Source: Gammaproteobacteria bacterium
Lineage (GTDB): Bacteria > Pseudomonadota > Gammaproteobacteria > Steroidobacterales > Steroidobacteraceae
Direction: 5' to 3'
NCBI GenBank assembly: GCA_020029535.1
Contig: JAIBJM010000009.1
Location: forward strand, 1 to 53,855
DNA: 53,855 bases
Within the stretch, counting starts at the first letter, position 1. Each line of letters starts with the position of its first letter. Under the pieces are notes generated by a model. That model made no database searches. It was not told the origin of the DNA and saw only the letters and a list, made by a program, of their open reading frames with translations. Positions 1 to 53,855 of this stretch are shown piece after piece. The position numbers were made by a program, and so were the translations under genes.

Positions 1-407
1 TGTCCCAGCTTCAGGGTGGCCAGCAACAGGTTGCGGGCCGTGTTCATCACCTCGACGTTGTTCTGGTACGAACGCGAGGCGGAAATCATGTCCACCATCT
101 CTTCGACGGTGTTGACGTTGGGGGCGTACACATAGCCATTGGCATCGGCCAGTGGATTGCCCGGGTCATAGCGCTGTTCGGGCGCGGCCTGGCTCTCGAC
201 GATGTCCAGCACCTGCACGCTGTTGCCGATGTCGCCGGCCTGGTCGGACTGCACGGCCTGAAACACCGGATGCTTGGCCTTGTAGACCGCATTGGCATCG
301 CCGCTGACGCTCTCGGCATTGGCCAGATTGCTGGCCACGGTATTCAATCGCACCGACTGCGCACTCATGCCGGCGCCAGCGATGTCGAAAATTCGGAAAC
401 TGGACAT
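1..407 (-). CDS. flgC: Flagellar basal-body rod protein FlgC (last codons outside window)
   Basis: FlgC is one of the proximal rod proteins of the flagellar basal body, exported by the flagellar type III apparatus. The translation starts MSSFRIFDIAGAGMSAQ and has the rod-protein signature ASNLANA near residue 30. It ends in the helical segment SRSYQNNVEVMNTARNL, typical of FlgC. About 135 codons are visible and the family is about 134-140 residues, so probably only one or two codons plus the stop are missing past position 1. The start at 407 is preceded by a strong AAGGAG site. It lies 18 nt after flgB, so the two are co-transcribed. Identification is secure. Confidence 0.95.
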   Translation of the reverse strand, partial: MSSFRIFDIAGAGMSAQSVRLNTVASNLANAESVSGDANAVYKAKHPVFQAVQSDQAGDIGNSVQVLDIVESQAAPEQRYDPGNPLADANGYVYAPNVNTVEEMVDMISASRSYQNNVEVMNTARNLLLATLKLG

Positions 408-425
408 GTGCTACTCCTTAAGTGG

Positions 426-836
426 CTACTGTCCGGTGATCGCCGTCATCAGGCTGCGCAGCTTGCCGTTCAGCAGCGTCAGCGTGGCCTGGTAACGCAC
501 TGCGTTCTCGGCGAAGGCGGCCTGCTCCAGCTGCGCATCGACGGTGTTGCCGTCCAGTGACGGCGCCAGCGGCACGCGATACTTCATCTGCGCCTCACCC
601 CCACTACCCGTGCCAGTGCCCGCGATCTGCTGATGCGTGGCGCTGGTGGTCTTCAGCGGCAGCGTGGATTGCGACTGACCGGCCTGAGCCAGCGCCGCCT
701 TGAAATCGATGTCCCGCGACTTGAAGCCGGGCGTGTCGGCATTGGCGAGATTGGAGGCCAGCAGCTCGGTGCGCCGCGACTCGAGCTGCAAAGCCCGCGC
801 GTGTACGCCGAGATAACTGTCGATGTCCAAGGGCAT
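426..836 (-). CDS. flgB: Flagellar basal-body rod protein FlgB
   Basis: FlgB is a proximal rod component joining the MS ring to the rod. The 136-residue product begins MPLDIDSYLGVHARALQLES and carries the family signature LLASNLANADTPGFKSRDIDF at about residues 25-45. The C-terminal helix VRYQATLTLLNGKLRSLMTAI is typical of FlgB, and the length matches the family. The start has a GGAGG site 4 nt upstream and lies about 43 nt below the transcription start predicted from the sigma54 site at 890-905. It heads a flgBC... operon transcribed leftward out of the window, divergent from flgAMN. Confidence 0.95.
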   Translation of the reverse strand: MPLDIDSYLGVHARALQLESRRTELLASNLANADTPGFKSRDIDFKAALAQAGQSQSTLPLKTTSATHQQIAGTGTGSGGEAQMKYRVPLAPSLDGNTVDAQLEQAAFAENAVRYQATLTLLNGKLRSLMTAITGQ

Positions 837-889
837 GTGGCCTCCGCCGATTTGCCGTTTCGGCGGTTACAGGAGCAAGGCGCATGCCA

Positions 890-905
890 CGCAATGGATG
901 TGCCA
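890..905 (-). promoter_or_regulatory. Sigma54 (-24/-12) promoter of the flgB operon
   Basis: Read leftward the site is TGGCACATCCATTGCG. It matches TGGCAC-N5-TTGC exactly, with correct GG/GC spacing. Predicted transcription start is near 879, giving a leader of about 43 nt before flgB. RpoN control of middle flagellar genes through a FleQ/FlrC-type activator is known in gammaproteobacteria; the activator is not in this window. Confidence 0.8.
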
Positions 906-1081
906 TCCGGCCACCGGAAAACTGTGATGCAATCGAAAGGATGGCCGCGAATGCGGCTTTGAAGGCGGCAAGGAATGGCCGCCTGCCGGCCAGCGTCTGC
1001 CGCGCTGCCGGGGATGCGTCGTCGATGAAAGTTATCGGCCGCAGTCGCCGGCGCTTGAGTGTCAGTAAATCGTCGCGGCGC

Positions 1082-1097
1082 TGGCACAGGCCTTGCT
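1082..1097 (+). promoter_or_regulatory. Sigma54 (-24/-12) promoter of flgAMN
   Basis: TGGCACAGGCCTTGCT is a full match to the RpoN consensus with GG and GC at the right spacing. The GC at 1095-1096 places the transcription start at about 1108, only two bases before the flgA ATG at 1110. The transcript would therefore be essentially leaderless. No Shine-Dalgarno sequence is seen before that ATG, which agrees. Confidence 0.75.
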
Positions 1098-1109
1098 ATC
1101 TCACGCGGT

Positions 1110-1799
1110 ATGAAAGGAATCGCCGCCATTGCCGCCGGACTCACTCTTATATATGGCGCCGCCCGTGCCGCTCCGGTGGATCCGGCCCAGCTGCGTGCCG
1201 CCGCCGAGGCAGCCGTGCAGCGCGCAGCCGGCAAGACACCTGGTGTGGTCGCGGTGGCCGCACCGCTGGATCCGCGATTACAGCTCAATGCCTGCAACTC
1301 GGCGCCGCAGGGTTTCATCGCCGGCGACGGGCAATTGCACGATTCCACCACCGTCGGCGTGCGCTGCGATGCGCCGGTGCGCTGGACCATCTACATCCGT
1401 GTGGCGCTCAGCGCAGAGATACCGGTGCTGGTGGCCAGGCGCGCACTGCCGCGCGATACCAAACCACAGATCGCCGATTTCGAACTGACCAAGCGGACCG
1501 TACCCGGCCTCAGCAATCGCTACATCGGCGATGCGCAGCAGTTGGCGGGCCGCAAGCTGCGCCGCCCGTTGAACATCGGCGAAGCGCTGAGCACCGATGC
1601 GCTGGTGATGGCGCCGGTGATCAGGCGCGGCCAGCAGGTCACCGTACTGGCACGCGCCGGTGCGATGGAGATTAGAATGAATGCCATGGCGCTGACCGAC
1701 GGCAGGCCGTCGGAGCGCATTTCAGTACGGAATCTCTCCACCAACCGTGTGATCGAAGGCGTGGTGGCCGGCGATGCCCTGGTCGAGGTGCCCTTATGA
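1110..1799 (+). CDS. flgA: Flagellar P-ring assembly chaperone FlgA
   Basis: FlgA is a periplasmic chaperone for assembly of the FlgI P ring. The 229-residue product begins with a signal peptide (MKGIAAIAAGLTLIYGAARA). It continues into the paired domains of the family, including the SAF-like part with LARRALPRDTKP-like and RPLNIGEALSTDALV-type segments, and ends in the VRNLSTNRVIEGVV block typical of FlgA. A longer frame opens at 1059, but the signal peptide and the sigma54 site both argue for 1110. The stop overlaps the flgM start by 4 nt (ATGA), so the two are translationally coupled. Confidence 0.93.
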   Translation: MKGIAAIAAGLTLIYGAARAAPVDPAQLRAAAEAAVQRAAGKTPGVVAVAAPLDPRLQLNACNSAPQGFIAGDGQLHDSTTVGVRCDAPVRWTIYIRVALSAEIPVLVARRALPRDTKPQIADFELTKRTVPGLSNRYIGDAQQLAGRKLRRPLNIGEALSTDALVMAPVIRRGQQVTVLARAGAMEIRMNAMALTDGRPSERISVRNLSTNRVIEGVVAGDALVEVPL

Positions 1800-2176
1800 C
1801 AAGTATTCCCCCTAAAGTTCCGGGCGGAGTCGCCGATAGTGGCTATGTGAGCAATCGCATCAAAGCCACGGATGGTAGTCCGGTCAGCGGCAGCAGCAGT
1901 CGCGCCGTTGAACCGGTGCGCCGTGCCGCTGCCACAGTGGCCAGCGACAAACCCGTGGAAGCCGGCAACGAGAGCGTGCACATCACGGCCTCGGCCCGCG
2001 AACTGCTGGGCCTGCAGCAGGCCATCGGCGATCTGCCCGAGATCGACAGCGCGCGCGTCGAGCGCCTGCGCGGTGATATCGAGCAGAACCGCTACAGCGT
2101 GGACGCCGGCAAGATCGCCGACCGTCTGCTGCAGCTGGAAGACGATCTCGCCGCCACCAAACCGGTGAAGCGCTGA
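1796..2176 (+). CDS. flgM: Anti-sigma28 factor FlgM
   Basis: FlgM binds and inhibits FliA until the hook-basal body is complete, and is then exported. The C-terminal half carries the family signature: SVHITASARELLGLQQAI, IDSARVERLRGDIEQNRYSVD and AGKIADRLLQLE (about residues 60-117). The N-terminal half is low in complexity, as expected for a disordered protein. At 126 residues it is longer than the usual 95-110. A GTG at 1847 would give a 109-residue form and fits the FliA promoter inside the gene. The ATG at 1796 overlaps flgA and serves the flgAMN transcript. Identity is secure; the start may differ between transcripts. Confidence 0.92.
   Translation: MTSIPPKVPGGVADSGYVSNRIKATDGSPVSGSSSRAVEPVRRAAATVASDKPVEAGNESVHITASARELLGLQQAIGDLPEIDSARVERLRGDIEQNRYSVDAGKIADRLLQLEDDLAATKPVKR
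1813..1839 (+). promoter_or_regulatory. FliA (sigma28) promoter inside the 5' end of flgM
   Basis: TAAAGTTC-N11-GCCGATAG differs from the enterobacterial sigma28 consensus TAAAGTTT-N11-GCCGATAA at only two positions and keeps the exact N11 spacing. It lies within flgM codons 6-15, so transcription would start near 1845-1847, downstream of the annotated flgM start. In Salmonella flgM also has a class 3 FliA promoter, but upstream of the gene. Confidence 0.75.
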
Positions 2177-2178
2177 CC

Positions 2179-2664
2179 ATGACAGTTCAAGTCGCCGACG
2201 TGCGTAGCCACACCGGCCGGATCCTCAGCGAAGAAGCCAAACTGCTGCAGCAGCTGGAAGCGCTGCTGCACAGTGAAACCGCCATCGTGCGCGGCGACGA
2301 TGCAGGCGCCATCGCCAACATCGGTGCCAGCCGCCACGACTGCATCGCCGCCCTGACCCGGCTCGAAGCGGAACGCGCCGCCAGCTGTCGCATGCTGTCG
2401 TTCGGCGAAGGCGGCGGCGCCTTCAACAAGCTGCTGCAGTGGTGCGACGACAACGGCGAACTGCGCAAGCATTGGCAGGTCAACCTGCAACAGGCACGGC
2501 GCTGCAAGGAAATCAACGAACGCAACGGCATCCTGGTCAACGCCCAGCTGCATCATGTGCAGCAGCTGCTGACTGCGATGCGTGGCGGCACCCAGGCGCC
2601 GGTGTACTCGGCGCAGGCTTCACGCGTCGCGCCGTTTGCCAGCAGGGAGCTGGGCTGCGCCTGA
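2179..2664 (+). CDS. flgN: Flagellar export chaperone FlgN
   Basis: FlgN is the cytoplasmic chaperone of the hook-filament junction proteins FlgK and FlgL. The 161-residue helical product has the usual EEAKLLQQLEALLHSE start (residues about 17-32), the CKEINERNGILVNAQLHHVQQLL segment typical of FlgN, and a short tail ending VYSAQASRVAPFASRELGCA. It follows flgM by 2 nt, in the conserved flgA-flgM-flgN order. Parts of this gene recur downstream as a decayed copy at 3364-3774 and a 3'-end remnant at 6216-6303. Confidence 0.93.
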   Translation: MTVQVADVRSHTGRILSEEAKLLQQLEALLHSETAIVRGDDAGAIANIGASRHDCIAALTRLEAERAASCRMLSFGEGGGAFNKLLQWCDDNGELRKHWQVNLQQARRCKEINERNGILVNAQLHHVQQLLTAMRGGTQAPVYSAQASRVAPFASRELGCA

Positions 2665-2690
2665 TATTGCTCCCGCATCTGGCAGGGACT

Positions 2691-2924
2691 ATGCTGCCAA
2701 CCATGTCATGGCAAGACATCATCACCCTGGAGCCAGGTAAACGTGGCGGAAGGCCCTGCGTCCGCAATATGCGGATTGCCGTGGCGGACGTGCTGGGCTG
2801 GCTGGCCGCGGGCATGACGCACCAGGACATCATCAGCGACTATCCTGAACTGACCGAGAACGACATCCGCGCTTGTCTGGCTTATGCCGCGGATCGTGAG
2901 CGCCGCATTCTGACCGCGGCATGA
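2691..2924 (+). CDS. DUF433 protein, probable antitoxin of a DUF433/DUF5615 pair
   Basis: The product has about 77 residues. It contains the DUF433 pattern: a short ITLEPGKRGGRPCVRNMRI segment followed by a winged-helix-like part (VLGWLAAGMTHQDIISDYPELTENDIRACLAYA). DUF433 proteins are small putative DNA-binding antitoxins. It overlaps the next gene by 4 nt (ATGA), the normal arrangement for this pair. The start at 2691 follows an AGGGA run; ATG 2703 (MSWQDI) is an alternative. It begins just 26 nt after flgN and is not a flagellar gene, so it looks acquired. Confidence 0.8.
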   Translation: MLPTMSWQDIITLEPGKRGGRPCVRNMRIAVADVLGWLAAGMTHQDIISDYPELTENDIRACLAYAADRERRILTAA

Positions 2925-3253
2925 AGCTGCTGTTCGATCAGAACCTCAGTTTCAATCTCTGTAGACTGCTCGCAGATTCGTTTCCCGACTCCAGTCAAGT
3001 GCGGTTGCTCGGCCTGGATCGGGCTGACGACAGGGCGGTCTGGCAGTACGCCAAGGACAATGGCTTTGTACTCGTTTCACAAGATGCCGATTTCGCGGAC
3101 CTGGCCGCGCTTTACGGTCCACCGCCCAAGTTGATCTGGCTGCGTTGCGGAAATCAACCTACAGCGATAATCGCGGCGCGGCTCAGCAATCATGCCGAAG
3201 CTGTCACCGAATTCGACAGAGACTCCATCGCCGCTTGCCTTGAAATCTTCTGA
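2921..3253 (+). CDS. DUF5615 PIN-like toxin/nuclease
   Basis: The 110-residue product starts MKLLFDQNLS, the N-terminal acidic block of DUF5615/Mut7-C-like PIN domains. It also has DRAVWQYAKDNGFVLVSQDADFADL with the second acidic cluster (SQDADF), and PPKLIWLRCGN, typical of the family. PIN-like proteins of this group are putative metal-dependent RNases acting as the toxin partner of DUF433 proteins. All expected acidic residues are present, so it looks intact. The pair is flanked by two copies of flgM/flgN sequence. Toxicity and target are inferred from the family. Confidence 0.8.
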   Translation: MKLLFDQNLSFNLCRLLADSFPDSSQVRLLGLDRADDRAVWQYAKDNGFVLVSQDADFADLAALYGPPPKLIWLRCGNQPTAIIAARLSNHAEAVTEFDRDSIAACLEIF

Positions 3254-3363
3254 GTGAATTCGCTATTAGGCATGCCATACAGCAACGCATACGTTACGGT
3301 CGCATAGACCACAAGCCATGTTTCCATCCGTGCCAACCCCTTCAGGGGTGAAGTAGTAACTGC

Positions 3364-3774
3364 GCGATCTGCCCGAGATCGACAGCGGCCGCGTCGAACG
3401 CCGGCGCTATCGCCAACATCGGCGCCAGCCGCCACGACGGCATTGCCGCCCTGACCTGGCTCGAAGCCGAACGCGTCGCCAGCTGTCGCATGCTGTCCTT
3501 CGGCGAAGGCGGCGCCGCCTTCAACAAGCTGCTGCAGTGGTTCGACGACAGCGGCGAACTGCGCCAGCGCTGGCAGGGCAACCTGCAACAGGCGCGGCGC
3601 TGCAAGGAAATCAACGAACGCAACGACATCCTGGTCAACGCCCAGCTGCATCATGTGCAGCAGCTGCTGACCGCGATGCGCGGCGGCGCGCAGGCGCCGG
3701 TGTACTCGGCGCAGGCGTCGCGCGTGGCGCCGTTTGCCAGCGGGGAGCTGGGGAGCGCGCTTGGATTTTATTAG
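3364..3774 (+). pseudogene. Decayed flgM'-flgN' duplicate
   Basis: Positions 3364-3402 repeat the flgM stretch at about 2030-2068 (GATCTGCCCGAGATCGACAG). From about 3403 the sequence repeats flgN from about 2304 to its 3' end, with an internal deletion of about 240 bp joining the two out of frame. The flgN part stays open and reads SRHDGIAALTWLEAERVAS and later CKEINERNDILVNAQ, but it lacks the N-terminal quarter of FlgN and extends past the old stop to end GSALGFY. An ATG at 3490 could give a 94-residue FlgN C-terminal fragment; nothing suggests it is functional. The surrounding stretches 3254-3363 and 3775-3920 show no gene. Confidence 0.8.
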
Positions 3775-3920
3775 TGGCTTGGAGACATTCTATTAACGAC
3801 TGAATGAGTCGCACGCAAAATATCGTAACCATTTTCGACATTTATCTGGAGACCTGCCGGCTACCTGGGACAATAGGCAACGCGAGACTTGGAGTTATGC
3901 GCCTGATCAGCAACTGGCGT

Positions 3921-6128
3921 TCATCGGACACCGACCAGATCCCGCACCAGGGTTTTCCCGTCCGCCATATCCTGCCTACCGACAATACCGCGTAGCGCCT
4001 GCTCGGCGTTACGCAGAATCGTTTCCCGATCCCAGTTTTCGATCGCGTACCTGCGTCCGCAGCGACCAAGTTCTTCCCGCAGACTCGCGTCATCCAGCAG
4101 CCTCTGCAATGCAGCGGCGAAAGCAGTGGTGTCTCCGGGTGGAACAACCAGGCCTCCGACCGACGCCGCGCGCGCCACATCGGAACCCATGCGCGTACTG
4201 GCCACTACCGGACGGCCGCTGGCCATGATCGCGGTCAGTTTCGAAGGCATGACCAGATCCTCAGCACCCTGACGCTGCGGAAGCATGTGGACATCCGCCA
4301 ATCCGAGCAGCTGATTCAACCGGGAGAGAGGCTGCAGCGGCAGAAACCGCACGTTATCGAGTCCCTCGGCGGCGTCCATGATGCGTCGCTTCGCGGCGCC
4401 ATCGCCGCACAGCAGGAACAGTGCATTCCGGGATGTCGAGGCGAAAATTTTCGCCACCTGCACCAGCAGCTCAAGACCCTGCTTTTCACCCATGTTGCCC
4501 GAGTAGAGCAGCACCGCTGTTTCTGCCGGAATGCCCAGCTCCTGGCGCAGGCGATTTTTTCCGGACACCGGCTTTATCAGCGCTGTATCCACCCAGTTCG
4601 GAAAGTATCCGATACGAGCCCTTTCCACGCCCTTGCGCAGGAGCTTTCGGAGCATGCGCATTGAAATGCTCGATACGAAGTCGAAACGTCGCATCAGCCA
4701 TCGTTCCATCTGAACGGCAAACTTCCGCAGTCGCTCGTCGCGGAGCAGCCCGAGTTCGAATGCTGCATCCACTTCGAAGTCCTGGACATGCAGCCAGGAT
4801 CGCGCACCGCAAATCCACGCACCAAGAGCCGCAGCGGGCGCACAGCCCAGCGGTGGCTCCACGACAAGCACGAGTTTCGGCCGCCAGAACAGCGCTTGCC
4901 AGACGATGACGGGTAACGTGGACAGCGAGAAGGAAATTGTATGCACCAGGCGCGTCATGCCTCCCGGCCGTCGCGGCACGAACAACGGACATCGATAAAC
5001 CAATGCTCCGAAATGCTGCTCCACTGAATATCGCCGCGAGGAATAGCCCGACGCCACGCGCCACGCCGGATAGTACGGCGGCGCGGTAATCACGTGGATG
5101 TCGAATCCCGCTTGCGACATCCAGGCCGTCATCTCGCCGACATACTTGCCGATGCCGGTGATTTCCGGAGCGAAGTTGCTGGTGATGACCAGAACCCGCC
5201 CCTGCGGGTTCGACATCGGGCCGCGATCGCTCGCCACAACGGGCATTTCTATCGCCAGCGCTTCCCTGAGCCGCCGCCGATCGCCACTGAATCTGAGCAG
5301 CAACCAGAGCTCGCCCAGCAGCAGCAGCACGCAGCCCATGAAGATGACCCAGCCCTCAAACAGGTGCAGAAATTCCGGTGTGCCTTCGGCGCGGCTGATT
5401 TGCATGCCAAGCATCCCGATGCGCACGCCATTCATCAGTATGGCAATCGGAATTGTCGACAACATGATCAGGACATGAACCCACGCACGTCCCTTCACTA
5501 CGAACGCCATGATCGTCCCGATCGTCAGTAGCGGGAACAGGTAGTTCAGCCCCGTACCGATCTCCGTCAACTGGAGCGTGTGGGTCCCGAAGTCAATGAC
5601 TGTTTCGTCGAGAAAAGCGCTGGTGCCCAGCAACCTGATGATGCCAACGCCCAGTTGGGACGAAAGCAGTTGCAGCTCGGAAGACAGGGCGTTATGAATG
5701 ATTTCTGGCAGCGGAATGGACAGCAGAAGCAGAGCCAGTGGCGCCAGCGCGAGCTTGAACGAATTCCATCCCATCAGCGTCAGGAAGCAGCCGCCTGTCA
5801 CCACCAGCAGCGCATAGGCTGCCAGGGATCCGTCTGTCGCGGTGGAGAGGAAAAAGAACGCCACGAATCCTGCCAGCACGACCAGTGCGCCAGCTCCTGT
5901 GGCCTGGAAGTGCCGCTGCCTGACCTGGGGCCAGCGCTGCCAGAGCAAAAACCCGCTCAGCAGCGGAATGAGAAAGCAATGGCTGTATTCGTTGCGATGC
6001 CAGCTCGCGTACAGAAAGACCAACGTATCCCGGAAAACGAAGGCCACGATGGCCGCAGCTGCGGCCGCGGCCAGTTTCTGCCGGCGGCTAAGGGCATAGG
6101 CGGGAGCTGGCGAGGTTCTCGCAATCAT
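3921..6128 (-). CDS. Fusion of a cysteine-less exosortase (XrtD-like) domain and a WcaI-like GT4 glycosyltransferase
   Basis: This 735-residue protein has two parts. Residues about 1-300 form a multi-pass exosortase domain clearly paralogous to XrtD in this window (shared ALAPLALLLL, FLIPLLSGFLLWQR, GDRRRLREALAIE). Exosortases cut and transfer CTERM proteins with a Cys/Arg/His triad. Here Arg236 (NGVRIG) and His255 (FLHLFEGW) remain, but the EACSGLR cysteine motif reads EIGTGLN, with Gly191 in place of Cys. Residues about 308-735 are a GT4 enzyme like WcaI (SNFAPEITGIGKYVGEM, NMGEKQGLELL, GAEDLVMPSKLTAIMASG). In XrtD the same point is followed by an EpsI domain. An ATG at residue 305 (5214-5216) could allow a separate glycosyltransferase but has no good ribosome site. 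I infer a membrane-anchored glycosyltransferase on a non-catalytic exosortase scaffold. Confidence 0.85.
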   Translation of the reverse strand: MIARTSPAPAYALSRRQKLAAAAAAAIVAFVFRDTLVFLYASWHRNEYSHCFLIPLLSGFLLWQRWPQVRQRHFQATGAGALVVLAGFVAFFFLSTATDGSLAAYALLVVTGGCFLTLMGWNSFKLALAPLALLLLSIPLPEIIHNALSSELQLLSSQLGVGIIRLLGTSAFLDETVIDFGTHTLQLTEIGTGLNYLFPLLTIGTIMAFVVKGRAWVHVLIMLSTIPIAILMNGVRIGMLGMQISRAEGTPEFLHLFEGWVIFMGCVLLLLGELWLLLRFSGDRRRLREALAIEMPVVASDRGPMSNPQGRVLVITSNFAPEITGIGKYVGEMTAWMSQAGFDIHVITAPPYYPAWRVASGYSSRRYSVEQHFGALVYRCPLFVPRRPGGMTRLVHTISFSLSTLPVIVWQALFWRPKLVLVVEPPLGCAPAAALGAWICGARSWLHVQDFEVDAAFELGLLRDERLRKFAVQMERWLMRRFDFVSSISMRMLRKLLRKGVERARIGYFPNWVDTALIKPVSGKNRLRQELGIPAETAVLLYSGNMGEKQGLELLVQVAKIFASTSRNALFLLCGDGAAKRRIMDAAEGLDNVRFLPLQPLSRLNQLLGLADVHMLPQRQGAEDLVMPSKLTAIMASGRPVVASTRMGSDVARAASVGGLVVPPGDTTAFAAALQRLLDDASLREELGRCGRRYAIENWDRETILRNAEQALRGIVGRQDMADGKTLVRDLVGVR

Positions 6129-6215
6129 CGCTTCGAGTCTAGCGATGCGGTATGTCAGTTTCCGTACACGGCTCCGGCCGTCATGTCGGTTCCATGTATC
6201 GCAATTGTCATACGT

Positions 6216-6303
6216 TCATGAGTGCGGCGCTAAGGTGCTGGTGTATCCGGCGCAAGCCTCGCGCGCGACGGGGTTTGCGAGCCGGGTGCCGGGGAGCGCA
6301 TAG
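6216..6303 (+). pseudogene. Remnant of the flgN 3' end (third copy)
   Basis: In the flgN frame this reads VLVYPAQASRATGFASRVPGSA and then a stop. That aligns with the intact FlgN tail VYSAQASRVAPFASRELGCA, which stops at the same point. At DNA level the match to the 3364-3774 copy is roughly 75% over the last ~77 nt by eye and fades upstream. The remnant lies 2.4 kb beyond the second copy, on the far side of the exosortase-glycosyltransferase gene. It overlaps, in antisense, the 3' end of the next glycosyltransferase gene. Confidence 0.7.
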
Positions 6304-7333
6304 ACAAACCCGCATCGCGGTAGACCTGCACGGTCTCCGCGGCAACATCGCGCCAGGTTCGACGCGTGGCGTACTCACGCGCGGCATCGCACTGCGCAGC
6401 TGTAACGGCCACGACGCGTCGTAGTCCATCGGCGATGGACTCGATCGATTCCGGTTCCACCAGCACGGCGTTGCCGCCCGCCGCTTCCTCCGTCGCCCGT
6501 CCCGCGCTGGTCAGCACGGCAGTGCCGCAGGCCATCGCTTCGATGACCGGCAGGCCGAAGCCTTCGAAGGTCGATGGCATGCACAGCGCGGTCGCGCATG
6601 AAAGCAGCACCGGCAGGTCTGCATCGCCTATCGGGCCGATAAAACGGATCGAGCCGCGCTCGAGGTTGATTGCCAGCAGCCGTTCGCGCGTGCGACGGGA
6701 TTGTCTGCCGACGATGCAGAGTGGCATGTCCAGTCCGCACACCGCGTACGCGGCGGCCAGGCGATCGAGATTCTTGTTGCTACGGTCGCGACCCACAAAG
6801 AGAAGGAATTCGTCGGGTAATCCAAGCCTCTGCCGCAACCGCAACTTTACCGGTTCGGCTGCCGGCACGAAATCGGGACCGGCCGCCAGCGGAATGGCCA
6901 CCGTTCGGCTCTCGGGTACATTCAACAACTCATGCACCTGCGCACGCGTGAAGTGGCTGACGCACACGATGCGATCGGCTCGCGTCACGTACCCGGCGTG
7001 GTAGCGTATTTCCTCCAGCGAAAGCTGCCGCGGCCTCTGAATCGCATACAGATCGTGCACCGTTGCGATCTCCACCGGCGACTTCCATTCTGGAAAAATG
7101 CAGGCCGTGGCATGGAACAGCTGCGGCCGCCGGCGCGGTGGTGTGGCGCCGAAGAATCGGACCCGCACATTGCCAGGCTTGAGAAACCAGCCCGGCAGGC
7201 GGCGCCACTTGGCCCATCCCTCCACTTCGACGGATTGCGTCGCCAATCCGGCCAGCAGCGAACTGGAGTAACGCGCCATGCCCGAGTAACGAGGACGCAA
7301 CAGGTCGCCGACTTCGATGCCAATGTCCGTCAT
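6230..7333 (-). CDS. Glycosyltransferase family 4 (GT-B)
   Basis: A 367-residue GT4 enzyme, probably adding a sugar to the lipid-linked polysaccharide repeat unit at the inner face of the membrane. It shows VHDLYAIQRP and RIVCVSHFTRAQ in the acceptor half. The donor half has VGRDRSNKNLDRL and the E-x7-E nucleotide-sugar motif EGFGLPVIEAMACG. The last ~24 residues (from about SMRSPAPGSQ) are encoded antisense to the flgN remnant and are proline-rich, so this tail looks newly acquired. The gene is followed by 101 nt and then the exosortase-glycosyltransferase fusion on the same strand. Confidence 0.9.
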   Translation of the reverse strand: MTDIGIEVGDLLRPRYSGMARYSSSLLAGLATQSVEVEGWAKWRRLPGWFLKPGNVRVRFFGATPPRRRPQLFHATACIFPEWKSPVEIATVHDLYAIQRPRQLSLEEIRYHAGYVTRADRIVCVSHFTRAQVHELLNVPESRTVAIPLAAGPDFVPAAEPVKLRLRQRLGLPDEFLLFVGRDRSNKNLDRLAAAYAVCGLDMPLCIVGRQSRRTRERLLAINLERGSIRFIGPIGDADLPVLLSCATALCMPSTFEGFGLPVIEAMACGTAVLTSAGRATEEAAGGNAVLVEPESIESIADGLRRVVAVTAAQCDAAREYATRRTWRDVAAETVQVYRDAGLSMRSPAPGSQTPSRARLAPDTPAP

Positions 7334-7361
7334 TTCGTACGCACTGTGTGAATGGTCAGGT

Positions 7362-7389
7362 ATTTATCAGAACTGTCGAGCCTGATCAA
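7362..7389 (-). promoter_or_regulatory. Possible sigma70 promoter of the 6230-7333 glycosyltransferase
   Basis: Read leftward, TTGATC (7389-7384) and ATAAAT (7367-7362) are separated by 16 nt and lie about 29 nt before the gene start. The match is moderate and is offered only as the best candidate in this gap. Confidence 0.3.
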
Positions 7390-7401
7390 TCAACGGACGA
7401 C

Positions 7402-7442
7402 GGAAAAAGAAAAGGCGAACCCCCGCAAGGGAGCCCGCCTTT
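7402..7442 (-). terminator. Rho-independent terminator after the TonB-dependent receptor
   Basis: Arms AAAGGCG (7436-7442 read leftward) and CGCCTTT (7411-7417) enclose an 18-nt loop, followed leftward by a T-rich run (TTCTTTTTCC at about 7410-7401). It lies about 30 nt past the receptor stop. Confidence 0.75.
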
Positions 7443-7472
7443 CCCGGTCTCGAAACGCGAGGTCAGTGACTA

Positions 7473-9413
7473 TCAGAAGCGATAGCGAAATCCCGCACTG
7501 ATCGATCTGCCCGGCAACGGCGCAATATCCTTCAGCGGTGAAGTGTGACGACGTGCCAGCACATCGCCGAGATTGCTGCCCTTGATGAACCAGCTGAGTT
7601 TCCCCAGCGACAACGGTTGTTCGCTGCCCACCTCCGCCGAGACCAGCGTGTAGCCGCCGGTCGGCGTTTCATTTTCGGCGACGCGATTCTGCCGCGCGTA
7701 GCGGTATGCCGACAGCGCGAAACGCCACGGCATTTCATTCCATGACAGCTCCGCGCCGAGGCGCGAAGGCGGCATCTGCGGCAGGTTGCCCCCGCCGTCA
7801 CGCAGCTTGCCGCGCACCAGATCGCCCAGCAATCGTAATTGCAGGTCGGCGTCATCGTGCTGCCACAGGCTGCGCGCCACTTCAGCTTCGAGGCCATATA
7901 GCTGCGCGTCGCCCTGCCGGTACTGATACACCGACAATCCATCGTCTATGGCACCGGTGGGCTGCAGATAGATGTAGTCGCTGAAGCGGCTGACCCAGGC
8001 ACTGAGCTGCCAGGGAATATCACCGCTGCCCCGCCACACCACATCCAGCGTGCGTGCGGTCTCCACGTCGAGCGCCACATCACCGATCACGAACCGCCGC
8101 GTGGCTTCATGCGGACCGTCGGCATACAGCTCGGCGGCGGCCGGCAGGCGCTGCGAGCGCGTCACGTTCACAGCCAGCGACTGTGCGGGGCGGTACTTCC
8201 ACAGCAGTCCGGCGGAGGCACTGATGGCATTGTCCGCAAACGCCGGCAGATCGAAGCCGGGCCGCGGCGCCACGCTCTGCCGTTCGGCGCGCGCGCCTCC
8301 TTCCAGCGTCAGCGCACCATGCGTCCAGCGCTCGAAGGCAAACACGCCAGCGCTGCGCGTCAGCGTGTCGGGTATGAAGCGCTCCTCGCCCGTCGCGCCG
8401 AGATCCACATAGCGCGTTTGCAGGCCCACGGTGCCGGTGAAGGCGCCATCCACATGATCGCCGCTGAGACGCAGTTCATTACCCTTCTGCAGGAACTGCG
8501 TGCCGATCGCGCCATCGGATTCCAGCTCGGCATGCTGATAGTCGCTGTGTACGGCCTGCAGCCGCAGCGCGGTCCAGTGCGGCGAGAGATTCAGCTGCGA
8601 ACGGAATTCGTAGCGGTCCTGCCGCATGTCGATGCGCGCGGCATCGGCCGGGTCCTCGTCCCGTCCCAGTGGTACGCCGTAATTGCTGTCGTAACGGCTG
8701 ACACCGATGCCGGCAAAGCCGCGCTCACCGATCAGCGAACCGCCGAGCGCACCGCCACTGGTGTGGCTGTCGCTGTTGGGCACGCGGCCATCGGGCGCCG
8801 AATAGTCGCGCGTGCGGCGCTCGAAGCCATCGGCATGCAGCGCCAACGCATCGCCGCCCAGTTCCAGCTTGCCCACCGTGGCGCGCTGGCCCAGCGCGGA
8901 ATCGCCCTGCAGATCCAACGCGCCACCCACCGGTTGCGAGGGCAGTGACTCCGGAATGCGCCGGGTCAGCAGATTGACCACCCCACCCAGTGCGCCGCTG
9001 CCATATATAAGAGTGGCCGGACCCTTGACCAGCTCCAGCTGCTCGGTCAGCAGATCCTCGGTGCTGACCGCATGATCTTCGGACAGCGCGGACACATCCA
9101 GCGAGCCGGCGCCGTCTTCCAGCATCTGCACCCGCTCGCCACTGAAACCGCGGATCACTGGACGGCTGGCCTGCGGACCATAGAAGGTGCCGGTGACACC
9201 CGGCAGCTGCGCCATGCTCTCGCCGATGCTGCCGGTGAGCCGGCGGTGCAGCTCCTCGCCGGTCAGTACCACCACCGGCTGGATGGCGTCTTCGACGCTG
9301 GTGCGCAACGGCGTGGCGGTAATCGTGATTTCCTGCAACTGATCGTCGGCGGCGCGCAACGGCAGCGCGGCGCAGGCAGCCAGCAGCGGCAGCATGCTAT
9401 GAATGATCTTCAT
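7473..9413 (-). CDS. TonB-dependent outer-membrane receptor (ZnuD-like)
   Basis: A 646-residue receptor for TonB-driven uptake. It has a signal peptide (residues 1-21, cut after LPLRA) and a TonB-box-like QEITITATPL. The plug carries VIRGFSGERVQMLEDGAG and ELVKGPATLIYGSGALGGVVN, and a 22-strand-type barrel ends in FRYRF. The plug wording SRPVIRGFSGERVQ followed by SALSEDHAVSTEDL resembles the zinc receptor ZnuD, so a divalent metal is the likely substrate; this is inferred from resemblance. It sits downstream of a DUF2946 protein, a family often found with metal-uptake receptors. Energy could come from the ExbBD-TonB set at 48372-51265, though that set looks dedicated to its own porin. Confidence 0.88.
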   Translation of the reverse strand: MKIIHSMLPLLAACAALPLRAADDQLQEITITATPLRTSVEDAIQPVVVLTGEELHRRLTGSIGESMAQLPGVTGTFYGPQASRPVIRGFSGERVQMLEDGAGSLDVSALSEDHAVSTEDLLTEQLELVKGPATLIYGSGALGGVVNLLTRRIPESLPSQPVGGALDLQGDSALGQRATVGKLELGGDALALHADGFERRTRDYSAPDGRVPNSDSHTSGGALGGSLIGERGFAGIGVSRYDSNYGVPLGRDEDPADAARIDMRQDRYEFRSQLNLSPHWTALRLQAVHSDYQHAELESDGAIGTQFLQKGNELRLSGDHVDGAFTGTVGLQTRYVDLGATGEERFIPDTLTRSAGVFAFERWTHGALTLEGGARAERQSVAPRPGFDLPAFADNAISASAGLLWKYRPAQSLAVNVTRSQRLPAAAELYADGPHEATRRFVIGDVALDVETARTLDVVWRGSGDIPWQLSAWVSRFSDYIYLQPTGAIDDGLSVYQYRQGDAQLYGLEAEVARSLWQHDDADLQLRLLGDLVRGKLRDGGGNLPQMPPSRLGAELSWNEMPWRFALSAYRYARQNRVAENETPTGGYTLVSAEVGSEQPLSLGKLSWFIKGSNLGDVLARRHTSPLKDIAPLPGRSISAGFRYRF

Positions 9414-9445
9414 GACTGAACTCCAGAAACTTGCGTAATGACCTG

Positions 9446-9466
9446 CGACGGCGCAAGGCGCCGTCG
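9446..9466. repeat. Perfect stem-loop between the DUF2946 gene and the receptor gene
   Basis: Arms CGACGGCGC and GCGCCGTCG pair over 9 bp around a 3-nt loop. It lies in the 74-nt gap between the two leftward genes. No T-run follows, so an intercistronic stabiliser or attenuator is more likely than a simple terminator. Confidence 0.55.
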
Positions 9467-9487
9467 GCGTTCAACGAAGCGGAAAGT

Positions 9488-9805
9488 TCAGCGGACGGGA
9501 GGAGCGCGGGGACGCGCGGCGATCCGGTCCCGGCGCAGCAGCGGCGCGGTGAGGGACAGTAGCGCAACGACAATGAATGCAAACGTCAGTGACGGGGTAT
9601 TGGGGGTGGCGGGCGCAGCGGCCAGACCACCGAAGGCCGAACACCAGCCGCACAGTTCGGCATGCGCAGTCGGGACGCTGCCCGATTCCACGCTATGATG
9701 ATGCGCGACATAGGCGACGCCGTTCAGCATCAGCGCCAGGCACAGCGCCGCGAAGATCATTCGCAGCGCGAGAGCGTGACGGAGCAGATTGCGGCGCAGA
9801 TTCAC
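9488..9805 (-). CDS. DUF2946-type small membrane/periplasmic protein
   Basis: The short protein has a hydrophobic N-terminal segment (MIFAALCLALMLNGVAYVAH), a histidine cluster (HHH), a CGWC motif after ELCGWC, a second hydrophobic segment (FAFIVVALLSLTAPLL) and a basic tail. This is the layout of DUF2946, a family of unknown function often near copper or zinc uptake receptors. The CGWC and His cluster suggest metal handling, by inference. The start is uncertain: GTG 9805 adds the basic lead VNLRRNLLRHA, while ATG 9758-9760 gives 90 residues. It is the first gene before the receptor and is divergent from uppP. Confidence 0.65.
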   Translation of the reverse strand: MNLRRNLLRHALALRMIFAALCLALMLNGVAYVAHHHSVESGSVPTAHAELCGWCSAFGGLAAAPATPNTPSLTFAFIVVALLSLTAPLLRRDRIAARPRAPPVR

Positions 9806-9823
9806 GACGAAGAGAGTAGCTGC

Positions 9824-10606
9824 ATGCCTGAAACACTGCAAATCATCGTGCTGGGTATCATCGAGGGCATTACCGAGTTCCTGCCCATCTCCAGCACCGG
9901 CCATCTGCTGATTGCCGAACACTGGCTGGGCCGCCGCTCGGACCTGTTCAATGTGGCCATCCAGGCCGGCGCCATTCTCGCGGTGGTGGTGATCTTCTGG
10001 CAGCGGCTGCTGGACATGCTGCTGCGCTGGCGCGATGCCGCGCATCGCGATTATCTGGCCAAGCTGACGCTGGCCTTTGCCATCACGGTGATCGGTGGCT
10101 TCACCGCCAAGCAGCTGGGGCTGGAACTGCCCGAGACCGTGGCGCCGGTGGCACTGGCGCTGATCGTCGGCGGCCTGGTGATACTGCTGGTGGAGTACTT
10201 CGTCGCCGGCAAACCGGTGTCTACCGAAGTCACCTGGAGCGTGGCCTTCTGGGTCGGCGCCTGCCAGATACTGGCCGCAGTATTTCCCGGCACATCGCGT
10301 TCGGCGGCAACCATATTCGCCGCCATGCTGGCCGGCCTCACCGCGCGGCCCGCCGCCGCCGAGTTCGCCTTCCTGGTCGGCATTCCCACCATGTTCGCGG
10401 CCACCGGCTATGAATATCTGAAGGCACGTGACACGGGCTTCGCGCAGGAAAGCATCAGCGCCATCGCCATCGGCTTCGTGGTCTCGGCCATCGTGGCCTT
10501 CATCGCCGTGAAATGGTTGTTGCGCTATGTTCAGACTCACCGCTTCACGGTGTTCGCCTGGTATCGCATCGCGGCCGGTCTGGCTCTGCTTGCCATCGTC
10601 GGCTGA
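9824..10606 (+). CDS. uppP: Undecaprenyl-diphosphate phosphatase UppP (BacA)
   Basis: UppP removes a phosphate from undecaprenyl diphosphate at the periplasmic face, recycling the lipid carrier used for peptidoglycan and polysaccharide repeat units. The 260-residue multi-pass protein carries both signatures: EGITEFLPISSTGHL (about residues 12-26) and PGTSRSAATI (about 153-162). The start is preceded by AGAGAG. It is immediately upstream of the rml genes, 15 nt before rmlA, which fits carrier recycling for exopolysaccharide. Resistance to bacitracin is a known side effect of the family. Confidence 0.96.
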   Translation: MPETLQIIVLGIIEGITEFLPISSTGHLLIAEHWLGRRSDLFNVAIQAGAILAVVVIFWQRLLDMLLRWRDAAHRDYLAKLTLAFAITVIGGFTAKQLGLELPETVAPVALALIVGGLVILLVEYFVAGKPVSTEVTWSVAFWVGACQILAAVFPGTSRSAATIFAAMLAGLTARPAAAEFAFLVGIPTMFAATGYEYLKARDTGFAQESISAIAIGFVVSAIVAFIAVKWLLRYVQTHRFTVFAWYRIAAGLALLAIVG

Positions 10607-10621
10607 AGTAAAATCTCTCTC

Positions 10622-11506
10622 ATGCTGAAACAACGCAAAGGCATCATCCTCGCCGGTGGCTCCGGCACGCGTCTGCACCCCGTGACGCTGGGCGTCAGCA
10701 AGCAGCTGCTGCCGGTGTACGACAAGCCCATGGTGTACTACCCGCTGTGCACGCTGATGCTGGCCGGCATCCGCGACATACTGATCATCTCCACGCCCGA
10801 GGATCTGCCGGCTTTCCGCCGCATGCTGGGTGACGGCAGCCAATGGGGAATCGCCCTGTCGTACGCGGAACAGCCGCGACCGGACGGACTGGCGCAGGCC
10901 TTCATCATCGGCCGCTCCTTCATCGGCCGGGATCTGGCGGCGCTGGTGCTCGGCGACAACATCTTCTATGGCCACGGCCTGCCCGAGCAGCTGCTGGCCG
11001 CCAATCAGCGCGCCGATGGCGCGACGGTGTTTGCCTATCGCGTGCGCGATCCGGAACGTTACGGCGTGGTGCACTTCGATGCGCAGGGTCGGGCGCTGGG
11101 CATCGAGGAAAAGCCGACGCAGCCCAAATCGCATTACGCGGTCACCGGCCTTTATTTCTACGACAACAGCGTGCTGGATATCGCCGCATCGCTGCAGCCC
11201 TCGGCGCGCGGCGAGCTGGAGATCACCGACGTCAACCGGATTTATCTCGAGCGCAGCGCATTGCAGGTGGAACTGATGGGCCGCGGCATTGCCTGGCTGG
11301 ATACCGGCACGCATGAATCGCTGATGCAGGCCGGCAATTTCATCGAGGCCATCGAGAGCCGCCAGGGACTGAAGGTCAGCTGCCCCGAAGAAATCGCCTG
11401 GCGCGCCGGCTACATCGACGCCGCGCAGCTCGAGAAACTGGCGCGCGGACTGGCGAAGAGCGGTTATGGCAGCTACCTGCTGGGCCTGCTGCAGGATCGG
11501 TACTGA
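10622..11506 (+). CDS. rmlA: Glucose-1-phosphate thymidylyltransferase RmlA
   Basis: RmlA makes dTDP-glucose from glucose-1-phosphate and dTTP, the first step of dTDP-L-rhamnose synthesis. The 294-residue protein has the nucleotidyltransferase motif [14 protein letters not shown] (residues 7-20) and [17 protein letters not shown]. It also has [21 protein letters not shown] and [12 protein letters not shown], all typical of RmlA, and full family length. It overlaps rmlC by one base. It starts the compact rmlA-rmlC-rmlD-rmlB cluster. Confidence 0.97.
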
Positions 11507-12054
11507 TGAATGTTCAGCCCACCCGCCTGCCCGAGGTGCTGCTGATCACGCCGCGCGTGCATGGTGATGCACGTGGTTTTTTCCAGGAGACCTGGCACCG
11601 CGAACGCTTCGCGGCGGCCGGCATCGATCACGCCTTCGTGCAGGACAATCACAGCCATTCGGGCCAGGGCGTGCTACGCGGCCTGCATTTCCAGATCCGC
11701 CAGCCGCAGGGCAAGCTGGTGCGTGTGACGCGCGGTGCCGTGTTTGACGTGGCCGTGGACATGCGGCGCAGCTCACCGCGCTTCGGTCAGTGGGTCGGCG
11801 CCGAACTCACCGCTGACAACCATCGCATGCTATGGGTGCCACCGGGCTTCGCACATGGCTTCCTGACGCTGCGCGATGACACCGACTTCCTGTACAAGTG
11901 CACCGACTACTACGACCCGCAACACGAGCGCGCGGTACGCTGGAACGATCCGCGCATCGGCATCGAGTGGCCGATTCCCTCCGGCGTGGTGCCCCAACTG
12001 TCGGCGCGCGACGCCGCGGCACCGCTGCTGGCCGAGGCCGAGTCCTTTCCATGA
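11506..12054 (+). CDS. rmlC: dTDP-4-dehydrorhamnose 3,5-epimerase RmlC
   Basis: RmlC epimerises dTDP-4-keto-6-deoxyglucose at C3 and C5. The 182-residue cupin shows DARGFFQETWH (residues about 21-31), FVQDNHSHSGQGVLRGLHFQ with the active-site His, KLVRVTRGAVFDVAVD, and WVPPGFAHGFLTL with the family's PGFAHGF motif. Length is normal. The start overlaps the rmlA stop and its stop overlaps the rmlD start by 4 nt, so translation is coupled. Confidence 0.97.
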   Translation: MNVQPTRLPEVLLITPRVHGDARGFFQETWHRERFAAAGIDHAFVQDNHSHSGQGVLRGLHFQIRQPQGKLVRVTRGAVFDVAVDMRRSSPRFGQWVGAELTADNHRMLWVPPGFAHGFLTLRDDTDFLYKCTDYYDPQHERAVRWNDPRIGIEWPIPSGVVPQLSARDAAAPLLAEAESFP

Positions 12055-12920
12055 AGGTGCTGATCACCGGCGCTGCCGGCCAGCTGGGCAGCGAACTGCA
12101 GCGGCGTACACCCGCCGGCGCCGAGGTCGTGGCGCTGGACCGGCGGCATCTGGATCTCACCGACGAGCCTGCCGTTCACGCCGCAGTCGAAAAGTTGCAC
12201 CCCGCGGTGATCATCAACGCCGCGGCCTACACCGCCGTGGACCGCGCCGAATCCGAGCCCGAGCAGGCACAACGGGTCAACGCCGTGGCACCGGCCCATC
12301 TGGCCACCGCGGCATCGCGCATCGGTGCGCGGCTGCTGCATGTGTCCACCGACTATGTCTTTTCCGGCGAAGCCGCGCGCCCCTACACCACCGACGATGC
12401 GCCGGCGCCGCTCGGTGTCTACGGCCACAGCAAGCTCGAAGGCGAACGCGCGGTGCTGGAACAGCTACCCGCGCAAAGCGTTGTGCTGCGCGTGTCCTGG
12501 CTGTACGGGCCGCGCGGACAGAATTTTCTGCTGACCATGTTGCGGCTGATGAAAGAGCGTGGCGCGGTGCGCGTGGTGGCCGACCAGATCGGCTGCCCGA
12601 CCAGCACGGCTTCCGCTGCGGATGCGCTGTGGGCATTGGCGGCGCGGCCGCAGCTGACCGGCCTGTTCCACTGGAGCGAGGCCGGTGTGGCCAGCTGGTA
12701 TGACTTCGCCGTGGCGATTGCCGAAGAAGCCGCCACAGGCGCACTGTTGCCACCGAATGTATCGGTGACACCGATTACCACCGCCGAATACCCGACTCCC
12801 GCGCGACGCCCGCGCTTCAGTCTGCTGGATTCCCGACGCACGCGCGAGGTTCTGGAACTACAACCCGTGCACTGGCGCGGCGGTCTGCGCAGTGTGCTGG
12901 GCGAGCTGTCCCATGTCTAG
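12051..12920 (+). CDS. rmlD: dTDP-4-dehydrorhamnose reductase RmlD
   Basis: RmlD reduces dTDP-4-dehydrorhamnose to dTDP-L-rhamnose with NAD(P)H. The 289-residue SDR-type protein has the nucleotide motif MKVLITGAAGQLGSEL and INAAAYTAVDRAESEP. The catalytic STDYVFSG and the YGHSKLEGE (YxxxK) motif follow, as does LRVSWLYGPRGQNF. The start at 12051 overlaps the rmlC stop (ATGA), and the longer frame from 11898 is spurious. The 3' end overlaps rmlB by 8 nt. Confidence 0.96.
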   Translation: MKVLITGAAGQLGSELQRRTPAGAEVVALDRRHLDLTDEPAVHAAVEKLHPAVIINAAAYTAVDRAESEPEQAQRVNAVAPAHLATAASRIGARLLHVSTDYVFSGEAARPYTTDDAPAPLGVYGHSKLEGERAVLEQLPAQSVVLRVSWLYGPRGQNFLLTMLRLMKERGAVRVVADQIGCPTSTASAADALWALAARPQLTGLFHWSEAGVASWYDFAVAIAEEAATGALLPPNVSVTPITTAEYPTPARRPRFSLLDSRRTREVLELQPVHWRGGLRSVLGELSHV

Positions 12921-13977
12921 ATTGCTGGTCACCGGCGGCGCCGGTTTCATCGGCTCGAACTTCGTTCACCACTGGCTGCGCGAACATCCCGGCGATCGGG
13001 TGGTGGTGCTGGATGCACTGACCTACGCCGGCAACCGCGCCAATCTCGAACCGCTGGCGGCGCGCACGGAACTGCGCTTCGTGCATGGCGACATCTGCGA
13101 TACCGCGCTGGTGGAGACCCTGCTGCGCGAGGAGGCGCTGGATGCCGTCGTGCACTTCGCCGCCGAGTCGCATGTGGATCGCTCGATTGCCGGGCCCGAC
13201 GCCTTCGTCCATACCAATGTGGTGGGTACCCACTCGCTGCTGCGCGCGGCGCGGCGCTGCTGGCTTGAATTGCGCACTGTGCCACAGCACCGCTTTCATC
13301 ACGTTTCAACGGATGAAGTTTATGGCTCGCTCGGCCCGCACGATCCGGCCTTCACCGAGACCACGCCCTACGCGCCGAACTCCCCTTACTCGGCCAGCAA
13401 GGCCGCCTCCGATCATCTGGTGCGCGCCTACCATCACACCTACGGACTGGACACCACGATCAGCAACTGTTCGAACAACTACGGGCCCTGGCATTTTCCA
13501 GAGAAGCTGATCCCGCTGATCATCGTCAATCTGCTCGAGGGCAAGCCGCTGCCCGTGTACGGCGACGGGCGCAATGTGCGCGACTGGCTGCACGTGGCCG
13601 ATCACTGCCGTGGCATCGATCGGGTGCTGACCTGCGGACGCCCGGGCGAGGTGTACAACATCGGCGGACGCGCCGAGAGCGAAAACATTGAGCTGGTGCG
13701 CCAGCTGTGTTCGCTGGCAGACGCGGCCTTCGCCGCCGATGCAACATTGGCGAAGCGTTTCCCCGCTGCGCCGGCCGCGCGTGGCGCGCGCAGCGACACG
13801 CTGATCCGCTTCGTCACCGACCGGCCGGGCCACGATCGCCGCTACGCCATCGACTGCGGCAAGGCTGAGCGCGAACTGGGCTTTGCGCCGGCGATGCGCC
13901 TCGACAGCGGGCTTCAGCAGACGCTGCGCTGGTACCTCGACCATGAGCACTGGTGGCGCGCGCTGCTGGCGCGCTGA
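12913..13977 (+). CDS. rmlB: dTDP-glucose 4,6-dehydratase RmlB
   Basis: RmlB converts dTDP-glucose to dTDP-4-keto-6-deoxyglucose. The 354-residue SDR protein has VTGGAGFIGSNFVHHW (about residues 6-21), HFAAESHVDRSI, the catalytic STDEVYGSL, PNSPYSASKAASDHLVRAY (YxxxK) and NNYGPWHFPEKLIP, all diagnostic. Length is normal. It is the last gene of the rml cluster, although its enzyme acts second. Its last 64 bp overlap the convergent gene at 13914-15899. Confidence 0.97.
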   Translation: MSRLLVTGGAGFIGSNFVHHWLREHPGDRVVVLDALTYAGNRANLEPLAARTELRFVHGDICDTALVETLLREEALDAVVHFAAESHVDRSIAGPDAFVHTNVVGTHSLLRAARRCWLELRTVPQHRFHHVSTDEVYGSLGPHDPAFTETTPYAPNSPYSASKAASDHLVRAYHHTYGLDTTISNCSNNYGPWHFPEKLIPLIIVNLLEGKPLPVYGDGRNVRDWLHVADHCRGIDRVLTCGRPGEVYNIGGRAESENIELVRQLCSLADAAFAADATLAKRFPAAPAARGARSDTLIRFVTDRPGHDRRYAIDCGKAERELGFAPAMRLDSGLQQTLRWYLDHEHWWRALLAR

Positions 13978-15899
13978 GGCGCGCGCGACAGCGCCAGCAA
14001 CGACAGCAATCCCAGCAGCAGCGACAGATCGAAGCTGCCACCGCCTCCACCGCCGCCGCCCGAACCCGCTGGCTGCGTCACCGTCACCGATGTCGAGCCT
14101 GTGACGCTGCCGCCCGGCCCGCTGCACTGGAGCGTAAAGCTGGCGTCGGCGCCGAACGGTCCGACCGTCTCACTGCCGTTGGTCGAACGCGCGCCGCTCC
14201 AGCTGCCCGAGGCCGTGCAGCTGGTGGCATTGGTAGCGCTCCACTGCAGACTGGTGGTCTGCTGACTTGTAATCGAGGTCGGTGTGGCGGTCAACGTCAG
14301 TGTCGGTTCCGGTGTGTCTTCGAGCAGGTAGCCATAGCTGCCGTAGTTGACGCCATTCGGCAATCGCGCCAGCACATTCAGTGAATAGCTGCCGGGGTTG
14401 CCGCTGAAGGTGAATTTGCCGCCGCCAAATATCTGCCCGATCGATGACGTGCCCTGCGTCAGCACACCGGCCAGTTCAGCGAATTGCACCGGAAAGCCCA
14501 GATCCGTCAGTGTGAAATCGTAGGAGCCCGCGGCATCAAGTGTCAGCGTGTGGGTATTGAACAGACCACCCACGCCTTGCGAGGCACTGAGCAACGCCGC
14601 GCCGCTCGCCGGCGTCAGCGACACGCCGAACAGGCTGTTCGAGCTGGTTGCCGTCGGCGGCTGCGCCAGCACCAGCGCCGTGGCCGGTCCCGCGACCAGC
14701 GTTATCGACACTGATTCGGTGCCGCTCAAGCTCTGCAGCGGCGCGCCGTTCTGGCTCAGCACCGCGCGCAGCCCGGTGAAGGCCACAGGAAAAGCGTGAT
14801 CGCGCAACTGGAACTGATGACTGCCGCTCGCCGCAGTCAACGGATAACGATAACCGCCGAAGCCGTTCACATAGCCCTCAGGCACCGGCCGCGCATCGGC
14901 GGCGACGGTCTGCGCGCCCTGGAAGAGGCGCCAGCCATAGCTGCCGGCGCTGGAGGTGGCACGACGACCGAAGCTGAACAGCTGCGCGTCGCCGGCCGAT
15001 GCCGTCAGCGCTGTGGTGCCGGCCGTCGATGCAAAGGCCAGCACGGTCTGGTTCTGCACCACCACGGTCTGCAGTGCCGTCAGCGCGGCGGGCACAGCGA
15101 AGTCGTTCAGCGTCAGCGAGTAGTTGCCCGCGGATGGAAATGTCACTGCGGTCGGCGACGGCAGTCGCCCAACCGCCTGCGTCGTGCCATAGACCGTGGA
15201 GGTGCCATCGATCACCGCCACGCTGTACAGACCCGCTTCATCCAGCGTGGCGGCGGTGGCTGCCACCACCAGGCTGTAAGTGCCGGCGCTGGCAACAGCG
15301 AAACTCGCGCTGGTGCCGGGTGCGTTCATCACCGCGGCTGTGCCGCCGCCCTGCCGCAGCAGGATCAGGTCGATCGTCGACAAGGCGGCCGGGAAAGCAT
15401 GGTCGGTCAGCACGACCTGATAGTTGCCGGGCTGCGAAATCGTGAACGTCGTGTCGAGCAGCGACTGCGCTGGATTGGCCGCCGGGTCCGCGGCCACCAT
15501 GCCATCGCTGAAGTTCAGCAGCACCGCGCCGCTGCTGACGGCAGTCACCTGCACGTTGAACGTGCCGGCATCCGACGGGACAGCGCCGACGACGTGCATG
15601 CGATAATCACCCGGCTGCGCGGCGAAACGCACCGTTCCCGCAATATCGAGTCGCACCACGCGCGCGCCATTGCGCGTCACAACCAGCTGCAGAGTGCTGA
15701 AGGCCGCCGGCGCGCCCAGATCCGCCAACACCACGTCGACATCGCCGGCCGCGGCCACGGTGAAGGTCTGCGAAGCCGGCAATCCCTGCGTCAGCGCAGG
15801 CGTCGCGGCCAGCACATTGGAATCGGCCGCAATGGTGGCGGCGCCGGCTCCACCAGCCAGCGCCAGCAGCAGCATGCCGAGCAGTGCGCGCAACTTCAT
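13914..15899 (-). CDS. Exported protein of five ~100-residue repeats with Ig-like domain and Gly-rich C-terminal anchor
   Basis: A 661-residue secreted protein of no named family. A signal peptide covers residues 1-20. Five repeats follow with the pattern hhLxDxxxPxxxxxLxxhhxxxG; the key Asp is at residues 60, 166, 266, 367 and 466, a spacing of 99-106. Each unit later has an AGxY/F-type strand. An Ig-like domain (about 532-610, with SLQWSATNATSC and SWSG) precedes a run of glycines (613-621), a hydrophobic segment (about 623-637) and basic residues. That tail resembles GlyGly-CTERM sorting signals, not VPLPA. The ~20 residues after the anchor come from overlap with rmlB. The small protein at 43230-43715 contains one copy of the same module. 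It is the last gene of the xrtD operon and may be a matrix or adhesion protein (inference). Confidence 0.8.
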   Translation of the reverse strand: MKLRALLGMLLLALAGGAGAATIAADSNVLAATPALTQGLPASQTFTVAAAGDVDVVLADLGAPAAFSTLQLVVTRNGARVVRLDIAGTVRFAAQPGDYRMHVVGAVPSDAGTFNVQVTAVSSGAVLLNFSDGMVAADPAANPAQSLLDTTFTISQPGNYQVVLTDHAFPAALSTIDLILLRQGGGTAAVMNAPGTSASFAVASAGTYSLVVAATAATLDEAGLYSVAVIDGTSTVYGTTQAVGRLPSPTAVTFPSAGNYSLTLNDFAVPAALTALQTVVVQNQTVLAFASTAGTTALTASAGDAQLFSFGRRATSSAGSYGWRLFQGAQTVAADARPVPEGYVNGFGGYRYPLTAASGSHQFQLRDHAFPVAFTGLRAVLSQNGAPLQSLSGTESVSITLVAGPATALVLAQPPTATSSNSLFGVSLTPASGAALLSASQGVGGLFNTHTLTLDAAGSYDFTLTDLGFPVQFAELAGVLTQGTSSIGQIFGGGKFTFSGNPGSYSLNVLARLPNGVNYGSYGYLLEDTPEPTLTLTATPTSITSQQTTSLQWSATNATSCTASGSWSGARSTNGSETVGPFGADASFTLQCSGPGGSVTGSTSVTVTQPAGSGGGGGGGGSFDLSLLLGLLSLLALSRAPQRASSARHQCSWSRYQRSVC

Positions 15900-15904
15900 G
15901 ATGA

Positions 15905-18301
15905 TCAGACCTTGCCGCGCGCGGCTTCCAGTGTGCGGCGAGCCTCTTCAGCACCATTGAAGGCTGTGCCCGATTTCAATGCCAGCTCCAGATTCTTCGC
16001 CGCATTGGTGCGATCGCCGGCAGCGTACTGCGCCATGCCCAGGTGATAGCGCAGCAGCGGCACGGCCGGTGCGTTGTCCACCGCCTGCTGCAGCAGCGGC
16101 AGCGACTCGCGGACTTCGCCGCGCTTGTACCTGACCCAGCCGCGCGTGTTGATGAACGACGGTTCGCGCGACCGCGCCAATGTATCGGCCAGCCTGGCCG
16201 CGCGATCGAGACTGGCGCGATCGCTGCGGTTGCTGACCAGCAGCATGGCGAGATTGTTGGCCGCTACCAGCAGTTGCGGGTGGCGCCGGTTCAGATCCTC
16301 GTAAACGGCGATCGCATCATCGTAGCGACCCAGCCGCTGGTACAGTGCCGCCAGATCGCTGGCCAGTTCCACCGAACCGGCGCTGGCGGTGCCGCCGGCC
16401 TTCAGCGTGGCAATGGCAGCGTCATTCTGTCCCGACGCCATCTGCGTCAACGCCTTGCCGCGATAGGGCTGCCACCATTTCGGCGAGCGGTCTATAGTTG
16501 CATCGAAGGCCGCCACCGCCTCGGTATGGCGCTTCTGCGTCATCAGCAATTCGCCGCGCAAGTTCAGCGCCAGCAGATTGCCGGCATCCTTCGCGATGGC
16601 AGTGTCGACACGCTGAAGGGCGCGGGCCGCACCACCGCTGTTCATTTCAAGACGGACCAGCGCGGTAAAGGGCTCCACGGCTTCCGGCTGCAATTGCAGC
16701 GCACGTTCGTAGCCGGCGCGCGCCGCATCGGTCTTTTTCTCAGCCTCATCGATCAGCGCGACGAAGAACGGACCCAGCGCCAGATCCGGACGCAGGCGGC
16801 GCACTTCCTCTGCGGTACGTCGCGCATCGGCCAGCTGCCGTTGGCCGAGCTGCAGCCGGAACAGCGCCTGATGCGCATCCATATTTGCGGGATCCAGCTT
16901 GATCAGATCATCGAGCACCGCCCGCACCTCGTTGGAACGCCCGGACTGCGCCAGCAGCGCGGCGAGGTCCAGCCGCGTGGCCGCGGCACGCGGATCGACC
17001 TGCACCGCCGCACGCAGCGCATCTTCAGCCAGTGCGTTGTCGCCATTCTGCAGATAGGCACGCGCCAGCTGTCGCATCACCGGCACCGACTCGGGCTGCT
17101 CGCGCAATACCGCGCGCAGATCGGTGATGGCGGCGTCGGCATTGCCACGCGACAGTGCGATCGCACCGCGCAGCGCCAGTGCCTCGCTGTCGCGCGGACT
17201 GGTCAACAGCACTTCGCCGATCAGCGTCTCGGCGCCGGCCACATCGTTCTTCTGCAGCAGCATGACGGCCAGCCGATCGCGCGCCTGTAGTCCGTCCGCG
17301 TTGGTGCCTGCTGCGGCGACGACCTTGCGATAGACAGCCTCGGCCTCCGCCGGCTTGCGGAATCCTTGGTAGAAACGCCCGGCGGCCAGCTGCAACGTCG
17401 TGTCGGCCGCTTGCTTCGCAAGCATGGCCTGCAGCTCACGCTCGGCAGGCTCGAACCCGCGCTGTGCGGCCAGCATTTCAATCAGCGCCAGCCTGGCGTC
17501 CACATCGGCCGGCGCAACGGCGATGGCCTCACGCAGCGCGCGTTCGGCGCCATCGACATCCTTGTTCAGCAACCGCAACCGCGCCAGCCGCTGGCGATGA
17601 ACCAGCTCGCGCGGTTCGAGTTCGATGATCTTCTGCAGCTGTGCCTCCGCCTCGGTACCGCGCCCAGCGTGCTGCAGCAGATCGGCCAGGATGACGCGCA
17701 GTTCGGCATCGGCGCCGGCGCGGGCCACACCCGCCTGCAATGTCGCGATGGCCTCATCGGTACGATTGGCGGAGCGGTACAGTGAGGCCAGCATGGCCAG
17801 CGCATAGGCGTTGTCGGGCGCATTCTTCACCGCCTTTTCCGCGTCGGCCAGCGCCTCGGTGGACTGCCCATTGCGCGCGCGGACAGCTGCGCGCACCGTC
17901 AGCAGACCGGCATCATCCGGATGCTTCACCAGACCCGGTTCGGCGTATTCCATGGCCTTGTCGCTGGCGCCGGCCAGCACATACAGCCGCGCCGCGGCGG
18001 CGCGCGCCGGCAGGTATTCCGCGTCGGCTTCCAGCGCCGCCAGATAATTGCCCAGCGCATCGCGCGGATTGTTGAGTTTCTCGGCGACCTGCCCCGACTG
18101 GTAGCGGGCACGTGCATTCTTCGGATCGATCTGCAGCGCATTGCTGTATTCGACGCGTGCCTTCTCATAGTTTGCTTCGGCGAAATAGCGGTCGCCGCGC
18201 TCGAGATACTGCGACTTGCGCGCCTCGGTGCCCGAACACCCGGCGGCGCTCAGCGCCGACACCACTGCGAAAATCGCCCAGCTGCGAGTGAATGCGGCCA
18301 T
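15905..18301 (-). CDS. prsT: PEP-CTERM system TPR-repeat lipoprotein (PrsT type)
   Basis: About 798 residues: a lipoprotein signal (lipobox LSAAGC, Cys22) followed by more than fifteen tetratricopeptide repeats. Examples are YFAEANYEKARVEYSNALQI, NPRDALGNYLAALEAD, and VDGAERALREAIAVAP. This matches the PrsT family of long TPR lipoproteins that accompany exosortase/exopolysaccharide loci and are thought to act in polysaccharide or CTERM-protein export. A longer frame begins at 18346, but ATG 18301 has an AGGAG site and starts directly before the signal peptide. It lies between the WecA-like gene and the repeat-protein gene, 5 nt from the latter. Confidence 0.85.
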   Translation of the reverse strand: MAAFTRSWAIFAVVSALSAAGCSGTEARKSQYLERGDRYFAEANYEKARVEYSNALQIDPKNARARYQSGQVAEKLNNPRDALGNYLAALEADAEYLPARAAAARLYVLAGASDKAMEYAEPGLVKHPDDAGLLTVRAAVRARNGQSTEALADAEKAVKNAPDNAYALAMLASLYRSANRTDEAIATLQAGVARAGADAELRVILADLLQHAGRGTEAEAQLQKIIELEPRELVHRQRLARLRLLNKDVDGAERALREAIAVAPADVDARLALIEMLAAQRGFEPAERELQAMLAKQAADTTLQLAAGRFYQGFRKPAEAEAVYRKVVAAAGTNADGLQARDRLAVMLLQKNDVAGAETLIGEVLLTSPRDSEALALRGAIALSRGNADAAITDLRAVLREQPESVPVMRQLARAYLQNGDNALAEDALRAAVQVDPRAAATRLDLAALLAQSGRSNEVRAVLDDLIKLDPANMDAHQALFRLQLGQRQLADARRTAEEVRRLRPDLALGPFFVALIDEAEKKTDAARAGYERALQLQPEAVEPFTALVRLEMNSGGAARALQRVDTAIAKDAGNLLALNLRGELLMTQKRHTEAVAAFDATIDRSPKWWQPYRGKALTQMASGQNDAAIATLKAGGTASAGSVELASDLAALYQRLGRYDDAIAVYEDLNRRHPQLLVAANNLAMLLVSNRSDRASLDRAARLADTLARSREPSFINTRGWVRYKRGEVRESLPLLQQAVDNAPAVPLLRYHLGMAQYAAGDRTNAAKNLELALKSGTAFNGAEEARRTLEAARGKV

Positions 18302-18396
18302 GCGAAAACTCCTGGAAAATGACCCGGGCGACCGGTCGGACGCCACGCCGGAGTGGCAGCGTAGGCAGCTGAGTTGACAGACGTGTTACAGCGAGC

Positions 18397-20034
18397 TCAT
18401 GTCCAGGGCAGGCTGCGTAATCCTGCAATCAGCAGCGCGCAGAAAGTGCCCCAGTGCAGCGGATGCCAGCGCGAACCGATGCCGCCGAGCACCACTTCGC
18501 AGGCATAGAACAGGGTGATGACATAACTCACGAACTGCACGGTCTCCATCGTGCGCACGTCGATGCTGCCGAAGGCAATCAGCGCCAGCACACCGAATAC
18601 CATCAGGAAATCGGTGGGCGTGGCGCCGAACTGCCGGCTGGCCATGAAGCGGATGTACAACGCCAGCAGCACCGCAACCAGCACGACCAGGACAGTGACC
18701 AGCGTCAGCGCCTGTGCGCCACCCGGCCCGGGGTAGCGCGTCAGCAAATAAGCCGAGAAGGCCACCGTGGCATACACCGCTGCGCGCACCGGCAGCGACT
18801 GCGTGGCCCGACCGCGCAACAGCGGCACCAGCATCAGGGCGGCCAGCAGCGAGGCCACGATGCCAAAGTCCATCGGCACCTCACCGACCCAGACCGCAGC
18901 GCCCAGCATGAAGGCCGCGATGGCCGCGGTGATTACACCCAGCACCAGCTGCCGCGGTCCCGGACTTGCAAGCCAGTGCAGCGGTTCCGAGCGCGCAGCA
19001 CCGGCCGATACCGCAGCGGGTGACCGCAGTCGCCAGCCGCTGCGCTCACCGGCAACCAGCACGACGAACAGCGCGCCGACCGCCAGAAAGTAGGTCGCAC
19101 TGACGATCAGGTCCGACTCGTAACGCAGCAATACGCCGGCAGTCACCAGCGCCGCCTGCAGCGAATAGATCAGCACCACGGTCTGGAAGTGGCTGAAACC
19201 GAGATCCAGCAAACGATGATGCACATGATTGCGCGTGGCGCGGAACCAGCTCATGCCACCGCGGATGCGCTGGAACAGCACCGCGACGATGTCGGCCAGC
19301 GGCAAGCCGAGCAACAGCAAGGGCAACGCCGCGCTGACCGCAGTGCTGGCCACCTGCGTCAGATACACCGCGAGAAATCCCAGCGTGAAACCCAGCACCT
19401 GGCTGCCGGCGTCGCCCATGAAGACGCGGGCCGGATGGGTGTTGTAGCGCAGGAAGCCCAGCGTTCCGCCGATGGTGGTCAGGGCAATGCCCACGGCCAA
19501 CCCGCTCTTCACCAGATAGCCCAGCACCGCCATCGCCACCAGGCTCAGCAGCGATTCGCCGCCGGCCAGGCCATCGAGCCCGTCCGAGTGATTGATCGCG
19601 TTGATCACACCGACCAGCGCGACCATCGTGAACGGACGGCCCAATGCCGGATCCAGCGTCGTCGGTTCGATGAATGGCAGCCGCGTGACGTACAGGTCGC
19701 CGTGATACACCACCAGCGCCACGGCAATGAACTGCCCCACGAACTTGGGCCAGTGACCGATCTCGCGCGCGTCGTCCCACATGCCGAACAGGAACAGCAC
19801 CAGCGCACCGCCGACGAAGGACTGCAGCAACGGATCAAACGGAAACAACAGCAGCAGCGGCGTGACGCAGCCAAGCACGATGCCCCAGCCACCGACGCGC
19901 GGCACCGGCAGCGCATGCACCTTGCGCGGATCGGGCATGTCGATCATACCCAGCCGCGGCGCCAGCCGGCAGGCCAGTGGAATCAGCAGCATGCTGACGG
20001 CAATGGCCATCACCAGCAGGAAGAACGCGTTCAT
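18397..20034 (-). CDS. WecA/TagO-like undecaprenyl-phosphate sugar-phosphate transferase with long C-terminal membrane extension
   Basis: The first ~340 residues are a polyprenol-phosphate HexNAc-1-phosphate transferase. It has MPDPRKVHALPVPRVGGWGI, FGMWDDAREIGHWPKF (catalytic DD), INHSDGLDGLAGG, RVFMGDAGSQVLGF and the cytoplasmic HVHHRLLDLGFSH. Such enzymes load the first sugar-phosphate onto the lipid carrier, so this is the likely initiating enzyme of the polysaccharide pathway here. At 545 residues it exceeds the usual ~350. The remaining ~200 residues form a further hydrophobic region with several predicted membrane spans and no recognised motif. It follows xrtD by 3 nt. Confidence 0.88.
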   Translation of the reverse strand: MNAFFLLVMAIAVSMLLIPLACRLAPRLGMIDMPDPRKVHALPVPRVGGWGIVLGCVTPLLLLFPFDPLLQSFVGGALVLFLFGMWDDAREIGHWPKFVGQFIAVALVVYHGDLYVTRLPFIEPTTLDPALGRPFTMVALVGVINAINHSDGLDGLAGGESLLSLVAMAVLGYLVKSGLAVGIALTTIGGTLGFLRYNTHPARVFMGDAGSQVLGFTLGFLAVYLTQVASTAVSAALPLLLLGLPLADIVAVLFQRIRGGMSWFRATRNHVHHRLLDLGFSHFQTVVLIYSLQAALVTAGVLLRYESDLIVSATYFLAVGALFVVLVAGERSGWRLRSPAAVSAGAARSEPLHWLASPGPRQLVLGVITAAIAAFMLGAAVWVGEVPMDFGIVASLLAALMLVPLLRGRATQSLPVRAAVYATVAFSAYLLTRYPGPGGAQALTLVTVLVVLVAVLLALYIRFMASRQFGATPTDFLMVFGVLALIAFGSIDVRTMETVQFVSYVITLFYACEVVLGGIGSRWHPLHWGTFCALLIAGLRSLPWT

Positions 20035-20037
20035 CGC

Positions 20038-21600
20038 TCAGTCTGGAATGTAACGGGTCAGCCGCGTGACGGCCTCGGCGGCGAAGCGGCCGAGCCGCGC
20101 ATCCGCGGCACCGATGGCCTCGCCTTCGCGCAGCGGCGTGATCAGGCGCACCAGGGCGCCATCGGTGCGCTGACGACGCAGCGAATCGACAAACAGATAC
20201 CACTTGACGGCATATTCGTTGGTGACCACGCGGCCGCGCTGCTGGAACCAGTAATAGACCAGCTGTCGCGCGGAGCCCTGCCCGATGACGACGCGGTTGA
20301 CCTGCAGCGGCGTGGCGCCGATCCGTACGCCCGGAACCTGGTAGCGGCCGATCTCGGTCATGCGCCAGCCATTGCCGGGCAGGCACGATGCAGGCGAATG
20401 CGCCGACACGCCGGTGCGCTGCGAGGCGTAGTACGCCACATACAAATTCACCGGCGACTGCGCCGGCAGCGCATAGTCGGCCATCAGGTAATCATCGAGC
20501 TTCAGGATGTCGAGCGTGTCGGCGTCGAGACGGCCGCGACGCCCGCTCCAGGCATCCAGCTGCAGCGGAAAGCCGCTCAGCGCATCGCGCTCCGGCACGA
20601 GCTCTTCGCGCTGCGGGATGGCGCGCGCTGGCAGAGCCACGGCCAGCAGTACCAGCAGTGCAACGATAGCCGGCGCACCCAGCGCACGCGGCTGCGCTGC
20701 GGCACCCGCAGCGCGCGGTGCCGGCCAGTCGATGGCGAAGATCTCGCGCAGCGGACGGCGGTCGCCGGTCAACCGCAACAGCAGCCAGCTTTCGGCGATC
20801 AGCAGCACCATGCAGGCCATGAAGATGATCCAGCCCTCGAAGTCGTGCAGGAAGCCCTCGGCCTGCTCGATGCCGAAACGATCCACCAGCACACCGATGA
20901 CACCGATGCGGAAACTGTTCATCAGTATGGTGATCGGTACCGTCGACAGCACGATCACCGCGCGAATCCACAGGCGGCTGCGGCAGAACATGGCCACGAT
21001 CACACCCAGCGTGAACAGCGGAAACAGGTAGCGCAGTCCGCTGCAAGCCTCGACCACCTGCAATTTGTAGCTGCCGAGATCGATGACATTGCCTTCGAGA
21101 AAAACGCTGATGCCGAACAGCCGGATCACCGCCACACCAAGCTGCGAAGAAATCAGCTGCAACTGCGAGGACAGATTGTTGTACAGGAACGCCGGCAGCG
21201 GGTTCATCAGCAACAGCAGGGCCAGTGGCGCCAGCGCAATGCGAAAGGCGCGCCAGCCCAGCGCCGCCAGCACCGCGCCAGCGATGACGATCACCATCGC
21301 GTAAGCATCCACCGCCGTGATTGCCGCCAGTGTCCCGAGCACATAGAGGGCCAGGCCGACCAGCATCAGCGCCACACCGGCCCAGCTGCCGTTGAAAGGC
21401 AAGGCTTCGAATTGCCGCCGCCGCTGCCACAGCAGCAGCCCACTGAGGATGGGAATCAGGAAGCCGTGGCTGTATTCCTCGCGCTGCCAGTTGGCGTACA
21501 GGTACACATAAGTGTTCTGGAACAGGTACGACAACGCCGCCGCGGCAACCAGCACGGCAAGCAATTGGCGGCGCGTAAACAGATAAGCGGTGGTGCTCAT
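20038..21600 (-). CDS. xrtD: Exosortase D (VPLPA-CTERM specific) with C-terminal EpsI domain
   Basis: A membrane transpeptidase predicted to cleave and anchor VPLPA-CTERM proteins. With the start at 21600 the catalytic residues are Cys186 (EACSGLRYL), Arg231 (NSFRIG) and His252 (FLHDFEGW). About eight membrane spans lie in residues 15-285. After about residue 300 comes a periplasmic EpsI/DUF3485 domain (SPASCLPGNGW, QLVYYWFQQRGRV), the architecture known for XrtD. Three proteins with PLPA/PLPG-type CTERM tails lie in the window (43230, 44281, 45008) and are likely substrates. GTG 21615 would add five residues. It heads a leftward operon with the WecA-like, PrsT and repeat-protein genes. Confidence 0.92.
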   Translation of the reverse strand: MSTTAYLFTRRQLLAVLVAAAALSYLFQNTYVYLYANWQREEYSHGFLIPILSGLLLWQRRRQFEALPFNGSWAGVALMLVGLALYVLGTLAAITAVDAYAMVIVIAGAVLAALGWRAFRIALAPLALLLLMNPLPAFLYNNLSSQLQLISSQLGVAVIRLFGISVFLEGNVIDLGSYKLQVVEACSGLRYLFPLFTLGVIVAMFCRSRLWIRAVIVLSTVPITILMNSFRIGVIGVLVDRFGIEQAEGFLHDFEGWIIFMACMVLLIAESWLLLRLTGDRRPLREIFAIDWPAPRAAGAAAQPRALGAPAIVALLVLLAVALPARAIPQREELVPERDALSGFPLQLDAWSGRRGRLDADTLDILKLDDYLMADYALPAQSPVNLYVAYYASQRTGVSAHSPASCLPGNGWRMTEIGRYQVPGVRIGATPLQVNRVVIGQGSARQLVYYWFQQRGRVVTNEYAVKWYLFVDSLRRQRTDGALVRLITPLREGEAIGAADARLGRFAAEAVTRLTRYIPD

Positions 21601-21685
21601 GGCTCGGGATTGCACGGTCCCGGGATGCTAGCGACCTGATGTGTCACTTTTGTGCAATGTGGCGACCCTATAAAGGCGCCGTCAC

Positions 21686-22864
21686 GTGAAATATCTGCAC
21701 ATCATCTCGTCCCTGAACCCGAAGGGAGGCGGGCCGGCCGAGGGCGTCAAGCAATTGACCCGCGCTGCCGCACAGCTGGGTCATGAGGTTGAGGTGGCCT
21801 CGCTCGACCCGCCGGACGCTGCCTGGATTCAGGGCTACTCGTGTCCGGTGCGCCTGTTCGGTCCGGGAAGCCTGGGACGCTACAGCTATGCGCCGGCGCT
21901 ACGAAACTGGCTACAGGCGAATGCCTCACGATTCGACGCCGTCATCGTCAACGGCCTGTGGCAGTACCACGGCTATGCGACCTGGCAGGCGTTGCGTCAC
22001 TCCGGCACGCCCTACTTCGTCTTTACGCACGGCATGCTCGACCCCTGGTTCCGGCAGCAATACCCACTCAAGCATCTGAAGAAATGGCTGTACTGGCCAT
22101 GGGCGGAATATCGGGTGCTGCGCGACGCGCGTGCCGTGCTGTTCACCTGCGAGGAGGAACGCAGGCTGGCGCGCCAGAGCTTCGGCCTCTATCGCGTCAA
22201 CGAGTCGGTCGTCAGCTACGGCACGCCGGGGCCCGCAGGCGATGTCAACCAACAGCGTGCCGCATTCCTGCAGCGCTTTCCGCAGCTGCGCGGACAACGG
22301 CTGCTGCTGTTCCTCGGACGCATCCACGAGAAAAAGGGCTGCGATCTGCTGATCGACGCCTTCGCATCGGTGGCTGATCGCGATCCGCGCCTGCATCTGG
22401 TGATGGCGGGGCCCGATCAGACTGGTCTCACGGCGGGCCTTGCCGAGAGAGCACGGCAGCTGGGACTGACGCGCCTGACCTGGACCGGCATGCTCGATGG
22501 CGACCTGAAGTGGGGTGCATTGCATGCCGCCGAAGCCTTCGTGCTGCCGTCGCACCAGGAAAACTTCGGCATCGCGGTCGCCGAGGCGCTGTCCTGCCGC
22601 GTGCCCGTCCTCGTTTCGGACAAGGTCAACATCTGGCGCGAAGTGGTCGAAGACGGCGCAGGTCTGGTCGCCGCCGACACGCCGGCCGGAACGCGGCAAC
22701 TGCTGGAGTCATGGCTGAACCTCGGCGAGCTGGAACGTGAACGCATGGCGCACAACGCACAGAAATGCTTCGTCAAGCGTTTCCACATCGATGCCGCCGC
22801 GCATTCGCTGCTGGCCACCATGCGCGCGCATGTCGACGGTGGCACGCAGAAATCGGCAGCCTGA
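21686..22864 (+). CDS. Glycosyltransferase family 4
   Basis: A 392-residue GT-B enzyme. The N-terminal half has the Gly-rich SSLNPKGGGPAEGVKQL and FTHGMLDPWF, common in WcaI/WbaZ-like transferases. The donor half has LGRIHEKKGCDLLIDAF, PSHQENFGIAVAEALSCRVPVL (E-x7-E) and KVNIWREVVEDGAG. It probably adds a sugar to the lipid-linked repeat unit. It begins 85 nt from xrtD in a divergent arrangement. It is coupled to the next gene by a TGATG overlap, forming a glycosyltransferase-acetyltransferase unit. Confidence 0.92.
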   Translation: MKYLHIISSLNPKGGGPAEGVKQLTRAAAQLGHEVEVASLDPPDAAWIQGYSCPVRLFGPGSLGRYSYAPALRNWLQANASRFDAVIVNGLWQYHGYATWQALRHSGTPYFVFTHGMLDPWFRQQYPLKHLKKWLYWPWAEYRVLRDARAVLFTCEEERRLARQSFGLYRVNESVVSYGTPGPAGDVNQQRAAFLQRFPQLRGQRLLLFLGRIHEKKGCDLLIDAFASVADRDPRLHLVMAGPDQTGLTAGLAERARQLGLTRLTWTGMLDGDLKWGALHAAEAFVLPSHQENFGIAVAEALSCRVPVLVSDKVNIWREVVEDGAGLVAADTPAGTRQLLESWLNLGELERERMAHNAQKCFVKRFHIDAAAHSLLATMRAHVDGGTQKSAA

Positions 22865-23463
22865 TGGACGTTCTCCACCGCCTGCCAGATTCCGAACGTG
22901 TCCAGGATCTGCGCCGCTTCAGGCTACCGGCTGGTTTCCGCGGCCGGCCCGCATGGTTTGTACAACTGTGGTGGATTGTGCAGGCCACACTGTTCGGCGC
23001 GTCGCCGCAGTTCATGTTCGGCTGGCGTCGGCTGCTGCTGCGCCTGTTCGGCGCACACATCGGCCGTGAGGTACTGATCCGCCCAAGCGCGCGCATCACC
23101 TACCCATGGAAGTTACGCGTCGGTGAGTACAGCTGGATCGGGGACGATGTCGTCCTTTACACACTGGGACACATCGACATCGGATCGCACGTAGTCGTGT
23201 CGCAGCGTAGCTATCTCTGCGCGGCCCAGCACGACCACCGCAGCCCGTCCTTCGACATGCAGGCCCGTCGCATCACCATCGCCGACGAAGTCTGGCTGGC
23301 CACCGATGTGTTCGTGGCGCCGGGAGTGACGATCGGCCACAGCACCGTAGTCGGCGCCCGCAGCAGCGTGTTCCGCTCGTTGCCGCCGATGCGCATCTGC
23401 TTCGGCAGCCCTGCGGTCGACGTCGGACCGAGGCTGGCCCCGGGCGACGAGACACGCGGATAG
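22864..23463 (+). CDS. WcaF-like polysaccharide O-acetyltransferase
   Basis: This 199-residue protein resembles putative colanic-acid acetyltransferase WcaF. It has WWIVQATLFGASPQFMFGWR near the N-terminus, then a left-handed beta-helix of hexapeptide repeats (IGDDVVLYTLGHIDIGSHVVVSQ) and ITIADEVWLATDVFVAPGVTIG. It ends with GSPAVDVGPRL. Such enzymes transfer acetyl from acetyl-CoA to a sugar hydroxyl in the cytoplasm. The ATG at 22864 shares a base with the upstream stop; the frame before it is the tail of the glycosyltransferase in another register. Confidence 0.88.
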   Translation: MDVLHRLPDSERVQDLRRFRLPAGFRGRPAWFVQLWWIVQATLFGASPQFMFGWRRLLLRLFGAHIGREVLIRPSARITYPWKLRVGEYSWIGDDVVLYTLGHIDIGSHVVVSQRSYLCAAQHDHRSPSFDMQARRITIADEVWLATDVFVAPGVTIGHSTVVGARSSVFRSLPPMRICFGSPAVDVGPRLAPGDETRG

Positions 23464-23471
23464 CGTCGTCC

Positions 23472-24656
23472 ATGCGAATCAGCTTTCTCTGCAGCAGTTA
23501 TGAGGCGGGGCGGGACGGTGTCGGCGACTATGTGCGGCGTTTCGTATCTCACCTGACCTCCGGGAAGTACCACTGCCAGATCATCGCGCTGGCGGACAGA
23601 TTTGCCAGCAACACCACTCTCTCAGTGGATTCCAGCGGTACCGAGGTATTGCGGATTCCCGCCGCGCAATGGGCTGCTGGGCACACAGTTGCCGCCGAAG
23701 AAGCGCTGCGCCGTTTCGCGCCGGACTGGGTCAGTCTGCAGATGGTGTGCTACGCCTATGACCCGCGGGGCCTGCTGTTTGGAGCGCCCGCCCGCTTCAC
23801 ACGACTGCAAGGCAATGCCCGACGACATCTGATGCTGCACGAACTGTGGATCGGGGAATTTGCCGGGAGCAGTCCGAAGCAGCAATGGGTGGGCAGGCTG
23901 CAGCGCGCTTTGCTGCTGCGGACGATCCGGCGCTGGTCAGCCGATGTCATCCATACCAGCAATCCGGTCTATGTCGAACTGCTGCGCCGGCATGGTATCG
24001 ATGCGAGCGAGCTGCCGCTGCCCGGGGCAGTGTCCGTCAAAACCATGAATCAAGTCGACGCACGCCATGGGCTGTTGCAGCAAGCGGCAGCTGACCCGCG
24101 CGCGGACTCCCGTTTGCTGATCGGAGTCTTCGGTTCGATTCACGCTGAATGGGAACAGCAAGCCTGGCTGGAGAAACTGGAGCGCGCCTGCAGCGAGCAG
24201 GGTCGCCGGATCACGTTTTTTCAACTGGGTCGTGCAGGCGAAGCCGGCATCGCCTTGTTCAGGAAATTGCGGCAGTCGTTCGGCGATCACATCGAGTTCG
24301 TGGAACTTGGCGAGCTTGCCGCAGACACCTTGTCACAGGCGCTGCAGGGGTTGGATCTGGGCATTGCCACCGGCACCTGGCCGCTGGCGGGCAAGAGCAG
24401 CACCGTCGCCACGCTACTGGAGCACGGCGTTCCAGTGGCGGTGACACGTAACGATGGCGCACTGCTGCGCGGTCGTACGCCGCAACCGGCTGCACACCCT
24501 TTACTGCATCGCTTCGACGATGCGTTCGTCGGTCGGCTGCTGCGGGGCGCTCTGCCCAGGGGCAGACCCGCCAACGGCAGCGACATGTTCGAAACCTTTG
24601 CGCAGGCGTTGGGCTACGACCGCAGCAAGCCGGCCGGCAGCAGACCTGCTGCGTAA
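23472..24656 (+). CDS. Divergent GT-B glycosyltransferase-like protein
   Basis: A 394-residue protein beginning MRISFLCSSYEAGRDGVGDYVRRF, a typical GT4 N-terminus with a Gly-containing loop. The middle has ADVIHTSNPVYVELLRRHG, and the second half starts LLIGVFGSIHAEWEQQAWLEKL. The usual E-x7-E donor motif is absent; the region reads DLGIATGTWPLAGKSSTVATLLEHGVPV instead, as in other divergent GT4-like proteins. A role in assembling the repeat unit is inferred from neighbours. Its 3' end overlaps the convergent GT2 gene by 43 bp. Confidence 0.75.
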   Translation: MRISFLCSSYEAGRDGVGDYVRRFVSHLTSGKYHCQIIALADRFASNTTLSVDSSGTEVLRIPAAQWAAGHTVAAEEALRRFAPDWVSLQMVCYAYDPRGLLFGAPARFTRLQGNARRHLMLHELWIGEFAGSSPKQQWVGRLQRALLLRTIRRWSADVIHTSNPVYVELLRRHGIDASELPLPGAVSVKTMNQVDARHGLLQQAAADPRADSRLLIGVFGSIHAEWEQQAWLEKLERACSEQGRRITFFQLGRAGEAGIALFRKLRQSFGDHIEFVELGELAADTLSQALQGLDLGIATGTWPLAGKSSTVATLLEHGVPVAVTRNDGALLRGRTPQPAAHPLLHRFDDAFVGRLLRGALPRGRPANGSDMFETFAQALGYDRSKPAGSRPAA

Positions 24657-25543
24657 ACAGCCAGCGACTTCGGGCTAACGCGATAACGCAAAGCCTGCAG
24701 CGCGTAGCGACGTGTTTCGCAACCGTTGCCATGTCGCAGCTGCCAGCACGCGCAGGCGCGATAGGCCAGCTCGGCGCGTACTGCGGCGGCCTGTCGAACG
24801 GACGCCAGTCGATCATCCGCTGCGATCGCTGCCCAGCAGTCCGCTGCCCCAGCCAGCAATTCGATGCTACCCAGCGAAGTCTGATTGCCTGCGTGCGTGC
24901 GCCAGTTGCTGAGCCGCGCGGGAACGTACCAGGCGCCCTGCCCGTTCCGGCACAGCAGATAAGTCAACCACAGGTCGTACGCGGGCCCTGCATTGACGGG
25001 CAGCAGATCCGACAATGCCGAGCGCCGGAACAGCGTGCCCATCGCCAGCGGGATGGTCTGATCCACCAGAAGTTGATGGAAAGGTCGGTGACGGCCCAGC
25101 GCCAATGCAGCGCGACCGTAACGCGCGGATGCCGCCTCGGTCTCCGCCACCCGCCGTTCGCCGTCCACATCGACTATCCAGTGATCGCAGAAAGCCAGCG
25201 CCAGCGACGCATCGTTCAGCAGGGGCTGCAGCAATCTCTCCACGAAGGTCGCATCGAGCCAGTCATCGTGATTCAGGATGACGATGAAGTCGCCGCGCGC
25301 CTCGGCAATGCATCGTGCGTGGTTTGCCGCTACACCCAGCGCGGGAACGTTATGCCGGTAGTGCAGCCGTTCGTCATACATTCCGCTGACCATATCAGCG
25401 AGGTCCGGTTCGGGAGAATCGTCCGAAACGATGATTTCCAGATGCCGGTAAGTCTGGCGCACTGCGCTGTGCAGGGCCGCCTGCAGCTGTTGCCGCTGGC
25501 TGCGCCAGGTTGTCGTGATGATGGAAACCAGCGGCGTATTCAT
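24614..25543 (-). CDS. Glycosyltransferase family 2 (GT-A)
   Basis: A 309-residue GT-A enzyme with PLVSIITTTWRSQRQQLQAAL, QTYRHLEIIVSDDSPEP (nucleotide-binding DD), and GDFIVILNHDDWLDATFVERL, where HDD is the metal-binding motif. A later part reads AYDLWLTYLLCRNG. It transfers a sugar from a nucleotide donor, probably to the lipid-linked repeat unit. It is the only leftward gene within the rightward 21686-29518 block and is convergent with the preceding gene. Confidence 0.9.
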   Translation of the reverse strand: MNTPLVSIITTTWRSQRQQLQAALHSAVRQTYRHLEIIVSDDSPEPDLADMVSGMYDERLHYRHNVPALGVAANHARCIAEARGDFIVILNHDDWLDATFVERLLQPLLNDASLALAFCDHWIVDVDGERRVAETEAASARYGRAALALGRHRPFHQLLVDQTIPLAMGTLFRRSALSDLLPVNAGPAYDLWLTYLLCRNGQGAWYVPARLSNWRTHAGNQTSLGSIELLAGAADCWAAIAADDRLASVRQAAAVRAELAYRACACWQLRHGNGCETRRYALQALRYRVSPKSLAVYAAGLLPAGLLRS

Positions 25544-25596
25544 GGGGTGCTCTTGTTAGACTTGCTCCAGGCTCACCTGCCGGATCTGATACTGGA

Positions 25597-26289
25597 ATGG
25601 AAGCACTTTCGGGCGCGGTTGTCGCAGGGCATAAGGGAACGGTAGCAGACCGGAACTATCAATCTGATTACAACCCGGAGATCGTGCGCTGGGTGCCGGA
25701 TGATGCGGCAACCATCCTGGATGTGGGTTGCGGAGCCGGCGGCAATGCAGCCTTCCTGGCACGTCGCGGAGTTGTTGTCGACGGCGTCACGCTGTCCGGT
25801 GCCGAGGCCGATCAGGCTGGCACCTGGTGCCGCCGCGTCTACCTGCATGATCTGGAACAGGGACTGCCTGCCGAACACGGCGGTCCGTACGACGCGATAA
25901 TCTGCTCGCATGTCCTTGAACACATCTGCTTTCCGCAACAGTTGCTGGGCGACATCCGAAGCAGGCTGAGAAGCGGTGGCCGACTGGTGATCGCCGTGCC
26001 GAATCTGTTTTATTTCAGGAATCGCATCAATCTGCTGATGGGCCGCTTCGAATATGAGCAGGGCGGCATCATGGACGATACGCACTTCCGCTGGTACACG
26101 CTGCCGACGCTGAACAGGCTGCTCGCTACGCAGGGATTCCGTGTGCTGCATTCCTACGGCGCCGGAAATATTCCGCTGGGTCCGATTCGAAAGCTTGCAC
26201 CCTCGCTGTGCCGCAACGCAGACCTGGCCGCATGCCGCGCGATACCCGGCCTGTTCGGAGCTCAGTTGCTGACCGTGGCCACCGTCTAA
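25597..26289 (+). CDS. Class I SAM-dependent methyltransferase
   Basis: The 230-residue protein has the SAM-binding motif ATILDVGCGAGGNAAFLA (about residues 38-55), then VDGVTLSGAEA, YDAIICSHVLEHI (motif after the second strand), RLRSGGRLVIAVPN and DDTHFRWYTLPTLNRLLATQGF. This is the type found in polysaccharide clusters, where it may methylate a sugar or a chain terminus; substrate unknown. It follows the divergent GT2 gene by 53 nt and precedes the flippase by 7 nt. Confidence 0.88.
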   Translation: MEALSGAVVAGHKGTVADRNYQSDYNPEIVRWVPDDAATILDVGCGAGGNAAFLARRGVVVDGVTLSGAEADQAGTWCRRVYLHDLEQGLPAEHGGPYDAIICSHVLEHICFPQQLLGDIRSRLRSGGRLVIAVPNLFYFRNRINLLMGRFEYEQGGIMDDTHFRWYTLPTLNRLLATQGFRVLHSYGAGNIPLGPIRKLAPSLCRNADLAACRAIPGLFGAQLLTVATV

Positions 26290-26296
26290 CAAGACC

Positions 26297-27571
26297 TTGA
26301 GCGGACTCACGCGACTGGGCGAATGGGGACGGACCGGGCTGCTGACTGCGGGCACACAGGCCGGGGTCCAGTTGCTGGGTTTCGCCTCGGGCATACTGAT
26401 CATCCGCAGCCTTGCGCCGGAGCAGTACGCCTACTACACCATCGCCAACACCGCGCTCGGCGCAATGAATGTACTCAGCGACGGTGGCATCGGCAGCGGC
26501 GTGTTGGCACAGGGTGGCAAGGTTTGGCAGGACCGCGGGCGACTGGGCGCGATCATTGCGTCGGGCCTGGCGCTGCGTCGATCCTTCGCACGTTTCGCGG
26601 CGCCAGTGGCGCTGCTGATCGTCATCGCATTATTGCTGCACCAGGGCGCCGGTCGTGTCGAGGCGGTGGTGGTTGCTGCCTCGATACTGCCGCTGTTTTT
26701 CGCCACACTCACGGGCCAATTGCTGGAATACGTGCCGCGCCTGCATCAGCACCTGTTGCCGCTGCAGCGCATACAGCTGGGCGCCAATTTCGCGCGTCTC
26801 GGCGCCATCGCGCTGGCCGTCCCGCTGTGGCCGCTGGCAGCAGTGGCCTCGTTGAGCGCAGCCATTCCGCAGTGGTGGAATAACTGGAGGTTGCGTCGTC
26901 TTGCGGATGGTCATGCCGACTGGCGTGGCCCCGGCGAAGTGCAGGTACGCAAGGACCTCATCAAGCAGGTCGCGCGGTTCATGCCGGCGGCAATCTACTA
27001 CGCCCTGGCCGGCCAGCTTTCGGTCTGGCTGATCTCCATCTTCGGTCACACCGAATCGGTCGCCGCCGTCGGCGCGCTGGGCAGACTGGCGATGATATTC
27101 GCGGTTCTGGGCAATGCCTTCGGTGTACTGGCCATCCCGCGCTTTGCGCGCATTCCCGCCGGCGAGCCTGCCTTGCTGAGCCGGCGCTACTGGCAATCGC
27201 AGGCAGCCTTGCTTGCAGCAGGCGCAATACTTGTCACGGCCATTGCCGCTTTTCCCGGACCGGTGCTTGCGGTGCTGGGTCCGCACTACAGCGAACTTGA
27301 ACGGGAAGCCGCCTGGATGGCAGCCAGCAGCATCATGTCGGTACTGGCCGGCGCCGCCTTCAGTCTCGGCGCCGTGCGTGGTGTCATCGTGCCGCCATGG
27401 TTTGCCATCCCCAGCTGCATCCTCATGCAGGTGCTGCTGATTCTGCTGTTGCCCGTGGAAACAGTGGCAGGCGTGATCTGGCTGGGGCTGCTGGGCGAGA
27501 CCTGGCTGTGGCTGCTGCAGATCTGCTACTTCACGTGGACTACTCGTCGTGGGCCATCGATGCGGGTCTGA
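26297..27571 (+). CDS. Polysaccharide flippase (Wzx-like, MATE/MOP fold)
   Basis: A 424-residue integral membrane protein with about 12-14 hydrophobic segments. It starts with the family-like GLLTAGTQAGVQLLGFASGILIIRSLAPEQYAYYTIANTALG. It probably moves undecaprenyl-diphosphate-linked repeat units across the inner membrane. A TTG start is used (26297); no ATG is available before residue 55 or so, and the earlier residues belong to the first helix. It lies between the methyltransferase and the SGNH gene. It is the only Wzx candidate in the window. Confidence 0.85.
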   Translation: MSGLTRLGEWGRTGLLTAGTQAGVQLLGFASGILIIRSLAPEQYAYYTIANTALGAMNVLSDGGIGSGVLAQGGKVWQDRGRLGAIIASGLALRRSFARFAAPVALLIVIALLLHQGAGRVEAVVVAASILPLFFATLTGQLLEYVPRLHQHLLPLQRIQLGANFARLGAIALAVPLWPLAAVASLSAAIPQWWNNWRLRRLADGHADWRGPGEVQVRKDLIKQVARFMPAAIYYALAGQLSVWLISIFGHTESVAAVGALGRLAMIFAVLGNAFGVLAIPRFARIPAGEPALLSRRYWQSQAALLAAGAILVTAIAAFPGPVLAVLGPHYSELEREAAWMAASSIMSVLAGAAFSLGAVRGVIVPPWFAIPSCILMQVLLILLLPVETVAGVIWLGLLGETWLWLLQICYFTWTTRRGPSMRV

Positions 27572-27616
27572 GATCCTGCAACATGACTGTTACACAGGAA
27601 CTGTACGATCACTTGG

Positions 27617-29518
27617 GTGGCCTCTGCCAAAGCTTTCCGTATCGAACCATGCAGACGCAACCGGCGTGATTTTCTGAAAATGGCTGGCGGCGCCGCCAGC
27701 GCGGTAACGCTGATCGGTTGCGGTGGCGATACGGCAAGCGCGCCCGCGCAGGAACCATCACCGGAGCAACCACAACCAGAGCCATCACCGTCGCAGCCGG
27801 CAGAACCGGAGCCCACGCAACCGGAGCCGTCGCCCCAGCCGGCGGATCCGCGGGTCGTAGCACTGCAGACGTTCCTCGATGCGAATCGATCAGCAGACTT
27901 CCTGCTGCCCGCCCCGGCCACTGATGTGCCCGTCATCAGCTGGGCCGGTTTGCTCAGCGCGTCCACGCCAGCGACCACACTGGCAAATGGTGTGGTGCAT
28001 CCCATCACCGATCCGCTGATCAGCAAGCCCATTGCCGATCAGCTAAGCCAATCGCTGCCGGGAAATCCGCTGGCTAATGGTTTACCGTGCCTGAGTGTCA
28101 GCCGCCCGTATAGCTGCAAGGGCAATGCGCGAACCATCGGTTCCGTCCGGGTACTGCGGTTCAAGACTGATGCTGCGGTGATCGAACTGACGGGTGTTGT
28201 CGCTGATGGATCCACTACCCAGCAGACACTCTGGATCGATGGGCGACTGGTGCCGACCACGGCGTTGTCCTCCTCGCGTGGCTCGGGGGGCGGCTGGAAT
28301 CTCGGCACCGTCCGTATTGCGTTCCCCAGCCGCCGACTCAGGGACATATGGGTGGAGACAGGCCTGGCGCTGGCTTACCTGAAAGTCGATCAGGGCGATT
28401 CGCTGGTCGCCGTCGGCGATGAAGCGGACCCGCAAATCACCGTGATCGGCGACTCCTATCTGCAGGTGGGTTCGTCGAATTTCGCCAATGGCGCCGCCAT
28501 TGCGCTGGAGCTGGCCGCACGCCTCGGCCTCCGCAAGCTCACCACCGACGCCATCGGTGGCACCGGCTACTGGAACTCCGGTGCTAACCTCGGAAACCTG
28601 AACGATCGATTACCTGCGCATGCGGCCGATGGCTCGCAGATCTACCTGGTCCTCTCCGGCCTGAACGACTATGGCGATTTCTCTGGCAGCGGCACAATCT
28701 GGCCCTCACGCACCGTCTACGAACAATCCGTGCTTGGCTACCTGCAGGCGCTGCGCGCTGCGCAACCCGACGCGCTGATCGTCGCGACCGCACCCTTCTG
28801 TCCGATTCCGCCGATGTCGGATTCGACCTATGTGTCCAATTCGAACACCAACAGCAGCGGTACCGGCGACTTTCTCTACAAGGCGAATCTGGTCAAACAG
28901 TCCATCCAGCAGATCGCAGCTCCGTGGATCTACATCGACGTGCTGATGGGCGGCGGCTGGCTGAATTCCTCGGGGGCCACCGGCGACATCACCAACCTGC
29001 AGTGGCTGACCGGCGGCACGGCGGGTCCGGGCACCACAGCCGCCTACAAGCCGGGCAATACACTGGGCGGCGCGGGCGGCGGATTCGGTGGCGTCGCCAG
29101 CATCCCCATTGTCAGCGGCGGCAACTACGCACAGGCGCCGGAAATCACTGCCACCGGCGGCAGCGGATCTGGTCTGTTGCTGGCCTCGCGCATCGACGGC
29201 GCCGGTGCGCTGACAGAAATCCGGATCGTGGCACATGGCAACGGCTACACCACCGGTACCGGCCTGCCGTCGATCACCATCGACGCGACATTTCAGAACA
29301 CCGCAGCCACTCTGGGCACTCCAACGCTGATCGGCGGCGTCAATCTCGGTGGCCGGTATCCTCTGCTGTCCTTCGCGCCACCCGGGGTCACCGAAGCGCA
29401 GCTACACAACATCGATCTGTATCTCTCAGCCGATACAACGCATCCTTCGGTGCTCGGCGTGGACTATCTGTCGAAGCGCCTCGCGGAGAACATCTATCAG
29501 GCCGTCATGACTCTCTGA
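27617..29518 (+). CDS. Tat-exported SGNH-hydrolase lipoprotein with an inserted beta-repeat
   Basis: A 633-residue protein from a GTG start. A twin-arginine signal (NRRDFLKM, residues 15-22) ends in lipobox TLIGC (Cys35), followed by a Pro/Glu/Gln/Ser-rich linker (about 43-78). The SGNH blocks are GDSY (Ser280), GGTGYW (about 314-319), SGLND (Asn350) and DTTHP (Asp606, His609). Between blocks three and four sits an inserted Gly-rich module of about 125 residues (roughly 463-590) with SGGNYAQAPEITATGGSGSG and AHGNGYTTGTGLPSITI. These resemble the GGxGYTxAPxVTxxGGxGSG repeats of surface proteins. It is likely a periplasmic or surface esterase acting on acetylated polysaccharide, inferred from two acetyltransferase genes nearby. 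Confidence 0.85.
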   Translation: MASAKAFRIEPCRRNRRDFLKMAGGAASAVTLIGCGGDTASAPAQEPSPEQPQPEPSPSQPAEPEPTQPEPSPQPADPRVVALQTFLDANRSADFLLPAPATDVPVISWAGLLSASTPATTLANGVVHPITDPLISKPIADQLSQSLPGNPLANGLPCLSVSRPYSCKGNARTIGSVRVLRFKTDAAVIELTGVVADGSTTQQTLWIDGRLVPTTALSSSRGSGGGWNLGTVRIAFPSRRLRDIWVETGLALAYLKVDQGDSLVAVGDEADPQITVIGDSYLQVGSSNFANGAAIALELAARLGLRKLTTDAIGGTGYWNSGANLGNLNDRLPAHAADGSQIYLVLSGLNDYGDFSGSGTIWPSRTVYEQSVLGYLQALRAAQPDALIVATAPFCPIPPMSDSTYVSNSNTNSSGTGDFLYKANLVKQSIQQIAAPWIYIDVLMGGGWLNSSGATGDITNLQWLTGGTAGPGTTAAYKPGNTLGGAGGGFGGVASIPIVSGGNYAQAPEITATGGSGSGLLLASRIDGAGALTEIRIVAHGNGYTTGTGLPSITIDATFQNTAATLGTPTLIGGVNLGGRYPLLSFAPPGVTEAQLHNIDLYLSADTTHPSVLGVDYLSKRLAENIYQAVMTL

Positions 29519-29530
29519 CTAGGCGAGCCT

Positions 29531-30205
29531 TCATGATGATGTCCATTGCAAGCGATGGGGCCCAATCGCCGGTGACGGCGAGCCAGGGATAGCGGACATC
29601 GTCTGCAAACCGCTGCGGGACGACCGGCACCCAATTACCCTATGCTTCTCTACCCGGAAGCCATGAGTGCCGAGCTGCCGCTTGAGGATGCGCGGAGTAT
29701 ATGCTCGAACATGCCCGACACCGGCAAGACGGTAATCGACCCACATCGGATACAGACCAAGCAGCAGCCGGAGACGATTTTCAAAGCTGGCGAGATTTGG
29801 GGTCGTGAGGATGACGCAGGCCCCCGGTTTCAACACGCGGCGTATTTCGGCCAGAAAAAGATCCGTGTCCACCAGATGTTCGATGATCTCTCCGGCAAAT
29901 ACACAGTCAAAGGCTTGGTCATCGAACGGAAGGCCTCTGTGTGCGACGTCTGCGACTCTTGCGTCCAGGCCCGCTGAACAGGCAACGGCGACCTGTTCTT
30001 CAGTCATATCGATACCGGATGCTCGCCACCCCTTGGTCATAAGCCGGGCGGCGAATCCTCCGCGACCGCATCCAATGTCGAGAATATGGCCCGGCGGCTC
30101 TTCTTCAGCCAGCTGCAGCGCCTTGCGAAGCCGCGACTCCCGGAAATCAGTGTCGAGGTTGGCGAACGTCGCGCGGTTGAAGGATGAAATATCGGTTGCC
30201 GTCAT
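29531..30205 (-). CDS. Class I SAM methyltransferase with a frameshifted C-terminus
   Basis: About 224 residues from ATG 30205 (TTG 30217 is an alternative; a GAGG precedes the ATG). Motifs are HILDIGCGRGGFAARLM, GIDMTEEQVAVACSAG, FDCVFAGEIIEHLVDTD, RVLKPGACVILTTPN and RAYTPRILKRQL. After GFRVEKH the frame reads unrelated residues to a stop at 29531. One frame over, the sequence reads GNWVPVVPQRFADDVRYPW and on to LAMDIIMKAR, the expected ending of this family, stopping at 29505. A single base appears missing near 29640-29642. The intact gene would overlap the SGNH gene by 14 bp. It is the last gene of the 44218-29531 operon. Confidence 0.8.
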   Translation of the reverse strand: MTATDISSFNRATFANLDTDFRESRLRKALQLAEEEPPGHILDIGCGRGGFAARLMTKGWRASGIDMTEEQVAVACSAGLDARVADVAHRGLPFDDQAFDCVFAGEIIEHLVDTDLFLAEIRRVLKPGACVILTTPNLASFENRLRLLLGLYPMWVDYRLAGVGHVRAYTPRILKRQLGTHGFRVEKHRVIGCRSSRSGLQTMSAIPGSPSPAIGPHRLQWTSS

Positions 30206-30245
30206 TTGAGATTCCAACCTCGATAGGTAACAGAGCTGAGTGGGT

Positions 30246-32513
30246 TCATGGTTTGATCGGCGCCTCGATCACGTGCAGGGTGTCAATGTCGTCAATCCGC
30301 CAGCGATGGACTCCGTTATGCACGCCCTCATCGTTGTGCCAGAGATACAGAACGCCGTTTTTCTTCACCAGCTGCGGGCTGAAGGCATTGCCGGCGGTCT
30401 CCGGGCGGGCGAAGGTCCGATTGTTGCCCGGATAGTTCGGCCGGCCGAACTGGCCGATGAACAATCCATTATCGAGAAAGTGCATCCACTGATTGGCCTG
30501 ACCGCCATTCCAGGCTTCGCCGTGATAGCCATAAACAATGTGTCGTCCGCTGGTTACAACCCTGTTGCCCGGATACTGCACACCCCGACCGAGTTCGTAA
30601 CGGCCATCGCGTGAAACGATCTCTCCCTCCTCATCGAGTTGCCAGCTCCCCGACGGGCTGGCGCGCCACAGCCAGCCCTCCCGGCCGGGCAGGATCGCAC
30701 CCAGATGAAAGCCCTGCGATCGGCCCGGACTGAAAGAGACAATCAGTCCGCTGGCGGTGTCGGGATACCTCACGCCGTTGACAGGCGCCACTTCCGGAAC
30801 ATCGTGATAATAAGGATCCACATCCTTGAGTCCCGACACACTGCCGCGCAGAACAGGTGGCTCCCACCGCGGGTTTCCCTGCGCATCGAAGCCGATCAGC
30901 GGCCGCACATAGATGCGCTGGTTTCCGGGAAGCTGCGAGTGGAAGCGCAGCGAGCCATCGGCATACAGCCACTCTCCGGCGCGCAGCCGTGTACCGGTGG
31001 CTCGCAGGCCGAACGCGGTCAGTTCAAAAATATCGTTGCTGCCATCGTCGGCTCGGCGCAACACGCCGTAACTGCGGCCGTTCGACAGCGTATGGACCGC
31101 CTGCAGGCCATCGAACAGCCCGAAGTAACGGCGTTCCAGCGCGACGCCCCAGTTGCGCACCAGCGTCCACGAATCTCCGATCGGTCGAGCATAATCGACC
31201 TTGAATTCCAGGAAACGCGCGAAGACACGCGTGGGATCGGCGGGATCCGCGGTAACCACGTAAGTGGCTGGCAGATACATGATCCGGTCTAGGTACTCCC
31301 GCTGCGCTGAAAAACGCAGGTTGCGGAAATTGCCTGGATCGCCGAACCAGAAGGAACCCTGTGCATCGAAAGCTACATAAGTCGGCCCGGCCGAGAGCCA
31401 GAACCGGTCATTCCTCACCTCCGGCCCGCCACTGCGATAGCCGCCGCTGCGACCCAGCGTCCAGAGCGCCTTGCCGCTCCGATTGAAGGCCTTGAGCTGC
31501 TCACTGCCGGCATCGGCCACCAGCACCGTGCCATCGACCGGCGATACACCGACAGCCACCGGATCTACCAGTCCGCCACTGACCTGATCAGCCTGCTCCC
31601 AGCGTGATCCCTGCTGACGATAGTGCATCACCACCTTGCGGCCATCGACGCGACAAATCACCCACAGCGAATCGTCCGTAGCGACGTCCATATCACCCGG
31701 CTGGGACACCTCAATGGTCTGCAGCAGCTCACCACTACGCTTGTCGTACACGCGAATCTCATCGCTCGCGCGGTGCGCAACGAACAGCAGCGAACCGCGC
31801 CGCTGCACGGCCAGCCCGCTGGGAATATCCTTCGTGCGCCGGTAGTCGATGACGCTTTCCCAGCGATTGCCCGAACGCTGTCCGGGCATCACCAACTTGC
31901 CAGTCGCGAAACGATATTCGGTGCCATCGGCTACCTGCAATGCGATGACGAAGCTCTCCGGCTCGGATTCGCCGCCGACATTGGCGAAGTACGCCAGCGC
32001 GCCGTCGGTCGCGGTGTAGCGAAATGTGCGCAGATAGTCGTCGTGCGCAAGGGATTGCTGGCGACGCGTATCCGCCATGCTGAAGCGATGAATGGCGCTC
32101 TGCTGCTCGTTGTAGCCCACTACATAGAAGGCGGTGCCCGCCGCATCGACGGCCATGTCGTTGACCGGCCCGAAGGCGCGATGGATCCGTTCTCCAGTCG
32201 CGTCACGTGAGGTGTTGCCGATCACACCCTCCCAGACATAGCGCACGTTATGCGCCGCGACGCGCGCCAGGTATTTACCGGTAGCTGGCACGACGTTGCC
32301 GTCGTCGTCCAATCCGTCCCAATGAATTACCAGCCTGCCCGCCGGCTGCGGGCGGCCGCTCCACAAGGTACGCACCAGCCTGTCGTCGGCATCAAAGATG
32401 CCGGCGCTGGTGGTGGCCTTCCCTGGCAGCGTCAGCGCCGTGTCGGCCGCATGCGATTGTGGCGCGGCCATCGGCATCAGCAGCATGACGGCCATTGCGT
32501 AGCCTCGAGACAT
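30246..32513 (-). CDS. Exported beta-propeller protein with FlgD-like Ig domain, polysaccharide-operon associated
   Basis: A 755-residue protein from ATG 32513 (overlapping the upstream stop). A signal peptide spans about residues 1-24, cut after QSHA. Residues about 25-95 form a FlgD-like Ig fold (SAGIFDADDRLVRTLW, HWDGLDDDGNVVPATGKYLARV). NHL/WD-like repeats follow, for example AVDAAGTAFYVVGY, GDMDVATDDSLWVICRVDG, VAVGVSPVDGTVLVADAGSE and VAFDAQGSFWFGDPGN. No catalytic motif is recognised. Position between acetyltransferase and methyltransferase genes suggests a periplasmic role in polysaccharide modification or binding (inference). The 65 residues before ATG 32513 are antisense noise. Confidence 0.75.
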   Translation of the reverse strand: MSRGYAMAVMLLMPMAAPQSHAADTALTLPGKATTSAGIFDADDRLVRTLWSGRPQPAGRLVIHWDGLDDDGNVVPATGKYLARVAAHNVRYVWEGVIGNTSRDATGERIHRAFGPVNDMAVDAAGTAFYVVGYNEQQSAIHRFSMADTRRQQSLAHDDYLRTFRYTATDGALAYFANVGGESEPESFVIALQVADGTEYRFATGKLVMPGQRSGNRWESVIDYRRTKDIPSGLAVQRRGSLLFVAHRASDEIRVYDKRSGELLQTIEVSQPGDMDVATDDSLWVICRVDGRKVVMHYRQQGSRWEQADQVSGGLVDPVAVGVSPVDGTVLVADAGSEQLKAFNRSGKALWTLGRSGGYRSGGPEVRNDRFWLSAGPTYVAFDAQGSFWFGDPGNFRNLRFSAQREYLDRIMYLPATYVVTADPADPTRVFARFLEFKVDYARPIGDSWTLVRNWGVALERRYFGLFDGLQAVHTLSNGRSYGVLRRADDGSNDIFELTAFGLRATGTRLRAGEWLYADGSLRFHSQLPGNQRIYVRPLIGFDAQGNPRWEPPVLRGSVSGLKDVDPYYHDVPEVAPVNGVRYPDTASGLIVSFSPGRSQGFHLGAILPGREGWLWRASPSGSWQLDEEGEIVSRDGRYELGRGVQYPGNRVVTSGRHIVYGYHGEAWNGGQANQWMHFLDNGLFIGQFGRPNYPGNNRTFARPETAGNAFSPQLVKKNGVLYLWHNDEGVHNGVHRWRIDDIDTLHVIEAPIKP

Positions 32514-33178
32514 CAGACGACGAAGCCCGTCGAGCGAGTGAAATACTTCATGGCCGGGTCGAGGTCGGCCACCGGCATGGCCGGTACACCGGCATACAGA
32601 CGGTAATTCTGCTGATGCGCCTTGTTCAGCAGTGCATGGGCGCCGAGCACGGAACAGTCCGGCAGCGTGCTGCCGCCGAGAACGGTGCATGCCGTGCCCA
32701 CGAAGCAATACTCGCCGATGGTCACCGGCCTGGCGTGCTGCCGGCCGGCCGCGAGGTCGATGCTGTGCGTCAGGATCTGCGAGCGAAAACCGGCAAAGGT
32801 CGCGAAACGCCCGATGCTCACCCGTTCGGTGCAGTCGATGATGTGACGGTTGGTCACCGCAGCGTGTTCCCCGATGACCAGCGATGGCTGGCGTCCGGCC
32901 AGATGCGCGAAGTGTGTACTGCCACCGGAGGGAAAGGCACTGATCCAGTTCAGCCGGCCGATGCTGGCATCTTGTCCGAGTTGCAGCAGATCCATGCCCT
33001 TGGCCACCGTGAGATGTCCGATACTGGCGCCACTATCCATCACCAGCATCCTGGGGAACACCCAGGCCAGTCCGATGCGGCTGGCCGGATGCAGGCGATA
33101 ACCATAGAACCTTTGCAGCAGATGCCGGCGCAGGCCCCACGGCAGCAGCACCAACATCACTCGCAGCATTGCGCTCAT
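32513..33178 (-). CDS. Hexapeptide-repeat acyltransferase (LbH fold)
   Basis: A 221-residue protein with a hydrophobic N-terminus (MLVLLPWGLRRHLLQRFYGY). Left-handed beta-helix repeats follow (MDSGASIGHLTVAKGMDLLQLGQDASIG, VTNRHIIDCTERVSIGRFATFAG, VTIGEYCFVGTACTVLGGSTLPDCSVLGAHALL). It ends YAGVPAMPVADL, common in WcaF/WbbJ-like acetyltransferases. It probably acetylates a sugar of the repeat unit. It overlaps both neighbours (4 nt upstream, 1 nt downstream), so translation is coupled through the operon. Confidence 0.85.
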   Translation of the reverse strand: MSAMLRVMLVLLPWGLRRHLLQRFYGYRLHPASRIGLAWVFPRMLVMDSGASIGHLTVAKGMDLLQLGQDASIGRLNWISAFPSGGSTHFAHLAGRQPSLVIGEHAAVTNRHIIDCTERVSIGRFATFAGFRSQILTHSIDLAAGRQHARPVTIGEYCFVGTACTVLGGSTLPDCSVLGAHALLNKAHQQNYRLYAGVPAMPVADLDPAMKYFTRSTGFVV

Positions 33179-34296
33179 GTTCCGCCCGCGATCTGACGAT
33201 ACAGTGACACGAATCTTTCAATCATCGCGACCCTGCTGTACCGGCCGGCGTTATCGAGCCCACGGCGCGATATCGCCGCGCGCAGCCCGTCATCGCGTTG
33301 CAATTCCAGCGCTGCTGCGGCGAAAGCTGCATCGTCATCCGCGCCGCAATGGATGGCTGCGCCGCCGGCCACCTCCGGCAGTGGTTCGCGATCGCTGCAG
33401 ATGACCGGACAGCCGCAGGCCTGCGCCTCGATCACCGGCCAGCCGAAGCCTTCGAAGCGCGATGGAAACAGCAGCGCCAGTGCCCCGTTGTACAGCGCCT
33501 CGAGTACTTCATTGTCGGGCTTGACGACTTCAACGATGCGTCCGGCCACTCCCAGCGCCTGTGCCTGCTGCCGCAGGTCATCGCTCAGCGGCTGTCCCGC
33601 GAATACCAGTGGGCCGCGCCAGTACGGCGCAATGCGCGCAAAGGTACGCAGCACACATTCGCGATTCTTGCGGCGCAGGTTCGAGCCCACATGCAGCAAC
33701 CAGCCGCCCTCGCGCAATCCGGGCAGTGCCTCGAGCCGCCTGCGAATTGTGTCCGCGTCGAGACGTCGATAGGGATAGTTCAGTGCATTGGGTGTGACCA
33801 CCAGCCTGCCGCGATAGCCGTTCAACAGGCGTCGCGCGTCGACCAGCGTCGCCGCCGACACACAGGCAACCGCCTGGGCCCGACGCAGGCCGCGCAGAAT
33901 TCCCTGCTGCAGCAGTCGTCCGGCGAAGCTCGCCGGACAGTCGGTGCCCTCGCCGAGCGCGCCGCGCACCGCCAGCAGATCGTGGCAGGTCACCACATGA
34001 GGAATGTGCGCAGCGGACGGCACATAGACCGAATTCGAGTGATCGCAGACATGCACGATGTCGGCCTGCCGTGCCGCGCGCGTCAGCACCTGCTGGCTCA
34101 ACAGGTATTTGTCGACGTAGCCGATCCATTTCCAGGCGCCGGCAGCAGAATGTCCGGCGCGGTTGAGCGCCGCGTGCGGCACCGCGACCACGACTTCATG
34201 CCCGGCCTCCAGCAGGCCGTCGCGCATCATCTCCGTGTAGCGCAGCATGCTCTCCTGCAGATCGGGCGCGTAGTTGCCGATCAGCACGATTTTCAA
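33175..34296 (-). CDS. Glycosyltransferase family 4
   Basis: A 373-residue GT-B enzyme. The acceptor half has MKIVLIGNYAPDLQESMLRY and VVTCHDLLAVRGAL. The donor half has LLHVGSNLRRKNRECVLRTFAR and FPSRFEGFGWPVIEAQACGCPVI (E-x7-E). It resembles mannosyl/rhamnosyl transferases of O-antigen clusters; donor not predictable. It overlaps the acetyltransferase gene by 4 nt downstream and the next glycosyltransferase gene by 4 nt upstream. Confidence 0.93.
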   Translation of the reverse strand: MKIVLIGNYAPDLQESMLRYTEMMRDGLLEAGHEVVVAVPHAALNRAGHSAAGAWKWIGYVDKYLLSQQVLTRAARQADIVHVCDHSNSVYVPSAAHIPHVVTCHDLLAVRGALGEGTDCPASFAGRLLQQGILRGLRRAQAVACVSAATLVDARRLLNGYRGRLVVTPNALNYPYRRLDADTIRRRLEALPGLREGGWLLHVGSNLRRKNRECVLRTFARIAPYWRGPLVFAGQPLSDDLRQQAQALGVAGRIVEVVKPDNEVLEALYNGALALLFPSRFEGFGWPVIEAQACGCPVICSDREPLPEVAGGAAIHCGADDDAAFAAAALELQRDDGLRAAISRRGLDNAGRYSRVAMIERFVSLYRQIAGGT

Positions 34297-35549
34297 TTGC
34301 CTCTCCCCGACGTCTGCAGCACCGCGTTAGCGGCATCAAACGCATAGCGCGCCCACGTCCATTGCTCAGCCTGCTGTCGCGCATTGCGGCCCATCTGCTC
34401 GCGCAGACTGCGATCTGCATGCAAGCGTTCGAGACGCTCGACGATGGCATCGGTGTCGCCGACTGGCACGATGAAACCGTCGATGCCGTCGCGCACCACA
34501 TCGCCCGGACCGTTGGGTGTGACGATGACGGGCAGGCCGCTGGCCATGGCCTCGAGCACCACCATCGGCATGCCCTCCACCAGCGTCGGAAAGACGAACA
34601 CATCGGCGCCGCGGAAGATCTCTGCCAGCTGCGGCTGCGGCACATTGGGCGTGTGACGGTACAGATCGCCGTACGAACGGTATGCCTCGCTGCCGTGCAC
34701 ATAATCACCGACCAGATGCAACTCGGTATCGGGCTTGCGGAATGCCCGGTAAGCCTGCAGCAGATGACTGACGCCCTTGCGTTCGCCGATCTGCCCAACG
34801 AACAGCGCGCGAAAGGCCGCGGCGGTTCGCGGCGCCGTCGGCGGGCTGAAGCGCTTGGTATCGGCTCCATAGGGAATCACGCGCATTTTTTCCGGCGCCA
34901 CACCCTCACTGATGAAGGTATCGCGCACGAAGCTCGATCCGACCAGGATCATGTCGGCCAGCTCGATCTCGCGATCCAGCGCTGCGCCATGCGAAGCGAT
35001 GTCGCCGAAACGCGGCAGCGCTGCTGCGAACTCCGGATACTGCCGGGCCCGCGACTCGAAGAAGCGGTACTGCCAGCGATGATGTGCGATCGGATAGTTC
35101 AGCACCGTTCGCCGGCCCAGCTCCCGCGCTCGCTTGAAGGCTGGCCAGGCCACGTGATAGCTCGCCACCACGACGTCGGCCCGCGGCATGTGATTGCCAC
35201 CGGCCCGTGCGACGCTCGTTTCGGTGGAAGCCAGCAGCGGCCGGCTGAAGTGCATGGCCACATCGGGAATGCCGCGCCCGGCACGGTTGACGACGGCGGC
35301 CATGAAATCCGTCGCGATCCCGGCTTCGATAACCAGTCTGCCGTCGAGCCCGCGCGGCGGCAGACGCCGCCCCAGCGTCGATGCATAGGCGCCACCGAAC
35401 AGCGGCAGACGCGCCAGCGTGCGCTCCCATCCGCGATGCTTGTTGGCGTAGCGGCGTACCAGTCCGGTCAGCGCGCCTCGCGCCGCCAGCTCGACGGCCA
35501 GCCGGTCCATTTCCGGCGCGCTGAGACTGACCAGCAGCGCGCGACTCAT
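34293..35549 (-). CDS. Glycosyltransferase family 4
   Basis: A 418-residue GT-B enzyme: MSRALLVSLSAPEMDRLAVELAARG start, VVASYHVAWPAFKRARELGR, LVGSSFVRDTFISEGVAPEKMRVIPYGAD, LFVGQIGERKGVSHLLQAYRAF, and FPTLVEGMPMVVLEAMASGLPVI as the donor motif. The middle and C-terminal halves are typical of GT4 enzymes in exosortase-linked clusters. The start at 35549 overlaps the polymerase stop by 4 nt; the longer frame reaching 36278 is an antisense-style extension into the polymerase gene. Confidence 0.93.
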   Translation of the reverse strand: MSRALLVSLSAPEMDRLAVELAARGALTGLVRRYANKHRGWERTLARLPLFGGAYASTLGRRLPPRGLDGRLVIEAGIATDFMAAVVNRAGRGIPDVAMHFSRPLLASTETSVARAGGNHMPRADVVVASYHVAWPAFKRARELGRRTVLNYPIAHHRWQYRFFESRARQYPEFAAALPRFGDIASHGAALDREIELADMILVGSSFVRDTFISEGVAPEKMRVIPYGADTKRFSPPTAPRTAAAFRALFVGQIGERKGVSHLLQAYRAFRKPDTELHLVGDYVHGSEAYRSYGDLYRHTPNVPQPQLAEIFRGADVFVFPTLVEGMPMVVLEAMASGLPVIVTPNGPGDVVRDGIDGFIVPVGDTDAIVERLERLHADRSLREQMGRNARQQAEQWTWARYAFDAANAVLQTSGRGN

Positions 35550-36967
35550 CGGCGCACCTGGGCGAGCCGGCAACTGGCCATGCACAGGCCAATGTACAGC
35601 CAGAGAAACCCGCCAACCGTGCCGTGGCCGGTCAACTGTCCATAGAACAGCCCGATCCCGACGTAACCGAACAGCAGCAACGGCAGCGGACTGGCCGAGG
35701 CCCGCGTGGCGCGCAGCGACCCAATGAACAGTGCGGCCGTGCAAACGATGCGGAAGATGATCAGCAATACGCCGGCCACGGTGCCCAGATCGACGATGTG
35801 CCGTGACCAGTCCGACTCGGCGGCCACGAGGGCGAGCAATTGGGGATCGCTGTTGCCGAGCCAGGTGCGACCATTGCCGCCCAGGCCCAGTCCGTAACCG
35901 GTCAGCGGTGTGTGCGACATGAAACGGATGAAATCGATGCTCTCGTAGAACGCCCGCCCCAAAATGGCGGAACCGGCAGAACCCGCGACAGAGGAAGTCT
36001 CGGCAACGCGGCTCAGCATCAAAGAGAGTGCTTCCGGAAAAACGATGGGGTACAACACGGCACCCGTCCCCGCCAGCGCCAACGGAATGAACAGCGCCCT
36101 CCTGCGCATGGCTGCAGCCGGCGTCGTCATTCCCAGCAGCAGCGCGGCCATCAATACCAGCGCCACATGTACGAATGCGGCGCGGGAACCGCTGACTGCC
36201 AGACATGCGCCTGTCGCAGCGGTCGCCCCCTGCAGCCACGGCAGGCGAACCTTCCGCGCCGCCGCCGGCATCAACCACGTCGCAAGCAGCAAGGCGAAGG
36301 TGCTGACAATCAGTTCCTTAACGCCCACATTGGTGGTGAAGCTGCCACTTGGCCGGATGCGCCCTTGCGTATAAGCGAAGGACTGGAACTGCAGGCTTGC
36401 CTCATCCGCGGTACCGCGATTGATGACCGCGGAAGGCGAGGTGACGCTTTGCACGATCACCAGCGGCACGGTGACGATGACGGCAACGAACGCATGACGG
36501 GCGAAGCGCTGCAGCGACTCGCCGTTCAGGGTCGCTGCCAGCGCGAACGGCAGCGGCAGGTACAGGAAGTACTGGCGCCAGCCATATATAGCCACCGCGA
36601 ACAACCGCGGATTGCCGAAGCTGATGCTTTGCACGAAGACGAGCAACAGAGCGGCGAAGGCGAACAGCAATCCGATCTGCAACAAGGGACCGGAATTGCG
36701 AAAAGCATTGACCCGCAATGCCCGCCAGTACAGCAGCAGCACGAACGGATCGCGGATGAAGAACAGGTACTGCGAGTACTGCGGCGCCACCCACTTGCGC
36801 AGCGCGCCCTCCAGCAGCAACAACCAGAAGATCAGCAGCGCCAGATTCTCGATCGAACGGTCGGCCGCCACCGGCTGCGCCGCTGTCGCGATCCGCGGCG
36901 TCACCGTTCGCAGTCGTACCGGCTCGAAAGCCGCCGGCGGCCGGGCCACGGGTACTGAGGCGCTCAC
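35546..36967 (-). CDS. O-antigen ligase/polymerase-like membrane protein (Wzy candidate)
   Basis: A 473-residue protein with about ten to twelve membrane spans and a large periplasmic loop. It has LFFIRDPFVLLLYWRAL, the loop segment with FQSFAYTQGRIRPSGSF, GACLAVSGSRAAFVHVAL, and the typical HTPLTGYGLGLGGNGRTW loop before the last helices. This is the layout of the O-antigen ligase/Wzy superfamily, here the most likely polymerase of the repeat units at the periplasmic face. It overlaps its neighbours by 4 nt on both sides. Confidence 0.85.
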   Translation of the reverse strand: MSASVPVARPPAAFEPVRLRTVTPRIATAAQPVAADRSIENLALLIFWLLLLEGALRKWVAPQYSQYLFFIRDPFVLLLYWRALRVNAFRNSGPLLQIGLLFAFAALLLVFVQSISFGNPRLFAVAIYGWRQYFLYLPLPFALAATLNGESLQRFARHAFVAVIVTVPLVIVQSVTSPSAVINRGTADEASLQFQSFAYTQGRIRPSGSFTTNVGVKELIVSTFALLLATWLMPAAARKVRLPWLQGATAATGACLAVSGSRAAFVHVALVLMAALLLGMTTPAAAMRRRALFIPLALAGTGAVLYPIVFPEALSLMLSRVAETSSVAGSAGSAILGRAFYESIDFIRFMSHTPLTGYGLGLGGNGRTWLGNSDPQLLALVAAESDWSRHIVDLGTVAGVLLIIFRIVCTAALFIGSLRATRASASPLPLLLFGYVGIGLFYGQLTGHGTVGGFLWLYIGLCMASCRLAQVRR

Positions 36968-38013
36968 GGGCGCCGCCTCCCGGCACAGCGATCGTAGATG
37001 TCCGCGTACACCGAGATCGGACGCAGATACTCACGCAGCGACTGCTGGGCACGTCGCGCCCGCAACTGATACTCGGCTTCGGGCATCGCCGCTGCTCTCT
37101 CCAGCGCGGCAGTCAAACTCGCGATGTCCCCCGGTTCGCACAGCAGCGCGCAGTCGCCAGCGGATTCGGGCAACCCACCGTCGCGCGTGACGACGGCCGG
37201 CACCGCCACATTGCGCGCCTCGATGGGCGTCAGGCCCATGTCTTCGCGGGTGTTGGCCGGCGCCACCAGCCAGCACGCATGCGCCATCCGCCAGGCCTTC
37301 TCGGCTTCGCTGAGAAAGCCGAGCACGTGAATACCGTCGATGGCGTGCTCGGTGATGTACTGTTTCATCCAGGCACCGAGCGGACCATCGCCAGCGATGT
37401 ACAGCGGCCACTGCTGGCGGTCGAGATCCGCGCGCGCGTAGGCCTTGACCAGTACGTCCAGTCCCTTGTTTTCGATCAGCCGCGCGATGAAGAAGAATCC
37501 GCGTCGCGCTTCGAACGGCGCCTGTTCGGAGGGCAGCTGCGACACGGTCGGAATCATCTGGCTGGTCGCGCTGCGTCGCTCCGGCTCCCAGGTGCCCTGC
37601 ACGAAGTTCGAGTTGTAGGTGCGCCAGTCAGCCAGCCGGCTGCACAGATACCACAACCGGTTGCGCAAGCCGCGCTTGCCGCGAAACCAGTTGTGGATGG
37701 TCAGTACCAGCGGCTTGCCGGCCAGCTTCGACAGCAGCGTGATGTCCGGCGAGCAGTTGTTGCCATGGACCAGATCGGCCCAATGGATGTTGCTCAGCAG
37801 CGCGGTGCTGCCGCGCTGTACGAAGCGGTAATCGAGCTGCAGACCGCGACAGCGATCTTCGAGCAGCGCATTGACCGAGACGCCGCTGACCAGCTTGAAG
37901 CAAACCCTGATCTCGTGCTCGGTATTGCGCTGTAACCAGTCGGCCAGCGTCATCACGAACACTTCGATGCCGCCATAAACGCCGTAGGTGGGTGTCGCCA
38001 GCAGTATCCGCAT
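36964..38013 (-). CDS. Glycosyltransferase family 4
   Basis: A 349-residue GT-B enzyme with MRILLATPTYGVYGGIEVFV, DLVHGNNCSPDITLLSKLAGKP, LTIHNWFRGKRG, FFIARLIENKGLDVLVKAYAR and APANTREDMGLTPIEARNVAVPAVV. In the last, a variant donor motif keeps the second Glu of E-x7-E (ED..LTPIEA). It is the first glycosyltransferase after the ATPase in the operon, so it may be the second-sugar transferase; this is inferred from order only. Confidence 0.92.
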   Translation of the reverse strand: MRILLATPTYGVYGGIEVFVMTLADWLQRNTEHEIRVCFKLVSGVSVNALLEDRCRGLQLDYRFVQRGSTALLSNIHWADLVHGNNCSPDITLLSKLAGKPLVLTIHNWFRGKRGLRNRLWYLCSRLADWRTYNSNFVQGTWEPERRSATSQMIPTVSQLPSEQAPFEARRGFFFIARLIENKGLDVLVKAYARADLDRQQWPLYIAGDGPLGAWMKQYITEHAIDGIHVLGFLSEAEKAWRMAHACWLVAPANTREDMGLTPIEARNVAVPAVVTRDGGLPESAGDCALLCEPGDIASLTAALERAAAMPEAEYQLRARRAQQSLREYLRPISVYADIYDRCAGRRRP

Positions 38014-38028
38014 CGCAAGTTGCCCGCT

Positions 38029-38871
38029 TCAGACGACCGCGGCAGTCGCCGACGGTCGCGCGAAAATGCCGCCGGCGACCCGATCCGCCGCCACCTGCCG
38101 CATCAGCACGGTGTCGATGCGCGGCTGCTGATCGGCAAATCCGTAGACCAGCGCAGTGTCGCACAACTGATTGATCAGACGCGGCACACCACCGCTGCTG
38201 ACATACGCCACTTCCACCGCGCCAACGCTGAACAGCTCGGGGTCACCGCCGGCCACCGCCAGCCTATGCCGCACGTAGCCCAGTGTGTCAGCCGGGCCCA
38301 GCGCCGCGAGGTGGTAGTCGACACTGATGCGCTGCGCGAACTGGCACAACTGCGGCTGCGCCAGCGCATCACGCAGTTCAGGCTGACCGACCAGAAAAGT
38401 CTGCAACACCACATGCTTGTTGGCGTTGACATTCGACAGCAGCCGCAACTCCTCGAGGGCGTCGACACCGAGGTTCTGAGCCTCATCGACGATCAGGATC
38501 ACACGCCGGCCGGCCGCGTACTCGGCGATCAGAAAGTTGACGAAACGCTGGTACAGCGTGGCATCGTCGTTCCCTTCATGCTCGAGCCCGAACGCCACGC
38601 ACACCCAGGGCAGCAACCGTTCGAAGCGGCGACTGGTGCTGGCAAGCAGCCCGACGGTCAGCGACTGGTCGATCGACGACAGCAGCTGCCGAAGCAGCAG
38701 GGTCTTGCCCGATCCCACTTCGCCCGACAGCAGACAGAAGCCGGTCTGGCTGACGATGCCATAGCGCAGCAGTGTCAGCGCGAACTTGTGCTGCAACGTC
38801 ATGTACAGGAAGGCCGGATCGGGCGTCAGGTTGAACGGCATCTCACGCAGCTTGTAGTACTCGAGGTACAT
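38029..38871 (-). CDS. XrtA-type-locus AAA ATPase (GspA/ExeA-like)
   Basis: A 280-residue ATPase starting MYLEYYKLREMPFNLTPDP, the characteristic opening of ExeA/GspA and of the ATPases of exosortase/polysaccharide loci. Walker A is SGEVGSGKTLLLRQLL (about residues 49-64) and Walker B is VILIVDEAQNLG (about 124-135); FLVGQPELRDAL and GVPRLINQLCDTAL follow. A role in polysaccharide-export complex function is assumed from conservation next to the kinase gene; the exact function is not known. No C-terminal peptidoglycan-binding domain is present. Confidence 0.88.
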   Translation of the reverse strand: MYLEYYKLREMPFNLTPDPAFLYMTLQHKFALTLLRYGIVSQTGFCLLSGEVGSGKTLLLRQLLSSIDQSLTVGLLASTSRRFERLLPWVCVAFGLEHEGNDDATLYQRFVNFLIAEYAAGRRVILIVDEAQNLGVDALEELRLLSNVNANKHVVLQTFLVGQPELRDALAQPQLCQFAQRISVDYHLAALGPADTLGYVRHRLAVAGGDPELFSVGAVEVAYVSSGGVPRLINQLCDTALVYGFADQQPRIDTVLMRQVAADRVAGGIFARPSATAAVV

Positions 38872-38885
38872 GCGGCTGCCCTGCT

Positions 38886-39689
38886 TCAGTAGCCCGCGCG
38901 CGGCGATTCGCGCGAGCCATTGAGCACGGTGCCAATCAGCGGCAGACCGCGCAGCAGCTCCATGCTGCGCGTGAGATCATCGCAGCGCGTGCGACCCTCG
39001 CCGATCACCATCAGCCCGCATTGCACCAGCCGCGAGAACGCCAGTGCATCGTCGGCCTGCAGCACCGGCGGCAGATCGAAAATGATGATGCGGTTGTTGT
39101 AACGGTTGCGCAGTTCGTGCACCAGGCGTGCGGTTCGATCGGAGGCCAGCAACTCCGAGGAGTGCTCGACGGCGCTGCGCGCTGGCAACAGCGACAGCCG
39201 TTGATATCCTTCGAGCCGCACGATGGCCTCGTGCACCAGACGTCCGGACTGCAGGCAGTCCTCGATGCCGACCGTGGGCTCAATGCCCAACCGGCGGTGC
39301 AGGCTGGGATTGCGTAGATCGCAATCCACCAGCAGCGCGGTGCGGCTCAGATCGGCGGCGATGGCGATCGCCAGGTTCAGCGCCGTATGCGTCTTGCCGT
39401 CGCCGGCGGTGGGGCTGATAACCGCTATCGTATTGGCTTGCAGCTGCTCCAGACGTTGCAGCACCTGGGTACGCAGCAGTTTGTAGGCGCGGCCGTGCGG
39501 ACCCGCTGCGTTGGGTGGCAGGATGCGTTCGCGGGCCAGCAGCGCTGCATCAGGCACCAGCGTCGCCGGCGCAATGTTCAGGGTTGCGTCAACCAGTTCG
39601 GCATCCGGCGCATCCGCAACCGGACGCGCAGCAGCGAAACGTTCGCGCTGCGTCTGCGCCATTTCCAGGGCTCTTGCGATTCTGTCCAC
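38886..39689 (-). CDS. Polysaccharide tyrosine autokinase (CpsD/CapB type)
   Basis: A 267-residue BY-kinase. It has AYKLLRTQVLQRLEQL, Walker A SPTAGDGKTHTALNLA, Walker A' TALLVDCDLRNPSLHRRLG, Walker B NRIIIFDLPPVLQADDAL, and a C-terminal end GY with one tyrosine where usually a Tyr-rich tail is found. It works with the membrane chain-length protein EpsF to control polymerisation. The short tail with a single Tyr is a reduced form of the autophosphorylation cluster. It begins 9 nt after epsF. Confidence 0.9.
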   Translation of the reverse strand: MDRIARALEMAQTQRERFAAARPVADAPDAELVDATLNIAPATLVPDAALLARERILPPNAAGPHGRAYKLLRTQVLQRLEQLQANTIAVISPTAGDGKTHTALNLAIAIAADLSRTALLVDCDLRNPSLHRRLGIEPTVGIEDCLQSGRLVHEAIVRLEGYQRLSLLPARSAVEHSSELLASDRTARLVHELRNRYNNRIIIFDLPPVLQADDALAFSRLVQCGLMVIGEGRTRCDDLTRSMELLRGLPLIGTVLNGSRESPRAGY

Positions 39690-39698
39690 GGTGCTCTC

Positions 39699-41471
39699 TC
39701 AACTGCCCAGGCGCCGCATGAATCCCGCCCACAGCAGGTCCAGCGGCCGGTACATGAAATGCGTCAGCGCAATCGCCGCCAGCACCAGCGCGGCGGTGCC
39801 TGCCAGCGCATACAGCTGCTTGCGGCGCAGCGCTGCACGGTCCGCATCGGTGGAAATCCACGGCAACACGGCCAGCGGGGCCGCGGTCAGCAGACTGGCG
39901 AGGTCGTGGCGATCGCGTACCGTGCCGTCCAACTTGTCCTTCAGGATCGCAATGCCCAGCGCGACGATCAGCGCCAGCACCGCACCGAAGACGCGGATCA
40001 TCGCCCGGTTCGGACTGGTGGGTTCCTCCGGTGCCAGCGGCGGCTCGATCAGCGTGAAGCGCTCGCCCTTGCGTTCGGTCTCGAGGTTCTGGGCCAGTTG
40101 CGCTTCCATCTGCTTCTGCCGCACTTCGCTGTATTTCTGCCGCGTGTTGTCCAGCTCCCGCGTCAGTGCCGCATATTCCTGCTCGACGGCAGGTGCGCTG
40201 GTCAGACGCCGTTCGAGATCGGCCAACCGGGCGCCCAGCGAGCCGCGCCGTTGTTTCAGCGCGTCGTGCTGGGCCTGCAGCGCCGCACGCTGCGTCCTCA
40301 GCTGGATGTAGGCCGGATTGTCCGGCTGTTCCTGCGCACGGGCGGTCTCGGTGGCCGCCGCGCTGACGCTGCCGGCCTGCGCTTCAATGCCGGCGACCAG
40401 ACGTTCCAGGGTCTGCACATCCGGATGTTGGGCGCCATAGCGCTGGCGCGCTTCCGCGAGCCGGCCGCGCGCGTCGAGCAGCCGTCGCGCCAGATCGGAA
40501 TTGGCGGCCGAGTCGTTGACGGTGCCCTGGAAGCCTTCGATCTGGCGCTTCAGCCTGACCACATCGGGATGATCCGGCGAATAGAGCGCGCTGACCCGCG
40601 CATAGTCGCTGCGCAGCGTCTTCAGACGATCTTCGGGCGACATGACCCGCTCGCCGGTCGAGGTGTAGATCTGCGAAGCGGGATTCATCTGCGCCAGCTG
40701 TGCGTCGAGGTAGACGGTCTGCTGATCCAGCGCACGCAGCTGCGAGTCGGCGTCGCGCCGCTCGTCTTCGAGCCGGCTCAACAGCTGTGCATTGAACTGT
40801 GCCTGCTCGGGCAGGTTGCTGACATGCAACCCCTTGAACGCCGTCACCTGGCCGTCGAGTTCCTCGATGTGCGTACGCAGCTTGTCGCCCTCTTCGGTCA
40901 GGAAGCTGGTGGCGTTCTCTGCCAGCTGCCTGCGCGTCTCGAGATTCTCCTGCAGATACAGCGAAGCAAGTTCATTGGCGACGCGCGCGGCCACCTCGGG
41001 CGAGCGATGCTGGAAGCCGATCGAAAAGGCGACGGTGGCCTGGACCGGACGGCCCTGGCGTGGATCGATGACATCGGCACTGATGGTCTTGAACCGGATG
41101 TTCTTGCGCATCATCGCGACGATGGACTCGCGGCCCTTGCTGGCGCGCTCCTCTGGATACAGGTCGTAGCGCTGCACGATCCGCAGCAGGTTCTCGGTGA
41201 TCATCACGCGCTGGCTGATCATCTGTATGCGCTGATCGGCGAAGCTGCTGATCGTCGACCTGACCAGGTCGGTGGGCAGCTCCTGTTGTTCGATCAGGAT
41301 GGTTCCGGACGACAGGTAGGTGGATGGCCACAGCACTGATATCGCCAGCGCCGCCAACAGCACGGTGACCACGGCGACGACCATCGACGGCCAGCGACGG
41401 CGCACCACCGCCAGCGGTCGCAAAGGCCGGCCGGCACCGGCCGCCATCGGCATGGCCAGTTCAGTTGACAT
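39699..41471 (-). CDS. Polysaccharide chain-length determinant (EpsF/Wzc periplasmic type)
   Basis: A 590-residue inner-membrane protein. The first span is at about residues 30-50 (VVAVVTVLLAALAISVLWP), followed by the Wzz block (YLSSGTILIEQQELPTDLV) and long coiled coils (ENATSFLTEEGDKLRTHIEELDG and LRTQRAALQAQHDALKQRR). A second span (AMIRVFGAVLALIVALGIAIL) precedes a cytoplasmic loop (GTVRDRHDLASLL) and a last hydrophobic segment. This is the EpsF architecture, with kinase encoded separately. ATG 41471 is chosen because upstream residues overlap the barrel gene in another frame; an 11-nt overlap remains. Confidence 0.9.
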   Translation of the reverse strand: MSTELAMPMAAGAGRPLRPLAVVRRRWPSMVVAVVTVLLAALAISVLWPSTYLSSGTILIEQQELPTDLVRSTISSFADQRIQMISQRVMITENLLRIVQRYDLYPEERASKGRESIVAMMRKNIRFKTISADVIDPRQGRPVQATVAFSIGFQHRSPEVAARVANELASLYLQENLETRRQLAENATSFLTEEGDKLRTHIEELDGQVTAFKGLHVSNLPEQAQFNAQLLSRLEDERRDADSQLRALDQQTVYLDAQLAQMNPASQIYTSTGERVMSPEDRLKTLRSDYARVSALYSPDHPDVVRLKRQIEGFQGTVNDSAANSDLARRLLDARGRLAEARQRYGAQHPDVQTLERLVAGIEAQAGSVSAAATETARAQEQPDNPAYIQLRTQRAALQAQHDALKQRRGSLGARLADLERRLTSAPAVEQEYAALTRELDNTRQKYSEVRQKQMEAQLAQNLETERKGERFTLIEPPLAPEEPTSPNRAMIRVFGAVLALIVALGIAILKDKLDGTVRDRHDLASLLTAAPLAVLPWISTDADRAALRRKQLYALAGTAALVLAAIALTHFMYRPLDLLWAGFMRRLGS

Positions 41472-42615
41472 GCCGGTCTCCGCTCCAGCTGAGTGCCAGC
41501 CCGAACTCGGACCCGCGTGCGGTGTCGCTGTACAACGCGCGCGCGCGCTGCAGCGCATGTGCAGCCGACGCCACCAGGCTCCAGTTCTGCGTCAGCCGCC
41601 TCGATAATGCCGCATCGACACGCCAGTAGCGCACGCTGTCGGCGCTCGATTGCGCCGCGTCCAGCAATTCGACACTGCGGATTTCGCTGAGATTTGCGCT
41701 GATGCCGGTCCGCTCGCTGATCTGCGCGGTCCAGCGCAGGCTGATATCGTCGCGTTGGGTCAGCAGACCGCGACCGGTCGGCGACTCGCTGCGTCCGGCC
41801 AATGCGCTCAAGGTCCAGCCTTCACCTCTGCGCGACAACTCCGCGCGATACAGCATGCCTTGATCGGTGGTGCCCGATCGGCGACGCCACGACGGCCCGG
41901 TGGACAGATTCGTCGTCCACAGCTCCGACAGGTTGATCCGCAAGCCGAGATTGACGGCGGCATTTTCGGAGGGTACCGACTGTTCGCTGGTCATGCGGCC
42001 CGCCGACAGGCTGGTGGAAAGCACTGTGCGTTCGCTGAGCATTCTCTGCGCACCCAGTTGCGCGGAACTGTAGCGATAGTTGCCCAGCTCCGACTGCGCG
42101 TTGCCGGGATAGCGGGTGTCGAGCCAGCTGGCGGACACCTGCATCGTGGTCCGCTCAGTGAACTGCCGGCTTGCGCCCAGTGTTGCACCGACGGCCTCGT
42201 GACGCTGATTGCCCTGCGTCAGGCCGGTGGTGCCCAGCTCGCTGGTCAGCGTGGTATCCCGGACGAAACTCGCCGAAGCGTCAAACGCCGCTTTTTCGCC
42301 CTGCCAACCCAGGGCTGCCGCGAGCTGCTGTTCGTCCCGATCGAGATCGTCATCGCGCCGGTAGCGCTGCGCACGCACCCGCGGCGCGATGCTCATCAGC
42401 ATCCGCTCGGTCTGGCGCTGCCAGCTCAGCCCCAGATCTGCGGCAAGCGAATCGCTGCTGACATCGCCGTCGGGCACCATCCGTGCATTGGTCCGCGATT
42501 GCACCGAGATCTGACCGCCCGGCACCCAGCTGTATTCGGCAGCGCGCACCGGCGCCGTCATCGCCAGCCCCGGCAACAGCAATGTGGCGGCCAGGCGCGC
42601 TGCGGATGCATTCAC
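41461..42615 (-). CDS. Outer-membrane beta-barrel protein of the polysaccharide operon (EpsL-like)
   Basis: A 384-residue protein with a signal peptide (cut near PVRAAEYSW). Alternating strands follow, such as VGATLGASRQFTERTTMQVSASWLD, AQLGAQRMLSERTVLSTSLSAGR and LVASAAHALQRARALYSD, with a weak last strand FGLALSW. It resembles outer-membrane barrels found between Wza/EpsE and EpsF genes at exosortase loci; a role as export channel partner is plausible because the Wza here is the short form. It overlaps its neighbours at both ends. Confidence 0.8.
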   Translation of the reverse strand: MNASAARLAATLLLPGLAMTAPVRAAEYSWVPGGQISVQSRTNARMVPDGDVSSDSLAADLGLSWQRQTERMLMSIAPRVRAQRYRRDDDLDRDEQQLAAALGWQGEKAAFDASASFVRDTTLTSELGTTGLTQGNQRHEAVGATLGASRQFTERTTMQVSASWLDTRYPGNAQSELGNYRYSSAQLGAQRMLSERTVLSTSLSAGRMTSEQSVPSENAAVNLGLRINLSELWTTNLSTGPSWRRRSGTTDQGMLYRAELSRRGEGWTLSALAGRSESPTGRGLLTQRDDISLRWTAQISERTGISANLSEIRSVELLDAAQSSADSVRYWRVDAALSRRLTQNWSLVASAAHALQRARALYSDTARGSEFGLALSWSGDRHVN

Positions 42616-43214
42616 GGCACCACCACGGTGTCGCCGTTCTTCAGCAGGATGTTCTGCTCGAGCTTGCGGCCAGCCGCCACTTCCTCATAACGGAATGGCA
42701 GTGCGCTCTGCCTGCCGTCTTCGCGGCGCAGGATGCGGATGTCATTCAGCGAGGCGAACTGGGCGGCGCCACCCGCAAGACTGATCGATTGCATGACATC
42801 CAGCGGCCGGCTGAAAGCGAATTCACCGGGGCGATTGACCTTGCCGACCACATAGACGCGATTGCCGCCGATACCCTTGACCGCCACGGTGACAACCGGA
42901 TCGGGTACGTACTTGCGCAGACTCTGGTTGATCGATTGCCGCAACTCATCAGGCGTGCGGCCGCCAGCGCGTTGCTCGCCGGCCAGCGGAAACGACAGCC
43001 CGCCATCAGGACGCACCAGCACTTCGCCCTGCAGCTCCGGCTCCTTCCATACCGAGATCGTCAGCAGATCGCCGGGCTGGATGCGATAAGGCTCGGGCGC
43101 CGGCTCCGCAGCGTGCGCGGCAGCGCCCGCCGCCAGCAGCAATACGACCGTCGCTTTGTAATACTTATGCATTGCACTGCACGCGTAGCGAAACATCGAT
43201 GTCATCGTCGACAT
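42612..43214 (-). CDS. Polysaccharide export protein (short Wza/EpsE type)
   Basis: A 200-residue periplasmic protein with a signal peptide (…ATVVLLLAAGAAAHA). The poly-export domain reads YRIQPGDLLTISVWKEPELQGEVLVRPDGGLSFPLAG, and the SLBB domain reads VTVAVKGIGGNRVYVVGKVNRPGEF. It ends LKNGDTVVVP and lacks the C-terminal helix by which E. coli Wza crosses the outer membrane. This is usual for the EpsE form at exosortase loci. The start at 43214 follows an AGGGG site; ATG 43172 is an alternative. It overlaps the barrel gene by 4 nt. Confidence 0.92.
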   Translation of the reverse strand: MSTMTSMFRYACSAMHKYYKATVVLLLAAGAAAHAAEPAPEPYRIQPGDLLTISVWKEPELQGEVLVRPDGGLSFPLAGEQRAGGRTPDELRQSINQSLRKYVPDPVVTVAVKGIGGNRVYVVGKVNRPGEFAFSRPLDVMQSISLAGGAAQFASLNDIRILRREDGRQSALPFRYEEVAAGRKLEQNILLKNGDTVVVP

Positions 43215-43229
43215 GCGTGGAAACCCCTA

Positions 43230-43715
43230 TTAAGCCGTATGAACTGTGACAATCGCCTGCTTGCGCAGCAGGCGGGACGCGCAGGCAAGACCGGTCGCCA
43301 GCAGCCAGAGGCTGGCGGGCAGCGGTACGGAATTCATCGGCGAGAACTGCACATCGAGTGTGTACAGGCCCAGGCTCCGGGCGCCCTGGGCAATGCCGAA
43401 AATGCTGGTCGAGAACACCTGCTGCGCGCTGACGGTCAGGTACAGGGCGCCCGGACCGGTAACGGTCTGCAGATGAGTGCCGCCGCTGTTCAGATCCAGT
43501 CGCAACGACTGCAGCACCGAGGTGAAATTGACGTCGCTGAGCGTGATGGTGACGGTACCGGCGGTCGTCGCCCGAAAGTCGGTGACCGACTGGTTTCTGC
43601 CGAGTACCGGTACGGCGTCGTAGAAACTGCCGCTGTCCGTCAGTGAAACCACATCAGCCATGGCCGGAGCGATACCCAGCAGCAAGCACAGCGGCAACGC
43701 GCGCAACGGATTCAT
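43230..43715 (-). CDS. Small VPLPA-CTERM protein with one copy of the repeat module
   Basis: A 161-residue secreted protein: signal peptide (1-20, cut after IAPAMA), a single beta-rich domain and a C-terminal sorting signal SVPLPASLWLLATGL (about 129-143) followed by basic RLLRKQ. The domain (VTITLSDVNFTSVLQSLRL ... SLGLYTLDV) matches the ~100-residue unit repeated five times in the 13914-15899 protein; the distance from the Asp to the later Tyr strand, 57 residues, is close to the 54-59 in those repeats. VPLPA signals are cut by XrtD, encoded at 20038-21600. It is coupled to the RHH gene upstream by a 4-nt overlap and precedes the export gene by 15 nt. Confidence 0.85.
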   Translation of the reverse strand: MNPLRALPLCLLLGIAPAMADVVSLTDSGSFYDAVPVLGRNQSVTDFRATTAGTVTITLSDVNFTSVLQSLRLDLNSGGTHLQTVTGPGALYLTVSAQQVFSTSIFGIAQGARSLGLYTLDVQFSPMNSVPLPASLWLLATGLACASRLLRKQAIVTVHTA

Positions 43716-44218
43716 GCGGCCTCGCCCTGGTCGGCGACACCATTGCCGCCCACGCGTGCCGCATAGCCATACTTTTCGTACAGATAGCGACGCAGCGTCT
43801 GCGATAGCTGCTCGCTTTCGCCGGATGGCGTATCGCCGTTGTGATGACTGCCGATCCTCGACAGCCGCAGCATGGCGTAGGACTGATGCGTGGCACTCAT
43901 CGCCATCAGCTGGATGTCCTCGAGATCCATGCGCGCAGCCGGCTCGACGCCATCATTGATGATGCCTTCCAGACGCGCGACATCGATGTCCAGATAGCGG
44001 AACAGCTCCGCGGCGATCTCGGCAAACACCGGTACCAGATTGCGTCCGCGCACGCTGCCATCAGCCAGCGGCCCGAATCGGGTCAGCATGGTCTTCACGG
44101 CGAAGCGGATCACATCCGAATCCCTGACCCCAAGGCGTTTCGCCAATCTCTTGATACTGCGGATATCCGCGGCACTCATACGAATCGACATTGCCTGCTT
44201 GCGGCTATCCATGCTCAT
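43712..44218 (-). CDS. Ribbon-helix-helix DNA-binding protein at the head of the polysaccharide operon
   Basis: A 168-residue protein. Residues about 9-48 (AMSIRMSAADIRSIKRLAKRL, then DSDVIRFAVKTMLTRFG) fit a ribbon-helix-helix domain: a short strand followed by two helices. The remainder (LVPVFAEIAAELFRYLDIDVARLEGII and a C-terminal RYLYEKYGYA) is helical and not recognised. It is the first gene of the long leftward operon and overlaps the VPLPA-CTERM gene by 4 nt. An 8-bp direct repeat (44250-44271) lies just upstream, the kind of site RHH proteins bind. A GGAG-containing site precedes the start. I infer an autoregulated controller of the locus. Confidence 0.7.
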   Translation of the reverse strand: MSMDSRKQAMSIRMSAADIRSIKRLAKRLGVRDSDVIRFAVKTMLTRFGPLADGSVRGRNLVPVFAEIAAELFRYLDIDVARLEGIINDGVEPAARMDLEDIQLMAMSATHQSYAMLRLSRIGSHHNGDTPSGESEQLSQTLRRYLYEKYGYAARVGGNGVADQGEAA

Positions 44219-44249
44219 GCGTGTCTCCCTTCGCCTCCAGAACTCGAAA

Positions 44250-44271
44250 CTTGTTGTGGTGTTCTTGTTGT
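44250..44271. promoter_or_regulatory. Direct repeat CTTGTTGT-N6-CTTGTTGT, candidate RHH operator
   Basis: Two identical 8-bp units at 44250-44257 and 44264-44271, 14 bp apart, lie 32 nt before the RHH gene. RHH regulators commonly bind short tandem repeats, so this is a candidate autoregulatory site. The promoter itself is not evident. Confidence 0.45.
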
Positions 44272-44280
44272 AGTTGCTTT

Positions 44281-44808
44281 TCAGTGCGTGCCGGCTCGCC
44301 GGCGCGCGAGGCCAAGCAGCCCAAGCAGCCCCGAACCCAGTAACGCCAGACCGCCGGGCAACGGAGTCGGCGTCACCTCCTCATCGGGGTAATGCCAATC
44401 GTGATCTCGCCAGTCTTTCCAGTGCTTCCAGCCCTTCCAGCCGCTCCAGCCTCGATGACGTCCGGGATGTCGGTGGTCATCGTCATCGTGATCGTCAAAC
44501 CTGCGCCAGCCGAGGAAATCGACCCAGGCGCCCAATGAGGTGGAGCGCGACGATCCGGACTTGTCATGCGCGTCCTCACCGGATCCGTTGTGCATCAGGA
44601 TCGTGATGGGAATTTCTTCCAGCTTTACGCCACGCCCGAAACGGTCGTGTTCGTCATCGCAAAGCGAGCGAATGGAGGAAACGCTGAATTTCTGCAGCGC
44701 GGTCGCGGGCGCCTCGCAGGTACGCCCCATGCTGGCCAGCGCCGCCATCGGCGTACAGGTCAGGGCGCAGATTGCAGCCACCGCCGTGAGCTCCCGTGTA
44801 TGCCGCAT
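44281..44808 (-). CDS. PEP-CTERM-type protein with a His/Asp/Trp-rich region
   Basis: A 175-residue secreted protein from ATG 44808 (AGGAAAC site upstream). The signal peptide runs to about residue 25 (PMAALAS). The mature part has two cysteines (TCEAP, SLCDDEHD). A charged low-complexity block at about 118-143 has alternating His, Asp, Trp and Arg (HDDDDHRHPGRHRGWSGW and WKHWKDWRDHDW). The tail is TPTPLPGGLALLGSGLLGLLGL plus RRR, a PEP-CTERM-like sorting signal with PLPG in place of VPLPA. Substrate of XrtD or of another exosortase is open. The His/Asp block could bind metal (inference). Confidence 0.8.
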   Translation of the reverse strand: MRHTRELTAVAAICALTCTPMAALASMGRTCEAPATALQKFSVSSIRSLCDDEHDRFGRGVKLEEIPITILMHNGSGEDAHDKSGSSRSTSLGAWVDFLGWRRFDDHDDDDHRHPGRHRGWSGWKGWKHWKDWRDHDWHYPDEEVTPTPLPGGLALLGSGLLGLLGLARRRAGTH

Positions 44809-44954
44809 GTTCCGTTTCCTGTTGTCTGTCCCGATGTCAACGACATGGTCCACAAAACAGGTGACAGGAACTTGACGTCTTTTTGAAGATCCAGCACCGC
44901 CTGCGGAGCATCCGTCCGGATCTCCGCATATGCCCGCTGCCGAGCCGCCTGCCC

Positions 44955-44982
44955 CGATCGCCAACCACGTTGCTGGCGATCG
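44955..44982. repeat. Nine-base-pair inverted repeat downstream of the DUF4114-like gene
   Basis: CGATCGCCA (44955-44963) and TGGCGATCG (44974-44982) pair around a 10-nt loop, about 25 nt past the stop of the leftward gene at 45008. No T-run follows, so it may be a transcript-end hairpin or a factor-dependent terminator. Confidence 0.5.
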
Positions 44983-45007
44983 TCGTTGTCAGGCTATGTT
45001 CGATGCG

Positions 45008-45784
45008 CTAGCTGCGCGCTTGCGTCCCTCCTCTCCGCCCGATGCCGGCCAGCCCCAGCAGACCTGTGGCCAGCAGCCACACAGCAGCGGGAAGCGGTAC
45101 CGGCGTGATGTCCCGGACCAGCACCACGAAGTCCTGGTAGTCGTGATCGCCGCCGTTGGGCAGGTCTTCCCAGGCGAGGATGTAATCGTTGCTGTCGAAC
45201 AGCGAGCCACGCACATGGCTGGGCACGCGGTTATTGCTCAGAAAATTCGTGTCGGTGCCCTGGTAGGCGAGCATGTGGTCGTTGCCGTCGCCATTGAGCG
45301 CCGTATCGCTGTAGTAGTACGGATCGCTCGATTGCTGGCCGTCCAGCCCCACGACGTACAGGTAGAAGCCGATCGTCTGGCTGGCGAAAGTTGTCTGGTA
45401 ATTGCCGTTGACGCGAACCTCGTAGCCACCGGAGACGGACGTGAACGTAATGCTCTTCTGGGCGTTGGCATCGGCGTTGCCATTGAACACCTGGATACGT
45501 TGCCCGCTGATCGGGTCGTAGATGCCGAAGCGGTTGGTGTCCTCGTAGCCGGCCAGCTCAAGCAGGATGGTGGCCGAAGAGCTGCCATCGCTAACCCAGG
45601 CCGCATCGGTCGTGGCGCAGTTGGCGACGTTCAGTACGCCATTGCCGAGCAGGGTATTGAAACTGGATTGCAGCGAGGGTTCGTTGCCGTTTGACAGCGG
45701 AGCGCATGCTGCCTGCACGGAGTTGCTTGCCGCCGCGCTGGCTACTGCAACCGCCGCGGCAATCCACTGCCGCCAGCCTGTCAT
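45008..45784 (-). CDS. VPLPA-CTERM protein with DUF4114-like domain
   Basis: A 258-residue secreted protein: signal peptide (cut near SNSVQA), a domain with GNGVLNVANCATTDAAWV, GGYEVRVNGNYQTTFASQTIGFYLYV, and near the end AWEDLPNGGDHDYQDFVVLVRD. The last matches the acidic DHDYQD motif of DUF4114, a possible calcium-binding surface domain. The tail TPVPLPAAVWLLATGLLGLAGIGRR is a classical VPLPA-CTERM signal for XrtD. The start at 45784 has GGCGG six nt upstream. It stands alone behind a 240-nt AT-rich control region. Confidence 0.85.
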   Translation of the reverse strand: MTGWRQWIAAAVAVASAAASNSVQAACAPLSNGNEPSLQSSFNTLLGNGVLNVANCATTDAAWVSDGSSSATILLELAGYEDTNRFGIYDPISGQRIQVFNGNADANAQKSITFTSVSGGYEVRVNGNYQTTFASQTIGFYLYVVGLDGQQSSDPYYYSDTALNGDGNDHMLAYQGTDTNFLSNNRVPSHVRGSLFDSNDYILAWEDLPNGGDHDYQDFVVLVRDITPVPLPAAVWLLATGLLGLAGIGRRGGTQARS

Positions 45785-46024
45785 GCACATCCGCCGCACT
45801 CCCACTGATTGCGGCGAGTGTCTTATGCAGGCGATGTATGAAAGGTGATAGCCAGTTTAAGGTTTTTTAACAAAAACGTAGCCAATACATAGGCTTACTG
45901 GCATACATTCAAATACACAATCAACAGTCGAGCGTAACTCGCAGATGAGCAGTTCGTCTTACATAATCCATACATACATATAGAGGGCAACAGGCCCTGA
46001 GGCCCGTGCGGGGAACCGTGGCGA
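45785..46024 (-). promoter_or_regulatory. AT-rich control region upstream of the DUF4114-like VPLPA-CTERM gene
   Basis: This 240-nt gap is much richer in A/T than its surroundings. It holds inverted repeats GTTTTT/AAAAAC (45862-45877) and GTAGCC/GGCTTAC (45878-45898), and several TGTATG words. A leftward TGGC-N7-TTTCA word at about 45852-45837 partly resembles a -24/-12 site but lacks the conserved G of the -12 element. I cannot assign a promoter with confidence; no gene is seen here. Confidence 0.4.
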
Positions 46025-46687
46025 CTATTTGGCCGGAGCAGCGGCCTTGGGAGCGGCGAGCTTTAGCTCGGCAGCACGATAGCGCGTATCGTCGATCAGG
46101 TTCTCGAGCCGCGCGCGCGACACGCGCGTGAACGGTTCATGCGAGGCCATCGAACTGAAAAAGCCGCGCTCCTCGAGGCGCGTCAGCACTTCACCGTTGA
46201 GTTTGTACAGCTGCAGATTGGCGTCGATGCAGGTGTTCAGCTCACGCTCCCGCGCGGCCAACTCGTTGCGCACCCGCGTGCGGTCGCCCTCGACATTGCC
46301 CAGCGTCTGGGTGGTCTCGCGGAACTTGCCGATCAGCTCGTCGAACTGCGACTTCTGCCGTTCCATCGATTGTTCGGTGGTCTCCTTCGATGAGGTCAGT
46401 GCGCGCAGACTCGCGTCGGCGGACTGCGCCTGCTGACGCAGACCCGCCTGCGCACCCTTGAGCTTCGTTGCTTCGGTGCGTGCCGCTTGCAGTTCCTTCT
46501 TGAGCTTGTCGTTTTCGCCTTGCAGCGCCGTGCGCTCAGCCGCGGCCTGCTGCAACTGCTGCTGCAGCGCCTGTAGCTGCGCGCCGCCGGTGGAGCTGGC
46601 AGCGGGCTGGCGCTGCGTCTGCGCAGAGGCGGTGGTCGCCGCCGCCATGAACAGCACTGCGGTTGCGCAAGCAAAGCGGATCTTCAT
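46025..46687 (-). CDS. Periplasmic coiled-coil protein of the ExbBD-TonB-porin cluster
   Basis: A 220-residue protein with a signal peptide (ATTASAQTQ region) and a long coiled coil from about residue 35 to 150 (LQALQQQLQQAAAERTALQG, NDKLKKELQAARTEATKLKG). A conserved-looking C-terminal part follows (LNTCIDANLQLYKLNGEVLTRLEERG and RLENLIDDTRYRAAELKL). ATG 46687 has an AGGAG site six nt upstream, better placed than ATG 46693. Function unknown; it is the last gene of the cluster after the porin gene and may connect the porin to the TonB complex or cell wall (inference). Confidence 0.7.
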   Translation of the reverse strand: MKIRFACATAVLFMAAATTASAQTQRQPAASSTGGAQLQALQQQLQQAAAERTALQGENDKLKKELQAARTEATKLKGAQAGLRQQAQSADASLRALTSSKETTEQSMERQKSQFDELIGKFRETTQTLGNVEGDRTRVRNELAARERELNTCIDANLQLYKLNGEVLTRLEERGFFSSMASHEPFTRVSRARLENLIDDTRYRAAELKLAAPKAAAPAK

Positions 46688-46709
46688 GTGCATCTCCTGC
46701 CCTGGCCGC

Positions 46710-48344
46710 TCAGAACTGCGCGTTCAGATCCAGCTGCCACACATCGATGCCCAGCGGCGCGCCGTCGACTTCATTGGCGGTCAGCATGCGCAGCCGCAGC
46801 CAGGTCGCGCGCGACAGACCGAGATCGAAGCCCAGCTGATAGCCCTTGGCGTCGGTGCCACCGAGGTGGAAGTCCGAGTCGGTGAAGGCATCCAGCACCG
46901 CGTCGCGCTCCAGGTAGCGGTACTGCATGAAGGCGCGCCACTGCCAGCGCTCGGCAATCGTCGGCCAACCGAAGGTCACGCCGGCGTCGTAGCCGCCGAC
47001 CTTTTCCTCGGCCAGCGTGCCGGTACGCGCATAAACCTCATCGCTCTTCCAGCCGATGTTCTTTACGTACTCGCCGGTGAAGATCACATGCAGCGGACCG
47101 AAGGCGGCGATGTCGAGCGACAGATTGGCGTTGATGAGCCGGTATTCGCCGGCCAGCGCGTAAAGGTTGGTGGAGGGATCCGCATCGTTGCGGATATCGA
47201 ACAGCGTATTGCCTTTCTGAAGATACTTCGGCGCGGTGTAATTCAGCAGTGTGCTGTCGAAAGCATTGCGCTGGCCGGCAATGTTGCGGAAGTCGAAGTA
47301 GCCGCCGGTGAGGCGCAGTTTCGTGGCGCTGCCAAATGGCAGTTCGACACCCAGTTGCCCGCCGAGCAGCCATTTGTCTTTCGTCGTCAATTCTTCTTCC
47401 TGCAGCGGGAATGCGCCCAACGTCAGAAAGGCGCCGCGCTCCATGCGTCCGGGGCTGCGGTCGAACAGGTCGACAGCGTAGCCCAGCGACAGGCCTTCGA
47501 AGCTCAGGTCGCTGTCCCAGATCAGTTCGCTGGTGCTGACGAAGGGATTACCGAAGCGGCCGAAGCGGAAATCCAGTTCCTGGCGGCGGTTGAACACCGG
47601 ATTCCACATGATGGCGGCGCGATCGAGGTTGACGCTCCAGCGCCCACCATAGGTGCCCAACGTCTGGTTGGTGGAGTTCGGTGCGCGGATATTGCCGCTG
47701 GTCAGCCGCACGTCGCCTTTGAAGGCGCCGCCGAGTCGTGCTGCCATGCCGAGGCGTGCGCGGCCAACCAGCCGCTGGCGATTCTCGGTAACATTGAGGA
47801 GCGCATTGACGCCAGCTGGGCTGACACCGCCAGCGTCGTTGACGGCATTGAAGTTCAGGTAGTAGTTGGTGACGTTATCGTCGGCGTACTGTGCGCCCTC
47901 GCCGCGCACACGCACGTCGCCATAGATGTCGAGGTTCTGCGCCCAGCCGGGCAACGCGGCCGGCACGCCCCAACCCTCGCGCTTGGCCAGCTTCGATACG
48001 TCCTCGACCACCTCGGCGCGGATATCGCCGCGCACGCGGTCGCTGATCTGCTGCTGCACGATCTCCGGCACATGGGTCACGCGTACCGCGTCGCGCTCCA
48101 CCTCGTCCGCTTTCGCTCCGGCGGCCGCAGCCTCGGTGGCCTTCTTCTGCGCCGCCTGCACCATGGCTTCGGCCTGTTCGCGCGTGATGACACCGCGCTG
48201 CACCAGCGCCTCCAGCAAGCCGATGACGGTATTGCGCAGTTCTTCCATCGACTGCGTGCTCTCGGCGGCCGACGCCAGTGGCGACGCCGTCAGCAGTGTG
48301 GCAGCCAGCATCGCCGCCGGCCCTGCAATTCTGAAATTCCTCAT
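46710..48344 (-). CDS. Putative porin of a dedicated ExbBD-TonB system
   Basis: A 544-residue outer-membrane protein with a signal peptide (cut near PLASAAES). A short coiled coil/periplasmic part follows (MEELRNTVIGLLEALVQRGVITREQAEAMVQAA), then a 16- or 18-stranded barrel (NLDIYGDVRVRGEGAQY start; final WQLDLNAQF ending in Phe). It matches putative porins that lie beside ExbB-ExbD-TonB genes in gammaproteobacteria. ATG 48344 has an AGGAAA site, so it is preferred over 48362. No plug domain is present, so how TonB would act on it is open. Confidence 0.8.
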   Translation of the reverse strand: MRNFRIAGPAAMLAATLLTASPLASAAESTQSMEELRNTVIGLLEALVQRGVITREQAEAMVQAAQKKATEAAAAGAKADEVERDAVRVTHVPEIVQQQISDRVRGDIRAEVVEDVSKLAKREGWGVPAALPGWAQNLDIYGDVRVRGEGAQYADDNVTNYYLNFNAVNDAGGVSPAGVNALLNVTENRQRLVGRARLGMAARLGGAFKGDVRLTSGNIRAPNSTNQTLGTYGGRWSVNLDRAAIMWNPVFNRRQELDFRFGRFGNPFVSTSELIWDSDLSFEGLSLGYAVDLFDRSPGRMERGAFLTLGAFPLQEEELTTKDKWLLGGQLGVELPFGSATKLRLTGGYFDFRNIAGQRNAFDSTLLNYTAPKYLQKGNTLFDIRNDADPSTNLYALAGEYRLINANLSLDIAAFGPLHVIFTGEYVKNIGWKSDEVYARTGTLAEEKVGGYDAGVTFGWPTIAERWQWRAFMQYRYLERDAVLDAFTDSDFHLGGTDAKGYQLGFDLGLSRATWLRLRMLTANEVDGAPLGIDVWQLDLNAQF

Positions 48345-48371
48345 GACCGTGTTTCCTGTCATTGAATACTG

Positions 48372-49013
48372 TCAGCCGCGCGACACCACGCGCAGCGTGA
48401 TCGGTTGCGGCATCTCGATCGGCGGCGCGTCGCGCAACCGGGTGACGCGCGTCAACGCCTCGCGGATCGCGCCGTCGAGCTGCGCATTACCGGTGGTCTG
48501 CGTCAACGCGATGCGCTCGACCGTGCCATCCTTCGCCAGCCACACGCGTACCACCACCTGGTAGCTGCCCTTGCGGATCTGTTCGTCCTCCGCCAGTACC
48601 TGCTGGATGCTGTCGCGCACCAGTGTCGTGTACCAGCCGAACGAGGTGCCGCTGCCGATCAGGTCGCGACCGCCCTTGCGTGCCGCGAGACCGAAACCGT
48701 CGGAACCCGCACTGCCATCGGCATCCAGCCCCAGCTGCTCGGCGGCGGATTCCTGTGGCGGCGTATCCTCCGGTACCGACTCCGGCAATGGCTCCTCGAT
48801 CTTCTCTTCCGGCGGCGGCGGCGGTGGTGGCGGCTCTTCCGGGGGCGGTGGCGGACGTATCAGCTGTATGTTCTGCACCACCTGACGCGCCGGCTCCTCC
48901 GGCTTGTTGAGCATGTTGTAAACCATCCACACAAAGCCGATCACCACCGCCAGCACGATCAGCGTGCCGATGGCCATCGGCACATAACGTGCGACTGGTT
49001 TCTTCGCCGCCAT
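48372..49013 (-). CDS. TonB-family energy transducer
   Basis: A 213-residue inner-membrane protein: a span at about residues 13-35 (MAIGTLIVLAVVIGFVWMVY), a proline/glutamate-rich stretch (RPPPPPEEPPPPPPPPEEK) to cross the periplasm, and a TonB C-terminal domain (YTTLVRDSIQQVLAEDE, SYQVVVRVWLAKDGTVERIAL, LDGAIREALTRV). Energy from ExbB-ExbD is passed to an outer-membrane protein, here probably the adjacent porin. It follows exbD by 15 nt. Confidence 0.9.
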   Translation of the reverse strand: MAAKKPVARYVPMAIGTLIVLAVVIGFVWMVYNMLNKPEEPARQVVQNIQLIRPPPPPEEPPPPPPPPEEKIEEPLPESVPEDTPPQESAAEQLGLDADGSAGSDGFGLAARKGGRDLIGSGTSFGWYTTLVRDSIQQVLAEDEQIRKGSYQVVVRVWLAKDGTVERIALTQTTGNAQLDGAIREALTRVTRLRDAPPIEMPQPITLRVVSRG

Positions 49014-49028
49014 CGCGCCGTACCCGGT

Positions 49029-49436
49029 TCACTTCACGACGCGCTGCGTGACCAGACCCAGCTGCGTGATCTCCAGCCGTCCCATCAGGTCCAGCACATC
49101 GACCACCTTCTGGTACTGCACCGTCGAGTCGCCCTTGACGATCACCGGCAGCTCCGGATCAGCGGCCTTGTACTGGCGCAGCAGGTTCTCGAGCTCCTGC
49201 AACGTCACCGGATAGGCATCGAGATAGATCGTGCCGTCGGCAGTCACCGATACCGCCTTGGTCTTCGGTTTGGCGATTGACGGCGCCTCGCTGGCCTTGG
49301 GCAAGTTGACCTTGATGCCCTGCACCGAAGCGGTGGTCATGATGATGAAGATCACCAGCAGCACGTAGGCCAGATCCAGCATCGGCGTGATGTTGATCTC
49401 GTCGTAGACGTCTTTTTCTTCGGCGGAAGCGCTCAT
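49029..49436 (-). CDS. exbD: ExbD/TolR family protein
   Basis: A 135-residue ExbD-type protein: short cytoplasmic head EEKDVYDEINITPMLDLAYVLLVIFIIMTTA with the membrane Asp of the proton path (NITPMLDLAY), then a periplasmic domain (GIKVNLPKASEAPS, VSVTADGTIYLDAYPVTLQELENLL, VIVKGDSTVQYQKVVDVLDLMG). It partners the ExbB protein encoded upstream, whose stop shares one base with this start. Confidence 0.92.
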   Translation of the reverse strand: MSASAEEKDVYDEINITPMLDLAYVLLVIFIIMTTASVQGIKVNLPKASEAPSIAKPKTKAVSVTADGTIYLDAYPVTLQELENLLRQYKAADPELPVIVKGDSTVQYQKVVDVLDLMGRLEITQLGLVTQRVVK

Positions 49437-51265
49437 CAGCTGTAGTGCTCCGCGACACGCGTGATGAACTCGTCGACGAACACGCGCATGTCGGCGTTCA
49501 CTTCCTTGATCTTGGTATTCAGCCAGTTGTAGCCGAACAGCGCCGGGATCGCGACCGCCAGACCCGCCACGGTGGCGGCCAGCGCCGCGGCGATGCCGGG
49601 GGCGATCGAGTTGACGTTGACATCGCCGCTGGCGGCAATCGCGGCGAAGGTGATCATCACGCCGACCACGGTACCCAGCAGACCGAGGAACGGTCCGCCG
49701 GAGATCGCAATCGTCAGCAGCACCATCTGCGACTGCAGCTTCTGCGTCAGCCGCACCATGGTCGCATCCATCGTGGCACGGATGGCTTCGATGGCCTGCG
49801 GCGACAGCGTGGTCACCGCCTGCGCGCTGACGGTCCTCAGTCCGATGCGGCCGGTCATTTCCTGCACGCCGTGGTGATACAGCCGGTACAGCGTCGAGAG
49901 GCGATAGCGACTGCCGCCGTCGTCGCCGGAGACAAAGGCCGAGCGGTCCAGTGCCTCATCGCCCTCGTCCTCGTCGGACTCCGCGCTATCCAGCGCGGTG
50001 GGATCGCCCTTGAGCTTCTGGAATTCCTTCAGGAAGGCCTTGTTGGCGCCAGCGATGCGCGACAGGTACACCGTTTTGCCGATCATGATCAGCATCGCGA
50101 TGACGAACATCACCGCCAGGATGCCGATGACGACCCAACCATCGATGGTGACGTTCTTCATCGTCACGACGAGGTAGGACGCGTCGCCGCTTTCGCGCTG
50201 CGCATCGTCGCCGTACACCACCAGCGGTGCGACCTGGCCCTGACTGCGCGCCGCGGCCTGCAGCCATTCGAGCGGTCGCGCCACCTTCGACACCTGCACT
50301 TCGTCGACTTCGCCGTTGAGCGGATTGCTGCCGCCGGCGCCGGCACCAATCGTCAGCGCGCCGGCGATAGCCGGCACAGTGACCATGGCACTACCGGCTT
50401 CGGCACCGTCGACATACAGCGACAGCCGCCCCGCGGCGACGCTGATGGCGAGGTGATGCCACTGGCCAGTGCTCAGCGGCGTGGTCGATTGCGCTGCCAC
50501 CGGCGCCGCGACTGCGCCGGCATGCGCCTGCACCTGCAGCCCATTGATGCCGAGGCTGATGGCGCCGGCCGCATCCTGCAGCGACAGCACCGTTGCATTG
50601 GCCTGCGCACCGTCGATCCTCACCCAGGCCGAAAAGGTCGCGCCTTCGGCCGGCACGAAGCGCAGCGAAGCCGTCGACGGTACCGAGATCGAACCCGAAC
50701 CGGGGAACTTCAGGCCCGCGCCGATCAGCGACGCCGTATTGCGTTCAGCTGCCGCGGTGGACGCATTGTTCTTGTAGGCCGTTTCGTCGACCGGCGTGGC
50801 GTCCGGCCCGGAGAAGTGGAACACCAGCGTCTGGTCGGCATCGTAGGTGCCGGGTTCATCGGCGCCCGCGGTAGCCGCGGTGTTGCCGTAATAGAGATAG
50901 ATCTTGTCGGTGTTGGTGCCGCCGGCCAACCGCGGCACGCGCACCCACAGCCAGGCCAGCTGGCTGGTCGGGTCGTAACGCTCGACGTGGAACTTCAGCG
51001 CTGTCTTGTCGTCGCCGGCGATGAAGCGCAGGTCGCCACCATCGGGCTTGGTGTCATTGAAGTAGCCGAAATTGCCGGCATGGAGCTTGACCAGCACCGG
51101 TACCTCGAGCGCCGTACCGGTGATGCGCGCACCGCTGTCACCCAGATCGAGCGTGATCTCCTTGCGGAAATTCCACTCGTCATTCCACCAGGCATGACTG
51201 ACGGCGGGAATGGCAAGCAACAGCAGCGGAAGCAGGCGTCGCACGATAAGCCTCGGAGGTCGCAC
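49436..51265 (-). CDS. MotA/TolQ/ExbB channel protein with N-terminal DUF2341 and LamG-like domains
   Basis: A 609-residue protein. A signal peptide (1-25) leads to a DUF2341 domain (WWNDEWNFRKEITLDL, GGTNTDKIYLYYGN). A LamG/concanavalin-like domain follows (about 150-340; TFSAWVRIDGAQANATVLSLQ, HHLAISVAAGRLSLYVDGAEAG, GEVDEVQVSKV). A membrane span at about 370-395 (IGILAVMFVIAMLIMIGKTVYL) and the ExbB channel core follow (about 490-600; IAISGGPFLGLLGTVVGVMITF, SIAPGIAAALAATVAGLAVAIPALFGYN). It heads the exbB-exbD-tonB-porin-coiled-coil operon. The large periplasmic domains could sense or bind polymer; this fusion is known in related bacteria but its role is not. Confidence 0.9.
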   Translation of the reverse strand: MRPPRLIVRRLLPLLLLAIPAVSHAWWNDEWNFRKEITLDLGDSGARITGTALEVPVLVKLHAGNFGYFNDTKPDGGDLRFIAGDDKTALKFHVERYDPTSQLAWLWVRVPRLAGGTNTDKIYLYYGNTAATAGADEPGTYDADQTLVFHFSGPDATPVDETAYKNNASTAAAERNTASLIGAGLKFPGSGSISVPSTASLRFVPAEGATFSAWVRIDGAQANATVLSLQDAAGAISLGINGLQVQAHAGAVAAPVAAQSTTPLSTGQWHHLAISVAAGRLSLYVDGAEAGSAMVTVPAIAGALTIGAGAGGSNPLNGEVDEVQVSKVARPLEWLQAAARSQGQVAPLVVYGDDAQRESGDASYLVVTMKNVTIDGWVVIGILAVMFVIAMLIMIGKTVYLSRIAGANKAFLKEFQKLKGDPTALDSAESDEDEGDEALDRSAFVSGDDGGSRYRLSTLYRLYHHGVQEMTGRIGLRTVSAQAVTTLSPQAIEAIRATMDATMVRLTQKLQSQMVLLTIAISGGPFLGLLGTVVGVMITFAAIAASGDVNVNSIAPGIAAALAATVAGLAVAIPALFGYNWLNTKIKEVNADMRVFVDEFITRVAEHYS

Positions 51266-51352
51266 AGATGAAACAGGGCGGCCAGCCGTGACGGCCGGTA
51301 CCGCGACGGATTATCGGAATGACTGGTGATGTTTTTGTGACAACCGGGACTG

Positions 51353-51997
51353 TCAATCGAACAGCTGGCGGCGGATCGGCAATGCCACCAATGCGCCGAC
51401 CAGCTGTGCAAGCACAAAGGCGCCCACGTCGAACGGCCGGATGCCGGCGAATGTGTCGGATAACGAGCGTGCGATTGTTATCGCCGGATTGGCGAACGAG
51501 GTGGAGGAAGTGAACCAGTACGCGGCGCCTATCCACGCGGCTACCATCCAGGCGGTATCGCGCCGCCCCGGAAGGCCGGTCACCACCAGAATCAGACCAA
51601 AGCTGGCAACGCACTCGCCCAGCCATTGTGACCAGCCGGTTCGTACCGTGGTCGCAGCCTGCACAAGCGGCAGATCGAACATTGCGTTCGCAAGCAGCGC
51701 ACCGAGACAGCAGCCTGCGATCTGAACCAGAACATACCAGACCGCTTCATCCACCGGCATCTGCCGACGCATGGTCTGCACCAGCGTCACCGCAGGATTG
51801 AAGTGAGCGCCACTGACCGGGCCCAACAACGTTATCAATACCGCCAGCACTGCGACGGTAGCGCCGGTGTTGGCCAGCAGCGCGATGGCGTCATTACCAT
51901 CCGCCAGCGTTTCCGCCATGATGCCCGAACCGACCACCGTGGCAGCCAGCAGCAGCGATCCCAGCATCTCGGCTGACAGCCGTTGCCTCCGGCTCAT
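51353..51997 (-). CDS. aqpS: Aquaglyceroporin-type channel, arsenic-associated (AqpS-like)
   Basis: A 214-residue six-span MIP family channel with both asparagine motifs, HFNPAVTLVQTM and FANPAITIARSL. It is the last gene of an arsR-arsC-aqpS group. In Sinorhizobium meliloti the same group exports arsenite through AqpS after ArsC reduces arsenate, and no ArsB/Acr3 pump is seen here. The start at 51997 overlaps the arsC stop by 4 nt; the longer frame extends antisense-like into arsC. Confidence 0.85.
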   Translation of the reverse strand: MSRRQRLSAEMLGSLLLAATVVGSGIMAETLADGNDAIALLANTGATVAVLAVLITLLGPVSGAHFNPAVTLVQTMRRQMPVDEAVWYVLVQIAGCCLGALLANAMFDLPLVQAATTVRTGWSQWLGECVASFGLILVVTGLPGRRDTAWMVAAWIGAAYWFTSSTSFANPAITIARSLSDTFAGIRPFDVGAFVLAQLVGALVALPIRRQLFD

Positions 51998-52506
51998 GCC
52001 GGTTCGTCGGCCCGGGTGCGTCCGATTGCGTTGAGCTGCTCCTGCAACCTGATCTTGTCCAGCGAATGAATCGGAAGGCTGACAAATATCTTGATGCGGT
52101 TTTCCAGTTCCCTGAAGGCTTGCCGGAACGCCAGCCACTTGTCGCTGTCGGTGCCTTCCACCGCAGCCGGATCGTCCACACCCCAATGCGCACTCATCGG
52201 TTGACCCGGCCACACCGGACAGGTCTCGCCGGCTGCCCGGTCACAGACCGTAAAGACAAAATCCAGTGGCGGCGCTTCCGGAGTCGAGAACTCGCTCCAG
52301 CTCTTGCTGCGCAATCCTTCGGCGGAAAGATTCATGCGCTTCAATAGTTCCACAGCAATCGGATGCACCTGCCCCTTCGGGTAGCTGCCGGCACTGAAGC
52401 CACGGAATCGGCCACGGCCCCAGCTGTTGATCAGGCTCTCCGCAAGAATGCTGCGGGCCGAATTGCCGGTGCAGAGAAACAGCACGTTATAGATACGTTC
52501 AGCCAC
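51994..52506 (-). CDS. arsC: Arsenate reductase, low-molecular-weight phosphatase type
   Basis: A 170-residue protein with the phosphate-binding loop VLFLCTGNSARSILAE (about residues 8-23), the catalytic Cys/Arg motif of LMW-PTP-like arsenate reductases, SKSWSEFS and DFVFTVCDRAAGETCPVWPG with the further redox cysteines. It reduces arsenate to arsenite using thiols. It overlaps arsR by 8 nt and aqpS by 4 nt. Confidence 0.93.
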   Translation of the reverse strand: MAERIYNVLFLCTGNSARSILAESLINSWGRGRFRGFSAGSYPKGQVHPIAVELLKRMNLSAEGLRSKSWSEFSTPEAPPLDFVFTVCDRAAGETCPVWPGQPMSAHWGVDDPAAVEGTDSDKWLAFRQAFRELENRIKIFVSLPIHSLDKIRLQEQLNAIGRTRADEPA

Positions 52507-52813
52507 ATTCCCTCCTAGTGCAGATTCCTGAACCGCCGCAGCAGTTCTCCGTCAGAAATCCGACCAGCCCGTTCATCATCGTGAAATCGGCCGCATACAT
52601 CTGCTGACGACTGACACGCAGCCGCGTAACCAGCTTTGCGCCTCGCAACCGATGCAGATGAAAGGTCAGCGAAGACGGCGGCACGGCGAGCCGTGCGGCA
52701 ACCACTCCGGCAGACAAACCGGAAGGCCCGGCTTCCACCAGCATCCGGTAAATCGCCAGCCGATTGTCATGAGCCAGGGCGCTCAGGGCGGCTATCGCGT
52801 CGTCGGCTTTCAT
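52499..52813 (-). CDS. arsR: ArsR-family arsenite-responsive repressor
   Basis: A 104-residue winged-helix repressor: ALSALAHDNRLAIYRMLVEAG, then the recognition region VVAARLAVPPSSLTFHLHRLRGAKLV. It ends in a Cys-rich tail ENCCGGSGICTRRECG, with cysteines that could bind As(III) as in C-terminal-site ArsR proteins. A perfect palindrome (52811-52832) overlaps its start codon, so autoregulation is likely. No Shine-Dalgarno sequence is seen before the ATG. Confidence 0.92.
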   Translation of the reverse strand: MKADDAIAALSALAHDNRLAIYRMLVEAGPSGLSAGVVAARLAVPPSSLTFHLHRLRGAKLVTRLRVSRQQMYAADFTMMNGLVGFLTENCCGGSGICTRRECG

Positions 52814-52832
52814 TTCGACTATTGTCGAAATG
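52811..52832. promoter_or_regulatory. Perfect palindrome over the arsR start codon, likely ArsR operator
   Basis: CATTTCGAC (52811-52819) and GTCGAAATG (52824-52832) are exact reverse complements with a 4-nt spacer. The arsR ATG is the first three bases of the left arm on the other strand. Binding here would block transcription start or elongation at the gene's first codons. Confidence 0.65.
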
Positions 52833-52881
52833 AATGGTTACAGTGATTTGACGACCGTCGGATAGTCGTCGATAGGTCGGC

Positions 52882-53301
52882 CTAATAGCTCAAGCGCGCG
52901 CGGCGCCTTCTGCGCTGGCTGCTCAGAATCATCATCAGCGCGTCCCGGTCTCTCTTCGCGATCGAATCCGCATTCACGGGCGGGGTGACAACGGAGTCCT
53001 CGCTGCTGGAATGGGTGGCAGGCGGACTCGGTGGTTCACTTCTGGCTCTTAGATCGCGGATGGTCAGGTAACGGGCGGCGCCCCTATTGCCGGATGCCCC
53101 TGCAGACCGCTTCGCCTCGGCTACTGCGGCAACGGGCATCATGGGCCTGGTCCTCATCCTTATTACGCGGAGCGTTTCCTCAATCCTTTTCAACGCGGCG
53201 TTTGTGCGGTCGATTCTGCTGATGAGGACGCTTGCGCAGACGAGCAGAGCCCCGATCAGAACGGCGATGACTGTGAATTGCCACAAAACCATGGTGATCA
53301 T
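52882..53301 (-). CDS. Small membrane protein of unknown function
   Basis: From ATG 53301 the product has about 139 residues: one membrane span near the N-terminus (MVLWQFTVIAVLIGALLVCASVLI), a basic amphipathic segment (DRTNAALKRIEETLRVIRMRTR), a low-complexity Ser/Pro part and a tail ending QRRRRRARLSY. No family is recognised. The frame opens to 53367, but the first 22 residues look like noise. It lies alone between arsR and the hip region. Confidence 0.45.
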   Translation of the reverse strand: MITMVLWQFTVIAVLIGALLVCASVLISRIDRTNAALKRIEETLRVIRMRTRPMMPVAAVAEAKRSAGASGNRGAARYLTIRDLRARSEPPSPPATHSSSEDSVVTPPVNADSIAKRDRDALMMILSSQRRRRRARLSY

Positions 53302-53468
53302 CCCGGCGGACTGGACTTTCAATTCGCAGAACGGCTCTCGTGTCCGGCCGCAGACTACCGCCGACAAGCGGTGTCGATCAACAGCCTTTCATGTGACGCG
53401 GATTCGACGCCAGATGCTTCGGTCCGCCCTTGAAGCAGTCCACCAGATCACCCGCAGCCGTCGGTCAC

Positions 53469-53536
53469 TCCTTCTAAGGACTATCTTTCATTTATTCCTT
53501 AAAAGGAATATACTGCATCAAGTCCACAGAAGGACT
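53469..53536 (+). promoter_or_regulatory. Three evenly spaced TCC-N6-GGA operators upstream of hipB
   Basis: Inverted repeats TCC-N6-GGA occur at 53469-53480, 53493-53510 (extended TATTCC-N6-GGAATA) and 53521-53536 (extended AGTCC-N6-GGACT). Their centres (53474.5, 53501.5, 53528.5) are exactly 27 bp apart. The middle one overlaps the likely -10 element. HipB of E. coli binds TATCC-N8-GGATA, a very similar 18-bp site, in several copies. Confidence 0.7.
53486..53514 (+). promoter_or_regulatory. Likely hipBA promoter
   Basis: A good -10 box TATACT (53509-53514) stands 17 nt after a weak -35-like TTTCAT (53486-53491). It is covered by the middle hip operator, which fits repression by HipB. Confidence 0.5.
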
Positions 53537-53545
53537 GGAGCCACC

Positions 53546-53809
53546 ATGGAATACCCGCTACTGACTCCCGCGCAGCTTGCCAACCATTTGCGCTCCTTGC
53601 GCAAGGCACGCAACCTCACCCAGGCCCAACTTGGCGCAAAGCTGGGTGTCGAACAAGCCCGCATCGGCAAGATCGAGCGGGACCCAGGCAATGTCAGCGT
53701 CGGGCAGCTGATGGAGATTCTTGCTTTATTGAACGTAAGGATTGTGCTGCAGGCGCCCGAGTCAGCCAGGGGCAGCACCGTCGCACGCAAAAAATCCACC
53801 GTCTGGTGA
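53546..53809 (+). CDS. hipB: HipB-like XRE-family antitoxin/regulator
   Basis: An 87-residue helix-turn-helix protein: LANHLRSLRKARNLTQAQLGAKLGVEQARIGKIERDPGNVSVGQLMEILALLNVRIVLQ is a complete XRE domain in HipB style. A GGAG site precedes ATG 53546. It is followed three bases later by the start of a hipA gene. It is expected to neutralise HipA and repress the operon by binding the three operators upstream. Confidence 0.88.
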   Translation: MEYPLLTPAQLANHLRSLRKARNLTQAQLGAKLGVEQARIGKIERDPGNVSVGQLMEILALLNVRIVLQAPESARGSTVARKKSTVW

Positions 53810-53812
53810 ACC

Positions 53813-53855
53813 GTGCCGGCGCTCCATGTGTGGATGAATGGTGAGTTCGTCGGCG
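53813..53855 (+). CDS. hipA: Start of HipA-like serine/threonine kinase toxin (cut by window end)
   Basis: Only the first 14 codons are present, from GTG 53813: residues PALHVWMNGEFVG match the conserved HipA N-terminus. The position right after hipB supports this. HipA kinases phosphorylate glutamyl-tRNA synthetase in E. coli; the target here cannot be told from the fragment. Confidence 0.7.
   Translation, partial: MPALHVWMNGEFVG

Follow-up and report, generated by a model that had tools for sequence, protein, structure and literature searches.

A gene at 3921-6128 on the minus strand of the window, by which we mean the whole analysed stretch of 53,855 nucleotides from a contig of a Steroidobacteraceae bacterium (GCA_020029535.1, JAIBJM010000009.1), encodes in a single stop-free frame a protein of 735 amino acids in which an XrtD-type exosortase core devoid of the catalytic cysteine is continued by a WcaI-family glycosyltransferase of the GT4 type. 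In the explanation that we favor, and to which we would give about even chances, the fusion is a glycosyltransferase docked at the membrane by a non-catalytic duplicate of the XrtD core, at the place where the lipid-linked glycan of the XrtD locus is made.

An exosortase-glycosyltransferase pair in one frame had been proposed in the initial annotation of this DNA, and it is borne out by Pfam and NCBIfam matches, with the glycosyltransferase at full length. Residues 26-277 match the Pfam family Exosortase_EpsH (PF09721) with 170.7 bits against a cut-off of 25.7, and the core also exceeds the cut-off of the exosortase profile TIGR02602 (129.9 against 105.55 bits). The XrtD profile TIGR04152 matches residues 40-296 with 232 bits, which is below its cut-off of 400 bits, and no EpsI domain follows the core, its place being taken by GT4. 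Together with an AlphaFold model, the PF09721 match puts the pseudo-exosortase core at about residues 20-280 (5289-6071, minus strand). Pfam GT4 domains lie between residues 324 and 692, and the WcaI-family model NF007640 covers residues 311-716 (3981-5198, minus strand) with 529.7 bits against a cut-off of 276, spanning model positions 2-408 of 411; the colanic acid WcaI model TIGR04007 gives 308 bits, short of its 800-bit cut-off. A second glycosyltransferase close to the fused one was not found in the window's genome, where the next glycosyltransferase match has 50 bits, and the Pfam exosortase family matches two genes there, the fusion and an intact XrtD.

The search with the fusion protein ran from the window's genome through every rank between genus and phylum (genus, family, order, class, phylum) and through three additional groups (handles G000-G1211), and returned two further fusions among 217 genomes of the window's family, giving three fusion genes in all, from draft genomes of 120-410 contigs. 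The fusion in G208, a member of another genus, has the same domain order and is about 64% identical overall (70% in the glycosyltransferase, 56% in the core), and the one in G026, from a third genus, has the reversed order, glycosyltransferase then exosortase core, in one frame of 734 residues, with its own XrtD next and then a WecA-like gene. No fusion beyond these two occurred among the matches listed across G000-G1211, the thresholds being E 1e-40 in the genus and family and 1e-60 in the wider groups, with five candidates scored per genome in the family search and two in those of the order, class and phylum; weaker fusions beyond these thresholds can have been missed. A scan of genome contigs with exact peptide patterns gave no further fusion in the 80 loci kept of 115 confirmed, but most relatives as divergent as 64% identity would escape such patterns.

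Catalytic residues were compared across 133 aligned exosortase-like frames, which come from loci fetched by similarity to the fusion, are distinct in sequence with near-copies remaining, and are not a random sample. Cys is present in 130 of these frames, and the three exceptions are exactly the three cores fused to a glycosyltransferase; among the 130, the triad Cys-Arg-His is complete in 128, one frame is cut off by the end of its contig or locus and one has Gln for His. The frame with Gln, at 796-2541 of locus L070, is a distant relative that keeps Cys and Arg and shares its locus with an ordinary XrtD-like gene (5053-6744). In the window, Gly191 (codon 5556-5558) stands in place of Cys, and Arg236 (5421-5423) and His255 (5364-5366) are kept; these residues and the ATG of Met305 (5214-5216), all on the minus strand, lie where the initial annotation had put them. 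The G208 core has the Cys deleted and Arg replaced by His, with a Ser remaining, and the G026 core has lost Cys and Ser by deletion, with Pro in place of His. If losses fell randomly on frames, hitting all three fused cores would have a chance of 2.6e-6, a figure that overstates the case, since the frames share ancestry and the losses may go back to just two events. Transpeptidase or protease activity of the window's fused core is predicted to be absent.

On the question, raised at the outset, whether the Gly replacement is conserved, all three fusions lack the Cys, with Gly in the window and deletions in the other two. An intact Cys in a relative would have pointed to a sequencing error or a recent loss; none of the fused relatives has one, and we rejected both possibilities given that G208 and G026 lack the Cys through different changes. 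Production of two separate proteins, which in the window would involve the ATG at 5216, was rejected for G208 and G026, whose linkers (codons 303-335 and 417-446, respectively) contain no ATG, GTG or TTG; in the window, Met295 or Met305 may serve as an additional start beside the full frame. The G208 fusion has no start codon at the place of Met305, which is perhaps the start codon of a once-free glycosyltransferase.

As for the origin of the fusions, the cores of the window and G208 are sisters in the core trees (100/100), and the closest neighbour of the pair is the XrtD of the window, a weakly supported placement (81 in one tree, 87/79 in the other). The G026 core joins its own XrtD with support of 100/99, the two being 69% identical over 313 columns and 76% over 277 trimmed codons. 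All fused cores lie inside a clade of 11 rows that holds XrtDs of the same family, and the dead cores have longer branches than the XrtDs. Forcing the three cores into one clade was 40.8 log-likelihood units worse (p-AU 0.0006), in one run on 20 chosen rows of 122 that included the motif columns and in which long branches share the model's pull. Because the core trees and the AU test speak against one clade, two duplications and two fusions that arose independently, with the domains in opposite orders and the Cys lost each time, are the best account of these sequences. One ancient fusion that was later rearranged was rejected with the single core clade in the AU test; the glycosyltransferase tree alone does not force two origins. 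There, the three fused glycosyltransferases form a clade (SH-aLRT 99) with free ones that lie directly upstream of xrtD in two relatives (G212 and G210). Of the 72 xrtD frames whose upstream sequence is long enough, 5 have a glycosyltransferase similar to the fused one directly before xrtD, and in two of these five the identity is only 26%.

Both parts of the fusion appear to be under constraint. By simple Nei-Gojobori counts at dS of 0.7-1.4, dN/dS between the window and G208 is 0.23 for the cores and 0.19 for the glycosyltransferases, and between the dead core of G026 and its own XrtD it is 0.21 (dS 0.73), the other pairs of a dead core and an XrtD giving 0.29-0.45 and pairs of XrtDs 0.22-0.32. 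Against a reference of 40 positions with 97% conservation or more across 118 other exosortases, the window core keeps 33, that of G208 30 and that of G026 34, with W43, Y48, P55, P139, P141, N233, F259, G261 and W262 kept in all three and the losses falling mostly at 175-196 and at Arg and His. Among 46 stand-alone relatives, 46 positions reach at least 95% conservation, and the fused glycosyltransferases retain 45 (window), 45 (G208) and 44 (G026) of these residues conserved in the WcaI family. These dN/dS values and counts of conserved positions suggest that the glycosyltransferase of the fusions is probably active and that the core is probably a constrained pseudoenzyme, in which a catalytic residue is lost and the remaining domain is held by selection.

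In the AlphaFold model of the fusion, 10-residue means of pLDDT in the core range from 83 to 97, except for 78 at 181-190, beside the Cys site, and 63-71 at 241-260, around the His, and the core resembles the window's XrtD (mean pLDDT 86) in the order of helices and hairpin. The pTM of the fusion model is 0.62, the placement of core and glycosyltransferase relative to each other is unreliable, and the N-lobe of the glycosyltransferase is largely below pLDDT 50. Hydropathy and charge counts mark as basic the N-terminus of the window core, residues 121-125 and 212-216, and the tail beyond 279, and find more acidic than basic residues in the loops of Cys and His. The hydropathy scan is only approximate, having missed the helix 46-64 of the model and marked one stretch within the glycosyltransferase. 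EpsH is described with eight helices in PMC1569441. Because of the ends rich in Lys and Arg, the model and the eight helices of EpsH, both termini of the core are predicted to be cytosolic, which fits fusion at either end. The hydrophobic stretch 311-329 that leads to EpsI in XrtD is absent from the fusion, and for this reason the glycosyltransferase should stay in the cytosol. Glycosylation of VPLPA-CTERM proteins by the fused enzyme, as initially suggested, is unlikely for the exported part of these proteins, since the glycosyltransferase is predicted to lie on the cytosolic side. A solved exosortase structure was found neither by sequence search nor by fold search (no match at E 0.001). For the model of XrtD with its EpsI domain (20038-21615), the best fold matches, none of them significant (lowest E 0.17), included MTC28, START-like proteins and DcrB, which may give a faint hint that EpsI, presumably the matched part, binds lipid.

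The intact XrtD with the motif EACSGLR and an EpsI domain, correctly recognized in the initial annotation as a paralog in the same window, lies at 20038-21615 on the minus strand (TIGR04152, 600 bits), represents the parent-type enzyme and is 50% identical to residues 4-300 of the fusion. Only 3 bp after xrtD follows a gene for a WecA-like polyprenyl-phosphate sugar-1-phosphate transferase (18397-20034, minus strand; PF00953, and TIGR02380 with 147.7 bits, below the 326-bit cut-off). Of 121 xrtD-like frames with at least 700 bp downstream, near-copies being counted, 60, the window's among them, have such a gene directly behind xrtD at a distance of no more than 400 bp. Next comes a PrsT-like TPR protein of the exosortase system (15905-18346, minus strand; TIGR02917 with 278 bits, below the 312-bit cut-off). 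A VPLPA-CTERM protein, a putative XrtD substrate, is encoded at 45008-45805 (minus strand; TIGR03370 over the cut-off at 45032-45100), and a second match over the cut-off (43284-43328) falls in the frame 43230-43952 (minus strand). The window's genome holds VPLPA-CTERM proteins, three of its five listed TIGR03370 matches exceeding the cut-off. Beside these genes, 44281-44964 (minus strand) encodes a protein that ends in a PLPGG-type hydrophobic and basic tail, with no match to the VPLPA model at E 0.1, which is perhaps a related sorting signal.

The proposed tie of the fusion to the VPLPA system gained in weight from the XrtD-type cores, from the presence of an intact XrtD in all three fusion genomes (window, G208 and G026), and from the G208 neighbourhood, where the fusion frame is preceded by a VPLPA-CTERM gene (TIGR03370 over the cut-off) whose end lies 53 bp from the earliest start codon of that frame and 116 bp from the ATG aligned with that of the window. 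The fusion genes of the window and G208 also have a common upstream element, AACTGNCATACNNCATCNCTA (6140-6160, minus strand, in the window; 7268-7288 in locus L152), which among 184 loci was found only in copies of these two genes. The genes at 10622-13977 are probably rfbABCD for dTDP-rhamnose, and a 6-deoxyhexose donor for the fused glycosyltransferase is possible. Elsewhere in the window, 300 bp of flgN occur twice, at 2302-2601 and 3400-3699 (93% identity), and so do 44 bp from the end of the gene before flgN, at 2028-2071 and 3364-3407 (91% identity); the two copies of each flank a DUF433/DUF5615 pair (about 2721-3253), a putative toxin-antitoxin. A gene at 49436-51265 (minus strand) combines DUF2341, a LamG-type domain and then a MotA/TolQ/ExbB proton-channel domain in one protein.

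Our explanation starts from the computed Cys loss and purifying selection, according to which a duplicate of the XrtD core would have lost its nucleophile and retained the fold and most conserved positions. With both ends predicted in the cytosol, the dead core may serve as a non-catalytic docking domain, and the gene order suggests that it would hold a WcaI-like glycosyltransferase of the XrtD locus, of the kind encoded as a free enzyme beside xrtD in some relatives, at the inner membrane face where a polyprenyl-linked glycan is assembled. That glycan would be begun by the WecA-like enzyme at the site where XrtD works, and the dead core would probably bind a partner of XrtD (the acceptor, as a lipid-linked glycan, or the VPLPA helix) or else XrtD, with the outcome that glycan assembly and sorting of VPLPA proteins may share one place. 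Against this explanation speak the small number of fusions (three genes, apparently from two events), the presence of such a glycosyltransferase directly before xrtD in only 5 of 72 frames, and the dN/dS of 0.41-0.45 that some pairs of a dead core and an XrtD reach. A bolder version, which we consider unlikely but conceivable, holds that in the XrtD system the VPLPA protein is attached to a polyprenyl-linked glycan that the WecA-like enzyme starts and the WcaI-like glycosyltransferase lengthens, the dead core being a receptor for the glycolipid or for the XrtD that carries it, so that addition of sugar is coupled to attachment.

The most serious rival, to our mind rather unlikely yet deserving attention, is a plain membrane anchor, in which a neighbouring membrane gene was recruited twice and the dead core, with no specific ligand, merely keeps the glycosyltransferase at the membrane. 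The further losses, which differ between G208 (Arg to His) and G026 (His to Pro), and the longer branches indicate a loosened active-site region, and a plain anchor would show the same, with catalytic residues lost in different ways and cores evolving faster than XrtD. Opposite domain orders also suit an anchor whose ends are both predicted in the cytosol, and repeated recruitment is easy because the free glycosyltransferase directly adjoins xrtD in some relatives. Against this, an eight-helix domain is large for an anchor, and a dN/dS of about 0.2 with 30-34 of 40 conserved positions kept suggests that more than hydrophobicity is selected.

Pseudoenzymes often act on their active kin, and the dead core could be a regulator that tunes sorting by pairing with XrtD or by occupying the substrate of XrtD, the glycosyltransferase being carried along. 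The intact XrtD of every fusion genome would suit this role, but we find it improbable, as the glycosyltransferase is unlikely to be a passenger given its conserved positions and the lack of a close second WcaI-like enzyme in the window's genome. Similarly poor are the prospects of decay, whereby the core is a degenerating, functionless duplicate that stays open only since the glycosyltransferase is translated through it. The longer branches, and the losses dispersed over conserved sites, would fit such a relic, but dN/dS is 0.21-0.23 and the same fusion persists in two genera whose cores are 56% identical. Moreover, the glycosyltransferase comes first in G026, so that its translation does not need the dead core, which is still stop-free over about 290 codons at a dS of 0.73 from its paralog. 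A core that is still catalytic, through another nucleophile or jointly with XrtD, is very improbable, for although the window keeps Arg236 and His255 and has Thr192 adjoining the lost Cys, the three cores share no candidate nucleophile, G208 having a Ser but no Arg and G026 having lost Cys, Ser and His.

The bolder version, in which the dead core is a receptor for the glycolipid or for the XrtD that carries it, would, if true, make the fusion a Rosetta stone for the acceptor of bacterial exosortases. A glycosyltransferase fused twice, in both orders, to a Cys-less exosortase copy would name as candidate acceptor the lipid-linked glycan made beside xrtD, and such repetition gives a hint that protein sorting may be tied directly to the assembly of surface sugars. 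It is also a clear case of a pseudoenzyme that arose more than once together with fusion.

Compared with XrtD (TIGR04152), the fused cores lie within its clade, that of the window being 50% identical to the window's XrtD, and they differ in having neither the catalytic Cys nor EpsI and in scoring 228-265 bits against the 400-bit cut-off. The other half is a WcaI-family glycosyltransferase by its full-length NF007640 match (529.7 bits) and 45 of 46 conserved positions, and departs from that family and from colanic acid WcaI (308 against 800 bits) in bearing a pseudo-exosortase core. Its best solved relative by sequence among GT4 enzymes is the GDP-mannose-dependent phosphatidylinositol monomannoside mannosyltransferase (PDB 3oka and 3okc; E 2e-12, spanning residues 174-397 of the 429-residue query), which belongs to another pathway and to our knowledge has no exosortase-like membrane domain. 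The exosortase acceptor is called an unidentified compound in PMC7468200, and possibly the polysaccharide or some other molecule in PMC12188702. Neither an exosortase-glycosyltransferase fusion nor a Cys-less exosortase was found in the titles and abstract openings listed from the open-licence literature. The layout is not unique to the window, as G208 and G026 have the pair. In Haft 2006 (PMC1569441), exosortase/EpsH proteins are fused to EpsI and to CAAX-protease-like domains, the family Cys is invariant, and the fusions to CAAX-protease-like domains served as functional hints. Our fusion resembles these in joining a core to a second domain that can be used as such a hint, and by the same logic it points to a glycan; it differs in that a Cys-less core and a glycosyltransferase replace the Cys-bearing family and its EpsI or protease-like partners. 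Exosortases and their EpsI and protease-like fusions were already known, and what appears to be new here, as far as the literature listed shows, is a Cys-less exosortase fused to a glycosyltransferase.
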